Positions 1 to 41,177 of a stretch of DNA of 41,177 bases are shown piece by piece. Position numbers and translations under genes: made by a program. Source of the stretch: a virus. The stretch lies in IMG/VR virus record IMGVR_UViG_3300020171_000069, positions 1 to 41,177 of that record, one strand, 5' to 3'. The notes beneath the pieces were generated by a model. The model had not been told where the DNA came from. It saw only the letters and a list, made by a program, of their open reading frames with translations, and did not search any database. Each line of letters begins with the position of its first letter. Positions within the stretch are counted from its first letter, which is position 1.

Positions 1-127
1 CTCATATTAACCTCCTAAAGAACTATGTATCTTTTATCAATAAATAAATGAGGGCGGTAACTACGACTGTTAAAATTACACCTGCCGCCCCGTAAACCAA
101 CTTGCGAACAGGGGAAAATACATCATA
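1..127. repeat. Terminal direct repeat, left copy (circular overlap)
   Basis: Bases 1-127 are identical to 41051-41177. A 127-bp exact end repeat matches a common assembler k-mer length, so I read it as an artefact of a circular contig and not a biological terminal repeat. Genes cross the junction normally: the gene starting at 41055 and the one ending at 23 are consecutive in the circle. Confidence 0.95.
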
Positions 128-358
128 ATTAACATATTTTTTGTCAGCAGCTTCAATAAATCTGTCCAACTTGTCTGTTATTCCTCCTAGTTTTTCATTG
201 ATGTCTCTGATGTCCTTTCCCATTAAGCAAATAGTTTTATCGAATTGATTATCTTTATTTTCCAGTTCACGGTTAAGTTTATCCTGGTCTCTTAGTTTTT
301 CTAAAGTAAGTTTAGCAGGAGGTCTATTCTCCCATTCTTTGTTACAATTTTCATCCAT
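23..358 (-). CDS. Small membrane protein with N-terminal coiled coil, holin/XhlA-like
   Basis: A protein of 111 residues. The first ~75 residues are charged and helical (KLTLEKLRDQDKLNRELENK, then DIRDINEKLGGITDKLDRF), followed by one hydrophobic segment near the C-terminus (VYGAAGVILTVVVTALIYLL). This plan resembles hemolysin XhlA-type and other C-tail-anchored phage membrane proteins in lysis cassettes. I chose ATG at 358; a TTG three codons upstream is possible. It overlaps the stop of the upstream membrane gene by 8 nt and is followed by the strong AGGAGG site of the next gene across the circular junction. A role in host lysis is inferred from neighbours only. Confidence 0.7.
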   Translation of the reverse strand: MDENCNKEWENRPPAKLTLEKLRDQDKLNRELENKDNQFDKTICLMGKDIRDINEKLGGITDKLDRFIEAADKKYVNYDVFSPVRKLVYGAAGVILTVVVTALIYLLIKDT

Positions 359-482
359 AATATCCAATTATAAATCCAATTAAAGTTGCTATAAATCCTA
401 TCCAGATACCGATCGTGATATAAAAGACTCTCTGCTTGAGTTCCCACTTCAGGATGTTTCTAGTTTGAGCTAAGTATTTCAT
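351..482 (-). CDS. Very small single-span membrane protein
   Basis: A 43-residue reading frame starting MKYLAQTRNILKWELKQRVF and followed by one long hydrophobic stretch (YITIGIWIGFIATLIGFIIG). Its ATG overlaps the stop of the tail-fibre gene (TAATG) and its TGA overlaps the start of the next membrane gene, which supports it as a real, translationally coupled cistron. A basic N-terminus followed by one span suits a small holin, antiholin or pinholin-like protein, but there is no family signature. Confidence 0.6.
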   Translation of the reverse strand: MKYLAQTRNILKWELKQRVFYITIGIWIGFIATLIGFIIGYYG

Positions 483-1336
483 TAAGGTGTATATTTAGAG
501 ATTATTCTCCAACCTACATTGTCAGAAATATAAGTTCTTGATTCATTTAGGGTTGTAATCGTATTAGTAGCACTTCCGTCTACCGTTTCGCTTCCATTGG
601 GGTCGATAACAGCCGCAGATGTGTTGATATTTTTGACAGTAAATTTAGTAGTATTTGAAACTGCGGTAGGAAGATTAATTGTGCAAGTGGTAGGAACTGG
701 ATAGTTATTAGTCGGAGCCACCTGCCCAGTATAATAAGTAGCAAATGGAAAATCAGGGTAATGGTCTTGCACATCATTGGCACAAACTTGACATTTCATA
801 TCGTAATTAGCCAGAATATTAGTGAAAAGATTTCCGTCATTGATTGTTCTAGCATCGTTCCAATTTATCTCACTCCAACTACTGCCACTCCACAACCACA
901 TATGACGAGTAGAATAACAACTAGGAACAATCCTATCTGCAGAATCAAATAATCCTGATTGAGCGGTATCGATAAAATTTACAAAAATATACTGGCTATT
1001 TATATCTAAATAAATTGCATAGTAAGCCTGTTGAGCTAACATTGCAGAAGTCGGAACTGGATAACCTTCCGGTAAACCACTTGTAGAAACATAATTATTT
1101 AAAATTATTCTTTCTCCTGAAGTATCTGAGGGAGAAGCAGAATTAGTAGTTACTTCTGTAACACTGTATCCTCCGCTGGCCACGGTTTCCCAAGTCGCAT
1201 TAGTTCCGTCTGTTTTGAGATACTTACCTGAGTTTCCTGTTTGGGAAGGTGAAAGGTCATCGACAGAATCAGGAACAGTTAAAATAGAATCATCTATCCC
1301 CTCTTCATCGTGGAATTTATTAAATTTGAAAGCCAT
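482..1336 (-). CDS. Tail fibre / receptor-binding protein
   Basis: A protein of 284 residues. The N-terminal segment has the phage fibre motif GKYLKTDGTNATWETV. The C-terminal end (TKFTVKNINTSAAVIDP, then SETVDGSATNTITTLNESR and DNVGWRII) is the beta-rich tip repeat common in tail fibres and collars. The middle holds several Cys and aromatic residues (KCQVCANDVQDHYPDFPF) that may form a specific receptor-binding head. It overlaps by one base with the upstream small tail gene and lies at the end of the virion genes, just before the lysis block. Receptor binding is inferred. Confidence 0.75.
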   Translation of the reverse strand: MAFKFNKFHDEEGIDDSILTVPDSVDDLSPSQTGNSGKYLKTDGTNATWETVASGGYSVTEVTTNSASPSDTSGERIILNNYVSTSGLPEGYPVPTSAMLAQQAYYAIYLDINSQYIFVNFIDTAQSGLFDSADRIVPSCYSTRHMWLWSGSSWSEINWNDARTINDGNLFTNILANYDMKCQVCANDVQDHYPDFPFATYYTGQVAPTNNYPVPTTCTINLPTAVSNTTKFTVKNINTSAAVIDPNGSETVDGSATNTITTLNESRTYISDNVGWRIISKYTP

Positions 1337-1653
1337 TATGAGTAGTTTAAGCTAGTTAAATCTGTTGCAATATTATCAAAATTAGCGTTTCCGTCTGCCC
1401 AAGTGATAACGGTAGTTCCTCCCGAAACAGCTATCTTTTTGGCTTGCCACCCTGCGGTTGCCTGAGCAGTTCCTATTGGTGCGATAGCGATATAGGTGTT
1501 ATCTCCAGAAACTGTTATCTTTTTTGCAACCAGTTTAGAGGTAGGCGTGATTAAATTAGTCCCGTCACTCTCGAAGGACTTTACCCTTTTAACTCCGAAG
1601 GTTTTGTCGTGTTCCTCCCATTCAAGGTCAGATACTCTTGTTGGATTTGCCAT
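1336..1653 (-). CDS. Small tail/baseplate protein with repeated beta motif
   Basis: A protein of 105 residues with two similar beta segments (AKKITVSGDNTYIAIAP and AKKIAVSGGTTVITWADG) ending NFDNIATDLTSLNYS. The duplicated KKI-VSG unit and the WADG-NFDN ending suggest a small beta-rich structural protein of the tail tip or fibre base. No Shine-Dalgarno is visible; the leader is AT-rich. Co-transcribed between the ejection-protein genes and the tail fibre. Confidence 0.6.
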   Translation of the reverse strand: MANPTRVSDLEWEEHDKTFGVKRVKSFESDGTNLITPTSKLVAKKITVSGDNTYIAIAPIGTAQATAGWQAKKIAVSGGTTVITWADGNANFDNIATDLTSLNYS

Positions 1654-1657
1654 AAAA

Positions 1658-2008
1658 TTATTCAGTGAGATTCTTATATCTCTTATCTAATGTTTCTTTG
1701 ATTAGTTTTTGTCTCTCTCCAAGTTTTCCGTATTCGTCAGAAAGTTGCATAAAGGTATAAATCTTATCTAATCTTGAAGACTGGCTTCCTCCCACTCTTA
1801 AGGAGAGTTCTCTAAATTTTCCGATATCAACTTTTTCTGCTATGTAAGAGATTTTCTCCATGACTTTATCGTTGAATATCTGGTCTTTTATTCCGAGTTC
1901 GGAAAGAAACTCGATATGTTTTAGATCTGGGATGTTTTCAGTCGATGGTGTAGGATCGTGTTGCTCTTGGGGGATGAGAGATTCTGTTTTGGGTTGTAGT
2001 ATTTCCAC
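1658..2008 (-). CDS. Small helical virion-associated protein
   Basis: About 116 residues, mostly charged helix (KVMEKISYIAEKVDIGKF, DKIYTFMQLSDEYGKLGERQ). I chose GTG at 2008, which follows the stop of the upstream gene by one base, the same spacing as at the neighbouring TAA-T-ATG junction; a TTG at 2026 inside the upstream gene is the alternative. It lies next to the two large putative ejection proteins and may be a minor internal virion or tail-assembly protein. No family recognised. Confidence 0.6.
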   Translation of the reverse strand: MEILQPKTESLIPQEQHDPTPSTENIPDLKHIEFLSELGIKDQIFNDKVMEKISYIAEKVDIGKFRELSLRVGGSQSSRLDKIYTFMQLSDEYGKLGERQKLIKETLDKRYKNLTE

Positions 2009-2009
2009 T

Positions 2010-3812
2010 TTATTTGGTGGTATCAATTAGTTTTTGGATGGCTTTTTCAATCTGTTTCCTGGTTTGTTGGGTCTTAGCGTTGTCCCAAGCCTGAGAAAGT
2101 CTCCTATAGGTTTCTCTGAATTGGGAAGATTTGGCGGAGATGTTTTTGATAGACATACCGACCCTTGGCTTGTTGATGAACTCAGTAATCTTGTTTGCTA
2201 TTTTTTGTTCTTTCGGAGAAAGGTTAATCTTTTTATCTCCTCCAAATATGAAGTTCTTTATTGACCCAGCCTCTGATTCTGTGAGTTTGCCTATCTTGGA
2301 TAGTTTCATCAATAGTTTTTCCACCTGGGAACGAGCAGCCGTTCCAGCTACCAACTTACCACCAGTCTGTCCGGCTAAAAGACCAGCCGCAGTCCCCACT
2401 GGCCCTCCCACAGCAGTACCAATGGCGCCGCCCACGCTTGCAGATATTAGCTTACCCATTAGTCCTAGCTCTGGTCTGGTTCTAGCTATATCAAGAAGTT
2501 TTTTAGTTTCAATAAGTGTTCCGTAAGACTTGTTGAACGCCCTAATGTCTTGACCGGATATATTTAATCCTTCCGTTATTCTTTGGAGATTCTTATTTAA
2601 CACCCCACCTATTTCGTGTTCTACTGCATCGAGAACTTTCTGGCCAGCCTTATTATAGGCTCCCCTAAAGGTAGAGCGCTTCAATTCGTTAAGAGCGTCT
2701 AGGCTAATAGTCCCTTTGTGTTTTGTTTTTAATAGGTTTACGAATTCATCTATCTGTTTTTCGATTGCCAGTATATCTCTATCATTCTTATATTTTCCGA
2801 CAATCGTTTTAACTTGTTTTATAATATCATCAGTGTTAGCTGTGACTGTTGGAGCATACTTTTTAATAAAACCAGAAAACTTTTCCTCTGCTGAGTTATA
2901 AAGGTCATCCACCTTATTAAATCGCTGTTCGGGGCTTCCTGTGATTCTCTGATTAGTTAGAAATTCAGTAACATCGTCTAGTTTTTTGCCTAGATTTCTT
3001 TTCTGTACCGGAGTTAATCTTAAGTTTACTTTTTCTATTTTTTTAGCCAACGCCTCCGAACTTGTCCCGAACGCCCTGGTTAGTTTTCCAAGTATTCCAC
3101 CTGCTACAGGAATGGCCGCGCCAAACTTAGCAGCACCCTTACCTTCCTCCAAACTACCAATTTGTGCAGTTGTAACTCCTCCTACCTCAATAGCCGATAG
3201 GGCAGATTTGCTCAAAAGCTTTAGCGCATTAGCGGATAAGGAGCCTAATTTACCAGCCTGAGCAAGCTTAGTGGCTCCAATTCCCGCCTCGACTATCTTA
3301 CTGCCCTTGGCGAAAGCACCGCCCGGGACAAAAAACTCTCCTATTTGTTCGGCAGTCTTTCCTATTTTCTGTGATGTTCCTTCGGCTTCAGTCATGTATT
3401 TAGGGAGTTCTACAGGCTGAGTGTTTATTTCCTTACCGGTTATTTTTCCTGCGATATAATCAGCCGCTCTTCCGAATGTTTTTTGTCCTAGGGTCGATAG
3501 TCCCTGAGCCGTTGATAGCACGCCCTTCATAGCTCCGGTGGTCAGATTTCTTTGTATTCCGCTAACATTCCCAACAGCCTCCAAGACTGCGCCCTTTCCT
3601 TCTAGTGGATTAGCTGAAGTGAACATTTTTTGACCGACGTTCATATTTTCATAACTATTTTCTGTTTGTTGAGATGGCTGTTGGTTATCAGCGGAATCAT
3701 TAAAACCTTCTAACTGATGCCCATCTTTTAGAAGTTGATCCATTATGCTCTGGGGAGACTTGTTTGGATTTTGTTGAGTTATTTGTTTAAACTCATCTTT
3801 TGTAAATAGCAT
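2010..3812 (-). CDS. Large internal virion / DNA-ejection protein (putative)
   Basis: A protein of 600 residues from ATG at 3812, one base after the upstream stop (TAA-T-ATG). It combines long charged helices with several Gly/Ala-rich, weakly hydrophobic segments (SVGGAIGTAVGGPVGTAAGL, GGVTTAQIGSLEEGKGAAKF). Such amphiphilic, low-complexity helices after tail genes are typical of podovirus ejection proteins that form a conduit through the cell envelope. The end is strongly basic (QTRKQIEKAIQKLI). No enzymatic domain is visible. Assignment rests on position, size and composition. Confidence 0.6.
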   Translation of the reverse strand: MLFTKDEFKQITQQNPNKSPQSIMDQLLKDGHQLEGFNDSADNQQPSQQTENSYENMNVGQKMFTSANPLEGKGAVLEAVGNVSGIQRNLTTGAMKGVLSTAQGLSTLGQKTFGRAADYIAGKITGKEINTQPVELPKYMTEAEGTSQKIGKTAEQIGEFFVPGGAFAKGSKIVEAGIGATKLAQAGKLGSLSANALKLLSKSALSAIEVGGVTTAQIGSLEEGKGAAKFGAAIPVAGGILGKLTRAFGTSSEALAKKIEKVNLRLTPVQKRNLGKKLDDVTEFLTNQRITGSPEQRFNKVDDLYNSAEEKFSGFIKKYAPTVTANTDDIIKQVKTIVGKYKNDRDILAIEKQIDEFVNLLKTKHKGTISLDALNELKRSTFRGAYNKAGQKVLDAVEHEIGGVLNKNLQRITEGLNISGQDIRAFNKSYGTLIETKKLLDIARTRPELGLMGKLISASVGGAIGTAVGGPVGTAAGLLAGQTGGKLVAGTAARSQVEKLLMKLSKIGKLTESEAGSIKNFIFGGDKKINLSPKEQKIANKITEFINKPRVGMSIKNISAKSSQFRETYRRLSQAWDNAKTQQTRKQIEKAIQKLIDTTK

Positions 3813-3813
3813 A

Positions 3814-5511
3814 TTATTTGAATAGAGAGTTAAACCAGCTAATTGCACCATTACTTTTCTGCTCTATCTGGTTATTACTTAATCCTATACCCTGAAGATA
3901 TTGTTGTTTTTCTGGAGAAATATTTGCTTGCTCTTGAGGTTTTGGAAGTTTATTTTCAATATTCGAGGCCGTTTCTTCAATCCCCCTATAGATTCCTTCC
4001 ATTCCACTGACATTTCTCCCAGCTCCAGCCTGTACCTTGATTTTGTTTTCGAGTGATCGTTGGACAGAACGCATAGTCAATCCTAAGACGGCGTTCCTGA
4101 CATCTTCCGTACTGGATATTGTCGGAAGGGTTTTAGAATAAAGAGCAATGTCGTTATCGGTCAAAACGCCCACTTCACCATAAATACCTCTCGCTAAGTT
4201 AGGAACAATAGCTGTGAGCATAGCTTTAATCTCTTGTGACTTGGTGTCGTATGGGTTGTTACTTCTGATTATGCCTAGTATCGGACCAGTCGCTTCGTCT
4301 TCGATGGTTTTACTTAATTCGTCTATTTGCGACAAAACATTTACGCCCTTTTCAAATGACTGAAGGAACGAAGCATCGACATCCTTTCCTCCGGCGCTTG
4401 CCCTGATAATTCCGTAGATGTCCCCATTCGCCAGTGCTTCTTCCTTTAACTTATTGAGTTCTTGTTGAACCGATGCTTGCATCTTAACGGAAAGTCCTGA
4501 CAGTTTAAGTGTGCTTCCTGGGGTCATTATTGATTGTGCTATTTGTGCAGCCTTTGAGCCACCCGTAGTCGCTTGTGGCGTAACAGTTATCCCTCCTCTT
4601 TGCTGGATATAACTAGACCCTTCGGGACTTAAAAGATGACTGAAACTCTTATCAAATGCGTCACTTACGGTTTGGGCGTTTCCTCCCTCTAATCCTTGTT
4701 TTGCAAAACTGTTTCTCATTTCAAGATATTTCTGCGGATCAACTTTCTTATCTTCTCCAGCCGATGTCATTAGTTCAGTTTCTATTGCTTTCATCTCTGG
4801 AGATTGTTCGGTAGCAGTCACAGAACCCATCGGTCTTAATTCATTTGTTTTGCTATTTCTCATAGCTGGATTTCCATTTTCATCCACTGATTCTGACCAT
4901 GTTCCGGTGCTTTCTGATGTTCCAGCGGCCTGTCTTCTAAGGACAGCCATTTCTAATTGAGACTTTTCCTGAGCATCTTTAAACGCCTGGGGAATGAGAT
5001 TACTGAACTTTCCACCAGCGAGAGCTTTGGCAAATTCTTCCTTACTCATTCCTTTCGGTCTTTTAGAAGGATCGGCTCCGTAAGCAGTCATAAAGGCAGA
5101 CCTTTCAGCGTCTTTTCTTTGTTTATCGAGAAGCTTAGCGTTATACATTCCGGTTACAGCGTTTAGTCTAGCGGTGTCTAACCTTGATTGATGAGCCGCT
5201 TCACCAGTGAGAACTCCCATCGCCTTCGTTTGGTTCATTATGTTCGCCTGGTTGGTTTCAGCTTGAGCTTCTCCACTAGCCAGTTTCTTTTCCAGTTTAG
5301 AAAGTTTCATATTCTGAAGACTTTTGTTGGAACCAGAAAGAACCTCCTGGACATTTATCGGAGAATAAACATCAGAGGGTTTAATGGTCGTCAAAAGCGG
5401 TATCCCTGTTGCGGGAGCAGTGGGTGCTATTGTCTGAGTTATTGGTGCAGTGGCAACAGTCTGAGTTACTGGTGCAACTGGCGGTATTTGTGTTTCTTCT
5501 AATGTTGCCAT
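3814..5511 (-). CDS. Large coiled-coil internal virion / ejection protein (putative)
   Basis: A protein of 565 residues from ATG at 5511, preceded by the A-rich leader TTTTTAAAAATATG. The N-terminus is a Pro/Thr/Ala repeat region (TQTVATAPITQTIAPTAPAT), followed by Gln/Ala-rich helices (KLEKKLASGEAQAETNQANI) and a long alpha-helical body. There are no Cys-rich or catalytic motifs. Together with the next 600-residue gene it forms a pair like podovirus internal core proteins. A tape-measure role is unlikely because there is no tail-tube gene set. Confidence 0.55.
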   Translation of the reverse strand: MATLEETQIPPVAPVTQTVATAPITQTIAPTAPATGIPLLTTIKPSDVYSPINVQEVLSGSNKSLQNMKLSKLEKKLASGEAQAETNQANIMNQTKAMGVLTGEAAHQSRLDTARLNAVTGMYNAKLLDKQRKDAERSAFMTAYGADPSKRPKGMSKEEFAKALAGGKFSNLIPQAFKDAQEKSQLEMAVLRRQAAGTSESTGTWSESVDENGNPAMRNSKTNELRPMGSVTATEQSPEMKAIETELMTSAGEDKKVDPQKYLEMRNSFAKQGLEGGNAQTVSDAFDKSFSHLLSPEGSSYIQQRGGITVTPQATTGGSKAAQIAQSIMTPGSTLKLSGLSVKMQASVQQELNKLKEEALANGDIYGIIRASAGGKDVDASFLQSFEKGVNVLSQIDELSKTIEDEATGPILGIIRSNNPYDTKSQEIKAMLTAIVPNLARGIYGEVGVLTDNDIALYSKTLPTISSTEDVRNAVLGLTMRSVQRSLENKIKVQAGAGRNVSGMEGIYRGIEETASNIENKLPKPQEQANISPEKQQYLQGIGLSNNQIEQKSNGAISWFNSLFK

Positions 5512-5528
5512 ATTTTTAAAAATTATTA

Positions 5529-6272
5529 TTAAGGAAAGGTCTTCCAATCGCTTACATCTCCAAGATCAGTCACTATTCCACCATTTAATTCTACACTTCT
5601 ATCTTTGTACTTGTAAGTTCCTGCATCGTCTTGTAAATCAACAACCACTGTGAATGTAGCAGTCTGACCGTCGTGGGTGTTCTGTTTAAATATTCCTACC
5701 GATTTTACCGAGCCAGATGCTTCCACATCTGCGTCAAAAAGAAACTTTGAACCCGATACTGTCATTGTCCTATCTCCTGACCATTTTTGATATCCATAAG
5801 AAGAAAACAGTATATTTGAACCTCCCGTAGCATTAAATTCCATCACGGGAGCGCCATCCATACCGGTCATATAGATGCTACCTATCGAAGCCAACTGTAG
5901 TCCATTTGAACCAGTCGGTGTTTTTATAAAAGACTTTTCAACGTTTGATTTTAAGAATGATATTTTACCTAGTGCTAATTTGGTCTGATATGTTAATCCA
6001 TCATCTGAAAATAGAGAACCTGTAACTGTTAAATCTCCACTTATTGTTCCTCCTGTCGCAGTTATATTTCCATTTACATAAGCTCCTGTACATCTAAAGA
6101 TTCCTGCATTGTTCCACTTTAAAGGTGCACCAGTATAGTTAGTAGCTCCTGAAAAACATCCATCTCTGTTAGCCTTGAAAAGAATCGTCGATCCAGCTCC
6201 AACATATAATTCTTTGAAGTTTCCCATCATATTCACCCTATTACCTACATTTGAAGCTACTGCTAGTGCCAT
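5529..6272 (-). CDS. Tail or fibre-associated beta-rich structural protein
   Basis: A protein of 247 residues, Gly/Ser/Thr-rich with repeated beta motifs (NGNITATGGTISGDLTVTGS) seen in adhesin-like phage structural proteins. A C-terminal segment (DGQTATFTVVVDLQDDAGTY, ending VTDLGDVSDWKTFP) looks like a beta-sandwich or intramolecular trimer tip. The start ATG lies directly after the stop of the 56-residue gene upstream. Probably a side fibre or appendage protein. Confidence 0.65.
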   Translation of the reverse strand: MALAVASNVGNRVNMMGNFKELYVGAGSTILFKANRDGCFSGATNYTGAPLKWNNAGIFRCTGAYVNGNITATGGTISGDLTVTGSLFSDDGLTYQTKLALGKISFLKSNVEKSFIKTPTGSNGLQLASIGSIYMTGMDGAPVMEFNATGGSNILFSSYGYQKWSGDRTMTVSGSKFLFDADVEASGSVKSVGIFKQNTHDGQTATFTVVVDLQDDAGTYKYKDRSVELNGGIVTDLGDVSDWKTFP

Positions 6273-6443
6273 TTAATCTTCCATTAGAATAATTAATTTC
6301 TTTCCATCATTTTCCACGCTGATAACCTTTTCTCCGTCTTCTTTTAATTTTTCAATATATTTAAGACCAGCTCCCAGTTTTTCTTGAGAAGTTTCTTGTC
6401 CATCCATTCCGCCAGCGGTAAGTTTCCAAATTACTGTCTTCAT
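6273..6443 (-). CDS. Small protein between tail genes, unknown function
   Basis: A 56-residue frame starting MKTVIWKLTAGGMDGQETSQ with an alternating charged C-terminus (GEKVISVENDGKKLIILMED). It starts inside a TAATG overlap with the upstream tail gene and stops directly before the next ATG, so the three genes are packed without gaps. It is probably a small tail-assembly or structural peptide. No family recognised. Confidence 0.6.
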   Translation of the reverse strand: MKTVIWKLTAGGMDGQETSQEKLGAGLKYIEKLKEDGEKVISVENDGKKLIILMED

Positions 6444-7720
6444 TATTGTATTGTTATATTGTTTATTACGGGTGATGTCGTTCCTGAAGGCGTCAAAGTT
6501 ACCCGTGCCTGTAAGAAAGCTGCGTCTAAAAGACCACCATCAAAATATGCCTTTTTGTTTATCGTGTCTGTAATGACAGTCTGAGCGACCCACCCAGCTC
6601 CGTTTAAATTGGTTGAAATGCCTATCGCTGTGCTGGTCGGGAGAGAAGTATAGTCCACAATCACCTGATTGAACCTTCCTGAGACTTCTGGAGTGTCTAT
6701 CGTGGCTGTAGCCTTCGTTGTACCGCTTAGATTGACCCCACCTGCGACCGAAACGACTAATGTTCCTCCTGATACCCCCATTGAGGTTATCGCGGCTGTA
6801 GCGGTGTATTCTTGGACTACCACACGAGGCATTTCAGCGTTCTTTCTGTAGATTGAGTAAATCTTAGTCCCTACAGCTATTAATGGTCTTGAGTTTAAAA
6901 CTGTCGTCATCTGATGGCCTGTAGTCGTGGTTTGGTCTCTTAATTCGTTATTCCAGATAGCAAAAGTCTGGCCTGTCCATTGGTAAAGTTTCCCTGTTGT
7001 TCCGCATTGAGCCAAAATAACTTCATCACAATTAAGAAAAGAATTTATCCCGATTTCTGGAACCTCGTCGGATAAGGTGAAACTGTCAGAATACGTATCC
7101 CATAGGAACCCTCGACAGTATTGAGCGCTGGCTCCGACAATCGTTCCTATCAGAATATTTGTAAATCCGTCTGGTATGATACAAGTTCCTATAAACTGAG
7201 CCGGAATATCTAAAGCATTAGCAGTAAAAGTCTCAGAAGAATTTACCGAAGCGATATACTTTCCGTCCGTTATGTAAAGAGTCAGATTTTCTTCACAGCT
7301 TCCATAGGCGTTTCCGTTTGTAAAAGTCCCATGCGAGTCGCTCCTTGAGGCTTCGGTTTCTACTACGAACTTTCCGAGTTTTGAAGCTGTCCAGTATCTG
7401 ATGTAACCGTTGTAATATCTACACCCTCGATGTCCGTCAGTGTTAGCGTTGGCAGTCAGAGCAGTATAAGCTCCTGTGGAAGGATTGCGTTTCCATTGTT
7501 TTCCAGTCGTAGTCGAAAAGAAGTATTGTGTTCCCGCTGGTGAAGTGCATTGGACGCAAGTTTCCGTCGGCACACCCGAAGTCGCATCAGCCGCGAGAGC
7601 TACTTTTCCAGTCAGACTTCCGATATCAGTATGAATGTCCGCACAAACGATCGAGTCGAAGGCGGTTTGGATATGTTTGGACGAACCGACGCCATTAAAG
7701 AATTGGTTAAGCTGTATCAT
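6443..7720 (-). CDS. Large tail structural protein, beta-propeller-like
   Basis: A protein of 425 residues with repeated short beta units in the first 300 residues (KQWKRNPSTGAYTALTANAN, GKYIASVNSSETF, GKLYQWTGQTFAIWN), which suggests a propeller. The C-terminal Thr/Val-rich region ends TPSGTTSPVINNITIQ. This plan suits a podovirus nozzle or tail-hub protein, though I cannot exclude a fibre. The upstream 50-residue gene overlaps its start by 14 bp. Confidence 0.6.
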   Translation of the reverse strand: MIQLNQFFNGVGSSKHIQTAFDSIVCADIHTDIGSLTGKVALAADATSGVPTETCVQCTSPAGTQYFFSTTTGKQWKRNPSTGAYTALTANANTDGHRGCRYYNGYIRYWTASKLGKFVVETEASRSDSHGTFTNGNAYGSCEENLTLYITDGKYIASVNSSETFTANALDIPAQFIGTCIIPDGFTNILIGTIVGASAQYCRGFLWDTYSDSFTLSDEVPEIGINSFLNCDEVILAQCGTTGKLYQWTGQTFAIWNNELRDQTTTTGHQMTTVLNSRPLIAVGTKIYSIYRKNAEMPRVVVQEYTATAAITSMGVSGGTLVVSVAGGVNLSGTTKATATIDTPEVSGRFNQVIVDYTSLPTSTAIGISTNLNGAGWVAQTVITDTINKKAYFDGGLLDAAFLQARVTLTPSGTTSPVINNITIQ

Positions 7721-7859
7721 TTGTTTCTTCCTTAGCTTCTTTTATTTCTTCTAGTGTCATTAAAATCTGGACTAGCTGATAGACTTGACCATAAGGACAA
7801 GTTCCTAGATAGTTTAGGATTTGTTGGGCTTGTTCCTCGGTTATTTTATAAGTTTTCAT
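7707..7859 (-). CDS. Small acidic helical protein, unknown function
   Basis: A 50-residue frame starting MKTYKITEEQAQQILNYLGT, with an acidic helical tail (MTLEEIKEAKEETNDTA). Both ends overlap neighbours: the start overlaps the tailspike stop (ATGA-type) and the end runs 14 bp into the next tail gene, a sign of translational coupling. It may be an assembly chaperone or minor tail protein. Confidence 0.6.
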   Translation of the reverse strand: MKTYKITEEQAQQILNYLGTCPYGQVYQLVQILMTLEEIKEAKEETNDTA

Positions 7860-9394
7860 AAGCATACGGCTCTCCAGGCAAAATCCAAATTACTTGCTCC
7901 CGGATCTGCGCTGACATTCAGTGTAAATTGAGTTGAGGTTAAATTGCTTACCCACCATCTTCCATAATCATTGCCTCCCTGTTCTCCGAATGTGATGTTT
8001 ATGTCGTCAAGCGTTGGGGTAACAGAAAGTCCATGAGTAATAACTGCGGTAGTGGCTCCGCTAGCTATACTTCCGGTTCCTGAATTTTCAGTTACAAATC
8101 CAATATTGTTTCTGGCTTTGCTGCCAACGCTAGTGTAATAACGTATCTTAATTGCATTAGCGCTACCGCTTACGATGTTTTCAGTAATATTATGGTAGGT
8201 AGATGTATTATCCTCACATCTGATTACTTCAGATGCGTTTCCTGCTCCAGCCTCTACAATATTGCCTATTATATTCACATAATCAGCATCGTATGAGTAT
8301 ATTTCAGCATAATCAGCATCAAGTGTATTATTAAGTCTTACCTGGTTTCCATTAATAGAAACATAAGTCGAACCCTGTCTTACGACTATCCCAGAACCTC
8401 CGTTATTAAATACACTGTTATTAGACACATTTATATTCGTGGATAGAGTGGCGCTTTTTCCGACACTTATCCCGTAACCAATATTTCCGGTTATTACATT
8501 CGAGTCGCAAACCACTCTTCCTGAATCCTGTATTAATACTCCAGTTTGAGTATTATCAACACATTGATTTCCCGTTATGGATACATCAATAGAATTTAAG
8601 GCATTTATTCCAGCCCTAGCGCATCCACTGACAATATTACCGTGGATATTTATATTGGTTGGATTGAGAGCTGATGTGTGTTTTGACAAATATATTCCAG
8701 TCTGAGTCGCTCCATAAATAATATTATTCAACACATCTGTTTTTGACTGGCTCATTGATATAAAGATCCCGTTTCCAGCTCCGACTGCCGGGCCGATAAT
8801 TGTATTTTTTTCTATAATAAGGTTAGTTCCTTTCTCCGCATATATCCCATTTTCATAACAATCTATGACTGTACAGTTTTTTACTTTTCCGTAATTATTC
8901 CCCATTCTTAGGTGTATCCCATCTGAATTAAAGTTTTTAAACTTGGCTCCATCAATACGAAACCTGGTACAGTTTAAAAAGTATGTTCCGAACAAAGATA
9001 GCACTCCCGTCCCATCGTAAGGGTTTCCAGTAATATTTCCATCAACAGTTAAATCCTCTATTGAAAAGTCACTAATCCCATCCGCATAAAAAGCGTGTTT
9101 AGCCGCTCCAATTGAAGATACCAACTGGATGATTGTTCCCTCTCCTTCACCGACTATCTGAACATTATCTTTTGGATAAATTTTATCACTGGTAATGTAG
9201 GTTCCCGCCAATATTTTGACTATTCCACCACCCAGCCCATATACATAGTCAATAGCTGCCTGAATTTGGACATCATCGGCTACTCCACCGCAAACATAAT
9301 CAGCACCTATTTGAGTTCCGACCGTTACCCCCAATATGTAATTTATTTTTGATAAGATTGTTGCACCTGAATCAGTGCTTGTAAATTCAGCCAT
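7856..9394 (-). CDS. Right-handed beta-helix tailspike (pectate-lyase fold)
   Basis: A protein of 512 residues. An early segment (ADDVQIQAAIDYVYGLGGGI, then VKILAGTYITSDKI) is the classic opening of pectate-lyase/tailspike beta-helices. About 15 coils follow with recurrent N-N-I and G-I motifs (VKNCTVIDCYENGIYAEKG, GNIVSGCARAGINALNSI). The C-terminal ~80 residues form a separate beta cap. Such proteins bind or cleave surface polysaccharide. No catalytic residues can be assigned by eye. It lies next to a LamG lectin and a fibre gene. Confidence 0.8.
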   Translation of the reverse strand: MAEFTSTDSGATILSKINYILGVTVGTQIGADYVCGGVADDVQIQAAIDYVYGLGGGIVKILAGTYITSDKIYPKDNVQIVGEGEGTIIQLVSSIGAAKHAFYADGISDFSIEDLTVDGNITGNPYDGTGVLSLFGTYFLNCTRFRIDGAKFKNFNSDGIHLRMGNNYGKVKNCTVIDCYENGIYAEKGTNLIIEKNTIIGPAVGAGNGIFISMSQSKTDVLNNIIYGATQTGIYLSKHTSALNPTNINIHGNIVSGCARAGINALNSIDVSITGNQCVDNTQTGVLIQDSGRVVCDSNVITGNIGYGISVGKSATLSTNINVSNNSVFNNGGSGIVVRQGSTYVSINGNQVRLNNTLDADYAEIYSYDADYVNIIGNIVEAGAGNASEVIRCEDNTSTYHNITENIVSGSANAIKIRYYTSVGSKARNNIGFVTENSGTGSIASGATTAVITHGLSVTPTLDDINITFGEQGGNDYGRWWVSNLTSTQFTLNVSADPGASNLDFAWRAVCL

Positions 9395-9398
9395 ATTT

Positions 9399-10157
9399 TT
9401 AGTTAAATGATTTTATGTTTGCCTTTGCAACACCGTTTATGCTTTTTACAGACGATATTCCCAAGCCGTTTATACTTTTAAATCCCCAATAAATTCCGCC
9501 AATTTCATCAGCTGTCAAGGCTGTCCCATTTATAATAAACAAATCATCAATCACGCCTGTAAGGAAAGCTCCATTTGTTCCAGCTGCGTTGTTGCATCCG
9601 ATTCTTACATAGTTAGTAGCAGCATAAACAGGAGCGTTAGCCCATGCGACAGGCGTGGCGTCGTTTCTCCCATCGGTGTAAATTCTTAAATAACTTCCAT
9701 CCCAGGTTCCAACGACAAAGTGCCATACTCCATCCACTACTGAGGTGTTGCCATCTATCTGTTTATAATCAGTATTTATCGTCACTCCTGTGTTTTTTGC
9801 AGATGCAAGTCTTACCCCAAGTCCGTTAACATATAAATAAATACCTGCTCTGTTTGTATTTGCTGAATAACTTTGAAATATAAGACCAGCAGCGCTTGTT
9901 TTCACCCAACACCCAATAGTAAAATTTCCGGTAGGCTTAAAATCTGCGTGGTCGGTGGCCGAATAAGCGTCATTTCCATCCAGAGATACTGCCTCTCCAA
10001 AAACTCCAGCTACTTCGGCGGGGTCAGAAATATCGGTCAGTGTATGTCCTTCTCCTGAACTATCAGTCGTTAAAGCACCTGTAGAAAATCTGTAATATGC
10101 TTTGAGATTGGCATCTGCAATTATCCCTGTTATTGAATTTATTTCCTTTGCGCTCAT
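9399..10157 (-). CDS. LamG / concanavalin-like lectin domain tail protein
   Basis: A protein of 252 residues. The opening ANLKAYYRFSTGALTTDSSG, the SLDGNDAYSATDHADF segment, the CWVKTSAAGLIFQ strand and GVWHFVVGTWDGSYLRIYTD are the standard marks of a LamG (Laminin_G_3) jelly-roll. The C-terminal end (INGLGISSVKSINGVAKANI) is a short repetitive tail. In phages such domains sit on fibres and bind glycans. Located between the fibre and the beta-helix tailspike. Confidence 0.8.
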   Translation of the reverse strand: MSAKEINSITGIIADANLKAYYRFSTGALTTDSSGEGHTLTDISDPAEVAGVFGEAVSLDGNDAYSATDHADFKPTGNFTIGCWVKTSAAGLIFQSYSANTNRAGIYLYVNGLGVRLASAKNTGVTINTDYKQIDGNTSVVDGVWHFVVGTWDGSYLRIYTDGRNDATPVAWANAPVYAATNYVRIGCNNAAGTNGAFLTGVIDDLFIINGTALTADEIGGIYWGFKSINGLGISSVKSINGVAKANIKSFN

Positions 10158-10160
10158 ATT

Positions 10161-11603
10161 TTAAATGTGAACTGAATAATCATCAGACGGATCAAAGTAG
10201 AGGTCTTCGGCGGTGTCCGCAAATCCTACAACTCTTATCGCAAAATTAGTCGTTGAGGGTTGAGCTTCCACAACTGTTCCTGCAGTATCAGCTAAATAAA
10301 TCGGCGCACCTGGAGTTAAACCAGCGGGCAAAATAGCGCTTCGTATTTTTCCAATCAAAAGCATCTCTGTTGGGTTGGTATCTGCTCCTGCCGCTAAAAC
10401 ACACATTCCTAATTTTCTGGAAAATCCAGTATCTGTGCCGTCTAGGATTCCATCAACTTTATCCCATTTTCCATCAGCCGCTAAAAAACATACCTCTCCG
10501 ACAGCGATAGTAGAACCTGCTGTTCCGGCGATCACAACTCCAGACCAAGTTTCATCTCCGCTTAAAACAGCGTCCAGTTTAATATCGGTTTCTCCAAGTT
10601 GGATGTCTCCGGTCATTGTGCCTCCGGCCAGTCCGAGATAAAGAGTATCAAAATAGGTTTTAAGGAAAGCCTTAACATTTGTCCAGGTGATTTTTTTAAG
10701 TATTCCAGCAGCTGTCAGTGAAGTGGCGACAAAATCCGTATCATTGGGCGTGGCGTCATCCGCTCCACCGATCAACGCTCCGATAGTCGTTGCTGTTTCA
10801 GCAGGTGCAATAGCTGGCATAGCGTGCTTATGGTCTCTCCTAGCGGCCACTACAGCACTTCCAACTGCGGCAGCATCTCCATAGGCTTGAGTTTCTGGAA
10901 CAGTAGCGTCAAAAAGAGCTTTGTTTTTATAAACTGTTTCTCCGTTTTCTATAGCGACTACATTCGTAAGTCCTGCGGCTGGGGCGGTAGCTTGTAAAAG
11001 CAACCCGTGATTCGTAGTATTGGCGTTTAAGTCGGTATTATTGTCAGGTGTGGCAAAGTCATCTAGTTTAGTAGCGGCGATAGAAGTATTGGCGGCATTG
11101 TCTCCCGAATTAGTCCCTGAGACAGAAGCGTCTAATGGAACTGTCAGAGTTTTTTTGGTAGTTCCTCCCTCTAAAGTGAAACCTACTGCGACTTCGGTCA
11201 TCAGAGCAGTTGAAACAGCGACTTTCGTAATTGGAACTTTAGCGTTTAATTGAGTCTGTATTGCTGAAGTAACTCCATCTGAATATCCAAGTTCGGTAGC
11301 GGTTAGTGTGGCAGGGATTCCATCTAGGACATTTATTTCAGTAGCAGAAGCAGTAACAGCGACATCCTCGTTTATTTTTGGGCTAGTCAGGGTCTTATTA
11401 GTAAGGGTTTGCGTGTTGGTTGTTCCAACAACTGCTCCGGTGGCTCCGTGTTCGGCAGTATCAGCAGTGTGAGCGTTAAAATCCGTTTCCACAATTAACA
11501 TATCGGCCCCAATCTCATCCATAGCTGTGTTGTGCCTGTCATCTATGTCAGAACCCCTATCGGTGGCTCCGTTCATGTTTTGATACGATTTACTTAGATT
11601 CAT
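10161..11603 (-). CDS. Long tail fibre protein
   Basis: A protein of 480 residues with classic fibre elements: NTQTLTNKTLTSPKINEDVA, ATEINVLDGIPATLTATELG, AGGTMTGDIQLGETDI, and a pyocin-like C-terminal domain around GLTPGAPIYLADTAGTV. Low Cys, high Thr/Ala/Asp. The N-terminus (MNLSKSYQNMNGATDRGSDI) may attach to the tail; the C-terminal ~150 residues form a beta-rich shaft end. It overlaps the 83-residue upstream gene by 4 bp. Confidence 0.8.
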   Translation of the reverse strand: MNLSKSYQNMNGATDRGSDIDDRHNTAMDEIGADMLIVETDFNAHTADTAEHGATGAVVGTTNTQTLTNKTLTSPKINEDVAVTASATEINVLDGIPATLTATELGYSDGVTSAIQTQLNAKVPITKVAVSTALMTEVAVGFTLEGGTTKKTLTVPLDASVSGTNSGDNAANTSIAATKLDDFATPDNNTDLNANTTNHGLLLQATAPAAGLTNVVAIENGETVYKNKALFDATVPETQAYGDAAAVGSAVVAARRDHKHAMPAIAPAETATTIGALIGGADDATPNDTDFVATSLTAAGILKKITWTNVKAFLKTYFDTLYLGLAGGTMTGDIQLGETDIKLDAVLSGDETWSGVVIAGTAGSTIAVGEVCFLAADGKWDKVDGILDGTDTGFSRKLGMCVLAAGADTNPTEMLLIGKIRSAILPAGLTPGAPIYLADTAGTVVEAQPSTTNFAIRVVGFADTAEDLYFDPSDDYSVHI

Positions 11604-11851
11604 GGTGTTGTTCTTTCAGTCCAATTAGTTGTTTGTACTCCTCCTGGTAATGTGAATGGAGTTCCTGTGTCTAAAAACGGATAGTAATTAGGAGAAAAGA
11701 AGTATATCCCTCTTTCTTGCCAGGTCGTTCCGTCTATAAACATTAGGTCGTAATCATCAATGAAATCATCCAAATCATCGATAAAAGACGAAGAAAAGTT
11801 CCTGTCCTTATCCCAGCTTGTTGATGGTTTTGTCCTAGTAGTCCAAGTCAT
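11600..11851 (-). CDS. Small neck/fibre-adaptor protein, unknown
   Basis: An 83-residue protein rich in Trp, Asp and Thr (MTWTTRTKPSTSWDKDRNFS, then GTTWQERGIYFFSP). It lies between the neck adaptor and the long fibre and overlaps the latter by 4 bp. It could connect fibre and tail or be a small structural domain; no family recognised. The 84-bp stretch upstream (11852-11935) holds no convincing gene. Confidence 0.55.
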   Translation of the reverse strand: MTWTTRTKPSTSWDKDRNFSSSFIDDLDDFIDDYDLMFIDGTTWQERGIYFFSPNYYPFLDTGTPFTLPGGVQTTNWTERTTP

Positions 11852-11935
11852 AATTATTTATCAGTGTTTTCAACACATTTTCCCAATAGGTTCTGTTAAA
11901 ATTAGTTTTTGTTAGGACAAGATTGCTTATACTTT

Positions 11936-12646
11936 TTAATTTTGTCCATATTCGTAGTCTGTATCGTTAGTTACTATTTCGTAAACTCGGTCTTGGTTTC
12001 TTCTTCGGTAAAATCCTTTCATCCTTTCGAGATACCCAAGCATATTGTTTTCAGCCTGGGTCAGTTTGTTGGCGTTGCCTTCTTTTTCAAGATATTTCTC
12101 AAAAAAATCTTTAGCAGCTCCATAAGAAAGTCCCTTATGAAAAGGTCTCGCAAATCCAGGTTCGTCGGTGACATTGCTCAATTGAGTGGGGAGTTTTTCG
12201 TAATAAACCTTCAGACCCGAAGTAACGGCGATAGTCGGGATAGGATAGAGGAATAGGGAATTGTCCATCAGGTCAAAGAAGGGGTCTCCTTCATCAAATT
12301 CTTCTCCGATAGTAGTGGTGTCGTTAGTTCCGGTGCGTTCATTGATATCTTTAGGATTAACAGTGTACCAGGTCGTTCCGTCGTAAGTTATCTCTACCTT
12401 TTTTATCTTTAAAATATCCGTCGGTAAGATGTATTCTTGTTGGCTGGCGACAAGATTGGTGGTGGCGTAATCAGCCTGAAAATCCCACTCATCCATTGAA
12501 TTTATGATCTCAGTAACAAATAGGTCGTAATAGGTATTTAAAGAAGCGTCCAGATCGGCACTGGAATAGGTCGTCGTATTGGTATTGGTCAGCATTCGGG
12601 TGAAGTTTCTCAAACCGTCCGAAATTGAGGCATTGGATAAAATCAT
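11936..12646 (-). CDS. Head-tail adaptor / neck protein
   Basis: A protein of 236 residues with the pattern of podovirus and SU10-type adaptors (T7 gp11-like): an N-terminal helical part (LDASLNTYYDLFVTEIINSM), YILPTDILKIKKVEITYDG in the middle, a short beta part (LFLYPIPTIAVTSGLKVYYE) and C-terminal helices (LTQAENNMLGYLERMKGF). It forms the ring below the portal. In this phage it is separated from the capsid genes by the glycan island. Confidence 0.65.
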   Translation of the reverse strand: MILSNASISDGLRNFTRMLTNTNTTTYSSADLDASLNTYYDLFVTEIINSMDEWDFQADYATTNLVASQQEYILPTDILKIKKVEITYDGTTWYTVNPKDINERTGTNDTTTIGEEFDEGDPFFDLMDNSLFLYPIPTIAVTSGLKVYYEKLPTQLSNVTDEPGFARPFHKGLSYGAAKDFFEKYLEKEGNANKLTQAENNMLGYLERMKGFYRRRNQDRVYEIVTNDTDYEYGQN

Positions 12647-13350
12647 AATATTTCTTTTGGAGCAGGGCTATATTTAGCCACTGACTTATCCCCATAAGGT
12701 CTAATGTTTAAATTTGAATCGGGTGTCCATTTTTTCCACACTTCTTCAAACCAATCTATAGGTATGTCATAAGCGTGGGAATAGCTCTGTATCTTTTCTT
12801 TTACCTTTTCGTCTGAGTGAACCCAACTAAAATGATGGCAGGTAACCGGAATCAGGGGGGCTTGTTCTGTAAATGGGTAAGATTTGTCGAAAGGTTGGGT
12901 CTGGCGATGTTCGCAAAATCTAACTTTTCTGGGATTGACCGCGATTATCGGTTTATGCCTGTCAATCGGGTCGAATATGTAATCTCTAGTCTTCCAATAG
13001 GTCAGCATCTTTTCTGCTCGATAGGCATCGTCTCCTTTTAGTGATGAGATTATCTTTTGTCTGTCTTCTAGCGTGTAAAACTCATCAGGGTCTATGATTA
13101 AAACATAATCGTAATCTCTTAAAATCCCCAGTCCCCAATCCCTTTGTTGAGCTTCAGTATCCCAGAATCTTTCTATCACTTCGGCATCCCCTGTATTTTC
13201 TTTTGTTCCTTCGTCCCCGACATTTACTCCGTTCCAGGGTTGAGACGAGATAAGGACTAAATGCTTATCTACCAATCCTTTCCACTGTTCGATACACTTT
13301 CCTATTTCTGGTTCATTGTAGGCTATTGTTAGAACAGCGATTTTTGACAT
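12643..13350 (-). CDS. GT-A fold glycosyltransferase
   Basis: A protein of 235 residues. It opens MSKIAVLTIAYNEPEIGKCI, the nucleotide-binding start of GT2-like enzymes, and carries the metal-binding acidic motif DYVLIIDPDEF near residue 90. A His-rich segment (VTCHHFSWVHSDEKV) follows. It is the last gene of the glycan island and overlaps the neck adaptor by 4 bp, so the island is fully embedded in the late operon. Donor and acceptor cannot be read from sequence. Confidence 0.75.
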   Translation of the reverse strand: MSKIAVLTIAYNEPEIGKCIEQWKGLVDKHLVLISSQPWNGVNVGDEGTKENTGDAEVIERFWDTEAQQRDWGLGILRDYDYVLIIDPDEFYTLEDRQKIISSLKGDDAYRAEKMLTYWKTRDYIFDPIDRHKPIIAVNPRKVRFCEHRQTQPFDKSYPFTEQAPLIPVTCHHFSWVHSDEKVKEKIQSYSHAYDIPIDWFEEVWKKWTPDSNLNIRPYGDKSVAKYSPAPKEIL

Positions 13351-13361
13351 ATTCTAGGGCG

Positions 13362-14705
13362 TTAATAGTTCTTAATGTGTTCTATGACTAAATTAGCGTT
13401 ATATTCCCTATTTTTTCCCAGTCTGTCGCACATCCCTCCGGTGGTTCCTCCATATTTATAAATATCCATATCTATATACTTAAACTTCGCGCCTGTTTTT
13501 GCTACTCGGCCCCAGAAATCCCAATCTTCGTAGAGTTCCTTATGTTCTTCCCAGTAACCACCCACTTGTTTCCACAAGTCTCGCCTATATAACGATGTTC
13601 CGAACAACTGATTATTGACTAAAAACTTTTCATAAGTTATCTCTGTAGTCGGTTTCAGTTGGGTCTCGTTATCTCTCCACACCAGATTCCCGTAAACCAC
13701 ATCTCCAGCTTGTTCCAGCATCTTATCAATCACATTCGGATATAACTCATCATCAGCATCTAGGGGTAAGATGTATCTAGCTTTTGAATTACAGATTGCA
13801 GTGTTTCTTGATTGGGCTAATCCTCTGTTTCTGTCGTGTCTCAAATATCTTATCGGCAAGTCTTTTATATCTTCATACGGGTCTTTATCCGAATGATCAT
13901 CAACTACGACTATGTCGCACTTAGTCTTATTGTTTAAAACACTTTCTATCGCCCGTTTTAACAAGTCATTGTGATTATAATTGGGTATGACCACGCATAC
14001 TTTTCTTGATGTTTGCTCGAGATAATCATTATATAGCTTTCTCAAATGAGGGAATCTGTCTAACCAGATTGCCATTTTTCCTGAACTTTCTTTTAAATAA
14101 CTTTCAAATATGCCTATTTTCTTTCTTGCTCCTCCGAGTTCGTGTCCTATCTCTAAATCATCTATTACATATAACTTATATCCCGCCTCTGAGGCTAACT
14201 GGGATGTCTGAATATCAGTAATTCCGAACCACTGAAAGGGAATAAACTCTGCAAATCTATCGAATAACTTAGTGTTAAAATAACAGGCGATATCTTCAAT
14301 ATGGAAAACTTGTCTTTTGCCGTCTTTATGAATTCTCCACATCTGCTCCCATCCACTCCCGTCTTTTTGAATTGCCGAACTCACTATGCCCTCACCTCCT
14401 TTTATATTTCTCTCTATTATCTCAAAATAGTCTTCTGGTATGTCGTAAATATCATTATTGAAAATTCCTACGAAATCATACTTTCTGAATAGTGGTTCGG
14501 TAAATATGTAATCGTGCATCCCTCCGAAGCCTACGTTCTCCCTGCCTAAGTCTATAACCTCAATGTCTTTATTTTTATAAACCTGTTCTTCTGTGCTTGA
14601 GTTATCTAAAACATAAATATCGTGTTTTTTACCCATTAAAAGAGCTTTTACTACGCTATCTGTCATTTCCGAGGTATTGTATGAGCAAATTATTGTGCAG
14701 AGCAT
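13362..14705 (-). CDS. Two-domain GT2 glycosyltransferase
   Basis: A protein of 447 residues with two GT2 units. The first opens MLCTIICSYNTSEMTDSVVK with a degenerate acidic motif (GIFNNDIYDIPEDYF), as in rhamnosyltransferase-like WbbL families. The second starts near residue 236 (VCVVIPNYNHNDLLKRAIES) and has VVVDDHSD, NRGLAQSRNTAI and the DADDE motif near residue 320, with a late EDWDFW segment typical of GT2 catalytic regions. It could add two sugars in succession. Its start overlaps the GT32-like gene by 16 bp. Confidence 0.85.
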   Translation of the reverse strand: MLCTIICSYNTSEMTDSVVKALLMGKKHDIYVLDNSSTEEQVYKNKDIEVIDLGRENVGFGGMHDYIFTEPLFRKYDFVGIFNNDIYDIPEDYFEIIERNIKGGEGIVSSAIQKDGSGWEQMWRIHKDGKRQVFHIEDIACYFNTKLFDRFAEFIPFQWFGITDIQTSQLASEAGYKLYVIDDLEIGHELGGARKKIGIFESYLKESSGKMAIWLDRFPHLRKLYNDYLEQTSRKVCVVIPNYNHNDLLKRAIESVLNNKTKCDIVVVDDHSDKDPYEDIKDLPIRYLRHDRNRGLAQSRNTAICNSKARYILPLDADDELYPNVIDKMLEQAGDVVYGNLVWRDNETQLKPTTEITYEKFLVNNQLFGTSLYRRDLWKQVGGYWEEHKELYEDWDFWGRVAKTGAKFKYIDMDIYKYGGTTGGMCDRLGKNREYNANLVIEHIKNY

Positions 14706-15322
14706 AGTGCCTTTTTAAATACTTTAGATATTAGCCAGGGCTGTGCCAAAATGTCTCCACTGCTCATCTTCTTAAATTCGTCTGAAAAACTTGAATTATA
14801 CAGCGTAAAAACATAATTGTTTTCGGTAGAGTATTTTTTTATATCTTCATCTTCAAACAGTTTCCAGAACTCATCTCCTGTGTGATAAATGGGACATATC
14901 ATCTCTCTGGTAAAAACTCCGAACTCTTTAAACTCTTTGTCCTTCAATAATGGTTGGATTAAATCGCTGAACGTCGGATCTTTGACTTTCTTCATCGCCT
15001 CGAACCATCTCTCCACCAGCTTGTTTCCCCTTGTGGCCCCAAAGAATCCAGGTATCCCTGCGAATCCGTGTTTTTCAACTAATTTTATAAGGGGCTTCAA
15101 ATCTTTCATCACTATCATGTCAGCATCTATCCAAAATCCTCCATTCTCTAAGATTAACCAGGCTTTTAAATAATCCGTCTTGTGGTTTATTTTCATTCCA
15201 TTCAATTCCGGGTAATCATCGTGTCCTAAAATAACAACATCCATTCCGCTATTCTTGAGGCTCTTTTGGCAAAGGTCTATATACCCGTGCTTTTTACCTT
15301 CCCAATATGTGTATAAATTCAT
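14690..15322 (-). CDS. GT32-like (DXD sugar-binding) glycosyltransferase
   Basis: A protein of 210 residues. The segment TDYLKAWLILENGGFWIDAD carries the GT32/Gly_transf_sug signature: a helix, the Gly-Gly-x-W motif and the Asp-x-Asp metal site near residue 70. The rest is alpha/beta with no signal peptide. It overlaps both neighbours (29 bp with the GT upstream, 16 bp with the two-domain GT2 downstream), so the island is translated as a tightly coupled unit. Confidence 0.8.
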   Translation of the reverse strand: MNLYTYWEGKKHGYIDLCQKSLKNSGMDVVILGHDDYPELNGMKINHKTDYLKAWLILENGGFWIDADMIVMKDLKPLIKLVEKHGFAGIPGFFGATRGNKLVERWFEAMKKVKDPTFSDLIQPLLKDKEFKEFGVFTREMICPIYHTGDEFWKLFEDEDIKKYSTENNYVFTLYNSSFSDEFKKMSSGDILAQPWLISKVFKKALCSAQ

Positions 15323-16085
15323 ATTCTATTTCCTGCTGGGCGGAGTTTATATTAAATTCCTTATCTATATTTATCGTCTTTCCTTCCAGGTACATCTTTT
15401 CTAGTTCTTCTGGAGAATGGGCGTACTTTAATCCGTTCCGATTGGCGTTGGTATCATTGACCCGGTTAGCCGGAACTCCGAAGACTCTGCTCTGTTTATA
15501 GGCTACCATATTGCTCTGTAAGCCCTCTAAATGCCTCTGTAACACACCTTCGTATATATTTGGGTTGTTATATGCCTCTAGCTCGGAAATCTCCTTTATT
15601 TGCGTTGTTTTGAATATGTGGGAGATTACTGACAACGGATATCCAAAATCTAATTCTTCCTTCCGCCAATCCCACTTGATAAACTCCCCTCTATCTTCGC
15701 AATTCTTGATCTTGTTAGGCTTATCATTCGAGTAGCAATAGTCTATATTTAGTCCTAATCTTAGGCTGAAACACACCACATCGTCAGTTATTTCTTTCAA
15801 AATAGCCTTATTAAAATCTCGATAGAAGATATCATCATCAGCCGCGAAACAGGTATAATCGTATTTCATCAATCCTAGTAAATCTTTCTTGAAATCAGTT
15901 TGTTCTATAAAATTGACATAAGGCTTCCGCTTCTTCAGTATCTCGTACCCCCCCCTAAACTCCTCGTCTGATTTGTAAAGAACATCTATATTATTGAAAA
16001 ATCCCTTGGTATGCAGTTCTATGCTATCGATTGTCGCCTGCAATTGCATCGGTCTATTTTTTGAAAATATGATGAGATTTAACAT
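15294..16085 (-). CDS. GT-A fold glycosyltransferase
   Basis: A protein of 263 residues opening MLNLIIFSKNRPMQLQATID, the start used by a family of GT-A transferases in capsule clusters. The acidic motif FAADDDIFYR near residue 85 supplies the DXD site. C-terminal half with conserved-looking GVPANRVNDTNANRNG. Overlaps the nucleotidyltransferase-like gene by 32 bp and the GT32 gene by 29 bp. Substrate unknown. Confidence 0.75.
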   Translation of the reverse strand: MLNLIIFSKNRPMQLQATIDSIELHTKGFFNNIDVLYKSDEEFRGGYEILKKRKPYVNFIEQTDFKKDLLGLMKYDYTCFAADDDIFYRDFNKAILKEITDDVVCFSLRLGLNIDYCYSNDKPNKIKNCEDRGEFIKWDWRKEELDFGYPLSVISHIFKTTQIKEISELEAYNNPNIYEGVLQRHLEGLQSNMVAYKQSRVFGVPANRVNDTNANRNGLKYAHSPEELEKMYLEGKTINIDKEFNINSAQQEIEYEFIHILGR

Positions 16086-16473
16086 AATCTAGGTGTTTTG
16101 TTTTATTTGGGTATTTTCCGTATTCCAGCAGTCTGATGGCAAGGTCTGCATATTCTGAACCGCTTAGTATCAGTTCCCTATAGACATCAAGCGAATCAAT
16201 CAGGTCTATCCTTAAGATCAACTCTACTTTGATAAAATCTATATGTATGTGTCCGTCTATGCTTTCTACCGCAATCTTATATCCTCTATCTAACAATCCG
16301 AATGATAGGTGTTGTATCTGACGGGCCATCTCATTCTTATCTTGGCAATAAACATCTATGTCGTTTCCTATCTCGTAATCTGGATAGATGGGAGACTTTT
16401 TAATGACTATATAACCAACACTTGTTTTTGAAAGAACCGTCTGTATGTCTATTTTATCTTGATTATCATCCAT
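16054..16473 (-). CDS. Nucleotidyltransferase-fold protein of polysaccharide cluster
   Basis: A protein of 139 residues. The segment YEIGNDIDVYCQD carries a G-N-D-x-D pattern like the catalytic loop of the minimal nucleotidyltransferase/polymerase-beta fold, and HIHIDFIKVELILRIDLID may give the third acidic residue. Such small proteins occur beside capsule genes, but their substrate is usually unknown. It overlaps the ParB-like gene upstream by 25 bp and the GT downstream by 32 bp. Function is tentative. Confidence 0.55.
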   Translation of the reverse strand: MDDNQDKIDIQTVLSKTSVGYIVIKKSPIYPDYEIGNDIDVYCQDKNEMARQIQHLSFGLLDRGYKIAVESIDGHIHIDFIKVELILRIDLIDSLDVYRELILSGSEYADLAIRLLEYGKYPNKTKHLDYVKSHHIFKK

Positions 16474-17291
16474 TTTTTTATTCCCTTATTCAACATAATT
16501 GCCAATCTGTGGTTTCCGTCTTGCACTATCCCACCTTTCACGAATATATTTCCTATTTTTTTCTTATCAAATCTGTCAATCAATTTATCAAACATTACCG
16601 GAGAACCATTTAACACTAGATTAACTCCCTTGTGCTTGTCCCAATAATCTATATAGGGCTTCTTATCCCCCATGACATACTTGTAATAAATGCTTTCTTT
16701 GATAGGAACTTGTCTTAATTCGTCATCTGATATTTCAGAGACCAACAAATCTTCTATACTCGTCCTTTCTATCGTGTAATCAACAAATCTTTCTAAATAA
16801 AATGGGGCTTCTATGGTTGGGCAGGAACTTCCGATTATCGAGTCTATACTTTGGAACGGTAATGTATTCCAAAATTCATAAGTCTGGGATTCGAAATCTG
16901 AGGTGTGTATGACGTGGTGCTCACTCCGTTCTCCATCTATTATCGGGTTATACTTTTCCCTGACCTCCCACTTGAACCTATTTATCAACATACATTGGAT
17001 ATGTCGGTATTCTCCTTCTCCGACGATCTTTTCTTCGGGTCTATTATTTTTTAAAAGTCCGATGTATGTATCTGCAAATCCTATCCTGTGCAAGTAGTCT
17101 GTTTTGGCCTTGATGTGTTGCCAGGGGACTGCATCGGTACTGTATAGCTCTCTTATAAAATCTATATTGTCCTTCGGGGTGTATCTCTTAAAATAAATAA
17201 GTTCCAGGTCTTCATACTTGCTTAGAATTTCTAGTATCCCATCGATTTTATCCACTCCGTGGGCAAATACAACAAAGAAGTCTAGCCTCAT
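16449..17291 (-). CDS. Capsule-cluster protein with C-terminal ParB-like motif
   Basis: A protein of 280 residues. The N-terminal 130 residues (HGVDKIDGILEILSKYEDLE, STDAVPWQHIKAKTDYL, EGEYRHIQCMLINRFKWEV, HHVIHTSDFESQTYEFW) resemble a family of unknown function seen in capsular polysaccharide clusters. The last ~30 residues (FVKGGIVQDGNHRLAIMLNK) show the ParB/sulfiredoxin-like D-G-x-H-R motif, used in some relatives for nucleotide or phosphate transfer. It sits between the dehydratase and the nucleotidyltransferase-like gene. It may modify or transfer a phosphorylated glycan. Confidence 0.5.
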   Translation of the reverse strand: MRLDFFVVFAHGVDKIDGILEILSKYEDLELIYFKRYTPKDNIDFIRELYSTDAVPWQHIKAKTDYLHRIGFADTYIGLLKNNRPEEKIVGEGEYRHIQCMLINRFKWEVREKYNPIIDGERSEHHVIHTSDFESQTYEFWNTLPFQSIDSIIGSSCPTIEAPFYLERFVDYTIERTSIEDLLVSEISDDELRQVPIKESIYYKYVMGDKKPYIDYWDKHKGVNLVLNGSPVMFDKLIDRFDKKKIGNIFVKGGIVQDGNHRLAIMLNKGIKKWMIIKIK

Positions 17292-18295
17292 AATATTTTA
17301 CATATTGTTTCTATATCCTTGTCAGTTAAATCCTGATGGACCGGAACAAATAGTCCAGTCCTTCCTATCTTTTCTGCCACTGGGTATTCTCCTTCTAATC
17401 CGTACTCTACTGTTGGTAAACAACTAAATAGCTTTCTTGCCTCGATTCCGTTCTTCTCTAGTTCTTTCAACTTGTTATCCCTTTCTTCTGAATCTTTATA
17501 AAAAACAGGGTAACAATGAGGCGTATAAGCATACCAATCTTTTTTTAGCAGTTTATTGAAAGTCTCCACGTTCTCTCTGCGTTTCTTTATCACATCACCC
17601 CCAGAGGGAGCGATAGCACACCCGATCGCCGCTAGGACATTACTCATCTTCCCGTTTAGTCCAAACACCGGAAAATGGAACATATCTAATATTTCAGTGC
17701 TTAATCTTCCGTGGTTCCGACAAGCTCTCGCAAACTTAGCCAGAGTCTCGTCATTAGTCAGAATCATCCCTCCTTCTCCGGTAGTTATGGTATGAGAAGG
17801 AAAGAAAGAATAAGTTGAAAATTCTACATCGTTTCTGATTCCATAGGCCTCACAGTTATCTTCTACAACAGGAACACCTAGTTTTCTTATCTCGCTGATT
17901 CTGGCGCTCTTACCCAAAAGGTTAGCTGGCATTATACAGAGAGTCTTATCAGTGACTTGAATCAAGTCGGGATTCATCTGGCAGTCGTCATCTATATCAA
18001 CAAAAACTGGTTTCAATCCGTTGGCTATAACAGCATTAGTATGAGCTATAAAAGTAAGCGCTGGCACTATGACCTCATTCTTATCTGGATAAAGAGCTTT
18101 TAGCGCCGCTAAGGAAACAATATCAGCCATTGTTCCATTACAGACCGCTATCCCGTATTTAGCCCCGTGATAATTGGCGACAGCCTCCTCAAATTCCGGT
18201 ATGAAACTTCCACTAGCAATCCTATTGTCATCCAGAGCTTTGTTTATGTTGTCTCTGACTTCCTTTGTAATTTTTGATGTAGCTAGTGATATCAT
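17288..18295 (-). CDS. ColD-like nucleotide-sugar 3-dehydratase (DegT family, His in place of Lys)
   Basis: A protein of 335 residues of the DegT/DnrJ/EryC1/StrS fold. PLP-site residues are visible: NGTMAD (residues ~53-58), the Asp in VVEDNCEAYG (residue ~146), and SFFPSHTITTGEGGMI. In aminotransferases the residue before T-I-T/T-T-G-E-G-G is the Schiff-base Lys; here it is His168. This swap is known from GDP-4-keto-6-deoxymannose 3-dehydratase (ColD) and the E1 3-dehydrase. The expected product is a 3,6-dideoxy-4-keto sugar nucleotide. The adjacent GMD-like gene could supply GDP-4-keto-6-deoxymannose. No ColC-like partner is seen. Confidence 0.8.
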   Translation of the reverse strand: MISLATSKITKEVRDNINKALDDNRIASGSFIPEFEEAVANYHGAKYGIAVCNGTMADIVSLAALKALYPDKNEVIVPALTFIAHTNAVIANGLKPVFVDIDDDCQMNPDLIQVTDKTLCIMPANLLGKSARISEIRKLGVPVVEDNCEAYGIRNDVEFSTYSFFPSHTITTGEGGMILTNDETLAKFARACRNHGRLSTEILDMFHFPVFGLNGKMSNVLAAIGCAIAPSGGDVIKKRRENVETFNKLLKKDWYAYTPHCYPVFYKDSEERDNKLKELEKNGIEARKLFSCLPTVEYGLEGEYPVAEKIGRTGLFVPVHQDLTDKDIETICKIL

Positions 18296-19230
18296 AATCT
18301 TTCTCTCCAGTAAAAAAGTAAATTATCCAAACTCTTCTCAAGAGGGATTGTCTTCTCCCATCCTAGCTGTTCTTTGGCCTTAGTTGCGTCTCCTTTCATT
18401 GTAGGGGTATCGACAGGTCTCATCCTTTCTGGATCTATTTCGGTTTTTACCTTGACCTTAGCTAGCTTTAAAAGCGTATCTAAAACCTCTTGTATCTTAG
18501 TCGGTTTTTCAGAAGCTAAACAAAAAACTTCTCCCCATCTTTTACTCCTCATAATCTTCACATAACCCCTAACGACATCTTCTATGTCGGTAAAGTCCCT
18601 GGAACTTTCTAGGTTTCCGTGCCTGATAACATCTCTTAATCCTTTCTCAACTTCGACTACCTGTTTAGCAAAATTAGAATCCACAAATACTTCCGCCCTT
18701 CCATACCCAGTAACATTGAATGATCGAGAAACTACAACCTTCATCCCATAAGCCCGATGGTAGAGCCTGGCAATCATATCTTGGGCGTACTTTGATATCC
18801 CATAATGAGTATTGGGGTCAGCTACTGTTTCCTCGTTTATCTTCCCCTCTTGTGTTCCGTAGATTTCAGATGTTGAAGTCACCAGTATCGAAGGAGAGAA
18901 GTCTAACTTTCTTACACATTCTAAGATATTGACTGTTCCTATAACATTGGTAATGTACGTTTCTATCGGGCTATCCCAGGATGATTTGACATAACTCTGG
19001 GCCGCTAGATGATAAATCTCTTCCGGCTTTACTATATTTAAAACATTTCCTACTGAAAATGAATCTGACAGTTCTACAAGATGGATAGTAACCCTATCTA
19101 GAATATCTTTAATCTTGTGCAGGTCGCTTCTTACCCTTACTGTTCCGTGGACTTCGTGTCCTTCTTTGACTAGATAATGCGCTAAGTGGGAAGCGGCGAA
19201 TCCGTTTATTCCGCTAATTAAAATCTTCAT
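18292..19230 (-). CDS. GDP-mannose 4,6-dehydratase-like SDR enzyme
   Basis: A protein of 312 residues. It shows the extended SDR features: the Rossmann motif GINGFAASHL (residues 7-16), HLAAQSYV (74-81), the catalytic TSE (120-122) and YGISK (Y143, K147), and SRSFNVTGYG. This is the pattern of GDP-mannose 4,6-dehydratase, which makes GDP-4-keto-6-deoxy-D-mannose; related reductases or epimerases are possible. I chose ATG at 19230, which overlaps the upstream TGA (ATGA) and has GGAAGG before it. Overlaps the ColD-like gene by 4 bp, consistent with sequential steps. Confidence 0.8.
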   Translation of the reverse strand: MKILISGINGFAASHLAHYLVKEGHEVHGTVRVRSDLHKIKDILDRVTIHLVELSDSFSVGNVLNIVKPEEIYHLAAQSYVKSSWDSPIETYITNVIGTVNILECVRKLDFSPSILVTSTSEIYGTQEGKINEETVADPNTHYGISKYAQDMIARLYHRAYGMKVVVSRSFNVTGYGRAEVFVDSNFAKQVVEVEKGLRDVIRHGNLESSRDFTDIEDVVRGYVKIMRSKRWGEVFCLASEKPTKIQEVLDTLLKLAKVKVKTEIDPERMRPVDTPTMKGDATKAKEQLGWEKTIPLEKSLDNLLFYWRERL

Positions 19231-21506
19231 AGGTTTTCCTTCCATAAATTGCTTATTCTATCCCAGTTATAAGTTTCTTTAGCCCAGTTGATCTCTTCAG
19301 TATTGACCTTATATTCCATTCTCTTGATATATTCTTCATTGTTATTATCTCCAAAGGTGTTTTCTTTTTCCCATTTTTCTCCCTCGGTATGTATTTTCCA
19401 TCCGTATTTGACAGTCTCATCAAGAGCAGCAAAATCTGAGGTTATCATCAGGCATCCCGCTAATTGAGCCTTGACCGCACTGATGCAGTGAATCTCATAA
19501 AATTGGGTAGGGTACAGAAACACACCAGCTTCTAGGTACTTTTTAGCGATATCCTTATGGTTTATCATCATCCCCCCCTCGGCCCGTCCTTCGGTTACCA
19601 GTTTATTAAATCTCTCCATCTGTTTAGCCTTCCAGTCCATCATTTCCTTATTCTCGGCGTGGACTTGGTCATACACTCCCCAGCCGTAATACCAGGCTAA
19701 CTTCCAGGGCTTATCGGGTTGTCGTTTAATCAGTTCTTCAAAGATATCCAGGGTAGCGTCTAGGTGTCTATCAGGGCTTGAGGTATTTAAAATAAGGTAC
19801 GGATTCTTTTCGACTTTTTCCTTGAATAACTCAGGGTCTATTCCGTTAGGTATCACAGCTATCTTTTCGTCTGGAATACTCGGGAATAGAATCCGGTGAG
19901 CGTTAGTTTTGACGAAAACCTTATCTATTTTCGACAATCTTTTGGGTGTAAACTCCTTATCAGAAACAACATCGTGCATATCTATAAAAATCTTATCAGA
20001 GTTAAGTTCTTCGTAATCACAGGGTTTGGGGTGTCTCCAGATTATCGTCACATCCTGCTTGTCTCGGACATTATATTTCCAATAATGACGATATTTCACT
20101 CCGTCCCATTCTCCTTCTTTTCCGCAGTTGCAGTAAACGGTGATATTCCAATCCTTAGCTAATTTTTTAGTTAAATTTATGACCGCCTCTTCCGATCCCC
20201 CGCATCCATCAGTCATCGCAATATCAGGGTTCCAGTATTTAGAGGTATAACCGCAATAATATACTAAATCTTTTCCAGAAGACTCTTTTTTCCAGAATAA
20301 TGAGTTCTTGAAATAGCAAATCTTCGGATGGGATTGGATTTTTTCTGGTAAATTATCAAGGTACTTCCTTAGTTCTTCTCTATCAGTTATTTTTTCCGAT
20401 TCTTCCAGGTATTTATCTATATTTATAGCCTCTCCCATCTCTCCTCGGATGATTTTATCCAGTTCTGATATCATTTTCTCTTTAGGGAACATCTTGGAGA
20501 GCTTTTCGACTGTTAAAACTGCTTTTTCAAACTTTCCGGTCTCGAAATATATCTTAGCCATCGTCATCATCGGGTATAAATCATATTCACGGGGATTGTA
20601 GGCGATGATTTCTTTATCGGGGATAGGCATTTGTAGTCCTAATTCTATGAAATTAAGAGCCTTATCGTATTTTTTATCGTTATATAACTGTTCTCCTAGT
20701 TTTAGGTAAGCATCGGGATAGGTCGGTCTTAAATAAAACGCTTCAAAAGCATATCGTTGGTCTTTTAAAATATGAAACAGCAGCATATTAGCCAGGTACT
20801 TCTCTTCTTCGCTATCAGATAACTCGATGTATTTTTTAAATATTTCAGCGGCCTTTTCGTGTTCCTTTTTCATTACGAGGGCATTTCCCATCAACCAGTA
20901 GCTTCGGGGGTCTTGTGGGTCATTTTTGAGCGCCTGAGAGGATATCTCGTAGTTCCTGTCTATGCTCTGATCTACCCGTTTGTCGCTAGTAAGGTGTAAC
21001 ACTTCTATATTTTCTATAAAACAGGTGTCTAAACTCCGGTTCTCCTTAAAATCTTCGTGGACTATTCCTACCCACTCGACACAGCCATCATTTTTGATAA
21101 TCCGGCTTTTCAGATGTTTGGTGTCACAGGTTTTGTTCTCATTGAAGTGATAGAGGTAATTCATCACGCCGATATCAATAGCCTTTTCACTCATCGTATC
21201 AACTGCGCTTCTGAGGTTCTGGACTCCTTTTAAGACATCATCAGAATCCAACCACAGGATATAATCACCCGTAGCTTGAGAGAAGTTATAATTTCTAGCA
21301 GATGCGAAATCATTAGTCCACCTAAAGAAAGATTCTTTTCCTCCATAGCCCTTAATAACTTCCGAAACTTTCTTATTGGGCTTGTCCCCCGCTTGGGTTA
21401 TACAGATTTCATCTACTCCTGATGAGACATACCTGAGGCATCTATCGAGAAGTTTCGCCTCTTCTTTGTCAGGTTTTACGATTAAACAAAGTGATAGTTT
21501 TACCAT
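19227..21506 (-). CDS. Bifunctional GT2-TPR-GT4 glycosyltransferase
   Basis: A protein of 759 residues. Residues 1-110 form a GT2 domain (KLSLCLIVKPDKEEAKLLDR, NYNFSQATGDYILWLDSDDV with the DSDD metal motif). Residues ~200-370 are helical TPR-like repeats (YWLMGNALVMKKEHEKAAEI). From ~410 a GT4 domain follows (MTDGCGGSEEAVINLTKKL, KTNAHRILFPSIPDEKIAVI, then PNGIDPELF and the LYPTQFYEIHCISAVKAQLA E-x7-E-like region). It is the first gene of the glycan island. GT2-TPR proteins often glycosylate proteins, which fits virion decoration. Confidence 0.85.
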   Translation of the reverse strand: MVKLSLCLIVKPDKEEAKLLDRCLRYVSSGVDEICITQAGDKPNKKVSEVIKGYGGKESFFRWTNDFASARNYNFSQATGDYILWLDSDDVLKGVQNLRSAVDTMSEKAIDIGVMNYLYHFNENKTCDTKHLKSRIIKNDGCVEWVGIVHEDFKENRSLDTCFIENIEVLHLTSDKRVDQSIDRNYEISSQALKNDPQDPRSYWLMGNALVMKKEHEKAAEIFKKYIELSDSEEEKYLANMLLFHILKDQRYAFEAFYLRPTYPDAYLKLGEQLYNDKKYDKALNFIELGLQMPIPDKEIIAYNPREYDLYPMMTMAKIYFETGKFEKAVLTVEKLSKMFPKEKMISELDKIIRGEMGEAINIDKYLEESEKITDREELRKYLDNLPEKIQSHPKICYFKNSLFWKKESSGKDLVYYCGYTSKYWNPDIAMTDGCGGSEEAVINLTKKLAKDWNITVYCNCGKEGEWDGVKYRHYWKYNVRDKQDVTIIWRHPKPCDYEELNSDKIFIDMHDVVSDKEFTPKRLSKIDKVFVKTNAHRILFPSIPDEKIAVIPNGIDPELFKEKVEKNPYLILNTSSPDRHLDATLDIFEELIKRQPDKPWKLAWYYGWGVYDQVHAENKEMMDWKAKQMERFNKLVTEGRAEGGMMINHKDIAKKYLEAGVFLYPTQFYEIHCISAVKAQLAGCLMITSDFAALDETVKYGWKIHTEGEKWEKENTFGDNNNEEYIKRMEYKVNTEEINWAKETYNWDRISNLWKENL

Positions 21507-21856
21507 ATTCTTTTTCTATAATTAGGGACTACAAACATCGGGAAAGTCTCTTTGAACCACTTATACTCTCTGTCAGCTTCTTCATTGTCTCTTCCTTTAA
21601 ACAAGACATCTTGACCGTGGATAGTTAGTATCTCGTTTATCGCTCCCAGCATCCTATTGGGAAGCCTCAATGAAAGCCTGACCTCATCATCTTTTTTACC
21701 ATCCGCTCCGATAATTTCTCCGTAACTCCACTCTCCCATCTTAGCTCTTTTTTCTTTAATTGAATCCAGTATCGTTTGATATTCTTCTGGATAATTTTTA
21801 ATGAACGATTTGACACTCGCTATTATGGTTTCTCTTCTGGTTATTGGTTTTTTCAT
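21500..21856 (-). CDS. Small protein following the capsid gene, unknown
   Basis: A protein of 118 residues from ATG at 21856 (MKKPITRRETIIASVKSFIK). The frame stays open up to a TTG at 21901, but that codon lies inside a strong RNA hairpin, so I prefer the ATG. A basic first half is followed by LSLRLPNRMLGAINEILTIH and an aromatic end (YKWFKETFPMFVVPNYRKRI). It may be a capsid-associated or head-completion protein, and its stop overlaps the first glycosyltransferase by 7 bp. Confidence 0.6.
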   Translation of the reverse strand: MKKPITRRETIIASVKSFIKNYPEEYQTILDSIKEKRAKMGEWSYGEIIGADGKKDDEVRLSLRLPNRMLGAINEILTIHGQDVLFKGRDNEEADREYKWFKETFPMFVVPNYRKRIW

Positions 21857-21869
21857 ATTGCTATCAATA

Positions 21870-21902
21870 TTTGAGGGGGGAATATTGATTACCTCCCTCA
21901 AA
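21870..21902 (-). other. Hairpin/pseudoknot downstream of the capsid gene
   Basis: On the transcribed strand TTTGAGGG (21902-21895) pairs with CCCTCAAA (21877-21870). The loop contains TCAATATT, which can pair with AATATTGA at 21871-21864, just past the first stem. Order of the segments gives an H-type pseudoknot or two mutually exclusive hairpins. It starts 18 nt after the capsid stop. No U-tract follows, so it is not a standard terminator; mRNA processing, stabilisation or control of the next gene is more likely. Confidence 0.6.
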
Positions 21903-21919
21903 CAATATGATTAAATTGC

Positions 21920-22843
21920 TTAATCGATATCGAACCCGTCGGCATAGAAGTTTGAATCTTGATTTCGCACTTCGAGAGTCATAGCGCCATACACAGCTTC
22001 AGCATCGTATGCTCCAGAGGCGGGCATATCGATAATCTGAGGTCTGATTAAGTAGGCGACTTTGAGCTTCTCTGGTTTGATACCAAGAACTCTTCCAGTC
22101 GTATCTGTTCCTGAAACCTGGATATATCTGTGGGCGTGGACGACCACTCTTCCGAATCCTGTCTCAAAGATATCTACCGCCATCACGATTCTCTTTTCTC
22201 CGACACCATCATAAGTGATGCCAGTCTTGTTCGTGAAATCATCGGTAGCATTCTTGAGGAAAGAACCCATATAGAGGTCAGTAGCCACTTCTCCGTTAGA
22301 GTTATCCCAGTTGGCCTTCATCAATCCTTTGAGGATTGAAGCGGACCAGACTGTTCCAGAATTATGAGAGGTATGATTGGTAGATTTGGAAACCGCCTGA
22401 ATTATACCTTTCATCTTCGCAGCTGTAGCGCTGGAAGCTCCAGAAACTAGGGTGCTTCTTACTAGGTCGTATTCCACTGCGTTCGCAAAATCTACCATAG
22501 CCTTGGCTCTCTGCCGTGCTAGTTCGTCTTGCGACTGGAATTTATCGACCGCTCTCTGTACTTTTGTTACGCTGTATCTCTTCGCAACTTCCTCAACAAT
22601 GTTGGTAAGCCTGGTTGGAGTTGTCAGAGCTGTATTTGAAAAATCAGCACCTTCAGCCTTAGCCAGGGTTCCAGCAGTGTCATAAGTATCGACTAGAGTT
22701 TCGTGGACAGTTCCACTGGCCGTAGTCTTACCCAGTTGGTTGTGAATGGATACTTCTTTGGCGGTGAGGATCTCAATGAGTCCCAGTACATCTTCCTTTG
22801 CGGAATAATCGCCATAAGAACGTAATATTTCATCTGTAGCCAT
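21920..22843 (-). CDS. Major capsid protein, SU10 / DUF5309-like
   Basis: A protein of 307 residues with an HK97-type outline. The N-terminal region contains IEILTAKEVSIHNQLGKTTA and ETLVDTYDTA. The central helical part has EEVAKRYSVTKVQRAVDKFQ and the long helix ELARQRAKAMVDFANAVEYD, followed by the insertion SGASSATAAKMKGIIQAVS. The end is beta-rich (RPQIIDMPASGAYDAEAVYG). These are features of the SU10 major capsid family of podoviruses. It follows the scaffold gene and is bracketed by RNA hairpins on both sides. Expected to be the most abundant late product. Confidence 0.8.
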   Translation of the reverse strand: MATDEILRSYGDYSAKEDVLGLIEILTAKEVSIHNQLGKTTASGTVHETLVDTYDTAGTLAKAEGADFSNTALTTPTRLTNIVEEVAKRYSVTKVQRAVDKFQSQDELARQRAKAMVDFANAVEYDLVRSTLVSGASSATAAKMKGIIQAVSKSTNHTSHNSGTVWSASILKGLMKANWDNSNGEVATDLYMGSFLKNATDDFTNKTGITYDGVGEKRIVMAVDIFETGFGRVVVHAHRYIQVSGTDTTGRVLGIKPEKLKVAYLIRPQIIDMPASGAYDAEAVYGAMTLEVRNQDSNFYADGFDID

Positions 22844-22848
22844 TTCTT

Positions 22849-22865
22849 ACTGCTCTCGTAGCAGT
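22849..22865 (-). other. Hairpin between scaffold and capsid genes
   Basis: A perfect 6-bp stem ACTGCT/AGCAGT with loop ACGAG on the transcribed strand, lying directly after the scaffold stop and 6 nt before the capsid ATG. It has no U-tract. With the downstream structure it frames the capsid cistron, which suggests a processing or stability element. Confidence 0.5.
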
Positions 22866-22866
22866 C

Positions 22867-23445
22867 TCATTTAAGGTACTCTTTTACTAAGTCAATCTTA
22901 GCGTCGTCTGAACCGGTCTCTCTAACCTTATCAGCTAACTTCGTAACTGTCTGAGCCTGTACGGGAGTTATTCTGTTGTTAGTGATTACTTTCTTAACCA
23001 CCCTCGTACTTGCATCAGCGATAGACTTGAATTTTTCACTGTTCCACGCTTCTACTAAAGTCATACCGTTCTTCTCGGCGTAAGCCTCGATGATTTCGAT
23101 ATAGTCTTTAGCGGTGGGCGTTTCTACTAGGAAGTCTTTTTTGGATAAGTCCTTTTTAAGGGCTTCCATTTCTTCCTTCATTGTTTTTCCTTCAGTCGTC
23201 TTTTTTTCCAGCTCTTTTTGGGCTTTACGCTCCTTGATTGCCTCTTGGTCTCCTGAAAGACTTTTAAGGCTCTCATAGTGCTTAAAATACTCTTCTTTGC
23301 TTTTGAAAGGATTATCCTTCCGTCCAGCGAGGGTGTTGAGTTCTTCAAGCGAGAGCTGGTCGCTGTTTTCAACATCCTCTGTGCCTGGCTGGTCGTCCTC
23401 AAAGAGTTCTTCCAAGCCGTCGGCGTCTTCGGGTTTGTTGTTCAT
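22867..23445 (-). CDS. Scaffold protein
   Basis: A protein of 192 residues, highly charged and helical. The acidic N-terminus (DADGLEELFEDDQPGTEDVE) is followed by Lys/Glu-rich coiled coil (QKELEKKTTEGKTMKEEMEA) and a short basic C-terminal helix (DKVRETGSDDAKIDLVKEYL) that would bind capsid protein. Position immediately before the capsid gene and composition are characteristic of phage scaffolds. Its TGA stop is followed by the hairpin before the capsid start. Confidence 0.75.
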   Translation of the reverse strand: MNNKPEDADGLEELFEDDQPGTEDVENSDQLSLEELNTLAGRKDNPFKSKEEYFKHYESLKSLSGDQEAIKERKAQKELEKKTTEGKTMKEEMEALKKDLSKKDFLVETPTAKDYIEIIEAYAEKNGMTLVEAWNSEKFKSIADASTRVVKKVITNNRITPVQAQTVTKLADKVRETGSDDAKIDLVKEYLK

Positions 23446-23447
23446 AT

Positions 23448-23645
23448 CTAATTTTTAATGATTAGCCTTTTTTTCCATTGTTTATATTTTATAGTTGCAT
23501 TTATCCAAAATGCTGGGATATCAACCCTATCAATCTTGGCCGCGAAAACTATTCTACCCTGCCACCATTTTAAATACTTTCTCTTGCTCCTAAGACCAAT
23601 AAAAGGAACTGTTATATACCATTTATTGTTCTTCAGATGGCTCAT
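23448..23645 (-). CDS. Small basic protein in head cluster
   Basis: A protein of 65 residues rich in Trp, Lys and Arg (KWYITVPFIGLRSKRKYLKW, then WWQGRIVFAAKID). The start overlaps the stop of the preceding 80-residue gene (ATGA), which supports its reality. It lies between portal and scaffold, where small head-assembly genes often occur. No known family. Confidence 0.55.
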   Translation of the reverse strand: MSHLKNNKWYITVPFIGLRSKRKYLKWWQGRIVFAAKIDRVDIPAFWINATIKYKQWKKRLIIKN

Positions 23646-23884
23646 GCTCTTTTGTCTATAATTGTTCTAAAAATATCGTCATCTTCTTCGGGTTCTGGTA
23701 GTTCGGGATAAGAGACGTTCCAGAGTTCAGTTAGCCACTCGTTGATTATCTTGATGGCTTTCTGTCTTCCTTTAAATTCTGTAACCGTATCTACTCCCCT
23801 TACTGTATCTATCTCTTTAATCTTTTGTCTTAATATCTTAAATGCTTCCTTATTCTGATCGAGAAAATCTACTATTTCTTTCAT
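23642..23884 (-). CDS. Small head-cluster protein, unknown
   Basis: A protein of 80 residues starting MKEIVDFLDQNKEAFKILRQ with a central helix (KGRQKAIKIINEWLTELW) and an acidic segment (PELPEPEEDDDIF). It overlaps the portal stop and the next gene by 4 bp each. A head-assembly accessory role is inferred from position. Confidence 0.6.
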   Translation of the reverse strand: MKEIVDFLDQNKEAFKILRQKIKEIDTVRGVDTVTEFKGRQKAIKIINEWLTELWNVSYPELPEPEEDDDIFRTIIDKRA

Positions 23885-25707
23885 TGGATTGCATTAACTG
23901 TTTGACTGGGCTGCGGCATCGGGGGTATCTCCTGACCCGCTATGACTTCGGCTGGAAGTTGCCCTCCCATTCCTTGTATTTGAGCTTGATCAGGTATGTC
24001 CTCTACTAACATATCAGCCGGAAGACCTAAAATATCATAAAGCTCTCTAAGAGTCTTTCTGATTGGCAGTCCAGACTGGGCCAGTATTCCCAAAGTGTTC
24101 TGCAGCATCTGAGCCATCGAGGCCTTGTTGATGTTTTCGTCAGTTATCACCACCTTGATATCATAGTCTTCATCCAGAATTTCTTTCACTAAAGGAATAA
24201 ACCTCATCTTTCCTTGTTTCTTGAGCTGGTCCATCGCTTCAGCAAAATAAGCCTGTTCTTCTTCGGGGGTGAGTTCAAGAGGATTACCCATCTCATCTAC
24301 CGCGTTCTCATAAAGTTCTATCTTCTTTTTTTCAACAGTGTTCTTAACTAAAATCTCGTCCATCTTTTTAAATATCTGCGGATCTCCGGTAATTCTTACT
24401 AAATCGTCTTTTGTCAGATTCTTTTTTATAATCGGAATAACCTTATTCTTCAGGAACTTCTCCATATCAAGAAAGATGTCTTCAACTCTTAGGTTATACC
24501 CTTTTGAGGTAGATTGCTGTTCGATAAGCGCATTAGTCGCTGGTCGGTTTCCTGCCACTTCGTCATCGTTAGTCGTTCCGGTGACGCGCGTCCCCCACAT
24601 ATAAGCTCGGTCTTCATCCTGGTAACTGTTACTATCTACTCGTCCTGTGTCTAGCGGAATCACATCAGACCCAGCGTCTAGCTTAATCCCCCCCGTAGTA
24701 AAGAGCTTTTTAAACATCTGGGGAGTGATATTACCTATCAGCTTAAACAACCCCAGTGATGCAATACGAGCCTTATTAAGACGGTTATTGACTGTCTCAT
24801 TTAAGAACGCTTGGATATTGAAAAGCATCTCTGGTATTCCTCTTCCGTCGGCTCTATTGGGAACTTCCTTTAATTTAAAATCCTGATAAGGGTAGTCTTT
24901 CTCTTCGACCTCTTCGATTATGTGAGGAACTGGGCTAGATTCGATATTTGAAACCAGGGTCTTACAATAAATAAAATCATTTCTGTCGTTCTCATTCCCT
25001 GTCAGGCAATACTTCGGAAGCCATCCAAAGCGTTGGTAAAGTTCCACATAGGGAATTTCAGTCGAGACCTTGTTTTCGTCTGCCAAAGTCGCTCCTCGGC
25101 TTAAATCCTTAACCCCCTTGACATACTCAGTGTTATCTAGGTTGAGTTCATCAAACTCAGGCTTAGTAAAGATAAATCTTTCAGTCTTACCAGATGACTT
25201 TTCTATCTCTTCGACTGATTGGTCATAGAGCATATTTAGCCTATCTACGATATTTATTTGTAGCCCCTCATTGTCTTCGGCCTTTAAGAATCCCGTCCCA
25301 TCTATACAAATTCTTCTTAAAAGTTTATTGATTGTTTTTCCAAAATTAGCGTCATCAAGTTCTTTTTGAAGGATGTATCTAAATATCTCGGCCTTTAAGT
25401 AAGCCATATCAGATTGGTTAGTGGCCATAACATCGATATCCTTAGTATCGATGTCGATATTCTTAAGGATGTTCTCAACCACCCACTCGGTGAAAGGAAT
25501 AAATATCTTCTGCTTATTTGTTACTGGATCGAACTGGGACTTATAAATCCCTAGATAGTTTCTTCTCGACTTTTTGACGATGTTTCTCATCACCAACTGG
25601 ACATCATCGGTAACAAAAACCAACCCTTCTTCCCAGTTGGTTTTTTCGTCTTTGATTATTCTTATAGCCTCCAGTTCTCCTGGAGTAGGTGTGTATTCAA
25701 ATTTCAT
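23881..25707 (-). CDS. Portal protein
   Basis: A protein of 608 residues between TerL and scaffold. The N-terminal segment YKSQFDPVTNKQKIFIPFTE and the region MATNQSDMAYLKAEIFRYIL match podovirus portals. A central loop contains VTGTTNDDEVAGNRPATNAL, and the C-terminal helical part is Gln/Pro-rich (QAQIQGMGGQLPAEVIAGQE, end EIPPMPQPSQTVNAIQ). The large size and long acidic helices (EEQAYFAEAMDQLKKQGK) fit a P22/SU10-type portal with stem and barrel. It forms the DNA channel at the unique vertex and docks the terminase. Confidence 0.8.
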   Translation of the reverse strand: MKFEYTPTPGELEAIRIIKDEKTNWEEGLVFVTDDVQLVMRNIVKKSRRNYLGIYKSQFDPVTNKQKIFIPFTEWVVENILKNIDIDTKDIDVMATNQSDMAYLKAEIFRYILQKELDDANFGKTINKLLRRICIDGTGFLKAEDNEGLQINIVDRLNMLYDQSVEEIEKSSGKTERFIFTKPEFDELNLDNTEYVKGVKDLSRGATLADENKVSTEIPYVELYQRFGWLPKYCLTGNENDRNDFIYCKTLVSNIESSPVPHIIEEVEEKDYPYQDFKLKEVPNRADGRGIPEMLFNIQAFLNETVNNRLNKARIASLGLFKLIGNITPQMFKKLFTTGGIKLDAGSDVIPLDTGRVDSNSYQDEDRAYMWGTRVTGTTNDDEVAGNRPATNALIEQQSTSKGYNLRVEDIFLDMEKFLKNKVIPIIKKNLTKDDLVRITGDPQIFKKMDEILVKNTVEKKKIELYENAVDEMGNPLELTPEEEQAYFAEAMDQLKKQGKMRFIPLVKEILDEDYDIKVVITDENINKASMAQMLQNTLGILAQSGLPIRKTLRELYDILGLPADMLVEDIPDQAQIQGMGGQLPAEVIAGQEIPPMPQPSQTVNAIQ

Positions 25708-25949
25708 TATGTTTCTCCTGGGTATTTAATTCTTTCCTCTTGTTTATTGACTGTTTTCATATATTCCTCGACACACTCATCGCATGCCTCTGGAAGTTCG
25801 TTATAGAAAGTGTCTTTCGTTCTTTTTATGATATTTCCGCAGGAACAGACTTTTTCCATCTCAACCTTGCGGTTATGTTCACACCCGCAGGTAGGGCATT
25901 TCTCCTTTAAATATCCGTATTTTATCCTACCAATCTGTTTTATAGTCAT
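25707..25949 (-). CDS. Zinc-ribbon protein between TerL and portal
   Basis: A protein of 80 residues with three Cys pairs: EKCPTCGCEHNRKVEME, VCSCGNIIK and ACDECVEEY. At least one zinc site is likely. It overlaps TerL by 23 bp and touches the portal start. Insertion of a small zinc protein between terminase and portal is uncommon; it may help DNA packaging or head-gate assembly. No known family. Confidence 0.6.
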   Translation of the reverse strand: MTIKQIGRIKYGYLKEKCPTCGCEHNRKVEMEKVCSCGNIIKRTKDTFYNELPEACDECVEEYMKTVNKQEERIKYPGET

Positions 25950-27234
25950 CTTCCTTGATATCGAAATTGTTTATATCATTGGTCATATCTTGTTCCACTA
26001 ACGCCGCATACCTATGCACGTCTCCCGGGTGAGAGGTCCAGTCGTGGACTGGCTTTTCGATAAAACATCCCCTCCGGTCATCCCAGTCTTGGCGATATTG
26101 ACTGATAGCATCCATCCAAATGGAACACCTATTATTATCTACCCACAACTTAGACCAAAACAATCTTCCCTTATCTATCCCAGATTCTACACTAACGCTT
26201 GGTACGACCCTAAAGTTTATCCCTAATTCCCTAGCAGTATCTAACCTGGTCTTGCCAGTAGTTATCTCTTTGGCGTTTATGTCATGCGGAGCGAAATGGT
26301 TTCCATAAACATAGTTCTTATTCTGAAGCATCACTGAGGCCTGTTGGATTCCGTCAGTCGGTCCTCCTTCCCAATAATCTACCATTCTTCTCTCGTTCAT
26401 TATTCCTTGGTAAAATCCTATAGCCAAGTTCTTTCCTACTCCTAAGTCCCAGACCGTATGTACTTTTAGGGCGGCATCATAAGGAACCTCTTTTATTCTA
26501 CCCTCATCCCTGGCTCTCTTTATTTCTTTGGCGTAATATGCTCCCTTAACCGAGGCCTCAAACGAACAATACCATTCCTGGTTAAACTCATCCTCGGTCA
26601 TTAGTCCCTGTTCCACTAATCTCTTGTCGTCCTCCAATGCAATTCTTAAATTATCAATCGTTTCTCCAGTCTCCCCTCTCAGACTGTCATCTATTGTTTT
26701 AAAAACCACTGTCCATTCTGGATTATTCAATGCATTTTTATATATTCTATGAAACTCATTCTTTCCCTTAGGTGTCCCGAAGAATATCGCATATCCTAGA
26801 TGATCGGCCAGACACTTGGATATAATCTCTGAAAATATGTTAGATGGCTGTTGAGGATATTCATCAAATCCCACTCCCCATAATGCTATTCCTCTTAAAC
26901 TATCTGGATTATCAGAACCTGCTAGAAATAATCTTGAACCGTTGGGGTATTTTACAATCAGCTCTGATTCATTAAATTGCACTCCTGGAATATTACTAGC
27001 CATTTTTTTAGCCATATCCCAGGCGATTCTCTTAGCCTGTTTATAGGTCGGGGCAATAAAAGCAAACTGTGATTCCTTTATCCTGATACAATCTCTTTGC
27101 AAATGATTTAGAACTGCTGTCGTCTTTCCAGCTCTTCTGTGCAGAACTAGGATGATCCATCGAGTGATGGCTTCGTGGAGTTTTGTGGCCCATCTTCTCG
27201 GCTGGTAATCAATGACGACTTGTTTTCTTTCCAT
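25927..27234 (-). CDS. terL: Terminase large subunit
   Basis: A protein of 435 residues, the packaging ATPase-nuclease. Walker A is HRRAGKTT (residues 32-39), Walker B VGFDEYPQ (D124, E125), and coupling motif FFGTPKGK lies near 151. The nuclease domain has VWDLGVGKNLAIGFYQG (D263), an acidic/His site at HFAPHDINAKE, and a C-terminal SHPGDVHRYAAL motif. The start IDYQPRRWATKLHE is conserved in such enzymes, so the 88-bp overlap with TerS is real. It acts at the portal to translocate and cut concatemeric DNA. Confidence 0.92.
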   Translation of the reverse strand: MERKQVVIDYQPRRWATKLHEAITRWIILVLHRRAGKTTAVLNHLQRDCIRIKESQFAFIAPTYKQAKRIAWDMAKKMASNIPGVQFNESELIVKYPNGSRLFLAGSDNPDSLRGIALWGVGFDEYPQQPSNIFSEIISKCLADHLGYAIFFGTPKGKNEFHRIYKNALNNPEWTVVFKTIDDSLRGETGETIDNLRIALEDDKRLVEQGLMTEDEFNQEWYCSFEASVKGAYYAKEIKRARDEGRIKEVPYDAALKVHTVWDLGVGKNLAIGFYQGIMNERRMVDYWEGGPTDGIQQASVMLQNKNYVYGNHFAPHDINAKEITTGKTRLDTARELGINFRVVPSVSVESGIDKGRLFWSKLWVDNNRCSIWMDAISQYRQDWDDRRGCFIEKPVHDWTSHPGDVHRYAALVEQDMTNDINNFDIKEDDYKTDW

Positions 27235-27659
27235 ACAAATTCTATTGCCTTATCATTTTCATCCCCTCCTACTAAAGCTAACTTCTTCTTTAGCTCAAGC
27301 ACATAATCCATAAACATCTCTTGAGATTTGTCATTTCCTTCTTCTGCCTTCTGTCCCATTTTGTCTAAAATATTTGGAGTGCGTCTTTTGGCTTGTCTAA
27401 AGCAAATATCTAAAATTATCTTCTGATTTTCTGGCTTGGCTAATGTATAAAAATAAGTACTCCTGGGTATTCCTAAATTCTTAATAAAGTCTTGCTGTAA
27501 TTTCGGTTCTCTTAGCCTGTCCGGCGTGGCTTCATACTCAATCGCTTCTTCAACCCAATCCTTCTTCTCAGCCTTCTTATCTCCTTCTCCAACCACAACA
27601 TCAGCATTTTCTCTGCTGTTATCTTCTCCTGAGGTGGTAGTTTCGATTTCATCAGGCAT
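27147..27659 (-). CDS. terS: Terminase small subunit
   Basis: A protein of 170 residues directly before TerL. An acidic N-terminus (PDEIETTTSGEDNSRENADV) is followed by helices with HTH character (LREPKLQQDFIKNLGIPRST, then YFYTLAKPENQKIILDICF) and a central oligomerisation helix (GQKAEEGNDKSQEMFMDYVL). It would recognise the packaging site. The last 29 codons lie in the TerL start region in another frame. ATGCGGC repeats lie just upstream and are candidate binding elements. Confidence 0.7.
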   Translation of the reverse strand: MPDEIETTTSGEDNSRENADVVVGEGDKKAEKKDWVEEAIEYEATPDRLREPKLQQDFIKNLGIPRSTYFYTLAKPENQKIILDICFRQAKRRTPNILDKMGQKAEEGNDKSQEMFMDYVLELKKKLALVGGDENDKAIEFVWKENKSSLITSREDGPQNSTKPSLDGSS

Positions 27660-27670
27660 GTTTCATACTT

Positions 27671-27733
27671 ATGCGGCGTCTTGGTTTTTAACCTTGCCGC
27701 ATCCCTCTTGCTATTAAAGCGAAGAAGCCGCAT
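27671..27733 (-). other. ATGCGGC repeats and stem-loop upstream of terS
   Basis: On the transcribed strand ATGCGGC occurs at 27733-27727 and 27702-27696, 31 bp apart, and the complement GCCGCAT at 27677-27671. The second copy can pair with the complement around an inner GGTT/AACC stem; the first copy is a competing partner. Possible roles are an alternative RNA structure in the late leader or a packaging-recognition site for TerS. Confidence 0.5.
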
Positions 27734-27734
27734 A

Positions 27735-27766
27735 AAGAAAAAACACACCTAAATACGGGTGCGTTT
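27735..27766 (-). terminator. Intrinsic terminator at the start of the late operon
   Basis: A stem AAACGCACC/GGTGTGTTT with loop CGTATTTA (27766-27741) is followed by TTTTTTCTTT on the transcribed strand. It lies just 13 bases after the predicted transcription start of the late promoter and after the last early gene, so it would stop both early readthrough and late transcripts unless antitermination occurs. Confidence 0.75.
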
Positions 27767-27785
27767 ATACTATTTCAGTGATTTG

Positions 27786-27814
27786 AGTCTATCACAGAAT
27801 CTCTAATCGGTCAA
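27786..27814 (-). promoter_or_regulatory. Sigma70-like late promoter
   Basis: -35 TTGACC (27814-27809), 17-bp spacer, -10 TAGACT (27791-27786) with TGA extension before it. Expected start near 27779. It overlaps the 3' end of the early gene at 27811 and precedes the terminator by about 13 bases, as in lambda pR'/tR'. Confidence 0.7.
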
Positions 27815-28008
27815 GTCCTTCTTAATACCACTGTTTTTCTAGTGAATTTTATGTTATCCACAGCCTCCAGCCCTAAGTAATGAATATCCTCGCTTATCTG
27901 ACATCCTGATATTTCTCCACATTTGAGGAATATTATGATCTTGCCAGATTTATTGTCTTCTTTGAACTCATTTAGTTTTCTTTGTATTTCTATTAGCTTA
28001 TCTTCCAT
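27811..28008 (-). CDS. Small protein, unknown function
   Basis: A protein of 65 residues starting MEDKLIEIQRKLNEFKEDNK with a coiled N-terminal helix, then KIIIFLKCGEISGCQISEDI and a basic end. It is the last gene before the late terminator, overlaps the upstream gene by 16 bp, and its 3' end carries the late promoter. No family recognised. Confidence 0.6.
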   Translation of the reverse strand: MEDKLIEIQRKLNEFKEDNKSGKIIIFLKCGEISGCQISEDIHYLGLEAVDNIKFTRKTVVLRRT

Positions 28009-28220
28009 ATTTTTTTAAATTTTTTCCATTTATAATCCTTATACCACATATGTAATTTTACTAGAGGCATAAATCCTATCCTGAAAGTTTTGTGATTACC
28101 GCAGTTTATGTCTATTCTCTTTCCTTCTCGGTAATAATAATGTTTCCCTCTCTTGTGTTTCCACATCCAATCCCAGAAGAATATCTGATAGTAACCCCAA
28201 TTGTATTGAGTTATTTTCAT
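27993..28220 (-). CDS. Small aromatic basic protein, unknown
   Basis: A protein of 75 residues unusually rich in Trp, Tyr and Lys (QYNWGYYQIFFWDWMWKHKR). The segment KHYYYREGKRIDINCGNHKT has one Cys and several His. No membrane segment is clear. It is part of the AT-rich small-gene block and overlaps the following gene by 16 bp. Function unknown. Confidence 0.55.
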   Translation of the reverse strand: MKITQYNWGYYQIFFWDWMWKHKRGKHYYYREGKRIDINCGNHKTFRIGFMPLVKLHMWYKDYKWKKFKKIWKIS

Positions 28221-28228
28221 CTGTATAT

Positions 28229-28666
28229 CTAATCCTTAATAAACTCCCAAAGTTTCCTATACCACGGCAGATACTGGTAGAGTATTTCTTGATAACATCT
28301 TTCTATTAATTCAGCGTCAATTCCCTGAAACATCTCTTTTTTAAGAAAATCCACCACAGTTCTTGGCATCAGCTCTTTTTTGTCCTCTCCTCCCAAAAGA
28401 ACATAATAAGGAACTGTCCCCTCTAAAACTCCAGGCTCGTACATTTCGTGGATATGGATTCCCCTCCATTTCTTACCTTCTAAAAGAGCGTGAAATCCGT
28501 CCATAGTTCTTCTAGTACCGTCTATTTTTTCTTTATGTAACCCTCTCTCTGAGTTTTCCAGAAACATACTTATGTCATCGTCAGTAATTTTTATATCTTG
28601 CATACATCTCGGGATAAAGTATTTTATAGATTCCAGGTCTAGTATTTGTCCTTTAGTCAGTTTCAT
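28229..28666 (-). CDS. Hypothetical early protein
   Basis: A protein of 145 residues, acidic and probably globular (TKGQILDLESIKYFIPRCMQ, then DFLKKEMFQGIDAELIERCY and YLPWYRKLWEFIKD). A candidate for a regulatory factor because it is one of the last and largest genes before the late promoter, but no DNA-binding motif is evident. The leader AAGGAGCGGTCATAAG includes a Shine-Dalgarno-like core and the GTCATAAG element shared with other genes here. Confidence 0.55.
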   Translation of the reverse strand: MKLTKGQILDLESIKYFIPRCMQDIKITDDDISMFLENSERGLHKEKIDGTRRTMDGFHALLEGKKWRGIHIHEMYEPGVLEGTVPYYVLLGGEDKKELMPRTVVDFLKKEMFQGIDAELIERCYQEILYQYLPWYRKLWEFIKD

Positions 28667-28701
28667 ATAATTTTCTTATGACCGCTCCTTACTTAATTTA
28701 A

Positions 28702-28902
28702 TTAGCTTTTTAAATCACCATAATCATCAAATACTAAAAAATATGTTTTGTTAGAAGTTATAATGCATTTTCTATTGACCATTTTTTTTGATGGTTCTAG
28801 CCCAAATTTTCCCTTCCTGCTATGGAATAAACCGATAAATTTACCTTTATAAGGAGAAATAATTTTTAGTTGCTGTACAAACTTTGCTTTTTTGGTATTC
28901 AT
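28702..28902 (-). CDS. Small basic protein, unknown
   Basis: A protein of 66 residues, Lys-rich (MNTKKAKFVQQLKIISPYKG, FIGLFHSRKGKFGLEPSKK). Short beta strands (KCIITSNKTYFLVFDDYG) suggest a small SH3- or OB-like barrel. Leader TTTAAAGGAATG matches those of neighbouring small genes. Function unknown. Confidence 0.5.
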   Translation of the reverse strand: MNTKKAKFVQQLKIISPYKGKFIGLFHSRKGKFGLEPSKKMVNRKCIITSNKTYFLVFDDYGDLKS

Positions 28903-28918
28903 TCCTTTAAATTATCCT

Positions 28919-29122
28919 TTAATTAGGCTCTATCCATCCGTCTGGAATAGTTCCATAGTTTTTAATTAACTCCTTGTCTTCATTAGTAAGTTCTTTAGTG
29001 GGTTTTTCATAAATACCACATTCAACATAATCAAACCTTTCCCACGCTATCTCTTTCCAGCCCTTCGGCAGTTCGTGGTTCCAGTACTTCCTGCTGGCCA
29101 TTAGGTATATTTTGCTCTTCAT
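28919..29122 (-). CDS. Small protein, unknown
   Basis: A protein of 67 residues (MKSKIYLMASRKYWNHELPK, then EIAWERFDYVECGIYEKPTK). It is separated from the next gene by a leader TTTAAAGGAAT similar to those upstream. A small globular protein with no recognised family. Confidence 0.55.
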   Translation of the reverse strand: MKSKIYLMASRKYWNHELPKGWKEIAWERFDYVECGIYEKPTKELTNEDKELIKNYGTIPDGWIEPN

Positions 29123-29153
29123 ATTATTCTTTTAAATTATCCTTAGTTAGAAA

Positions 29154-29330
29154 TTATAAATTCACTATCTTTCCATAAACAATATCATCTAACCATTTTT
29201 TAGGTAATCCAGCGTCTATGAAATCTATTTGGACAGCAAACTCAGTTAAGATTTCCTTCAATAATTTCTCGTCTATCTTTTTTTCTCCCTTAGCTTTTTT
29301 AAGTTTTTCTCCGCAATTTGGGCAATTCAT
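29154..29330 (-). CDS. Small zinc-ribbon protein
   Basis: A 58-residue frame starting MNCPNCGEKLKKAKGEKKID, a knuckle with CPNC at the N-terminus, followed by a helical acidic part (KLLKEILTEFAVQIDFIDAG). The leader TTTAAAAGAATAATATG is repeated at other starts here. Only one Cys pair is present, so a full zinc site would need dimerisation. Function unknown. Confidence 0.6.
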   Translation of the reverse strand: MNCPNCGEKLKKAKGEKKIDEKLLKEILTEFAVQIDFIDAGLPKKWLDDIVYGKIVNL

Positions 29331-29331
29331 A

Positions 29332-29532
29332 TTATTCTTTTAAACTCTTACTACTTAAAAATACTCTATGACAGGGTATTCTTGAAATACTTACCAATTC
29401 CCCTTTCTTAGCATCATTTCCAGCAAAAAATAATTCCTTATGGTCATAAGAATAAGCTGGTCTACAATATTTTTTCCATAAAATAACACATATATCACCA
29501 ATTTTAATATTTTTTTTAGCAATCAATTCCAT
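29332..29532 (-). CDS. Small beta-rich protein, unknown
   Basis: A protein of 66 residues from ATG at 29532 (MELIAKKNIKIGDICVILWK), one base after the upstream stop (TAA-T-ATG); an ATG three codons upstream is possible. The sequence (VISRI-like strands, SISRIPCHRVFLSSKSLKE) suggests a small beta barrel. Leader and spacing match the neighbouring TAATATG junctions. Function unknown. Confidence 0.55.
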   Translation of the reverse strand: MELIAKKNIKIGDICVILWKKYCRPAYSYDHKELFFAGNDAKKGELVSISRIPCHRVFLSSKSLKE

Positions 29533-29533
29533 A

Positions 29534-29791
29534 TTATTCATCTAAACTTTCTTTACTTAAAAATAAAACTAAAACATAAACTCCTCCGAAAAATATCCCT
29601 TCTAAAAATATAAACCAAGTAGGATAAGAATAAGTAGTTCCTAAGATTATTCCAGCCCAGCCGAAATAAGCGACCGTGAGTAGGAGGAAAGCTCCTAATT
29701 GTCCAAGTTTTTCCCACAATTTAGGCTTACACTCTGGATTATTACAGGTTGCTAGACCATTGCCGCATTTACATTGCCATTCTTTTTTCAT
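29534..29791 (-). CDS. Zinc-knuckle protein with two membrane segments
   Basis: A protein of 85 residues. The N-terminal part KEWQCKCGNGLATCNNPECK has four or five Cys for one zinc. Two hydrophobic segments follow (LGAFLLLTVAYFGWAGIILG and FIFLEGIFFGGVYVLVLFL). This resembles small host-interacting membrane proteins of phages, for example superinfection-exclusion factors, but no family is recognised. Confidence 0.6.
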   Translation of the reverse strand: MKKEWQCKCGNGLATCNNPECKPKLWEKLGQLGAFLLLTVAYFGWAGIILGTTYSYPTWFIFLEGIFFGGVYVLVLFLSKESLDE

Positions 29792-30210
29792 TTCTTTAAT
29801 ATATTAAGTTTATTATTAAGTTTTTCAACTGCGGCTTTATATCCACCTTCCCACTCCTCAGTCATTTCTTGCCAGGGCTTAACTCCTTCCATCTTTAGTT
29901 CATCTAAAAGAGTAGAGATTTCTTTACGAATGAAGTATTTTAATCCTTTTTTAGAAATTACGACACAATCAATATCCTTATTTTGTTCATATTCAACATC
30001 ACCTTCTACATAAATAATCGTATCTTTTTCAAGTTTTTTATATGCTTCTTTTCTTCCTTCTTGTTTAGCTTCAGATATCTTTTGGCGGAAGAAATATTCT
30101 AATGCTGGTTGTAGCCCGGTTAGATTATCCTGGAAAGGTAATAGAATTATACTCAATTCTCTTTCCCAATCTTCTCTTTCTGCCTGGAAATCATTTAGTG
30201 TTTTTGTCAT
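29788..30210 (-). CDS. Hypothetical helical protein
   Basis: A protein of 140 residues, charged and helical (FQAEREDWERELSIILLPFQ, KISEAKQEGRKEAYKKLEKD). The middle IYVEGDVEYEQNKDIDCVVI may form a short beta unit. It overlaps the zinc-knuckle membrane gene downstream by 4 bp. Function unknown. Confidence 0.55.
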   Translation of the reverse strand: MTKTLNDFQAEREDWERELSIILLPFQDNLTGLQPALEYFFRQKISEAKQEGRKEAYKKLEKDTIIYVEGDVEYEQNKDIDCVVISKKGLKYFIRKEISTLLDELKMEGVKPWQEMTEEWEGGYKAAVEKLNNKLNILKK

Positions 30211-30240
30211 AGCTTTATCTTAAATTATTACAAGTTAAAA

Positions 30241-30408
30241 TTATAGTCTTAGCATTTGAATATCCTCTAAATCGATTATGATAGTCTCTATGTTATCGCT
30301 TTTATTATTTTTACCAATCGGGTCATCTAAAACAAATTCCCTCAATTCTTCAATAGCACAAGCAATATAATCTTTAGCTTTTTCAATGTGTTTTTTATTA
30401 TTTTTCAT
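30241..30408 (-). CDS. Small protein downstream of structured element
   Basis: A 55-residue protein from ATG at 30408 (MKNNKKHIEKAKDYIACAIE). An upstream in-frame TTG at 30453 would place the start inside the structured element 30440-30532, so I prefer the ATG. Helical N-terminus, acidic end (ETIIIDLEDIQMLRL). It may be controlled by that element. Function unknown. Confidence 0.5.
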   Translation of the reverse strand: MKNNKKHIEKAKDYIACAIEELREFVLDDPIGKNNKSDNIETIIIDLEDIQMLRL

Positions 30409-30439
30409 ATTTGTGAAATAATAATTATTTACTAACAAC

Positions 30440-30532
30440 TCTGATAAGGACAAGGGTTATGAGCTTAGAGGCGTCCCTCACATTCGCTACCTTGCGTTCC
30501 AACCAGGCGTATATATCCGCCACCTTATCAGA
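30440..30532 (-). other. Structured intergenic element with 10-bp closing stem
   Basis: TCTGATAAGG (30532-30523... as read on minus) pairs with CCTTATCAGA at 30449-30440. Inside lie a palindrome GGCG-GATATATA-CGCC (30521-30506), a 5-bp CAAGG/CCTTG stem and a GAGG/CCTC tetraloop stem. The whole resembles a three-way junction RNA or an operator region. A -35-like TTGACA lies just outside at 30540-30535. No tRNA or known riboswitch fits. It sits upstream of a 55-residue gene. Confidence 0.5.
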
Positions 30533-30573
30533 TGTGTCAATGAACAATTATCTATCCTCCCTATTTGAAGGAG

Positions 30574-30792
30574 CTAATCACAAATATCTTCTTTTATTAT
30601 CTCACTTTCCGCTATATCATATTCACAATCTGGACAAAGCCTTTCTATATTGAAATTCCTATCGTCCGATAAATCATCGTCAGCTTCATATTCTCTTTTA
30701 CAGATGTCGCATAATGCTTTCATACAATTGTGTGAATTATAACATCCCCAATCCTCACCCAACTCTCTGATTGAGGAGCTAAATTTTTCCAT
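30574..30792 (-). CDS. Small zinc-binding protein
   Basis: A protein of 72 residues with CDICKREYEA and LCPDCEYDI, two CxxC pairs about 25 residues apart, a typical zinc ribbon. N-terminal half with isolated Cys residues (DWGCYNSHNCMKALCDIC). Leader TAAGTCATAAAGATAATG is shared with the next upstream gene. It is followed by the structured element. Function unknown. Confidence 0.6.
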   Translation of the reverse strand: MEKFSSSIRELGEDWGCYNSHNCMKALCDICKREYEADDDLSDDRNFNIERLCPDCEYDIAESEIIKEDICD

Positions 30793-30797
30793 TATCT

Positions 30798-30929
30798 TTA
30801 TGACTTAGGGGGGTATTTTTTCGTTATTTTAACGGGCGGCAGGTATTTCTTATAAATAAACTCCATCATCTTTTGCAGATACATTCTATAAAGTTCATCT
30901 AATATTTTTTCCTTTTCCTTTTTTTTCAT
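30798..30929 (-). CDS. Very small basic protein
   Basis: A 43-residue frame starting MKKKEKEKILDELYRMYLQK and ending YLPPVKITKKYPPKS. The leader AAGTCATAAAGATATG is almost identical to that of the neighbouring zinc protein. One amphipathic helix with a basic tail suggests a nucleic-acid or membrane interaction. Function unknown. Confidence 0.45.
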   Translation of the reverse strand: MKKKEKEKILDELYRMYLQKMMEFIYKKYLPPVKITKKYPPKS

Positions 30930-30987
30930 ATCTTTATGACTTATTGAGGAGCTACTGCGTATATAATTATAGATAAGGTTAGAGAAA

Positions 30988-31248
30988 TCATAATTTTATA
31001 ACTTTTAGAGAAAAAGTATCTATTAGGTCATCTCCGCATAAGTCTCCAGTTTTTATTCTACATTTTGCAAAGGTCTTACTATCTGTCTTATATCCTAAAA
31101 ACTTATATCCCCCATCTTCAGCATTTTCTTTCCAACTTTCTATCCAATCTTTAATATATTTCTTAGCTTCTTTTAGTGTTTTTCTCTCATTTTCATACTT
31201 TTCGATTTGTCCAGAAACACGCCAAGTTTCTTTAATTTTATATATCAT
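30988..31248 (-). CDS. Hypothetical early protein
   Basis: A protein of 86 residues (MIYKIKETWRVSGQIEKYEN, KTLKEAKKYIKDWIESWKEN, TFAKCRIKTGDLCGDDLID). The start is embedded in TATCTATAATTATATG, a 15-bp sequence repeated just after the gene at 30961-30975. Alpha/beta, two Cys. Function unknown. Confidence 0.55.
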   Translation of the reverse strand: MIYKIKETWRVSGQIEKYENERKTLKEAKKYIKDWIESWKENAEDGGYKFLGYKTDSKTFAKCRIKTGDLCGDDLIDTFSLKVIKL

Positions 31249-31267
31249 ATAATTATAGATAGAGTTA

Positions 31268-31432
31268 TCATTTTAGTTCTTTAATCTCAACTTTTATAAT
31301 TTTCCAGCCTTTTTCTAAATAAGGTTCTTTCGGTTTTTTGGTGCGAATAAATATCCCATTGTCGAGGTGGCAATCGCATATAACCGGTTTTTTATTTGCT
31401 TTTATTTTAAGCCATCCTACCATTTTTTTCAT
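31268..31432 (-). CDS. Small basic protein, unknown
   Basis: A 54-residue frame starting MKKMVGWLKIKANKKPVICD, with a CDCH motif and basic middle (FIRTKKPKEPYLEKGWKIIK). Alternating strands suggest a small beta domain. It fills the gap between the resolvase-like gene and the 86-residue gene. Function unknown. Confidence 0.5.
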   Translation of the reverse strand: MKKMVGWLKIKANKKPVICDCHLDNGIFIRTKKPKEPYLEKGWKIIKVEIKELK

Positions 31433-31451
31433 ATAGATTTAGTTAAGTTGA

Positions 31452-31883
31452 TTAAATAAATTCTTTAAACACTGCTTGAGCCGCTTCTTTCAATTTTTTG
31501 ACCTTCCATTTCATCTGCGGATCATAATTAGATTCCACTTCTACTTTTTCATTCTGACTTTTAACTAGCTCTATCCAGTCGTGTAAGTCCATAACTATCA
31601 GCGATTCTACAAATTCTGGCTTCCTAGGATTTCTTAAACATAAGACGGCTGTATTACCAAACTCTTGTCTCTTGCATTGTTCCCACCAATCAATAAGTTT
31701 TATGGTCTTTTGATTTTTAGCTTCTATTTCTATATTGAAACTTGGTAATCTGACATCTTGCTTATCTAATCCGCTTCCACTTCCATAGGTTCTTTGAGCC
31801 TTGCTATCTAATTTTTCTCTTAAAACTTCAATAAGATGATTTTCAAATCTATTTCCTTTGTTTTTTTTGCTTCTTAGTTTCAT
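31452..31883 (-). CDS. PD-(D/E)XK nuclease, Holliday junction resolvase-like
   Basis: A protein of 143 residues. E14 in KGNRFENHLIEVLRE, D43 in LDKQDVRLPS and E54-A-K56 in IEIEAKNQKTIKLIDWW form the PD-(D/E)XK active site in the order used by Hjc-like resolvases. The GSGSG loop near residue 35 also fits that family. It probably resolves recombination or replication branches before packaging. It follows the NinB-like remnant directly, and its context is a small recombination module. A different nuclease subfamily cannot be excluded. Confidence 0.7.
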   Translation of the reverse strand: MKLRSKKNKGNRFENHLIEVLREKLDSKAQRTYGSGSGLDKQDVRLPSFNIEIEAKNQKTIKLIDWWEQCKRQEFGNTAVLCLRNPRKPEFVESLIVMDLHDWIELVKSQNEKVEVESNYDPQMKWKVKKLKEAAQAVFKEFI

Positions 31884-32066
31884 TTAATAATCTTTGTCCA
31901 TTAAGGATTCCAGTGAAGGAAATGGCGGAAAACTTACTTCACCCTTCGTCCTTTCAGAAATTATCCGGCTTAAGTTGTCGTAGATTAAATTTATCTCTTG
32001 GGTCTTGTCTAGTTTGGTAGTTGATTTCTTTCCGGTCAAAGCTTTTTGCAGAGGTCTCCAGAGGTA
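31884..32066 (-). pseudogene. Second, diverged NinB-like C-terminal fragment
   Basis: This frame encodes about 60 residues (YLWRPLQKALTGKKSTTKLD, EINLIYDNLSRIISERTKGE, FPPFPSLESLMDKDY) that align with the C-terminal third of the intact NinB-like protein at 32548-33018 (YLWKPLQQVLLGKKSTTKLN, INVVYDNLNRILVERTGGE, PPFPSIERMMDID). DNA identity is clearly lower than protein similarity, so it is not a recent copy. No start codon precedes it; it begins at the HNH stop. Either a remnant or a spare 3' end carried by the HNH element. Confidence 0.8.
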
Positions 32067-32067
32067 T

Positions 32068-32538
32068 TTATAATATTTTGAAACTTTTTTGGCAATGTGG
32101 ACAATTTATTGTTCCAAAATGTATTCCACCTTTACTTATTACCAATTCTAGATTTTCAATTCTATTATCATCTTTTACTCCGTTTCTGTGATGGACAATT
32201 TCCCACCTCTCCAAATATCTTCCTAGGTGTTTTTCCATAACAATGCGGTGTTCCATAACTCCTTTATTGCTTTTCCGACTTGGATGATCTGGAGAATAAA
32301 TCTCAACGTATCCAATCCTTGTTATTCTTCTTCCACCTCTCCATCCAGGACACAACTTACCAACTCTTTTCTTTCCGAGTTCGCTAAACATTTGCTTAGT
32401 TTCTTTGGTGTGGTGTTTCCCTTTAAACGGGCTGGTGACTCCATACATTGGATTATTTTTACCAGACATCTTGATGCTTATTTTTCTTCTCGTTTCTTCG
32501 GAAACCTTTTTTGTTCTTCTATAAAATCCCTTTGGCAT
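32068..32538 (-). CDS. Homing endonuclease, NUMOD3-HNH type
   Basis: A protein of 156 residues. Residues ~1-60 hold NUMOD3-like DNA-binding repeats (SEETRRKISIKMSGKNNPMY, HTKETKQMFSELGKKRVGK). The HNH_3 catalytic part is GVMEHRIVMEKHLGRYLERW, followed by IVHHRNGVKDDNRIENLEL, with a C-terminal zinc knuckle (TINCPHCQKSF). It cuts a specific site to spread its own gene. It lies precisely between the intact NinB-like gene and a second NinB-like C-terminus, so its target was probably that gene. Confidence 0.85.
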   Translation of the reverse strand: MPKGFYRRTKKVSEETRRKISIKMSGKNNPMYGVTSPFKGKHHTKETKQMFSELGKKRVGKLCPGWRGGRRITRIGYVEIYSPDHPSRKSNKGVMEHRIVMEKHLGRYLERWEIVHHRNGVKDDNRIENLELVISKGGIHFGTINCPHCQKSFKIL

Positions 32539-32547
32539 AAAACATTT

Positions 32548-33018
32548 TTAATTATCAATATCCATCATCCTTTCAATGCTTGGAAATGGAGGTATGTTTA
32601 TTTCACCACCCGTCCTTTCAACAAGAATTCTATTCAAATTGTCATAAACAACATTTATATCGTTCTCTCTATTTAATTTTGTTGTGGACTTCTTTCCTAA
32701 TAAAACCTGTTGTAATGGTTTCCACAAATAAGTCTTTATCGAGTAGGGAGTCCAGCTAATTTCTACTTCTTGGCGGATCAAGGTTCTCATATCCATCCCC
32801 TTTTCATTAAGTTCGTCTGCTAGTTGAGTAAAAAACAAGTGGAGAGCGGCGTTTTGATTGAGCGTCCTTATGGACTTGAGCGGTTTGCAGTCTTGTATTT
32901 TAAATATCTTTAGGGATTCCCTTGCTTGTTTCAATCCTTCTGCCAAAGTTTCAGCTTCGTTTTCAACAATAATCGTAACAACATACCTCCTAGAAATTTT
33001 CGATGGTTGGGATTTCAT
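32548..33018 (-). CDS. NinB-like recombination protein (putative)
   Basis: A protein of 156 residues. The core LNQNAALHLFFTQLADELNE, SWTPYSIKTYLWKPLQQVLL, GKKSTTKLNRENDINVVYDN and the PPFPSIERMMD end match a NinB/Orf-like family common in phages; lambda NinB promotes RecF-type recombination. Overlaps the 78-residue gene upstream by 29 bp. The HNH endonuclease follows after 9 bp. Its C-terminus is duplicated downstream. Family naming is tentative. Confidence 0.6.
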   Translation of the reverse strand: MKSQPSKISRRYVVTIIVENEAETLAEGLKQARESLKIFKIQDCKPLKSIRTLNQNAALHLFFTQLADELNEKGMDMRTLIRQEVEISWTPYSIKTYLWKPLQQVLLGKKSTTKLNRENDINVVYDNLNRILVERTGGEINIPPFPSIERMMDIDN

Positions 33019-33226
33019 CTTGTTTCTTATAATCGTTACAGGTCAGGTAGGGGGCTTCTTTTCCTTGAAGTAAATCAAGCCGGACATAACCCTTGCTGTC
33101 GGATTCTTCTTTCTGCAACCAATCCATAAACTTAGCCTTGTCGATTGATACTGCCCCTAAAACAAATTCTGGGGCTTTGTCGTTTTTCTTAAAGATTCTT
33201 ATTCCTTCTGGGTAGCGTTTTTTCAT
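32990..33226 (-). CDS. Hypothetical protein in recombination module
   Basis: A protein of 78 residues (MKKRYPEGIRIFKKNDKAPE, FVLGAVSIDKAKFMDWLQKE, GYVRLDLLQGKEAPYLTCND). It has the look of a family of small early phage proteins with a beta-sheet core, sometimes found beside ssDNA-handling proteins. It overlaps its neighbours by 4 and 29 bp. No function assigned. Confidence 0.55.
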   Translation of the reverse strand: MKKRYPEGIRIFKKNDKAPEFVLGAVSIDKAKFMDWLQKEESDSKGYVRLDLLQGKEAPYLTCNDYKKQDEIPTIENF

Positions 33227-33795
33227 TTGATTTTATCTAATTCGTTAGCGATGTCTTTCTCTTGGTCAGACCTAGAGTCGGGCTGGACTATCTTAAACTT
33301 TTCTCCATTGTCTTTGTGTTCGGACCATTTCGGGCAAGTGTTAAATATAGTTCCATTGGGTCGTTTAGCCTTGATCGCCGTTTCCCCACAGATATTGCAT
33401 ATTCCCATCTTTTCAAGTTCACTTGGTTTCAATTCCTTTTCTTCCTCTTTGACCTTTTTGTTATATATGCCCATTTCTTCGTTTGAGGCTATATCAAGAC
33501 CACCACTGATACCTATGCCCAAAAATGCCAATGCACGCCCTACAGACACCGTTTCGAGCTTCTCAAGAGCTTTCAGTTGGCTGGTAGTCCCAAAACTATG
33601 ACCTGTGAAGTATCTGTTGGGGTTTTCAGTATCGGGAGTAACCTTTGCCCAAAAAACAACTGTCTTGCCCTCGTTGGTAATTGTGGGGTCTGTTTCAATC
33701 ATACCCTTGGGGTATTGCTTGTGAAATTCCTCGACCCTAGTAACAACTTGGACATAATCCTTTCCCTGCAATTTTATTGTTTTTAGTTTAGCCAT
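33223..33795 (-). CDS. Putative single-strand annealing or ssDNA-binding protein
   Basis: A protein of 190 residues. The segment TTSQLKALEKLETVSVGRAL followed by AFLGIGISGGLDIASNEEM is the T-x-x-VGRALA-x-LG pattern of some phage ssDNA annealing/recombination proteins. The C-terminus has a zinc-type CNICGETAIKAKRPNGTI...C arrangement and an acidic/charged tail. Flanked by the 78-residue gene and NinB-like protein, which supports a role in recombination-dependent replication. Substrate not proven. Confidence 0.5.
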   Translation of the reverse strand: MAKLKTIKLQGKDYVQVVTRVEEFHKQYPKGMIETDPTITNEGKTVVFWAKVTPDTENPNRYFTGHSFGTTSQLKALEKLETVSVGRALAFLGIGISGGLDIASNEEMGIYNKKVKEEEKELKPSELEKMGICNICGETAIKAKRPNGTIFNTCPKWSEHKDNGEKFKIVQPDSRSDQEKDIANELDKIK

Positions 33796-33796
33796 T

Positions 33797-34093
33797 TTAT
33801 TTCCCTAAAAAATTATCCTTTGCCATATCCTCCATATCTCCCCGTTCTTCGCTGTGTTTATTAAACTGATATTCTTCCATATCTTCAGATTCTTTTTCCG
33901 GTTCATAATCGTGGGCGTCCATAGTTTCGTCAGGAGTTCCAAAACTAAGTTTAGATTTCTTGCTATCGGGATATTTATTTGGTCCTAATGCTTCTTCTAG
34001 CATTTTATGAGTCTTAATCTGGTAATTAAGGATAGCGTCTGTTTTTCGCTGGTCCTCTTTCCATTCTTCTGACTCAAAGATGTTTCCTTCCAT
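33797..34093 (-). CDS. Acidic hypothetical protein
   Basis: A protein of 98 residues, very acidic and probably largely disordered in its second half (DETMDAHDYEPEKESEDMEE, HSEERGDMEDMAKDNFLGK). It starts just after the lysozyme-like gene and ends 1 bp before the annealing protein start. It may be an inhibitor or partner of that protein; no family recognised. Confidence 0.55.
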   Translation of the reverse strand: MEGNIFESEEWKEDQRKTDAILNYQIKTHKMLEEALGPNKYPDSKKSKLSFGTPDETMDAHDYEPEKESEDMEEYQFNKHSEERGDMEDMAKDNFLGK

Positions 34094-34102
34094 TTGTTTA
34101 AT

Positions 34103-34651
34103 TTATAAATTAGCTAAATATTGTCCCGTTCTGTAACAAGTCCACCTTCCCCAACCACCTTTATCATATATTTCTTTGGCCACCTTGACATTAAATTCTG
34201 GGTCTTGAAGTTGCTCGGTAGTATAGTCGTGATAAATCTGTGAGATTTGGAACAGTCCGACTGAGGGCTTGGAAAGATGAGTATCTCCGATTCTATCAGC
34301 GATAAGAGAGCTTTCACATTTCGCAACCGCTAAGGCTGTAGGAGTATCATCTCCGAAGTAGAGAGCTACTAGATCCGTTATACCCTCCCTTGAGGATATA
34401 GTTTTTGAATCTTTCGGCAACGACCCAGTATCTTGCGATACCACTTCGCCCACTTGTGGCTCTACTTCTGCCTCGACTGTATGTATTCTTAATGTATATC
34501 TATAGCCCTCGTTAGCCCAATTGTAATAGGGGACACCGACTAGATAAAGATATGTTCCGGTTGCTCCTATCACTAGGCATACTAGGCCTAAAAAAAATCT
34601 TGATTGTTTAAATGTACTTAACTTACTGACTATCCACTTTTTGATACGCAT
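34103..34651 (-). CDS. Membrane-anchored lysozyme-like (SLT) protein
   Basis: A protein of 182 residues. One N-terminal membrane segment (FFLGLVCLVIGATGTYLYLV) after a basic start (MRIKKWIVSKLSTFKQSR). From ~90 a transglycosylase-like fold: AVAKCESSLIADRIGDTHLS with the probable catalytic Glu (CES), SVGLFQISQIYHDYT, and KGGWGRWTCYRTGQYLANL. It would act on peptidoglycan outside the membrane. Placement in the early region, not beside the M23 enzyme, is odd and may indicate a role other than final lysis. Confidence 0.75.
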   Translation of the reverse strand: MRIKKWIVSKLSTFKQSRFFLGLVCLVIGATGTYLYLVGVPYYNWANEGYRYTLRIHTVEAEVEPQVGEVVSQDTGSLPKDSKTISSREGITDLVALYFGDDTPTALAVAKCESSLIADRIGDTHLSKPSVGLFQISQIYHDYTTEQLQDPEFNVKVAKEIYDKGGWGRWTCYRTGQYLANL

Positions 34652-34684
34652 TGAGTTTTTTTACCAACAACTCACCCGATTGCT

Positions 34685-34828
34685 TTAATTATTATCTTTT
34701 ACTTTTATCTTAATTATCCTTTTGGCTTTCTTTCTCCAGTTAAGGAGTTTCTTTACCTGTTTCAACGACCAATCCTTATAATACTTAGGGTCTTCATTCG
34801 CGATTAGTAATAGGATTTCTTTATTCAT
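34685..34828 (-). CDS. Very small basic protein
   Basis: A 47-residue frame starting MNKEILLLIANEDPKYYKDW, followed by a strongly basic helix (LKQVKKLLNWRKKAKRIIKI). It starts about 16 nt after the predicted start site of the promoter at 34851-34879. Small DNA- or RNA-binding protein is possible. No family recognised. Confidence 0.5.
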   Translation of the reverse strand: MNKEILLLIANEDPKYYKDWSLKQVKKLLNWRKKAKRIIKIKVKDNN

Positions 34829-34850
34829 TGTTTTATTGGGTTATGTATCT

Positions 34851-34879
34851 AGTCTAGCATACTATTTGGATTCCGTCAA
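34851..34879 (-). promoter_or_regulatory. Sigma70-like early promoter
   Basis: -35 TTGACG (34879-34874), 17-bp spacer, extended -10 TGC-TAGACT (34856-34851). The spacer end ATAGTATGCTAG is shared with the promoter at 35467-35495. It lies over the 3' end of the HTH gene and would serve the 47-residue gene, the lysozyme-like gene and the recombination module. Confidence 0.65.
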
Positions 34880-35041
34880 TAGCTGTTTCTTTTCTTTTGC
34901 CGCCTTTACTATCTGCTCTACCCTTTGTCTGGTGATTCCGTATTTCTCCCCGATCCTTTTATAAGACCAGCCTTTGACTTTCAGCTCCCACATCTTAAGG
35001 TTTCTTTTTTCAGTTGATTTTAAGTATTCTTTGTAGTTCAT
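34862..35041 (-). CDS. Small HTH (sigma region 4-like) protein
   Basis: A 59-residue frame starting MNYKEYLKSTEKRNLKMWEL. Residues 21-46 form a helix-turn-helix (KGWSYKRIGEKYGITRQRVE) like sigma factor region 4.2, and closely like the N-terminus of the HTH-HNH protein (RYSYKSIGSILGISRQRVHQ). The tail is basic. A candidate early transcription regulator that may bind the shared TAGTATGCTA element near the early promoters. Confidence 0.65.
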   Translation of the reverse strand: MNYKEYLKSTEKRNLKMWELKVKGWSYKRIGEKYGITRQRVEQIVKAAKEKKQLLTESK

Positions 35042-35061
35042 TTTCTTTAAATTTATATGGT

Positions 35062-35162
35062 TTATAAGCGTAACTGTTTTTTAGACCTACCTTTGCCCGA
35101 CTTGTGGGGTTCATTTCTGTAGGACGGGTCAAAATGAGCAAAAAACTCCGCATGGATAATTT
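35062..35162 (-). other. Open frame without start codon, possible coding
   Basis: The stretch between the 98-residue and HTH genes has an open frame ending HFDPSYRNEPHKSGKGRSKK and QLRL, which reads like a natural basic protein, but has no ATG, GTG or TTG upstream in this gap. It is in the -1 frame relative to the end of the upstream gene. Frameshifting, an unusual start or a sequence difference could explain it. A competing frame from an ATG gives MNPTSRAKVGLKNSYAYKPY, which looks less natural. Confidence 0.3.
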
Positions 35163-35459
35163 TTAGGATTGTTTTTGGAACGCACTTTTGGCTAAACGGG
35201 ATTTTATAGCTTCTTTCTCTTTTTCGGGCTTATTATCCCAAGCCATTTTCCGAGAGTATTCAGTATCAGTCAGACCAATCTTTGGCAGACCATGCTTTTT
35301 ACCGATTCTCATCCGAATACTTTTAGCCACTCCACACTTTTCTTCACCCTCGATATGGTTTCGGAGTTTGACATCCACATCCAAAGGACACTTATTGGCA
35401 TTGCAGAAACTAAAGCGTGGGCAGTCCTCCATTATTTTTTGTTTGGTTCTTTCGTCCAT
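35163..35459 (-). CDS. Small Cys-rich early protein, leaderless
   Basis: A protein of 98 residues. Four Cys near the N-terminus (EDCPRFSFCNANKCPLDVDV and EEKCGVAKSIRMRIG) suggest one metal site; the rest is charged (WDNKPEKEKEAIKSRLAKSA). The ATG follows the -10 box by 7 nt, so translation probably starts on a leaderless mRNA. The function is unknown; small Cys-rich proteins of this type recur in environmental phages. Confidence 0.6.
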   Translation of the reverse strand: MDERTKQKIMEDCPRFSFCNANKCPLDVDVKLRNHIEGEEKCGVAKSIRMRIGKKHGLPKIGLTDTEYSRKMAWDNKPEKEKEAIKSRLAKSAFQKQS

Positions 35460-35466
35460 ATAACTA

Positions 35467-35495
35467 ATACTAGCATACTATCCTTTTTATTGCAA
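35467..35495 (-). promoter_or_regulatory. Sigma70-like early promoter (leaderless)
   Basis: -35 TTGCAA (35495-35490), 17-bp spacer, extended -10 TGC-TAGTAT (35472-35467), then 7 nt to the ATG at 35459. The expected start coincides with the A of the ATG. The spacer carries GATAGTATGCTAG, shared with the promoter at 34851-34879. Confidence 0.65.
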
Positions 35496-35503
35496 GTCCC
35501 CTT

Positions 35504-35764
35504 TCATTGGCTCAATATCCTGGGTAACTCAATGTCTAACCGGCACTCCTCTTTTTTAAAACTTCCAGAAGGTCTCCAGTCCCTAGCCTTCTCTTCTCCG
35601 ATTTCGTCGATTTTCAGCAGGTCTCTTAAATAACGATCAAAACTAATTATATCTCGGATAGTTTCAGGGTCTAAGCTGAAATAGTCAGCCATAGCCTCAT
35701 AGCGCATCTTTCTATGATTATATCCTTTTAAGTCACAGAAGTTTTTACAAGTTTCGTATTTCAT
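35504..35764 (-). CDS. Hypothetical early protein
   Basis: A protein of 86 residues (MKYETCKNFCDLKGYNHRKM, RYEAMADYFSLDPETIRDII, RDWRPSGSFKKEECRLDIEL). Helical, possibly with a HTH-like SLDPETIRDIISFDRYL segment. It overlaps the upstream 65-residue gene by 4 bp. Function unknown. Confidence 0.6.
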   Translation of the reverse strand: MKYETCKNFCDLKGYNHRKMRYEAMADYFSLDPETIRDIISFDRYLRDLLKIDEIGEEKARDWRPSGSFKKEECRLDIELPRILSQ

Positions 35765-35958
35765 CTTCGTCTTAGTTTAGTCAATTTAAAATCTATCCAT
35801 TTCGCACTTGCCTTGTAATTATCTAATCCAGAGTTTTTTCTGAAGTCCCAGTAGTTGTCGTAATTCTCAGGAAGGGTCTTGTCGAAGTCTATCCCGTTAT
35901 CAATTAGGGTCTGTTCTTTGATTAACTCTGCGTAGCGTTCGTTTTGTTCATTAAGCAT
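35761..35958 (-). CDS. Small hypothetical protein
   Basis: A protein of 65 residues starting MLNEQNERYAELIKEQTLID, helical and charged, ending AKWIDFKLTKLRRR. It starts inside the last codons of the upstream 52-residue gene (ATGCTTAATG) and overlaps the next gene by 4 bp. Function unknown. Confidence 0.55.
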   Translation of the reverse strand: MLNEQNERYAELIKEQTLIDNGIDFDKTLPENYDNYWDFRKNSGLDNYKASAKWIDFKLTKLRRR

Positions 35959-36109
35959 AAGTTTCTGTACTCATAGAATAAGAATTTATAAGGTATCGAG
36001 AGTACTCTCTCATAAATATCTTTTCAGCAGTTAAGAGTTTCTTAGCGGATAGGGTAAAGGTTTTCTTAGTCCCGTCGTTATAAGTTACTGTGATAAGATA
36101 TTTAGTCAT
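35951..36109 (-). CDS. Very small protein, unknown
   Basis: A 52-residue frame starting MTKYLITVTYNDGTKKTFTL with a beta-hairpin-like first half and a helical second (AEKIFMREYSRYLINSYS). Its ATG overlaps the TGA of the upstream gene and its end overlaps the next start, so it is a coupled cistron. Function unknown. Confidence 0.55.
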   Translation of the reverse strand: MTKYLITVTYNDGTKKTFTLSAKKLLTAEKIFMREYSRYLINSYSMSTETYA

Positions 36110-36486
36110 ACTATTTCAGCTAGTCTTTTTTCTGCCATCTCCAATAATTTTTTGGGAGCCTCTGTTCCTTTATATTTGTCTGATTCAATATAATTCTTGA
36201 GTCCTTTTATAATTCCCTTAACAGCCCCTGCTCTTGAGATAGAAATTACCCCATCAAATCCCAGTGCGGGAAGCTCCCTGTATCTGTCCATCGGGATTGG
36301 TTTTCTATTTGGGAAGGTCTCATAGTATTTTCCGATTGACATAATTTCTGAGATACTTCTGACTGGGATAATAGACCCCTCTAATTCTATACTCTCATCA
36401 AGGCTCTTGGGTCGCAGGGCTTCCTCTTGATCGGCGGTGAGGAGGTAGTGCGCTCCTGAGTAGGTTATTATGGCGTGGGTAATCAT
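36106..36486 (-). CDS. Hypothetical early protein
   Basis: A protein of 126 residues (MITHAIITYSGAHYLLTADQ, IELEGSIIPVRSISEIMSIG, KLLEMAEKRLAEIV). Beta-rich N-terminal half with a helical end. It overlaps the replication gene by 4 bp and the 52-residue gene by 4 bp, so it is probably expressed with the replication initiator. Function unknown. Confidence 0.6.
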   Translation of the reverse strand: MITHAIITYSGAHYLLTADQEEALRPKSLDESIELEGSIIPVRSISEIMSIGKYYETFPNRKPIPMDRYRELPALGFDGVISISRAGAVKGIIKGLKNYIESDKYKGTEAPKKLLEMAEKRLAEIV

Positions 36487-37229
36487 AGTTTTGTTATTTT
36501 ACGTTGATTATCTTTTTTTTGTTTATAGTGGTTATTGATATGGGCCAGGTTGTTTTCCATCTCTAGGGGGGTGATAGACTTCCCTTTGGCGTAGCGGTCT
36601 TCGTTCATTATCGCCAGATATTTAATCAGGCCGGACACATTGCTCTCTCCGTATTTTTTTACAAGGCGCTCCAGGGCGGAACGCTGGGTCTTGTTTTTGT
36701 AGAACTTCTCGTAAGATGGATTTACAGGTTCAAATAATTTTATAAGAGTATTTATAGGAATCTTCTCTGCGACCTCTAGGTCGCTAGTATTCTTTACTTT
36801 ACTTTTATTTACTTTACTATGTGGCATTTCTCTGGTAGAAACTGGTGTTTCTGTAGTAGAAACTACCTTTTCGGCATATTTATCACGCAGATACTCTCTT
36901 TTTTCTATTAAAGGAGTTAATCTTTCAATCAAGTTGGTAGAGAAATAAGTATCCTTGTCATTCTTAATAAGCTCCAATTTTATAAAATAATCCATCATAT
37001 TTTCTAGTCTCTCAACTTCTATTCCAAAGTCGGAAGATAAAATCTCCCAGTCGATTTCATTAGATAGTTTAATTTTAAAGTTGTCACACTCGGACAAGGT
37101 TTCTAAGAGCATATTAAATACTGCATATCCTTCTAGTCCGAAAGTATTTCTGATCGCTTTTATTTTTCTATGATTTCTCATATTGTTGTCGTGGCTGAAA
37201 TAATCAGCATTGTTTTTTCGAGGCCGTGC
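36483..37229 (-). CDS. Replication initiator-like protein (DUF4373/Lin1244 N-terminal domain)
   Basis: A protein of 248 residues from ATG at 37229 (MARPRKNNADYFSHDNNMRN); a GTG at 37244 gives five more. The N-terminal ~100 residues (ADYFSHDNNMRNHRKIKAIR, NTFGLEGYAVFNMLLETLSE) match the DUF4373/Lin1244-type winged-helix domain of phage replication proteins. A linker and a C-terminal helical part (KTQRSALERLVKKYGESNVS) resemble DnaD-type regions. It probably opens or marks the origin and recruits the host helicase. It is controlled by a promoter plus terminator leader. Confidence 0.7.
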   Translation of the reverse strand, partial: ARPRKNNADYFSHDNNMRNHRKIKAIRNTFGLEGYAVFNMLLETLSECDNFKIKLSNEIDWEILSSDFGIEVERLENMMDYFIKLELIKNDKDTYFSTNLIERLTPLIEKREYLRDKYAEKVVSTTETPVSTREMPHSKVNKSKVKNTSDLEVAEKIPINTLIKLFEPVNPSYEKFYKNKTQRSALERLVKKYGESNVSGLIKYLAIMNEDRYAKGKSITPLEMENNLAHINNHYKQKKDNQRKITKL

Positions 37230-37244
37230 CATATTTTTGAACAC

Positions 37245-37331
37245 TTAAAAACCCCAACAAGCTGAGGGGCCTCGCAAAAGGCGACTTATTGGGGTATGTG
37301 AGTATTCAAATTGTTCTGCGATATTTCTCAT
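37245..37331 (-). CDS. Putative leader peptide spanning a terminator
   Basis: A 28-codon frame from ATG at 37331, exactly at the expected start of transcription. It reads MRNIAEQFEYSHTPISRLLR then GPSACWGF and stops TAA inside the T-run of the terminator. The TAA is followed directly, in the same frame, by GTG (37244) and ATG (37229) of the replication gene. Translating ribosomes would cover the terminator stem, a simple attenuation scheme. It may be fortuitous. Confidence 0.4.
   Translation of the reverse strand: MRNIAEQFEYSHTPISRLLRGPSACWGF
37251..37295 (-). terminator. Terminator/attenuator before the replication gene
   Basis: An 11-bp stem ACCCCAATAAG (37295-37285) with CTTGTTGGGGT (37261-37251), one U-G pair, then TTTTAAG on the transcribed strand. 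It lies downstream of the promoter at 37339-37367 and upstream of the replication gene, so that transcript must pass it. Confidence 0.75.
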
Positions 37332-37338
37332 ATAACCC

Positions 37339-37367
37339 ATTATTGCACGAACCCAGGAAAAAGTCAA
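37339..37367 (-). promoter_or_regulatory. Sigma70-like promoter for the replication gene
   Basis: -35 TTGACT (37367-37362), 17-bp spacer, extended -10 TGC-AATAAT (37344-37339). The predicted start, about 37332, falls at the ATG of the leader frame, 7 nt after the -10. The terminator stem begins about 36 nt downstream. Confidence 0.7.
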
Positions 37368-37382
37368 GCACCTATTTAAAAG

Positions 37383-37913
37383 TTACCCACTCCTAGCCTT
37401 ATCCCTTATTATAAAGTGCAATGTTAGGTGACACTTGTGACATAGAGTTATAAGGTTCTCTTTCTCTTTTTCATAATTATCGTACTGTCTTGTTTTATCT
37501 TTATCACAGTCTTTATGGTGAACATCAAATCTCCTCGATCCTTTTTCCCATACTTTCCCGCAAGACTGACAGGTATAATCGTCCCTAGCTCTTACCATCT
37601 CTCTGGTATATTCTCTTCCCTCTAGTCCCCTAGAAACATCCCTACAGATTTCCTTATTATGATTTAAATTTTCGCTGACCTTCTCTAAAATAGCCTTTTT
37701 CCTCAATCCTATAATTCTGTTCTTTTCTGCTCGTGTTTTCATCCTTTCTTCTTTTCGTAGATAACTTTCATCTAGCTTTTTAAAAGAGAACGGACTTTTG
37801 TACCCTGTTAATAGCTGGTGAACACGTTGCCTAGAAATACCAAGAATACTTCCTATACTTTTATAACTATAACGCTTATCTCTAAGAGATTGTATTATTG
37901 CTTTTCTATCCAT
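37383..37913 (-). CDS. HTH-HNH endonuclease, leaderless early gene
   Basis: A protein of 176 residues. Residues ~14-38 are a helix-turn-helix (RYSYKSIGSILGISRQRVHQ), the rest a basic linker and an HNH domain: YTCQSCGKVWEKGSRRFDVH, then HKDCDKDKTRQ and NLITLCHKCHLTLHF. All metal and catalytic residues are visible. The ATG begins 6 nt after the -10 of a near-consensus promoter, so the mRNA probably lacks a leader. It is the first early gene. Role: DNA nicking in replication, or a homing nuclease. Confidence 0.8.
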   Translation of the reverse strand: MDRKAIIQSLRDKRYSYKSIGSILGISRQRVHQLLTGYKSPFSFKKLDESYLRKEERMKTRAEKNRIIGLRKKAILEKVSENLNHNKEICRDVSRGLEGREYTREMVRARDDYTCQSCGKVWEKGSRRFDVHHKDCDKDKTRQYDNYEKEKENLITLCHKCHLTLHFIIRDKARSG

Positions 37914-37919
37914 GTGTCT

Positions 37920-37947
37920 ATCATACAGGATACTTGAAATTTGTCAA
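37920..37947 (-). promoter_or_regulatory. Near-consensus sigma70 early promoter
   Basis: -35 TTGACA (37947-37942), 16-bp spacer, -10 TATGAT (37925-37920). Expected start at or next to the ATG at 37913. It is the strongest promoter match in the genome and lies just after the late terminator, so it probably drives the immediate-early genes. Confidence 0.75.
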
Positions 37948-37959
37948 GTCCCCACACAT

Positions 37960-37987
37960 AAAAAAGACCCCCAGAGTGAGGGTCTTT
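37960..37987 (-). terminator. Intrinsic terminator at the end of the late operon
   Basis: On the transcribed strand AAAGACCC (37987-37980), loop, GGGTCTTT (37970-37963), then TTTATG. It lies after the holin-like gene and before the early promoter. A second perfect stem, TAAGGGC/GCCCTTA, lies just upstream at 37996-38014. Confidence 0.85.
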
Positions 37988-37995
37988 GGATTTTC

Positions 37996-38014
37996 TAAGG
38001 GCATGAAGCCCTTA
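37996..38014 (-). other. Hairpin preceding the late terminator
   Basis: A perfect 7-bp stem TAAGGGC/GCCCTTA with a 5-nt loop, without U-tract. It may protect mRNA ends or assist the adjacent terminator. Confidence 0.5.
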
Positions 38015-38043
38015 ATCAGTCGTATTAAAACGAAAGCTGATCT

Positions 38044-38226
38044 CTATTTGTTCAGAAACTTGGTGTACTCACTGAGTAAAAGTCCCAGCAGTACGACATA
38101 AATCGGAGATACTGTTATTGTGCCGTCTGTAAACATCGTCAGCAATCCGCTAAGAATGAAAGCTACGGCTTGTCCTCCACCTCTCCACAAAAGAGAATAA
38201 AGGCGTTTTTTTACTTGGTCGTTCAT
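38044..38226 (-). CDS. Holin-like membrane protein
   Basis: A protein of 60 residues with two hydrophobic spans (GGQAVAFILSGLLTMF and VSPIYVVLLGLLLSEYT) and a short basic start (MNDQVKKRLYSLLWR), the class II holin pattern. It directly follows the M23 peptidase, sharing a base with its stop (TAATG-type overlap), and is the last late gene before the terminator. It would release or activate the peptidase across the inner membrane. Confidence 0.65.
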   Translation of the reverse strand: MNDQVKKRLYSLLWRGGGQAVAFILSGLLTMFTDGTITVSPIYVVLLGLLLSEYTKFLNK

Positions 38227-38942
38227 TATTTAAAATTAAGTTTATTAGCTAACCAATCTATAAATCTATCCACCCACTTTTGGATAACTCCTAAATCAGG
38301 TTCAGGAGTCGTTATTTGTCCGTCTTCCTGCATTATGGGTTGGCTGTTATCTACTGGAACGCTCTGTGGGGTCGCTGGAGACACTACAATAGGCGCTGTG
38401 GGCTGTTTGGGGTCAGAAGATACATCAGGTGCCACTTCGGGTTTTGGGACGCTTACAGGCTCAATTTCGACTTCTTTTACAATCTCTTTAATTACTATTA
38501 GTTTTCCCCAGCCTCCGTTGGTTCCGGTTCCGTCATAGCAATAAACTACTTCTCCGTCGAAAGGAGAATATATAGGATCTCCGAAGTCTGAATTACCTGC
38601 TCCCTTTCCGTTCCAATCTTCGCCTGGGTGATAGCAGTACCTCGTTCCGTATTTAGCATAGTCTAAATATCCCCAGCCCATATGGTCGTATTCTGGGAAA
38701 CTTATCTTTCTAAAGGGCTTAGGGTCGGCATAGGCTTTTTTGACCATATCTCTAGTCATACTGAAAACATAGGCCGTCCATTGAGGCATTACACTCTTAG
38801 GAAAATCTACGTGCAGATGGCTAGCATTTTTATATTGCCTATTGCCGTCTCCTATCGTGCAAATCTTCTGACCCTTTTTAACAAAGTCTCCTTTCTTAAA
38901 AAAGAGTTGGTTACAATGTCCTAGTCTGCAAAAAATACTCAT
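38226..38942 (-). CDS. M23 peptidase with permuted catalytic halves (endolysin candidate)
   Basis: A protein of 238 residues. Residues 4-48 are the second half of an M23 (LytM) domain: CRLGHCNQ, FVKKGQKICTIGDGN and SHLHVDFP with H42 and H44. Residues ~100-152 are the first half: RYCYHPGEDWNGKGAG with H105 and D109, DPIYSPFDGEVVYCYDG and GGWGKLIVIKE. All four expected metal/catalytic positions are present but in reversed order. A Pro-rich linker and a Trp-rich end (QKWVDRFIDWLANKL) follow. No signal peptide. A holin-like gene follows. It may be circularly permuted or made of two half domains. Confidence 0.75.
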   Translation of the reverse strand: MSIFCRLGHCNQLFFKKGDFVKKGQKICTIGDGNRQYKNASHLHVDFPKSVMPQWTAYVFSMTRDMVKKAYADPKPFRKISFPEYDHMGWGYLDYAKYGTRYCYHPGEDWNGKGAGNSDFGDPIYSPFDGEVVYCYDGTGTNGGWGKLIVIKEIVKEVEIEPVSVPKPEVAPDVSSDPKQPTAPIVVSPATPQSVPVDNSQPIMQEDGQITTPEPDLGVIQKWVDRFIDWLANKLNFK

Positions 38943-39012
38943 AAAATTTTTCTAAATTAAATAATCCATACACGTGTAATTGCGTATATCCATTAGCGAT
39001 AACTGTTACCAT
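38911..39012 (-). CDS. Very small protein, uncertain
   Basis: A 33-codon frame from ATG at 39012 (MVTVIANGYTQLHVYGLFNL, ending LQTRTL) after a TTTAAA leader. It overlaps the M23 start by 32 bp. The longer frame with start at 39129 in the same phase is probably a shadow of the membrane frame in its first half. The residue mix looks natural, but nothing else supports it. Confidence 0.35.
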   Translation of the reverse strand: MVTVIANGYTQLHVYGLFNLEKFYEYFLQTRTL

Positions 39013-39019
39013 TTTAAAC

Positions 39020-39250
39020 TTACAGTCCTCCCCGATAGCCCGTTGGGATAGAAATGTTCTTACTAGAACCCTGGGCGTTGTACGGACGGACTTCGATATT
39101 GGCGATGGCGATTGAGATGTATCTGACACTTAAATACAGGACGATAAGCAATCCTATTAAAAATAAGATGACCTTCGTCCAAAATAATTTAGTACTGATA
39201 AGTTGTAAATAATTATTATTTCGTCTGGCCGATAATCTTCGGTTAAGAAG
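39020..39250 (-). CDS. Transmembrane protein frame lacking a canonical start
   Basis: An open frame of about 76 codons reading RRLSARRNNNYLQLISTKLF, then a membrane span (KVILFLIGLLIVLYLSVRYI) and an outer tail (NIEVRPYNAQGSSKNISIPT, GYRGGL). It looks like a real N-in/C-out anchored protein. There is no ATG, GTG or TTG before the span. The preceding gene stops as TCT-TAA-C, and a +1 shift at that stop enters this frame. Non-canonical initiation is the other option. Possibly a spanin-like or lysis protein. Confidence 0.45.
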   Translation of the reverse strand, partial: LLNRRLSARRNNNYLQLISTKLFWTKVILFLIGLLIVLYLSVRYISIAIANIEVRPYNAQGSSKNISIPTGYRGGL

Positions 39251-39566
39251 TTGTTAGGTCAGATATAATATTTGATTCTCTATATGCTTTCAGTATAGCT
39301 AAATAATTTATACAATCAAGGATAGTGTCTTCTAAACTCTCGTCTTTTACGGAAGCCTCCTTATTTAGAAGGTTTGAGATTCTTGAAATCTTATCCAATA
39401 CCCTTACTAAAATAGCTCTGTCTATATTTATACCAGCTATTTGAGCAGATTCAAAGTTCTTAAAAGGGTTATCAGAATTAGCATAATCTGAGTTCTTGAT
39501 CTTGATTATCTCCACTCCTGTCTTATAGGTATTCTCTATGGATTCTATAAATTGTTGTTGATTCAT
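39243..39566 (-). CDS. DUF1599 (Nmad1)-like protein
   Basis: A protein of 107 residues. KIKNSDYANSDNPFKNFESA, NIDRAILVRVLDKISRISNL and VKDESLEDTILDCINYLAIL reproduce the pattern of the nucleotide-modification-associated (DUF1599) family, whose members are associated with phage base modification or dNTP metabolism. No modification enzyme is seen in this genome. It ends in a TCT-TAA-C stop followed by the start-less membrane frame. A hairpin with a C-run lies before its start. Confidence 0.7.
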   Translation of the reverse strand: MNQQQFIESIENTYKTGVEIIKIKNSDYANSDNPFKNFESAQIAGINIDRAILVRVLDKISRISNLLNKEASVKDESLEDTILDCINYLAILKAYRESNIISDLTTS

Positions 39567-39577
39567 AAGTTAAAGGG

Positions 39578-39598
39578 GGGGAGGAGTTCCACCTCCCC
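39578..39598 (-). other. G/C hairpin with C-run after the phosphoesterase gene
   Basis: Transcribed strand GGGGAGG-TGGAACT-CCTCCCC followed by CCCTTTAAC. A 7-bp stem between two genes, without U-tract. The same design, with a run of seven C residues, appears at 40479-40500. Confidence 0.5.
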
Positions 39599-39603
39599 AA
39601 GTC

Positions 39604-40398
39604 TTAGAAAAATGGTATGAAAGCCGGTTTAAAGGCGACCAGGCTTTTTTTTCTGTCTTTCGATACTCGGGCGCTGACGATCCAGCCTCCGATAATGGGA
39701 TTTATCCCTTTGCGCATAAGAAAAGTTGACTGACTCTCGAAACACCCACAGTTGATGATATGGATATTCCGATAAAAGAAGTAGTGGGCCGTATGCCAAT
39801 GGCCAAACAAAAGGATGTGAGGCTTGGAACCGGAAGGAATCTGCTCGGCTATCTTCTGGGCCTTGTAAGAAAGAGCATAGGCTCCTCCGCCGTCGGGATG
39901 AGAGAGACGGACTTTGATTCCGTCGATAATCACATCTCCTTGGTACTGGCCGAGATAAATCATATCTTTCCGTTCCTTGACAATGATGTCACCAATATCA
40001 ACTCCTGACTTATTCCACCAAGACAAATCATGGTTGCCCGTAATGAAGTAAGTCGTTATCCCCTTTACTTTGGGATAGTTGTTGATGACATACTGTGCTT
40101 GGTTCTTGGCCCCGAAGGTGTGGACTTCGTTTTCCTGCCCCCGATAGATTCCCCACCCCGCTACTAAATCCCCGCTGTTGAAGACAATCTTGATGCCTTC
40201 TTTGCGGCAGATGTCGTAGAAAGTGTGGAGTTCGTCCATCTTTTCATGGATGGAGCAGAAGTGATTGTCAGCCATTGTTGCGAATCTGAAGTGTTGGTCC
40301 GTCATCTGATAATCCAGAATTTTCGGCCTAGCCTTCTTACCATTGGTAATCCTCTTTAACTGGACATCAGAGATGCCCAACTCCTTGAGAGTCTTCAT
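39604..40398 (-). CDS. Calcineurin-like metallophosphoesterase
   Basis: A protein of 264 residues. The metal-binding blocks are DNH (44-46), NSGD (74-77), GNHD (121-124), and GHWH (199-202) with H-P-D-G near 167. These define a Mre11/Calcineurin-type phosphoesterase; the substrate (nucleotide, DNA or phosphoprotein) cannot be read. It has a strong AAAGGAG site before ATG 40398 and a clearly higher GC content than the structural genes, as does the rest of this block to 41055. It may have been acquired separately. Confidence 0.85.
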   Translation of the reverse strand: MKTLKELGISDVQLKRITNGKKARPKILDYQMTDQHFRFATMADNHFCSIHEKMDELHTFYDICRKEGIKIVFNSGDLVAGWGIYRGQENEVHTFGAKNQAQYVINNYPKVKGITTYFITGNHDLSWWNKSGVDIGDIIVKERKDMIYLGQYQGDVIIDGIKVRLSHPDGGGAYALSYKAQKIAEQIPSGSKPHILLFGHWHTAHYFFYRNIHIINCGCFESQSTFLMRKGINPIIGGWIVSARVSKDRKKSLVAFKPAFIPFF

Positions 40399-40478
40399 GG
40401 CTTTTCTCCTTTAATTATTAACTTTTAAGGAACTATTGTCCCCTCTTCTAGCCGTAATCTTTATGACTATGAGAGGGG

Positions 40479-40524
40479 GGGAGAGTTTTTAGGCTCTCCC
40501 TGATTTGGAGACATGTTAGTCTCC
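40479..40524 (-). other. Two hairpins before the phosphoesterase gene
   Basis: GGAGAC-TAACAT-GTCTCC (40524-40519 with 40512-40507) overlaps the end of the upstream gene, and GGGAGAG-CCTAAAAA-CTCTCCC (40500-40494 with 40485-40479) follows, extended by CCCC. A third possible pairing links CCCCTCT (40478-40472) with AGAGGGG (40446-40440), giving alternative folds in the 5' leader. Confidence 0.5.
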
Positions 40525-40710
40525 TAGCGCGACAGTTGCCATAAACAACTCGTGGGTTGCTTTCTGGAGAAACTCCGCAGCTTTACGACAGGAATCTGCC
40601 GTGGGGAAATTGGGATGATGGTCGTTAGCCTTGGCTTTAACACAAAGCTCGACAATCAGATCCTCAAGTCCCCGCTTCTTGCGTTCAATCTTGGTACGGA
40701 TGTCTTTCAT
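40516..40710 (-). CDS. Small helical protein, unknown
   Basis: A protein of 64 residues (MKDIRTKIERKKRGLEDLIV, FPTADSCRKAAEFLQKATHE). A basic helix, a loop and a second helix. It has a strong ribosome site (CAGGAGGTAACATG), unlike most genes here. GC-rich block. Function unknown. Confidence 0.6.
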   Translation of the reverse strand: MKDIRTKIERKKRGLEDLIVELCVKAKANDHHPNFPTADSCRKAAEFLQKATHELFMATVALGD

Positions 40711-40711
40711 G

Positions 40712-40906
40712 TTACCTCCTGACTAAATTTTTACAACCCCGTACTAATTCTCCTCCTTCCCGCCAAGTTTGTTTCTGGCAATGGGCCAGTTTCTTTTCGG
40801 AGAGGAATTTTCGGTGCTTCCGGCACCAGAAGGCTAGATGATGGTCTTCACCTCTTCGATATGGAGTTCCCAAAAGCCGTTTTTGATGACTTCGTAAATC
40901 CGCCAT
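40712..40906 (-). CDS. Small His/Cys-rich protein, start uncertain
   Basis: A frame of up to 64 residues; the second part (HHLAFWCRKHRKFLSEKKLA, then HCQKQTWREGGELVRGCKNL) has Cys and His spaced as in a small zinc finger. It overlaps the upstream secreted-protein gene by 73 bp if ATG 40906 is used; a TTG inside the overlap would shorten it. Function unknown. Confidence 0.45.
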   Translation of the reverse strand: MADLRSHQKRLLGTPYRRGEDHHLAFWCRKHRKFLSEKKLAHCQKQTWREGGELVRGCKNLVRR

Positions 40907-41055
40907 TTGGAAGCTCCTTTTTTAGCTTCTTTTTCACAGTGTTCCGGGGTCGCCAGTGTCCTTAATATTTCCCGTTCGTGTTCAGGAGCTTTGCTCCAGA
41001 TTTCGAGGGGAACTTGCAGGACAAGAACCAACAGCCAAAGAGCCAAATGTCTCAT
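40834..41055 (-). CDS. Small secreted or membrane-anchored protein
   Basis: A protein of 73 residues. The N-terminus (MRHLALWLLVLVLQVPLEIW) is a signal peptide or anchor, followed by a charged helical domain (HEREILRTLATPEHCEKEAK). It has a strong AGGAGG site and lies across the circular junction next to the holin-like membrane proteins. It may be a spanin or periplasmic lysis helper, but no lipobox is present. Confidence 0.65.
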   Translation of the reverse strand: MRHLALWLLVLVLQVPLEIWSKAPEHEREILRTLATPEHCEKEAKKGASKWRIYEVIKNGFWELHIEEVKTII

Positions 41056-41177
41056 ATTAACCTCCTAAAGAACTATGTATCTTTTATCAATAAATAAATG
41101 AGGGCGGTAACTACGACTGTTAAAATTACACCTGCCGCCCCGTAAACCAACTTGCGAACAGGGGAAAATACATCATA
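41051..41177. repeat. Terminal direct repeat, right copy (circular overlap)
   Basis: Exact second copy of bases 1-127. It contains the AGGAGG ribosome site and start of the secreted small protein at 41055 and, above 41073, a duplicated 3' part of the membrane protein gene annotated at 23-358. That gene is complete only at the left end. Confidence 0.95.

Follow-up and report, generated by a model that had tools for sequence, protein, structure and literature searches.

A glycan-synthesis cassette with a predicted His-type sugar 3-dehydratase beside the capsid genes of environmental phages

Why would a tailed phage keep a set of sugar genes between its capsid gene and its neck adaptor, which sugar might they make, and to what might it be attached? 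We addressed these questions in the window, the whole analysed stretch of 41,177 nt (IMG/VR virus record IMGVR_UViG_3300020171_000069), for which an earlier note, made from the letters alone, had described nine tightly overlapping genes at positions 12643-21506 and proposed that they serve to decorate the virion.

Layout of the island and its glycosyltransferases

The ORF calls reproduced the coordinates of these nine genes exactly, and both flanks were identified by profile as a major capsid protein (MCP) and an SU10-type adaptor (Table 1). All nine ORFs are on the minus strand and start with ATG, with overlaps of 4-32 nt at 7/8 internal junctions and a single 11-nt gap at the remaining one. 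The outer edges overlap the adjoining genes as well, by 7 nt with an upstream 133-aa gene and by 4 nt with the downstream adaptor. The earlier placement of the island inside the late operon is supported. No terminator-like sites were found on the minus strand inside the island, and promoter-like matches in the region were not in excess (44, versus 47.5 in shuffled sequences). The 133-aa protein had no match in Pfam, NCBIfam or PHROGs, and the latter two collections returned none for six of the ten proteins submitted. A 480-aa window protein, considered as a P22 gp10-like stabilization protein, lost that label because most of the 32 loci it matched share a short module only.

Table 1. Coordinates of the island genes and their borders, with the evidence for each
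Feature	Position	Strand	Evidence
Major capsid protein (MCP), upstream border	21920..22843	-	phrog_1328 major head protein, E 3.1e-35
133-aa protein, between MCP gene and island	21500..21901	-	7-nt overlap with 759-aa glycosyltransferase gene
759-aa glycosyltransferase: GT2 domain, TPR repeats, GT-B-like C-terminus	19227..21506	-	PF00535 35.6 bits, TPR matches
GDP-sugar SDR, 4,6-dehydratase or 4-keto reductase	18292..19245	-	PF16363 GDP_Man_Dehyd 247.5 bits, far over cut-off
His-type DegT enzyme, predicted NDP-4-keto-6-deoxyhexose 3-dehydratase	17288..18295	-	PF01041 DegT_DnrJ_EryC1 223.8 bits, far over cut-off
280-aa protein (earlier label ParB-like)	16449..17291	-	no family match
139-aa protein (earlier label nucleotidyltransferase-like)	16054..16473	-	no family match
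263-aa GT-A-fold glycosyltransferase	15294..16085	-	predicted fold; 61% identical in G003
210-aa putative DXD glycosyltransferase	14690..15322	-	PF05704/PF04488 under cut-off; 59% identical in G003
447-aa GT2 glycosyltransferase	13362..14705	-	PF00535 104.3 bits, residues 237-357; 46% identical in G003
235-aa putative GT2-like glycosyltransferase	12643..13350	-	PF13704 15.4 bits vs 27.5 cut-off
SU10-type adaptor, downstream border	11936..12646	-	PF24175 SU10_adaptor 50.8 bits, cut-off 27

The island encodes two sugar-nucleotide enzymes, five glycosyltransferases and the 280-aa and 139-aa proteins. All five glycosyltransferases of the earlier note were retained, with evidence graded from Pfam cut-off through predicted fold to matches below cut-off, so that phage-coded transferases are present in the window by both Pfam and predicted fold. 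The Pfam GT2 cut-off was passed by the 759-aa and 447-aa proteins, the latter of which probably consists of two GT-A units. The 759-aa protein also matched phrog_13126 (99.5 bits) and phrog_2170 (45.6 bits) and is 28.5% identical to MW202524 over 751 aa; it is a candidate for the first, protein-modifying transferase, an assignment based on its weak similarity to the peptide S-glycosyltransferase SunS (TIGR04195, 49 bits, far under the cut-off of 350). The predicted model of the 263-aa protein (pLDDT 71.7) resembles GnT-I, POMGnT1 and TarP (Z 12.4-13.9; best VIA Z 13.9, rmsd 3.3, 179 aligned), while the 235-aa protein has a homologue (95 bits) inside the glycan island of another phage, L170. 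The labels ParB-like and nucleotidyltransferase-like gained no support, as neither the 280-aa nor the 139-aa protein matched Pfam at E<=5, and the AlphaFold model of the former (pLDDT 34.5) was unusable for fold comparison.

The two sugar-nucleotide enzymes

The SDR contains T125-S126-E127 and Y148xxxK152 (TSE, YGISK) and thereby the GMD fingerprint [ST]SE..Yx3K, of which [ST]SE is given for GMD in Table 1 of a review. This fingerprint is not diagnostic of a dehydratase, because the reductase 2pk3 has SSE as well. The GMD equivalog model TIGR01472 scored 160 bits against a cut-off of 415, and the best PDB match was that same GDP-6-deoxy-lyxo-4-hexulose reductase, RMD (2pk3, 225 bits, versus 124 for the best GMD). 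In a tree to which all 14 top SDR matches listed were added (one being a duplicate of L103), the window SDR falls within the GDP-hexose SDR clade (100/100); a further tree leaves it out of the canonical GMD clade (100/100), and it lies outside the RMD clade (94/90). Its sister group could statistically be GMD, RMD or heptose 4,6-dehydratase (AU p 0.25, 0.41 and 0.10, respectively), with the sister-to-RMD tree costing 2.0 log units. The earlier description as GMD-like stands for the fingerprint, but not for the equivalog cut-off or the best PDB match, and the tree has GMD as one of three candidate sister groups.

Since the TIGR01472 score is low, a reductase is the closest protein in the PDB and the tree is compatible with several sister groups, the SDR may be a 4-keto reductase instead of catalysing the first step. 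The order of reactions would then be different: a host GMD would supply GDP-4-keto-6-deoxymannose, the phage DegT enzyme would remove the 3-OH, and the SDR would finish GDP-3,6-dideoxyhexose, so that no ColC-like gene would be needed. A ColC-like enzyme is indeed absent, as the earlier note had stated, with no second SDR seen in the window. The match to RMD and the low cost of the sister-to-RMD tree favour this order, as does the cassette SDR of the phage L111, which has SSQ, with Gln replacing the catalytic Glu of dehydration. However, [ST]SE is kept in four of five cassette SDRs of the window type, and in the phage G007 the His-type DegT gene adjoins one for a canonical GMD rather than for a reductase, and we consider the alternative order a serious possibility, though not a likely one.

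The catalytic pair of the DegT enzyme is Ser167-His168, replacing the Asn-Lys of aminotransferases, and alignment confirmed His168 at the aminotransferase Lys position. Wild-type ColD (2gms) has the same S-H pair, and perosamine synthase has N-K. Both residues are invariant in the 7/7 aligned phage members and in 8/8 of the phage-plus-bacterial set, and the block SH.ITTGEGG is retained around the His across far-diverged phage and bacterial members. A 46-row tree separated all 33 His rows, those of ColD and E1 among them, from 13 Lys rows by one branch (100/99), a split recovered in 100% of 200 bootstraps, and a 36-row tree grouped the window enzyme with the His dehydratases (97/96), its Lys group containing one row (L068b) placed there with its catalytic residue unread. 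ColD formed a separate 7-row clade in the 46-row tree (100/99), with the window enzyme outside it.

The earlier note had named placement with Lys aminotransferases in profile searches as evidence against a dehydratase, and this was half borne out: lysine perosamine synthase ranked first in profile and pairwise searches, and only the trees side with the His dehydratases. Against the PDB, the best single match was likewise a lysine aminotransferase (perosamine synthase 135 bits, ColD 2gms 75.6 bits). Such proximity would fit an aminotransferase-fold protein whose activity was lost or redirected through the His substitution, but we think this unlikely, given that the His and its surrounding block are conserved in such diverged members and that the tree groups the enzyme with proven His dehydratases. 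LegB and LegC stood near the top of the NCBIfam list (144 and 140 bits), but missed their cut-offs (475 and 420), and LegC is a Lys enzyme, a second ground for setting these identities aside.

The catalytic Lys of perosamine synthase and the Lys sugar aminotransferases is absent from the window enzyme, with His aligned there, and so are the four Cys for the [2Fe-2S] cluster of E1, RfbH and SpnQ. Only 0-2 Cys were counted in the 80 residues after GEGG of the His-type DegT proteins, the region in which the E1 cluster sits, and the four-Cys pattern was not present. The lack of an E1-type cluster is expected for a ColD-type mechanism, which a review describes as iron-sulfur-free. The DegT enzyme is best read as fitting a sugar 3-dehydratase that belongs to neither the ColD nor the E1 clade, because the His rows separate from the Lys rows in the tree; together with the conserved His, this keeps the predicted 3-dehydratase of the earlier note as the best reading, and its ColD-like label for catalytic class but not for clade. 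The nearest bacterial relatives are from Patescibacteria MAGs, a kinship of the gene only.

Recurrence of the cassette beside different capsid families

Relatives were found by scanning viral contigs with a His-motif DNA pattern and by alignment; direct scanning of the viral contig set with the window DegT, the 759-aa transferase and the 425-aa tail protein gave no relative. The siphovirus G003, with an unrelated virion, has the SDR, the DegT and three glycosyltransferases in common with the window (46-63% identical), located between MCP and head-tail adaptor, and does not match the window outside the cassette genes. The SDR gene directly precedes the DegT gene in the window, G003/G005, L109, L111 and L124. 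The MCP-neck position is shared by the window, G003 and G007, and in L109 and L111 the pair is downstream of the MCP gene. Among the window, G003, G007, L109 and L111, the MCPs belong to phrog_1328, 10, 267, 9953 and 1357; besides those of the window and G003, three more MCP families have a His-type DegT with a neighbouring SDR downstream. L008, a relative of the window phage by its tail genes, has no glycan block, which together with the phages carrying the cassette completes the presence/absence comparison suggested earlier.

The position is not fixed: L043 and L044 have their DegT gene on the far side of the connector or adaptor-like gene, L110 has its SDR gene upstream of the portal gene, and DegT is upstream of MCP in 5/18 DegT-bearing records with a detectable MCP. 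The other 13/18 do not give an unbiased rate of downstream location, because the MCP queries came largely from records already found via the cassette; moreover, near-duplicates are counted among the 18 (L121 with L127 and, by MCP family, L124 with L125), and the enzymes of L134 and L180, both among the 13, are of the Lys type. In other records the slot between MCP and adaptor contains Lys-type enzymes (amino sugar), sulfotransferases or methyltransferases.

Recurrence of the cassette core at the same spot with MCPs of different families suggests that phages swap sugar coats. More tentatively, and with somewhat less than even confidence, we propose that the interval separating MCP from head-tail adaptor serves specifically as an exchange slot, through which environmental tailed phages would swap particle sugar chemistries as bacteria do with O-antigen clusters, the third His-type 3-dehydratase clade (dideoxyhexose) being one recurrent insert. 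Phage particle glycotypes would then change independently of capsid lineage.

Proposed role and known systems

We consider it fairly probable that the nine genes form a portable cassette for virion glycosylation and are expressed together with the late genes. In this scheme, in which we infer substrate, reaction order, product, acceptor and benefit, the SDR would convert GDP-mannose to GDP-4-keto-6-deoxymannose, the His-type DegT enzyme would use PMP and glutamate like ColD to strip the 3-hydroxyl, giving GDP-4-keto-3,6-dideoxyhexose, and soluble transferases, the 759-aa protein first, would work in the cytoplasm, building a short glycan straight onto a capsid, neck or tail protein of the virion. 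The best reading of the product is a 3,6-dideoxyhexose on a virion protein, made late. As a counterpoint to the virion reading, a finishing reductase is absent from the window.

Alternatively, the glycan could be placed on host lipopolysaccharide or capsule and block superinfection or re-adsorption of progeny. Phage-coded transferases that alter the host O-antigen are known, and two GtrB-like PHROGs match the 447-aa protein. However, Gtr-type O-antigen conversion involves a membrane flippase and membrane transferases, and a hydrophobic segment (Kyte-Doolittle >1.6) was found in 0/9 island proteins, compared with 9, 5 and 8 segments in the E. coli flippase, initiator and polymerase used as controls. 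The nine proteins include no membrane protein, flippase, polymerase or lipid-linked initiator, and the lack of membrane segments in all nine speaks against a lipid-linked surface glycan. The block also overlaps capsid-side and adaptor genes, and is the neighbour of the capsid gene in phages whose capsids differ, making host surface modification improbable. Transfer of the sugar to modified bases of the phage genome is more improbable still: DNA glycosylation by phage transferases has precedent (reference listed in PMC12619734), but base hydroxylase, hydroxymethylase and base kinase were absent by Pfam from the 30 window proteins scanned (which leave out some small early genes), and a place among the virion genes gives no hint of such a role. 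Virion decoration rather than early host modification, as the earlier note had argued, remains the most plausible role, given that phages whose virions are unrelated have the cassette between MCP and adaptor and that its window proteins lack membrane segments.

A few mycobacteriophages have been shown to glycosylate their virions, and what is new here, judged from sequence comparison, is the portability of the cassette between unrelated virions; no description of the cassette or the DegT clade was found in the open-licence papers searched, which is weak evidence of absence. If the proposal is true, sugar coats on particles would be widespread and exchangeable among environmental phages, the DegT clade a third lineage of sugar 3-dehydratases open to testing, and the genes a possible tool set for placing defined rare sugars onto protein shells.

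Compared with known systems, the window DegT resembles the GDP-4-keto-6-deoxymannose 3-dehydratase ColD/WbdK (2gms) in its fold, in Ser-His for Asn-Lys, in lacking an E1-type four-Cys cluster and in adjoining a GDP-hexose SDR gene, but belongs to its own His clade, lacks the second adjacent His of ColD, and has no ColC-like gene nearby. With the CDP-4-keto-6-deoxyglucose 3-dehydratase E1/RfbH (3bcx) it shares the fold and His for Lys, but neither Cys cluster nor clade. The SDR is, like GMD (TIGR01472), an extended SDR with [ST]SE..Yx3K in the GDP-hexose SDR clade (100/100), but has 317 aa, GFAASHL for GQDGSYL and RDFTD for RDWGH, and is outside the canonical clade; the RDFTD motif, size and best PDB match are shared with the GDP-6-deoxy-D-lyxo-4-hexulose reductase RMD (2pk3, 6x3b), although it is not in the RMD clade (94/90; sisterhood p-AU 0.41). 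The GMD/epimerase/ColD-like cluster of cyanophage ACG-2014f also combines phage-coded GMD, His-type DegT and transferases, but its enzyme is of the true ColD clade with an HH motif, and no virion gene is annotated in the 12.9 kb inspected. In mycobacteriophages (Che8, Corndog, Myrna), capsid and tail-tube subunits receive glycans from transferases that the phage itself encodes; phage-coded transferases are thus common to both systems, with the virion-protein glycan known in mycobacteriophages and predicted for the window phage, which in addition encodes sugar-nucleotide enzymes. The Maravista transferase genes lie near the genome's 3′ end, whereas those of the window lie between capsid and adaptor.

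Gene order around the sugar island

All virion genes found in the window, a 41,177-base viral record, are on the minus strand, and nine ORFs were found at exactly the coordinates (see table) that the earlier note had ascribed to a glycan-synthesis island between the major capsid protein (MCP) and adaptor genes. Neighbouring genes overlap at 7/8 internal junctions and at both outer borders of the island, and no terminator-like site was found inside it on the minus strand. The 133-aa gene contains a stretch, RLSLRLPNRMLGAINEIL, that looks like a ribbon-helix-helix motif, and small genes at the matching position are also present in the viral locus L170 and in Manatee Spring phage MW202524.

Features of the window and of two related viral loci, window virion genes in order of transcription
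Record	Feature	Position	Strand	Remark
Window	Terminase		-	First in transcription order; PF03237
Window	Portal		-	After terminase
Window	Probable scaffold		-	Between portal and MCP
Window	MCP		-	After probable scaffold; phrog_1328
Window	133-aa gene	21500-21901	-	Between MCP and island
Window	Nine-gene island	12643-21506	-	Between 133-aa gene and SU10-type adaptor
Window	SU10-type adaptor		-	Directly after island
Window	Fibre-like 480-aa protein	10161-11603	-	After adaptor
Window	Right-handed beta-helix tail protein		-	After 480-aa gene
Window	425-aa protein	6443-7720		Downstream of tail-spike gene
Window	HNH/NUMOD3 homing-type endonuclease	32068-32538
Window	HNH protein	37383-37913		N-terminus sigma-70 region-4-like
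L103 (G007)	His-type DegT, canonical GMD, Lys-type DegT	10897-13965
L134	Lys-type DegT and SDR	9045-10984		MCP-adaptor slot; G007-type phage

The 480-aa protein has a short stretch (approximately residues 231-264), predicted to be a mosaic fibre-like module, that recurs in most of 32 viral loci in proteins to which it is otherwise unrelated. Comparison of related phages had been proposed for presence or absence of the island, and L008, a tail-gene relative, lacks sugar genes between MCP and adaptor, but no relationship between the MCPs of L008 and the window was detectable. The 425-aa protein is 63% identical in the two phages, versus 33% for the adaptors and 21% for the portals, and is a predicted, strongly conserved virion protein. 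A relative of the window HNH/NUMOD3 endonuclease adjoins the L008 adaptor.

The two sugar-nucleotide enzymes

The window DegT-fold enzyme matched DegT_DnrJ_EryC1 (Pfam, 223.8 bits), and its closest solved relatives by phmmer were lysine perosamine synthases (135 bits), against 78.3 for E1 and 75.6 for ColD; perosamine synthase still ranked first with a profile built from eight relatives (255.9 bits, versus 213.5 for E1 and 206.2 for ColD). Although perosamine synthase comes first by score, its catalytic place (FGNKIITTGEGG) differs from that of the window enzyme (FFPSHTITTGEGG); wild-type ColD (2gms) has YSHHIATMEGG. The engineered ColD chain 3gr9, which we take to be a double mutant converted to an aminotransferase, has NK at this place. 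A review (PMC8987622) describes His in place of the aminotransferase Lys in the 3-dehydratases E1, ColD and SpnQ, and a four-Cys [2Fe-2S] cluster in E1 and SpnQ but not ColD. The E1/SpnQ-type four-Cys set is absent from the window DegT family.

A tree of 36 rows split 26 His rows from 10 others (97/96), and in a tree of 46 rows a single branch, present in 200/200 bootstrap trees, divided 33 His from 13 Lys rows (100/99). The earlier note had held that placement with ordinary Lys aminotransferases would speak against a dehydratase; such grouping was seen in the phmmer and profile rankings but not in the trees, where His and Lys rows separate. In the tree of 46 rows, the window enzyme and those of the viral records G003, L109 and G007 form one clade (100/99) that takes in neither the ColD clade nor the E1 group.

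A DNA pattern search for the His motif gave matches in 7 viral and 48 genome contigs, and the nearest bacterial relatives were from Patescibacteria MAGs (41-44%). Viral contigs were also scanned with an alignment of seven phage DegT members, using patterns that exclude the His motif, and 79 loci were kept of 185 stretches encoding a relative. The 93 DegT-family ORFs in these loci had His (61), Lys (27) or Arg (1) as catalytic residue, with four unaligned. His-type enzymes thus occur commonly among the viral contigs, bearing in mind that the query alignment was of this type too.

The SDR falls within a clade of GDP-hexose SDRs with GDP-mannose 4,6-dehydratase (GMD), the reductase RMD and GDP-heptose 4,6-dehydratase (100/100), outside the canonical GMD clade (100/100), in a phage lineage of its own with G003, L109 and the viral locus L110 (98/97). 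The GMD fingerprint [ST]SE..Yx3K (Table 1 in PMC8987622) is present in four of five cassette SDRs of this type, including that of the window, with SSQ at this place in the viral locus L111. The reductase 2pk3 has SSE too, and constrained trees rejected neither GMD (p 0.25), RMD (p 0.41) nor heptose dehydratase (p 0.10) as sister to the window lineage. We consider the window SDR to be probably a 4,6-dehydratase and, less probably, a 4-keto reductase.

The cassette in phages with unrelated virions

The virion genes of G003 (IMGVR_UViG_3300031227_000107, 43,972 bases; near-twin G005, 40,000 of 59,985 bases covered) include an HK97-family MCP (PF05065, phrog_10), a phrog_2662 portal, a phrog_442 head-tail adaptor and a tape-measure protein. 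Its MCP-adaptor gap contains a GT2 transferase, SDR (63% to the window's), DegT (57%), a sulfotransferase-family protein, homologues of the window 263-aa (61%), 210-aa (58%) and 447-aa (46%) transferases, and a two-domain transferase. Comparison of all of G003 with each non-nested window ORF of at least 60 aa gave no match outside the cassette genes.

In G007 (16,964 bases, MCP phrog_267) the gap holds transferases, a methyltransferase, His-type DegT (51%), canonical GMD, Lys-type DegT and a cytidylyltransferase-like protein, a set whose His-DegT, GMD and Lys-DegT row would fit a 4-amino-3,4,6-trideoxy sugar. Compared with G007, the L134 phage has its predicted sugar chemistry exchanged and the phage type kept. 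The SDR-DegT pair lies downstream of the MCP in L109 (phrog_9953; 20,960 of 43,199 bases covered) and L111 (phrog_1357; 20,960 of 42,859), and in L119 (phrog_771) a sugar island that encodes a 263-aa transferase homologue (28%) separates the MCP from a connector-like gene. The order in L170 is MCP, small gene, 759-aa homologue, another ORF, 235-aa homologue, SDR and His-DegT, with a stabilization gene further on; in MW202524 a gene for a 759-aa transferase homologue (28.5%) lies two genes beyond the MCP.

Both a detectable MCP (30 bits or more) and a DegT were present in 18 of the 79 loci, on the same strand in 18/18. DegT lay downstream of the MCP, within 7.6 kb, in 13/18 and upstream in 5/18, proportions that are descriptive rather than a test of enrichment, since the MCP queries came mostly from records already found. 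In the large viral contigs L118 and L120, homologues of the 263-aa transferase (32-34%) are part of long islands that also encode other transferases, dehydratases and methyltransferases and lie outside every MCP-neck slot seen. ON073792.1 (Aphanizomenon phage Yong-DA) has annotated ParA/ParB and polysaccharide-export genes and no virion gene in the 32.9 kb covered, and may derive from a plasmid or a host genome and not from a phage.

Role of the cassette and comparison with known systems

None of the nine window island proteins has a hydrophobic segment above threshold, and the islands of G003 (0/8), G007 (1/10), L109 (1/15), L111 (1/8) and L119 (0/10) gave three, all marginal (1.61-1.65), compared with 9, 5 and 8 in an E. 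coli flippase, initiator and polymerase. Lacking clear hydrophobic segments, the islands thus have no apparatus for making a lipid-linked glycan and exporting it. The 263-aa transferase has a predicted GT-A fold closest to GnT-I, POMGnT1 and TarP. As the island would be made late, together with the virion genes, the best reading of these features is stepwise glycosylation of a putative virion-protein acceptor in the cytoplasm, in agreement with the virion decoration first proposed. Three papers describe glycans on mycobacteriophage capsid and tail-tube subunits (PMC12619734, PMC11256854, PMC12363180), a precedent for glycans on phage particles.

Phage-coded sugar 3-dehydratases are already known, since S-CAM7 carries a gene annotated as such, and genes for GMD, an epimerase and a ColD-clade enzyme follow one another in ACG-2014f. 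As far as our searches show, a cassette apparently transferred between phages with unrelated virions and repeatedly seated beside the capsid gene is new, as is the separate His clade to which the window DegT is assigned.

Follow-up and report, generated by a model that had tools for sequence, protein, structure and literature searches.

A circularly permuted M23/LytM metallopeptidase as the probable endolysin of a bacterial virus

Main finding

A minus-strand gene at 38226-38942 of a bacterial virus very probably encodes a circularly permuted M23/LytM metallopeptidase that would act as a phage endolysin. The stretch analysed here (the window) is the entire 41,177-base virus record. The HxH half of the domain precedes the HxxxD half within a single open frame of 238 residues, as the sequence-only reading had recognized, and the residues of the active site are all present. 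The same order and breakpoints recur in homologues from other viral contigs, where the frame is under purifying selection. The fold, the zinc binding, the activity, the role in lysis and the route of origin are inferred.

Reversed order of the two M23 halves

The start codon of the gene is an ATG preceded in frame by a stop four codons upstream, and the protein begins with MSIFCRLGHCNQLFFKKGDFVKKGQ. The gene, its parts and the gene that follows it are arranged as listed below, with the evidence for each.

38226..38942 (-): permuted M23 peptidase gene, 238 aa, ATG start (open frame; stop upstream; starts of homologues coincide)
38802..38942 (-): HxH half of the M23 domain, first in the chain, residues 1-47 (PF01551 positions 48-87; blastp to canonical endolysins)
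38916..38918 (-): H9, third active-site His (aligns with the His of AHL in TagE, 5j1l; invariant in the permuted family)
38811..38819 (-): HLH motif, residues 42-44 (translation; invariant in four permuted proteins)
38709..38795 (-): helical C-terminal module of the M23 subfamily, residues 50-78 (blastp to Cumys and phiLo endolysins reaches residues 74-77; helices predicted)
38631..38708 (-): fusion of the old C-terminus to the old N-terminus, residues 79-104 (alignment with the canonical relative L101, GWGYLEYTYGGVYHPGEDWNG; best rotation start 83)
38616..38630 (-): HPGED motif, residues 105-109 (translation; DNA-pattern match ending at 38616; H and D invariant)
38484..38630 (-): HxxxD half of the M23 domain, second in the chain, residues 105-153 (identities to TSP4, L101 and the permuted homologue L092)
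38295..38483 (-): Pro-rich linker, residues 154-216 (sequence; low pLDDT; missing from the permuted homologues L092 and L183)
38235..38294 (-): C-terminal amphipathic helix, residues 217-236 (helix 217-234 in a low-confidence model; hydrophobic moment)
38044..38226 (-): gene of a holin-like 60-aa membrane protein (one clear hydrophobic segment; size; position)

The HLH and HPGED motifs lie at the positions first read for them, with 60 residues between. By homology, H42 is the predicted catalytic residue of the first motif and H44 a putative zinc ligand, and H105 and D109 of the second motif would likewise bind zinc. The sequence-only reading held that all metal and catalytic residues are kept; its four motif residues are indeed present, but it overlooked H9, the aligned counterpart of the third active-site His (the 'YAHL' motif, YxHL) of known M23 enzymes, such as that in the AHL of TagE. 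Both zinc motifs, HxxxD and HxH, and the third His are found in the protein (H9, H42, H44, H105 and D109). The same reading had YADPKPF, which ends the module at residues 50-78 (YLDPxxF in relatives), joined at once to GWGYLDYAKYG, the canonical N-terminal edge within residues 79-104; 11 residues (RKISFPEYDHM) in fact lie between them. The old ends of the domain are thus linked by about 11 residues, and its new ends correspond to both strands of a single hairpin.

The second half (residues 105-153) shares 49% identity over 47 aa with the N-terminal half of the TSP4 endolysin, and 51-55% with L101 and L092. Its last strand, WGKLIVI, ends at residue 151 and is followed by the Pro-rich linker. 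The hydrophobic moment of residues 217-236 is 0.635, a value attained by 0.8% of shuffles. Linker and amphipathic helix may anchor the window protein to the membrane or the wall.

The protein scores 37.7 bits against the Pfam profile PF01551 (cut-off 28.7). The best stretch, at residues 6-47, covers profile positions 48-87 of 96, which is the HxH half; in native order the match does not extend over the whole domain, and it becomes continuous only after rotation. In blastp, the native protein matches canonical Thermus phage endolysins in two HSPs whose order is swapped, and such double matches are obtained with ordinary relatives in Thermus phages, Moraniibacteriota, Verrucomicrobiota and Bacteroidota. 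The Cumys endolysin, for example, matches the native protein by separate halves (E 2e-9 and 8e-9) and the rotated protein, in which residues 85-156 were put ahead of 1-86 in silico, in one HSP (E 8e-20). A rotation scan against eight canonical domains gave a mean alignment score of 205 for the rotated, 137 for the native and about 30 for the shuffled sequence. The maximum was found with a start at residue 83 of the window protein and at 76-87 of three permuted homologues, while the eight canonical controls peaked at rotation 1-3.

A search of the whole window by tblastn with canonical relatives matched only the peptidase gene at E<0.1. No second M23 half was therefore found elsewhere in the genome, in line with the earlier statement that a first half is missing upstream.

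Permuted homologues in other viral contigs

Homologues with the same order, a check that the sequence-only reading had proposed, were found in four more IMG/VR contigs, which hold three distinct sequences. One (L092) was retrieved with a small alignment of the HxxxD half, and three (L180, L181 and L183) with an alignment of the window protein and L092. Scans of IMG/VR with a single protein or half a protein returned no relatives; to retrieve these, small alignments were needed, made either from one half or from a pair of permuted proteins. A DNA pattern written for the permuted order matched the window and no other viral contig; the homologues do not retain all of its fixed K, V and GQ positions. 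Terminase relatives showed no PF01551 match.

Each of the four homologues has the permuted order in one frame, so that the M23 norm of HxxxD ahead of HxH is broken in L092, L180/L181 and L183 as it is in the window protein. The three distinct sequences are 39-46% identical to the latter and reproduce its positions within one residue: the first His is at 9-10, HLH at 41-42 and HxxxD at 105-106, and the last strand ends at 151-152. The position of the ATG is common to all, 8-9 residues ahead of the catalytic His. In L092 and L183 a stop follows three residues past the last strand and an in-frame stop stands three codons upstream of the ATG; each of these proteins consequently consists of the permuted domain alone. 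The five active-site residues (H9, H42, H44, H105 and D109) are invariant in the four permuted proteins. Codon comparison among L092, L180 and L183 gave dN of 0.22-0.27 with dS of about 2 or saturated, which indicates purifying selection on the permuted reading. A profile built from the four permuted proteins aligns to their contigs as a single piece (E 1e-90 to 1e-105), as opposed to two swapped pieces, with E no better than 1e-15, in each of seven canonical genomes or viruses.

The contigs themselves differ. L180 and L181, which belong to different metagenome records, share about 21 kb of identical sequence; their virus is a distant relative of the window phage, with a terminase that is 52% identical over a part and several other genes that match more weakly. 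The contigs of L092 and L183 (G+C 42% and 27%) show almost no further match to window proteins, and the permuted gene thus resides in different phage backbones. Small membrane-protein genes lie downstream of it in L180 and L092. The gene preceding the permuted peptidase in L183 (27-491 of that contig) resembles a CHAP wall hydrolase with an E value of 8e-4, under the Pfam cut-off. Weak matches of L183 to Campylobacter phages were discarded: they fall on a gene that neighbours the baseplate gene, and the stretch of it that was read contains neither HLH nor HxxxD.

The presence of the same rearranged enzyme in at least three other viral sequences shows that it is a real, conserved variant and not a sequencing mistake. 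With the order, the start and the end of the second half shared and conservation strong, these sequences bear out the original interpretation as circular permutation, as opposed to decay or misassembly.

Predicted fold

An AlphaFold model was computed from a 62-row alignment that combined the four permuted proteins with half-fragments of canonical relatives; an earlier four-row run had given a pLDDT of 46. The model has a mean pLDDT of 75 and a pTM of 0.64, with 52 residues at 90 or above and a core mostly above 85. Residues 3-13 and 147-153 are predicted as strands and are the two that would be expected to pair at the new ends, and residues 81-103 are of low confidence. Foldseek with the permuted model returned no significant match, only weak ones of lipoyl/MexA type; as the search follows chain order, it is unable to confirm a permuted match. 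Lipoyl/MexA barrel-sandwich hybrids share a fold class with the LytM core. Biotin_lipoyl is also the weak second Pfam match of the protein encoded at 38226-38942 (-).

Canonical relatives and number of origins

The order is normal in all 93 non-permuted relatives, which came from the scans that found the permuted homologues and from Thermus phage proteins. Searches of 380 genomes from the phylum of L101, and of 395 and 289 genomes from the phyla to which a Dokdonia and a Haloferula locus belong, sets that included no permuted positive control, yielded no permuted copy; the variant is thus known here only from viral contigs. A tree of 35 rows does not unite the permuted proteins in a clade and needs two changes, whereas after removal of the long-branch rows they form one clade with support of 65/91. 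The trees do not settle the choice between one and two origins. We regard it as unlikely that permutation at the central hairpin of the fold occurred repeatedly among phages, with the window protein on one side and the L092/L180/L183 group on the other. If it did, repeated permutation would mark the hairpin as a natural re-entry point of the M23 fold.

Lysis context and the rest of the genome

The holin-like gene overlaps the stop codon of the peptidase gene as TAATG. Its 60-aa product has no Pfam match and no match to a holin family; it weakly matches phrog_15071, a family with unassigned function. Judging from this arrangement and from the Pro-rich linker and amphipathic helix of the window copy, the permuted peptidase is probably a holin-dependent zinc endolysin.

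On the other side, a 34-codon reading (MVTVIANGYTQLHVYGLFNLEKFYEYFLQTRTL, 38909-39012, minus strand) lies one base out of frame, overlaps the peptidase start and resembles a beta-hairpin; slippage by +1 on a T6 run would join it to the peptidase. An open frame at 39022-39200 (-) contains a strong transmembrane segment (STKLFWTKVILFLIGLLIVLYLSVRYISIA...GYRGGL) and has no ATG, GTG or TTG near its likely beginning. It is possibly a further membrane protein of the lysis cassette with an unusual start.

A second wall hydrolase of 182 aa, encoded at 34103-34651 (-), combines a hydrophobic segment at its N-terminus with a lysozyme-like SLT_3 domain (E 8e-10). Between a capsid-like gene (21920-22843) and the tail-side genes, about ten genes at 12643-21506 (-) read as glycosyltransferases or sugar-nucleotide enzymes. 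A clear Shine-Dalgarno motif precedes few genes of the window, and the upstream regions are A-rich, which may say something on the host. A 127-nt direct repeat with identical copies at 1-127 and 41051-41177 indicates that the genome is probably complete, and circular or terminally redundant.

Alternative readings

The window is a metagenome-derived virus record, and a wrong join in its contig could in principle reverse the order of the halves. Against an assembly or sequencing artefact stand four other contigs with this order and these breakpoints, among them the two from different metagenome records that share about 21 kb of identical sequence; the divergence of the permuted proteins (30-60% in sequence) and the intact frame with its intact overlap with the next gene likewise speak against it. 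This reading is refuted in practice by the permuted homologues, and its probability is close to nil. Another reading is a truncated remnant of a tandem M23 protein, tandem duplication being the natural route to the permuted order. The back half of domain one would then be followed by the front half of domain two in a non-enzymatic protein, perhaps with wall binding only, and the fact that chain-order Foldseek gives only lipoyl/MexA-like cores would be compatible with it. Decay of this kind fits poorly, however, with five active-site residues that are invariant in four divergent proteins and with the low dN/dS. Moreover, both ends fall at the same hairpin with no core strand missing or repeated, and no tandem protein was found among the 93 relatives (0/93). 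The sequence-only reading had itself raised the truncated middle of a two-domain protein as a way to fail; L092 and L183, which consist of the permuted unit alone, are at odds with it, and we consider a remnant improbable.

Two further readings leave the permuted order in place and concern the form of the product. The single-chain model has a confident core, the join of the old ends needs no extra length compared with a normal permutation, and the data call for no dimer; activity only as a domain-swapped dimer, in which the halves pair across chains to give two sites per dimer, accordingly receives as little of our credence as the remnant, even though the halves are linked by a poorly predicted helical segment (81-103) and a two-part fold would allow swapping. 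The product might also start upstream if the ribosome shifted by +1 on the T6 run near 38936, which would add MVTVIANGYTQLHVYGLFNLEKFYEY ahead of CRLGHC. The reading frame displaced by one base stays open between 39129 and 38911 and its end is beta-hairpin-like, but the ATG stands at the same position in all permuted homologues, and in L092 and L183 in-frame stops lie three codons ahead of it, so that a shifted start is very improbable. The upstream extension supplies no HxxxD half, and the permutation stands with or without the frameshift.

Proposed mechanism, origin and meaning

In the circularly permuted enzyme, the chain would begin in the beta-hairpin that normally links the M23 halves and run through the HxH half into the C-terminal module. 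From there it would lead straight into what is normally the N-terminal segment, continue through the HxxxD half and end at the other strand of the hairpin. The two halves are expected to fold together into the usual beta-core, in which the connection alone would differ. Zinc would be held by H105, D109 and H44, with H42 and H9 as the catalytic residues that activate water. The enzyme most likely crosses the membrane via the holin-like product of the overlapping gene and, once the holin opens the membrane, would cut a peptide bond in the peptidoglycan at lysis. The simplest and most likely origin is a tandem duplication in frame, after which the outer halves were lost as the first copy gained a new start and the second a new stop; a duplicated intermediate was not found among the relatives.

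M23/LytM enzymes are a very common family and among the best-known bacterial wall peptidases. A natural, conserved permutation would imply that the M23 fold tolerates new ends in its central hairpin, and would constitute a natural experiment on the assembly of the fold and of its active groove. Profile searches in normal order see a permuted M23 enzyme as half-matches and may miss or misname it. In endolysins, the permutation also offers another place at which linkers and targeting tails can be attached.

Comparison with known systems

The M23/LytM domain is defined from HxxxD up to HxH (PMC9662197). The window protein is related by descent to M23 enzymes, departs from this motif order and probably acts much as M23 endolysins do. 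The same paper, a dedicated M23 review, makes no mention of permutation (PMC9662197). No permuted M23 enzyme was found in full-text searches of open-licence papers, nor a solved structure of one by sequence search, and such an enzyme is likely to be previously unreported.

Both halves of the window protein are homologous to the M23 endolysins of Thermus phages (Cumys XKB89998.1, phiLo, IN93 ORF8, TSP4 and P23-45; phrog_7767), with 28-49% identity. The DPxxF C-terminal module, the YLDP-like N-terminal edge and the active-site residues are shared, and the endolysin genes of P23-45 and TSP4 directly precede a holin gene, as the window gene precedes the holin-like gene. In the Thermus phage enzymes HxxxD comes before HxH, whereas the window protein is rotated by about half a domain; the Pro-rich tail with its amphipathic helix is likewise a feature of the window protein and not of these endolysins. 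The canonical proteins closest to the rotated window protein are secreted M23 proteins of Moraniibacteriota, Verrucomicrobiota and Bacteroidota (L101, L100, L133, L111 and others), which share 35-40% identity over the whole domain; these are products of cellular genes, often longer and with other domains, and have the normal order. LytM, lysostaphin, TagE (4qp5, 5j1l, 2gu1) and the lytic endopeptidase 8s3m carry the same zinc motifs and the third His and are similar half by half, but they too have the normal order, unlike the window protein. A precedent for permutation is provided by the NlpC/P60 wall-hydrolase superfamily, in whose permuted members (the LRAT and YaeF/G6R families) the catalytic residues are swapped by circular permutation (PMC6403190, PMC10318531), yet these are cysteine enzymes of unrelated fold and chemistry.
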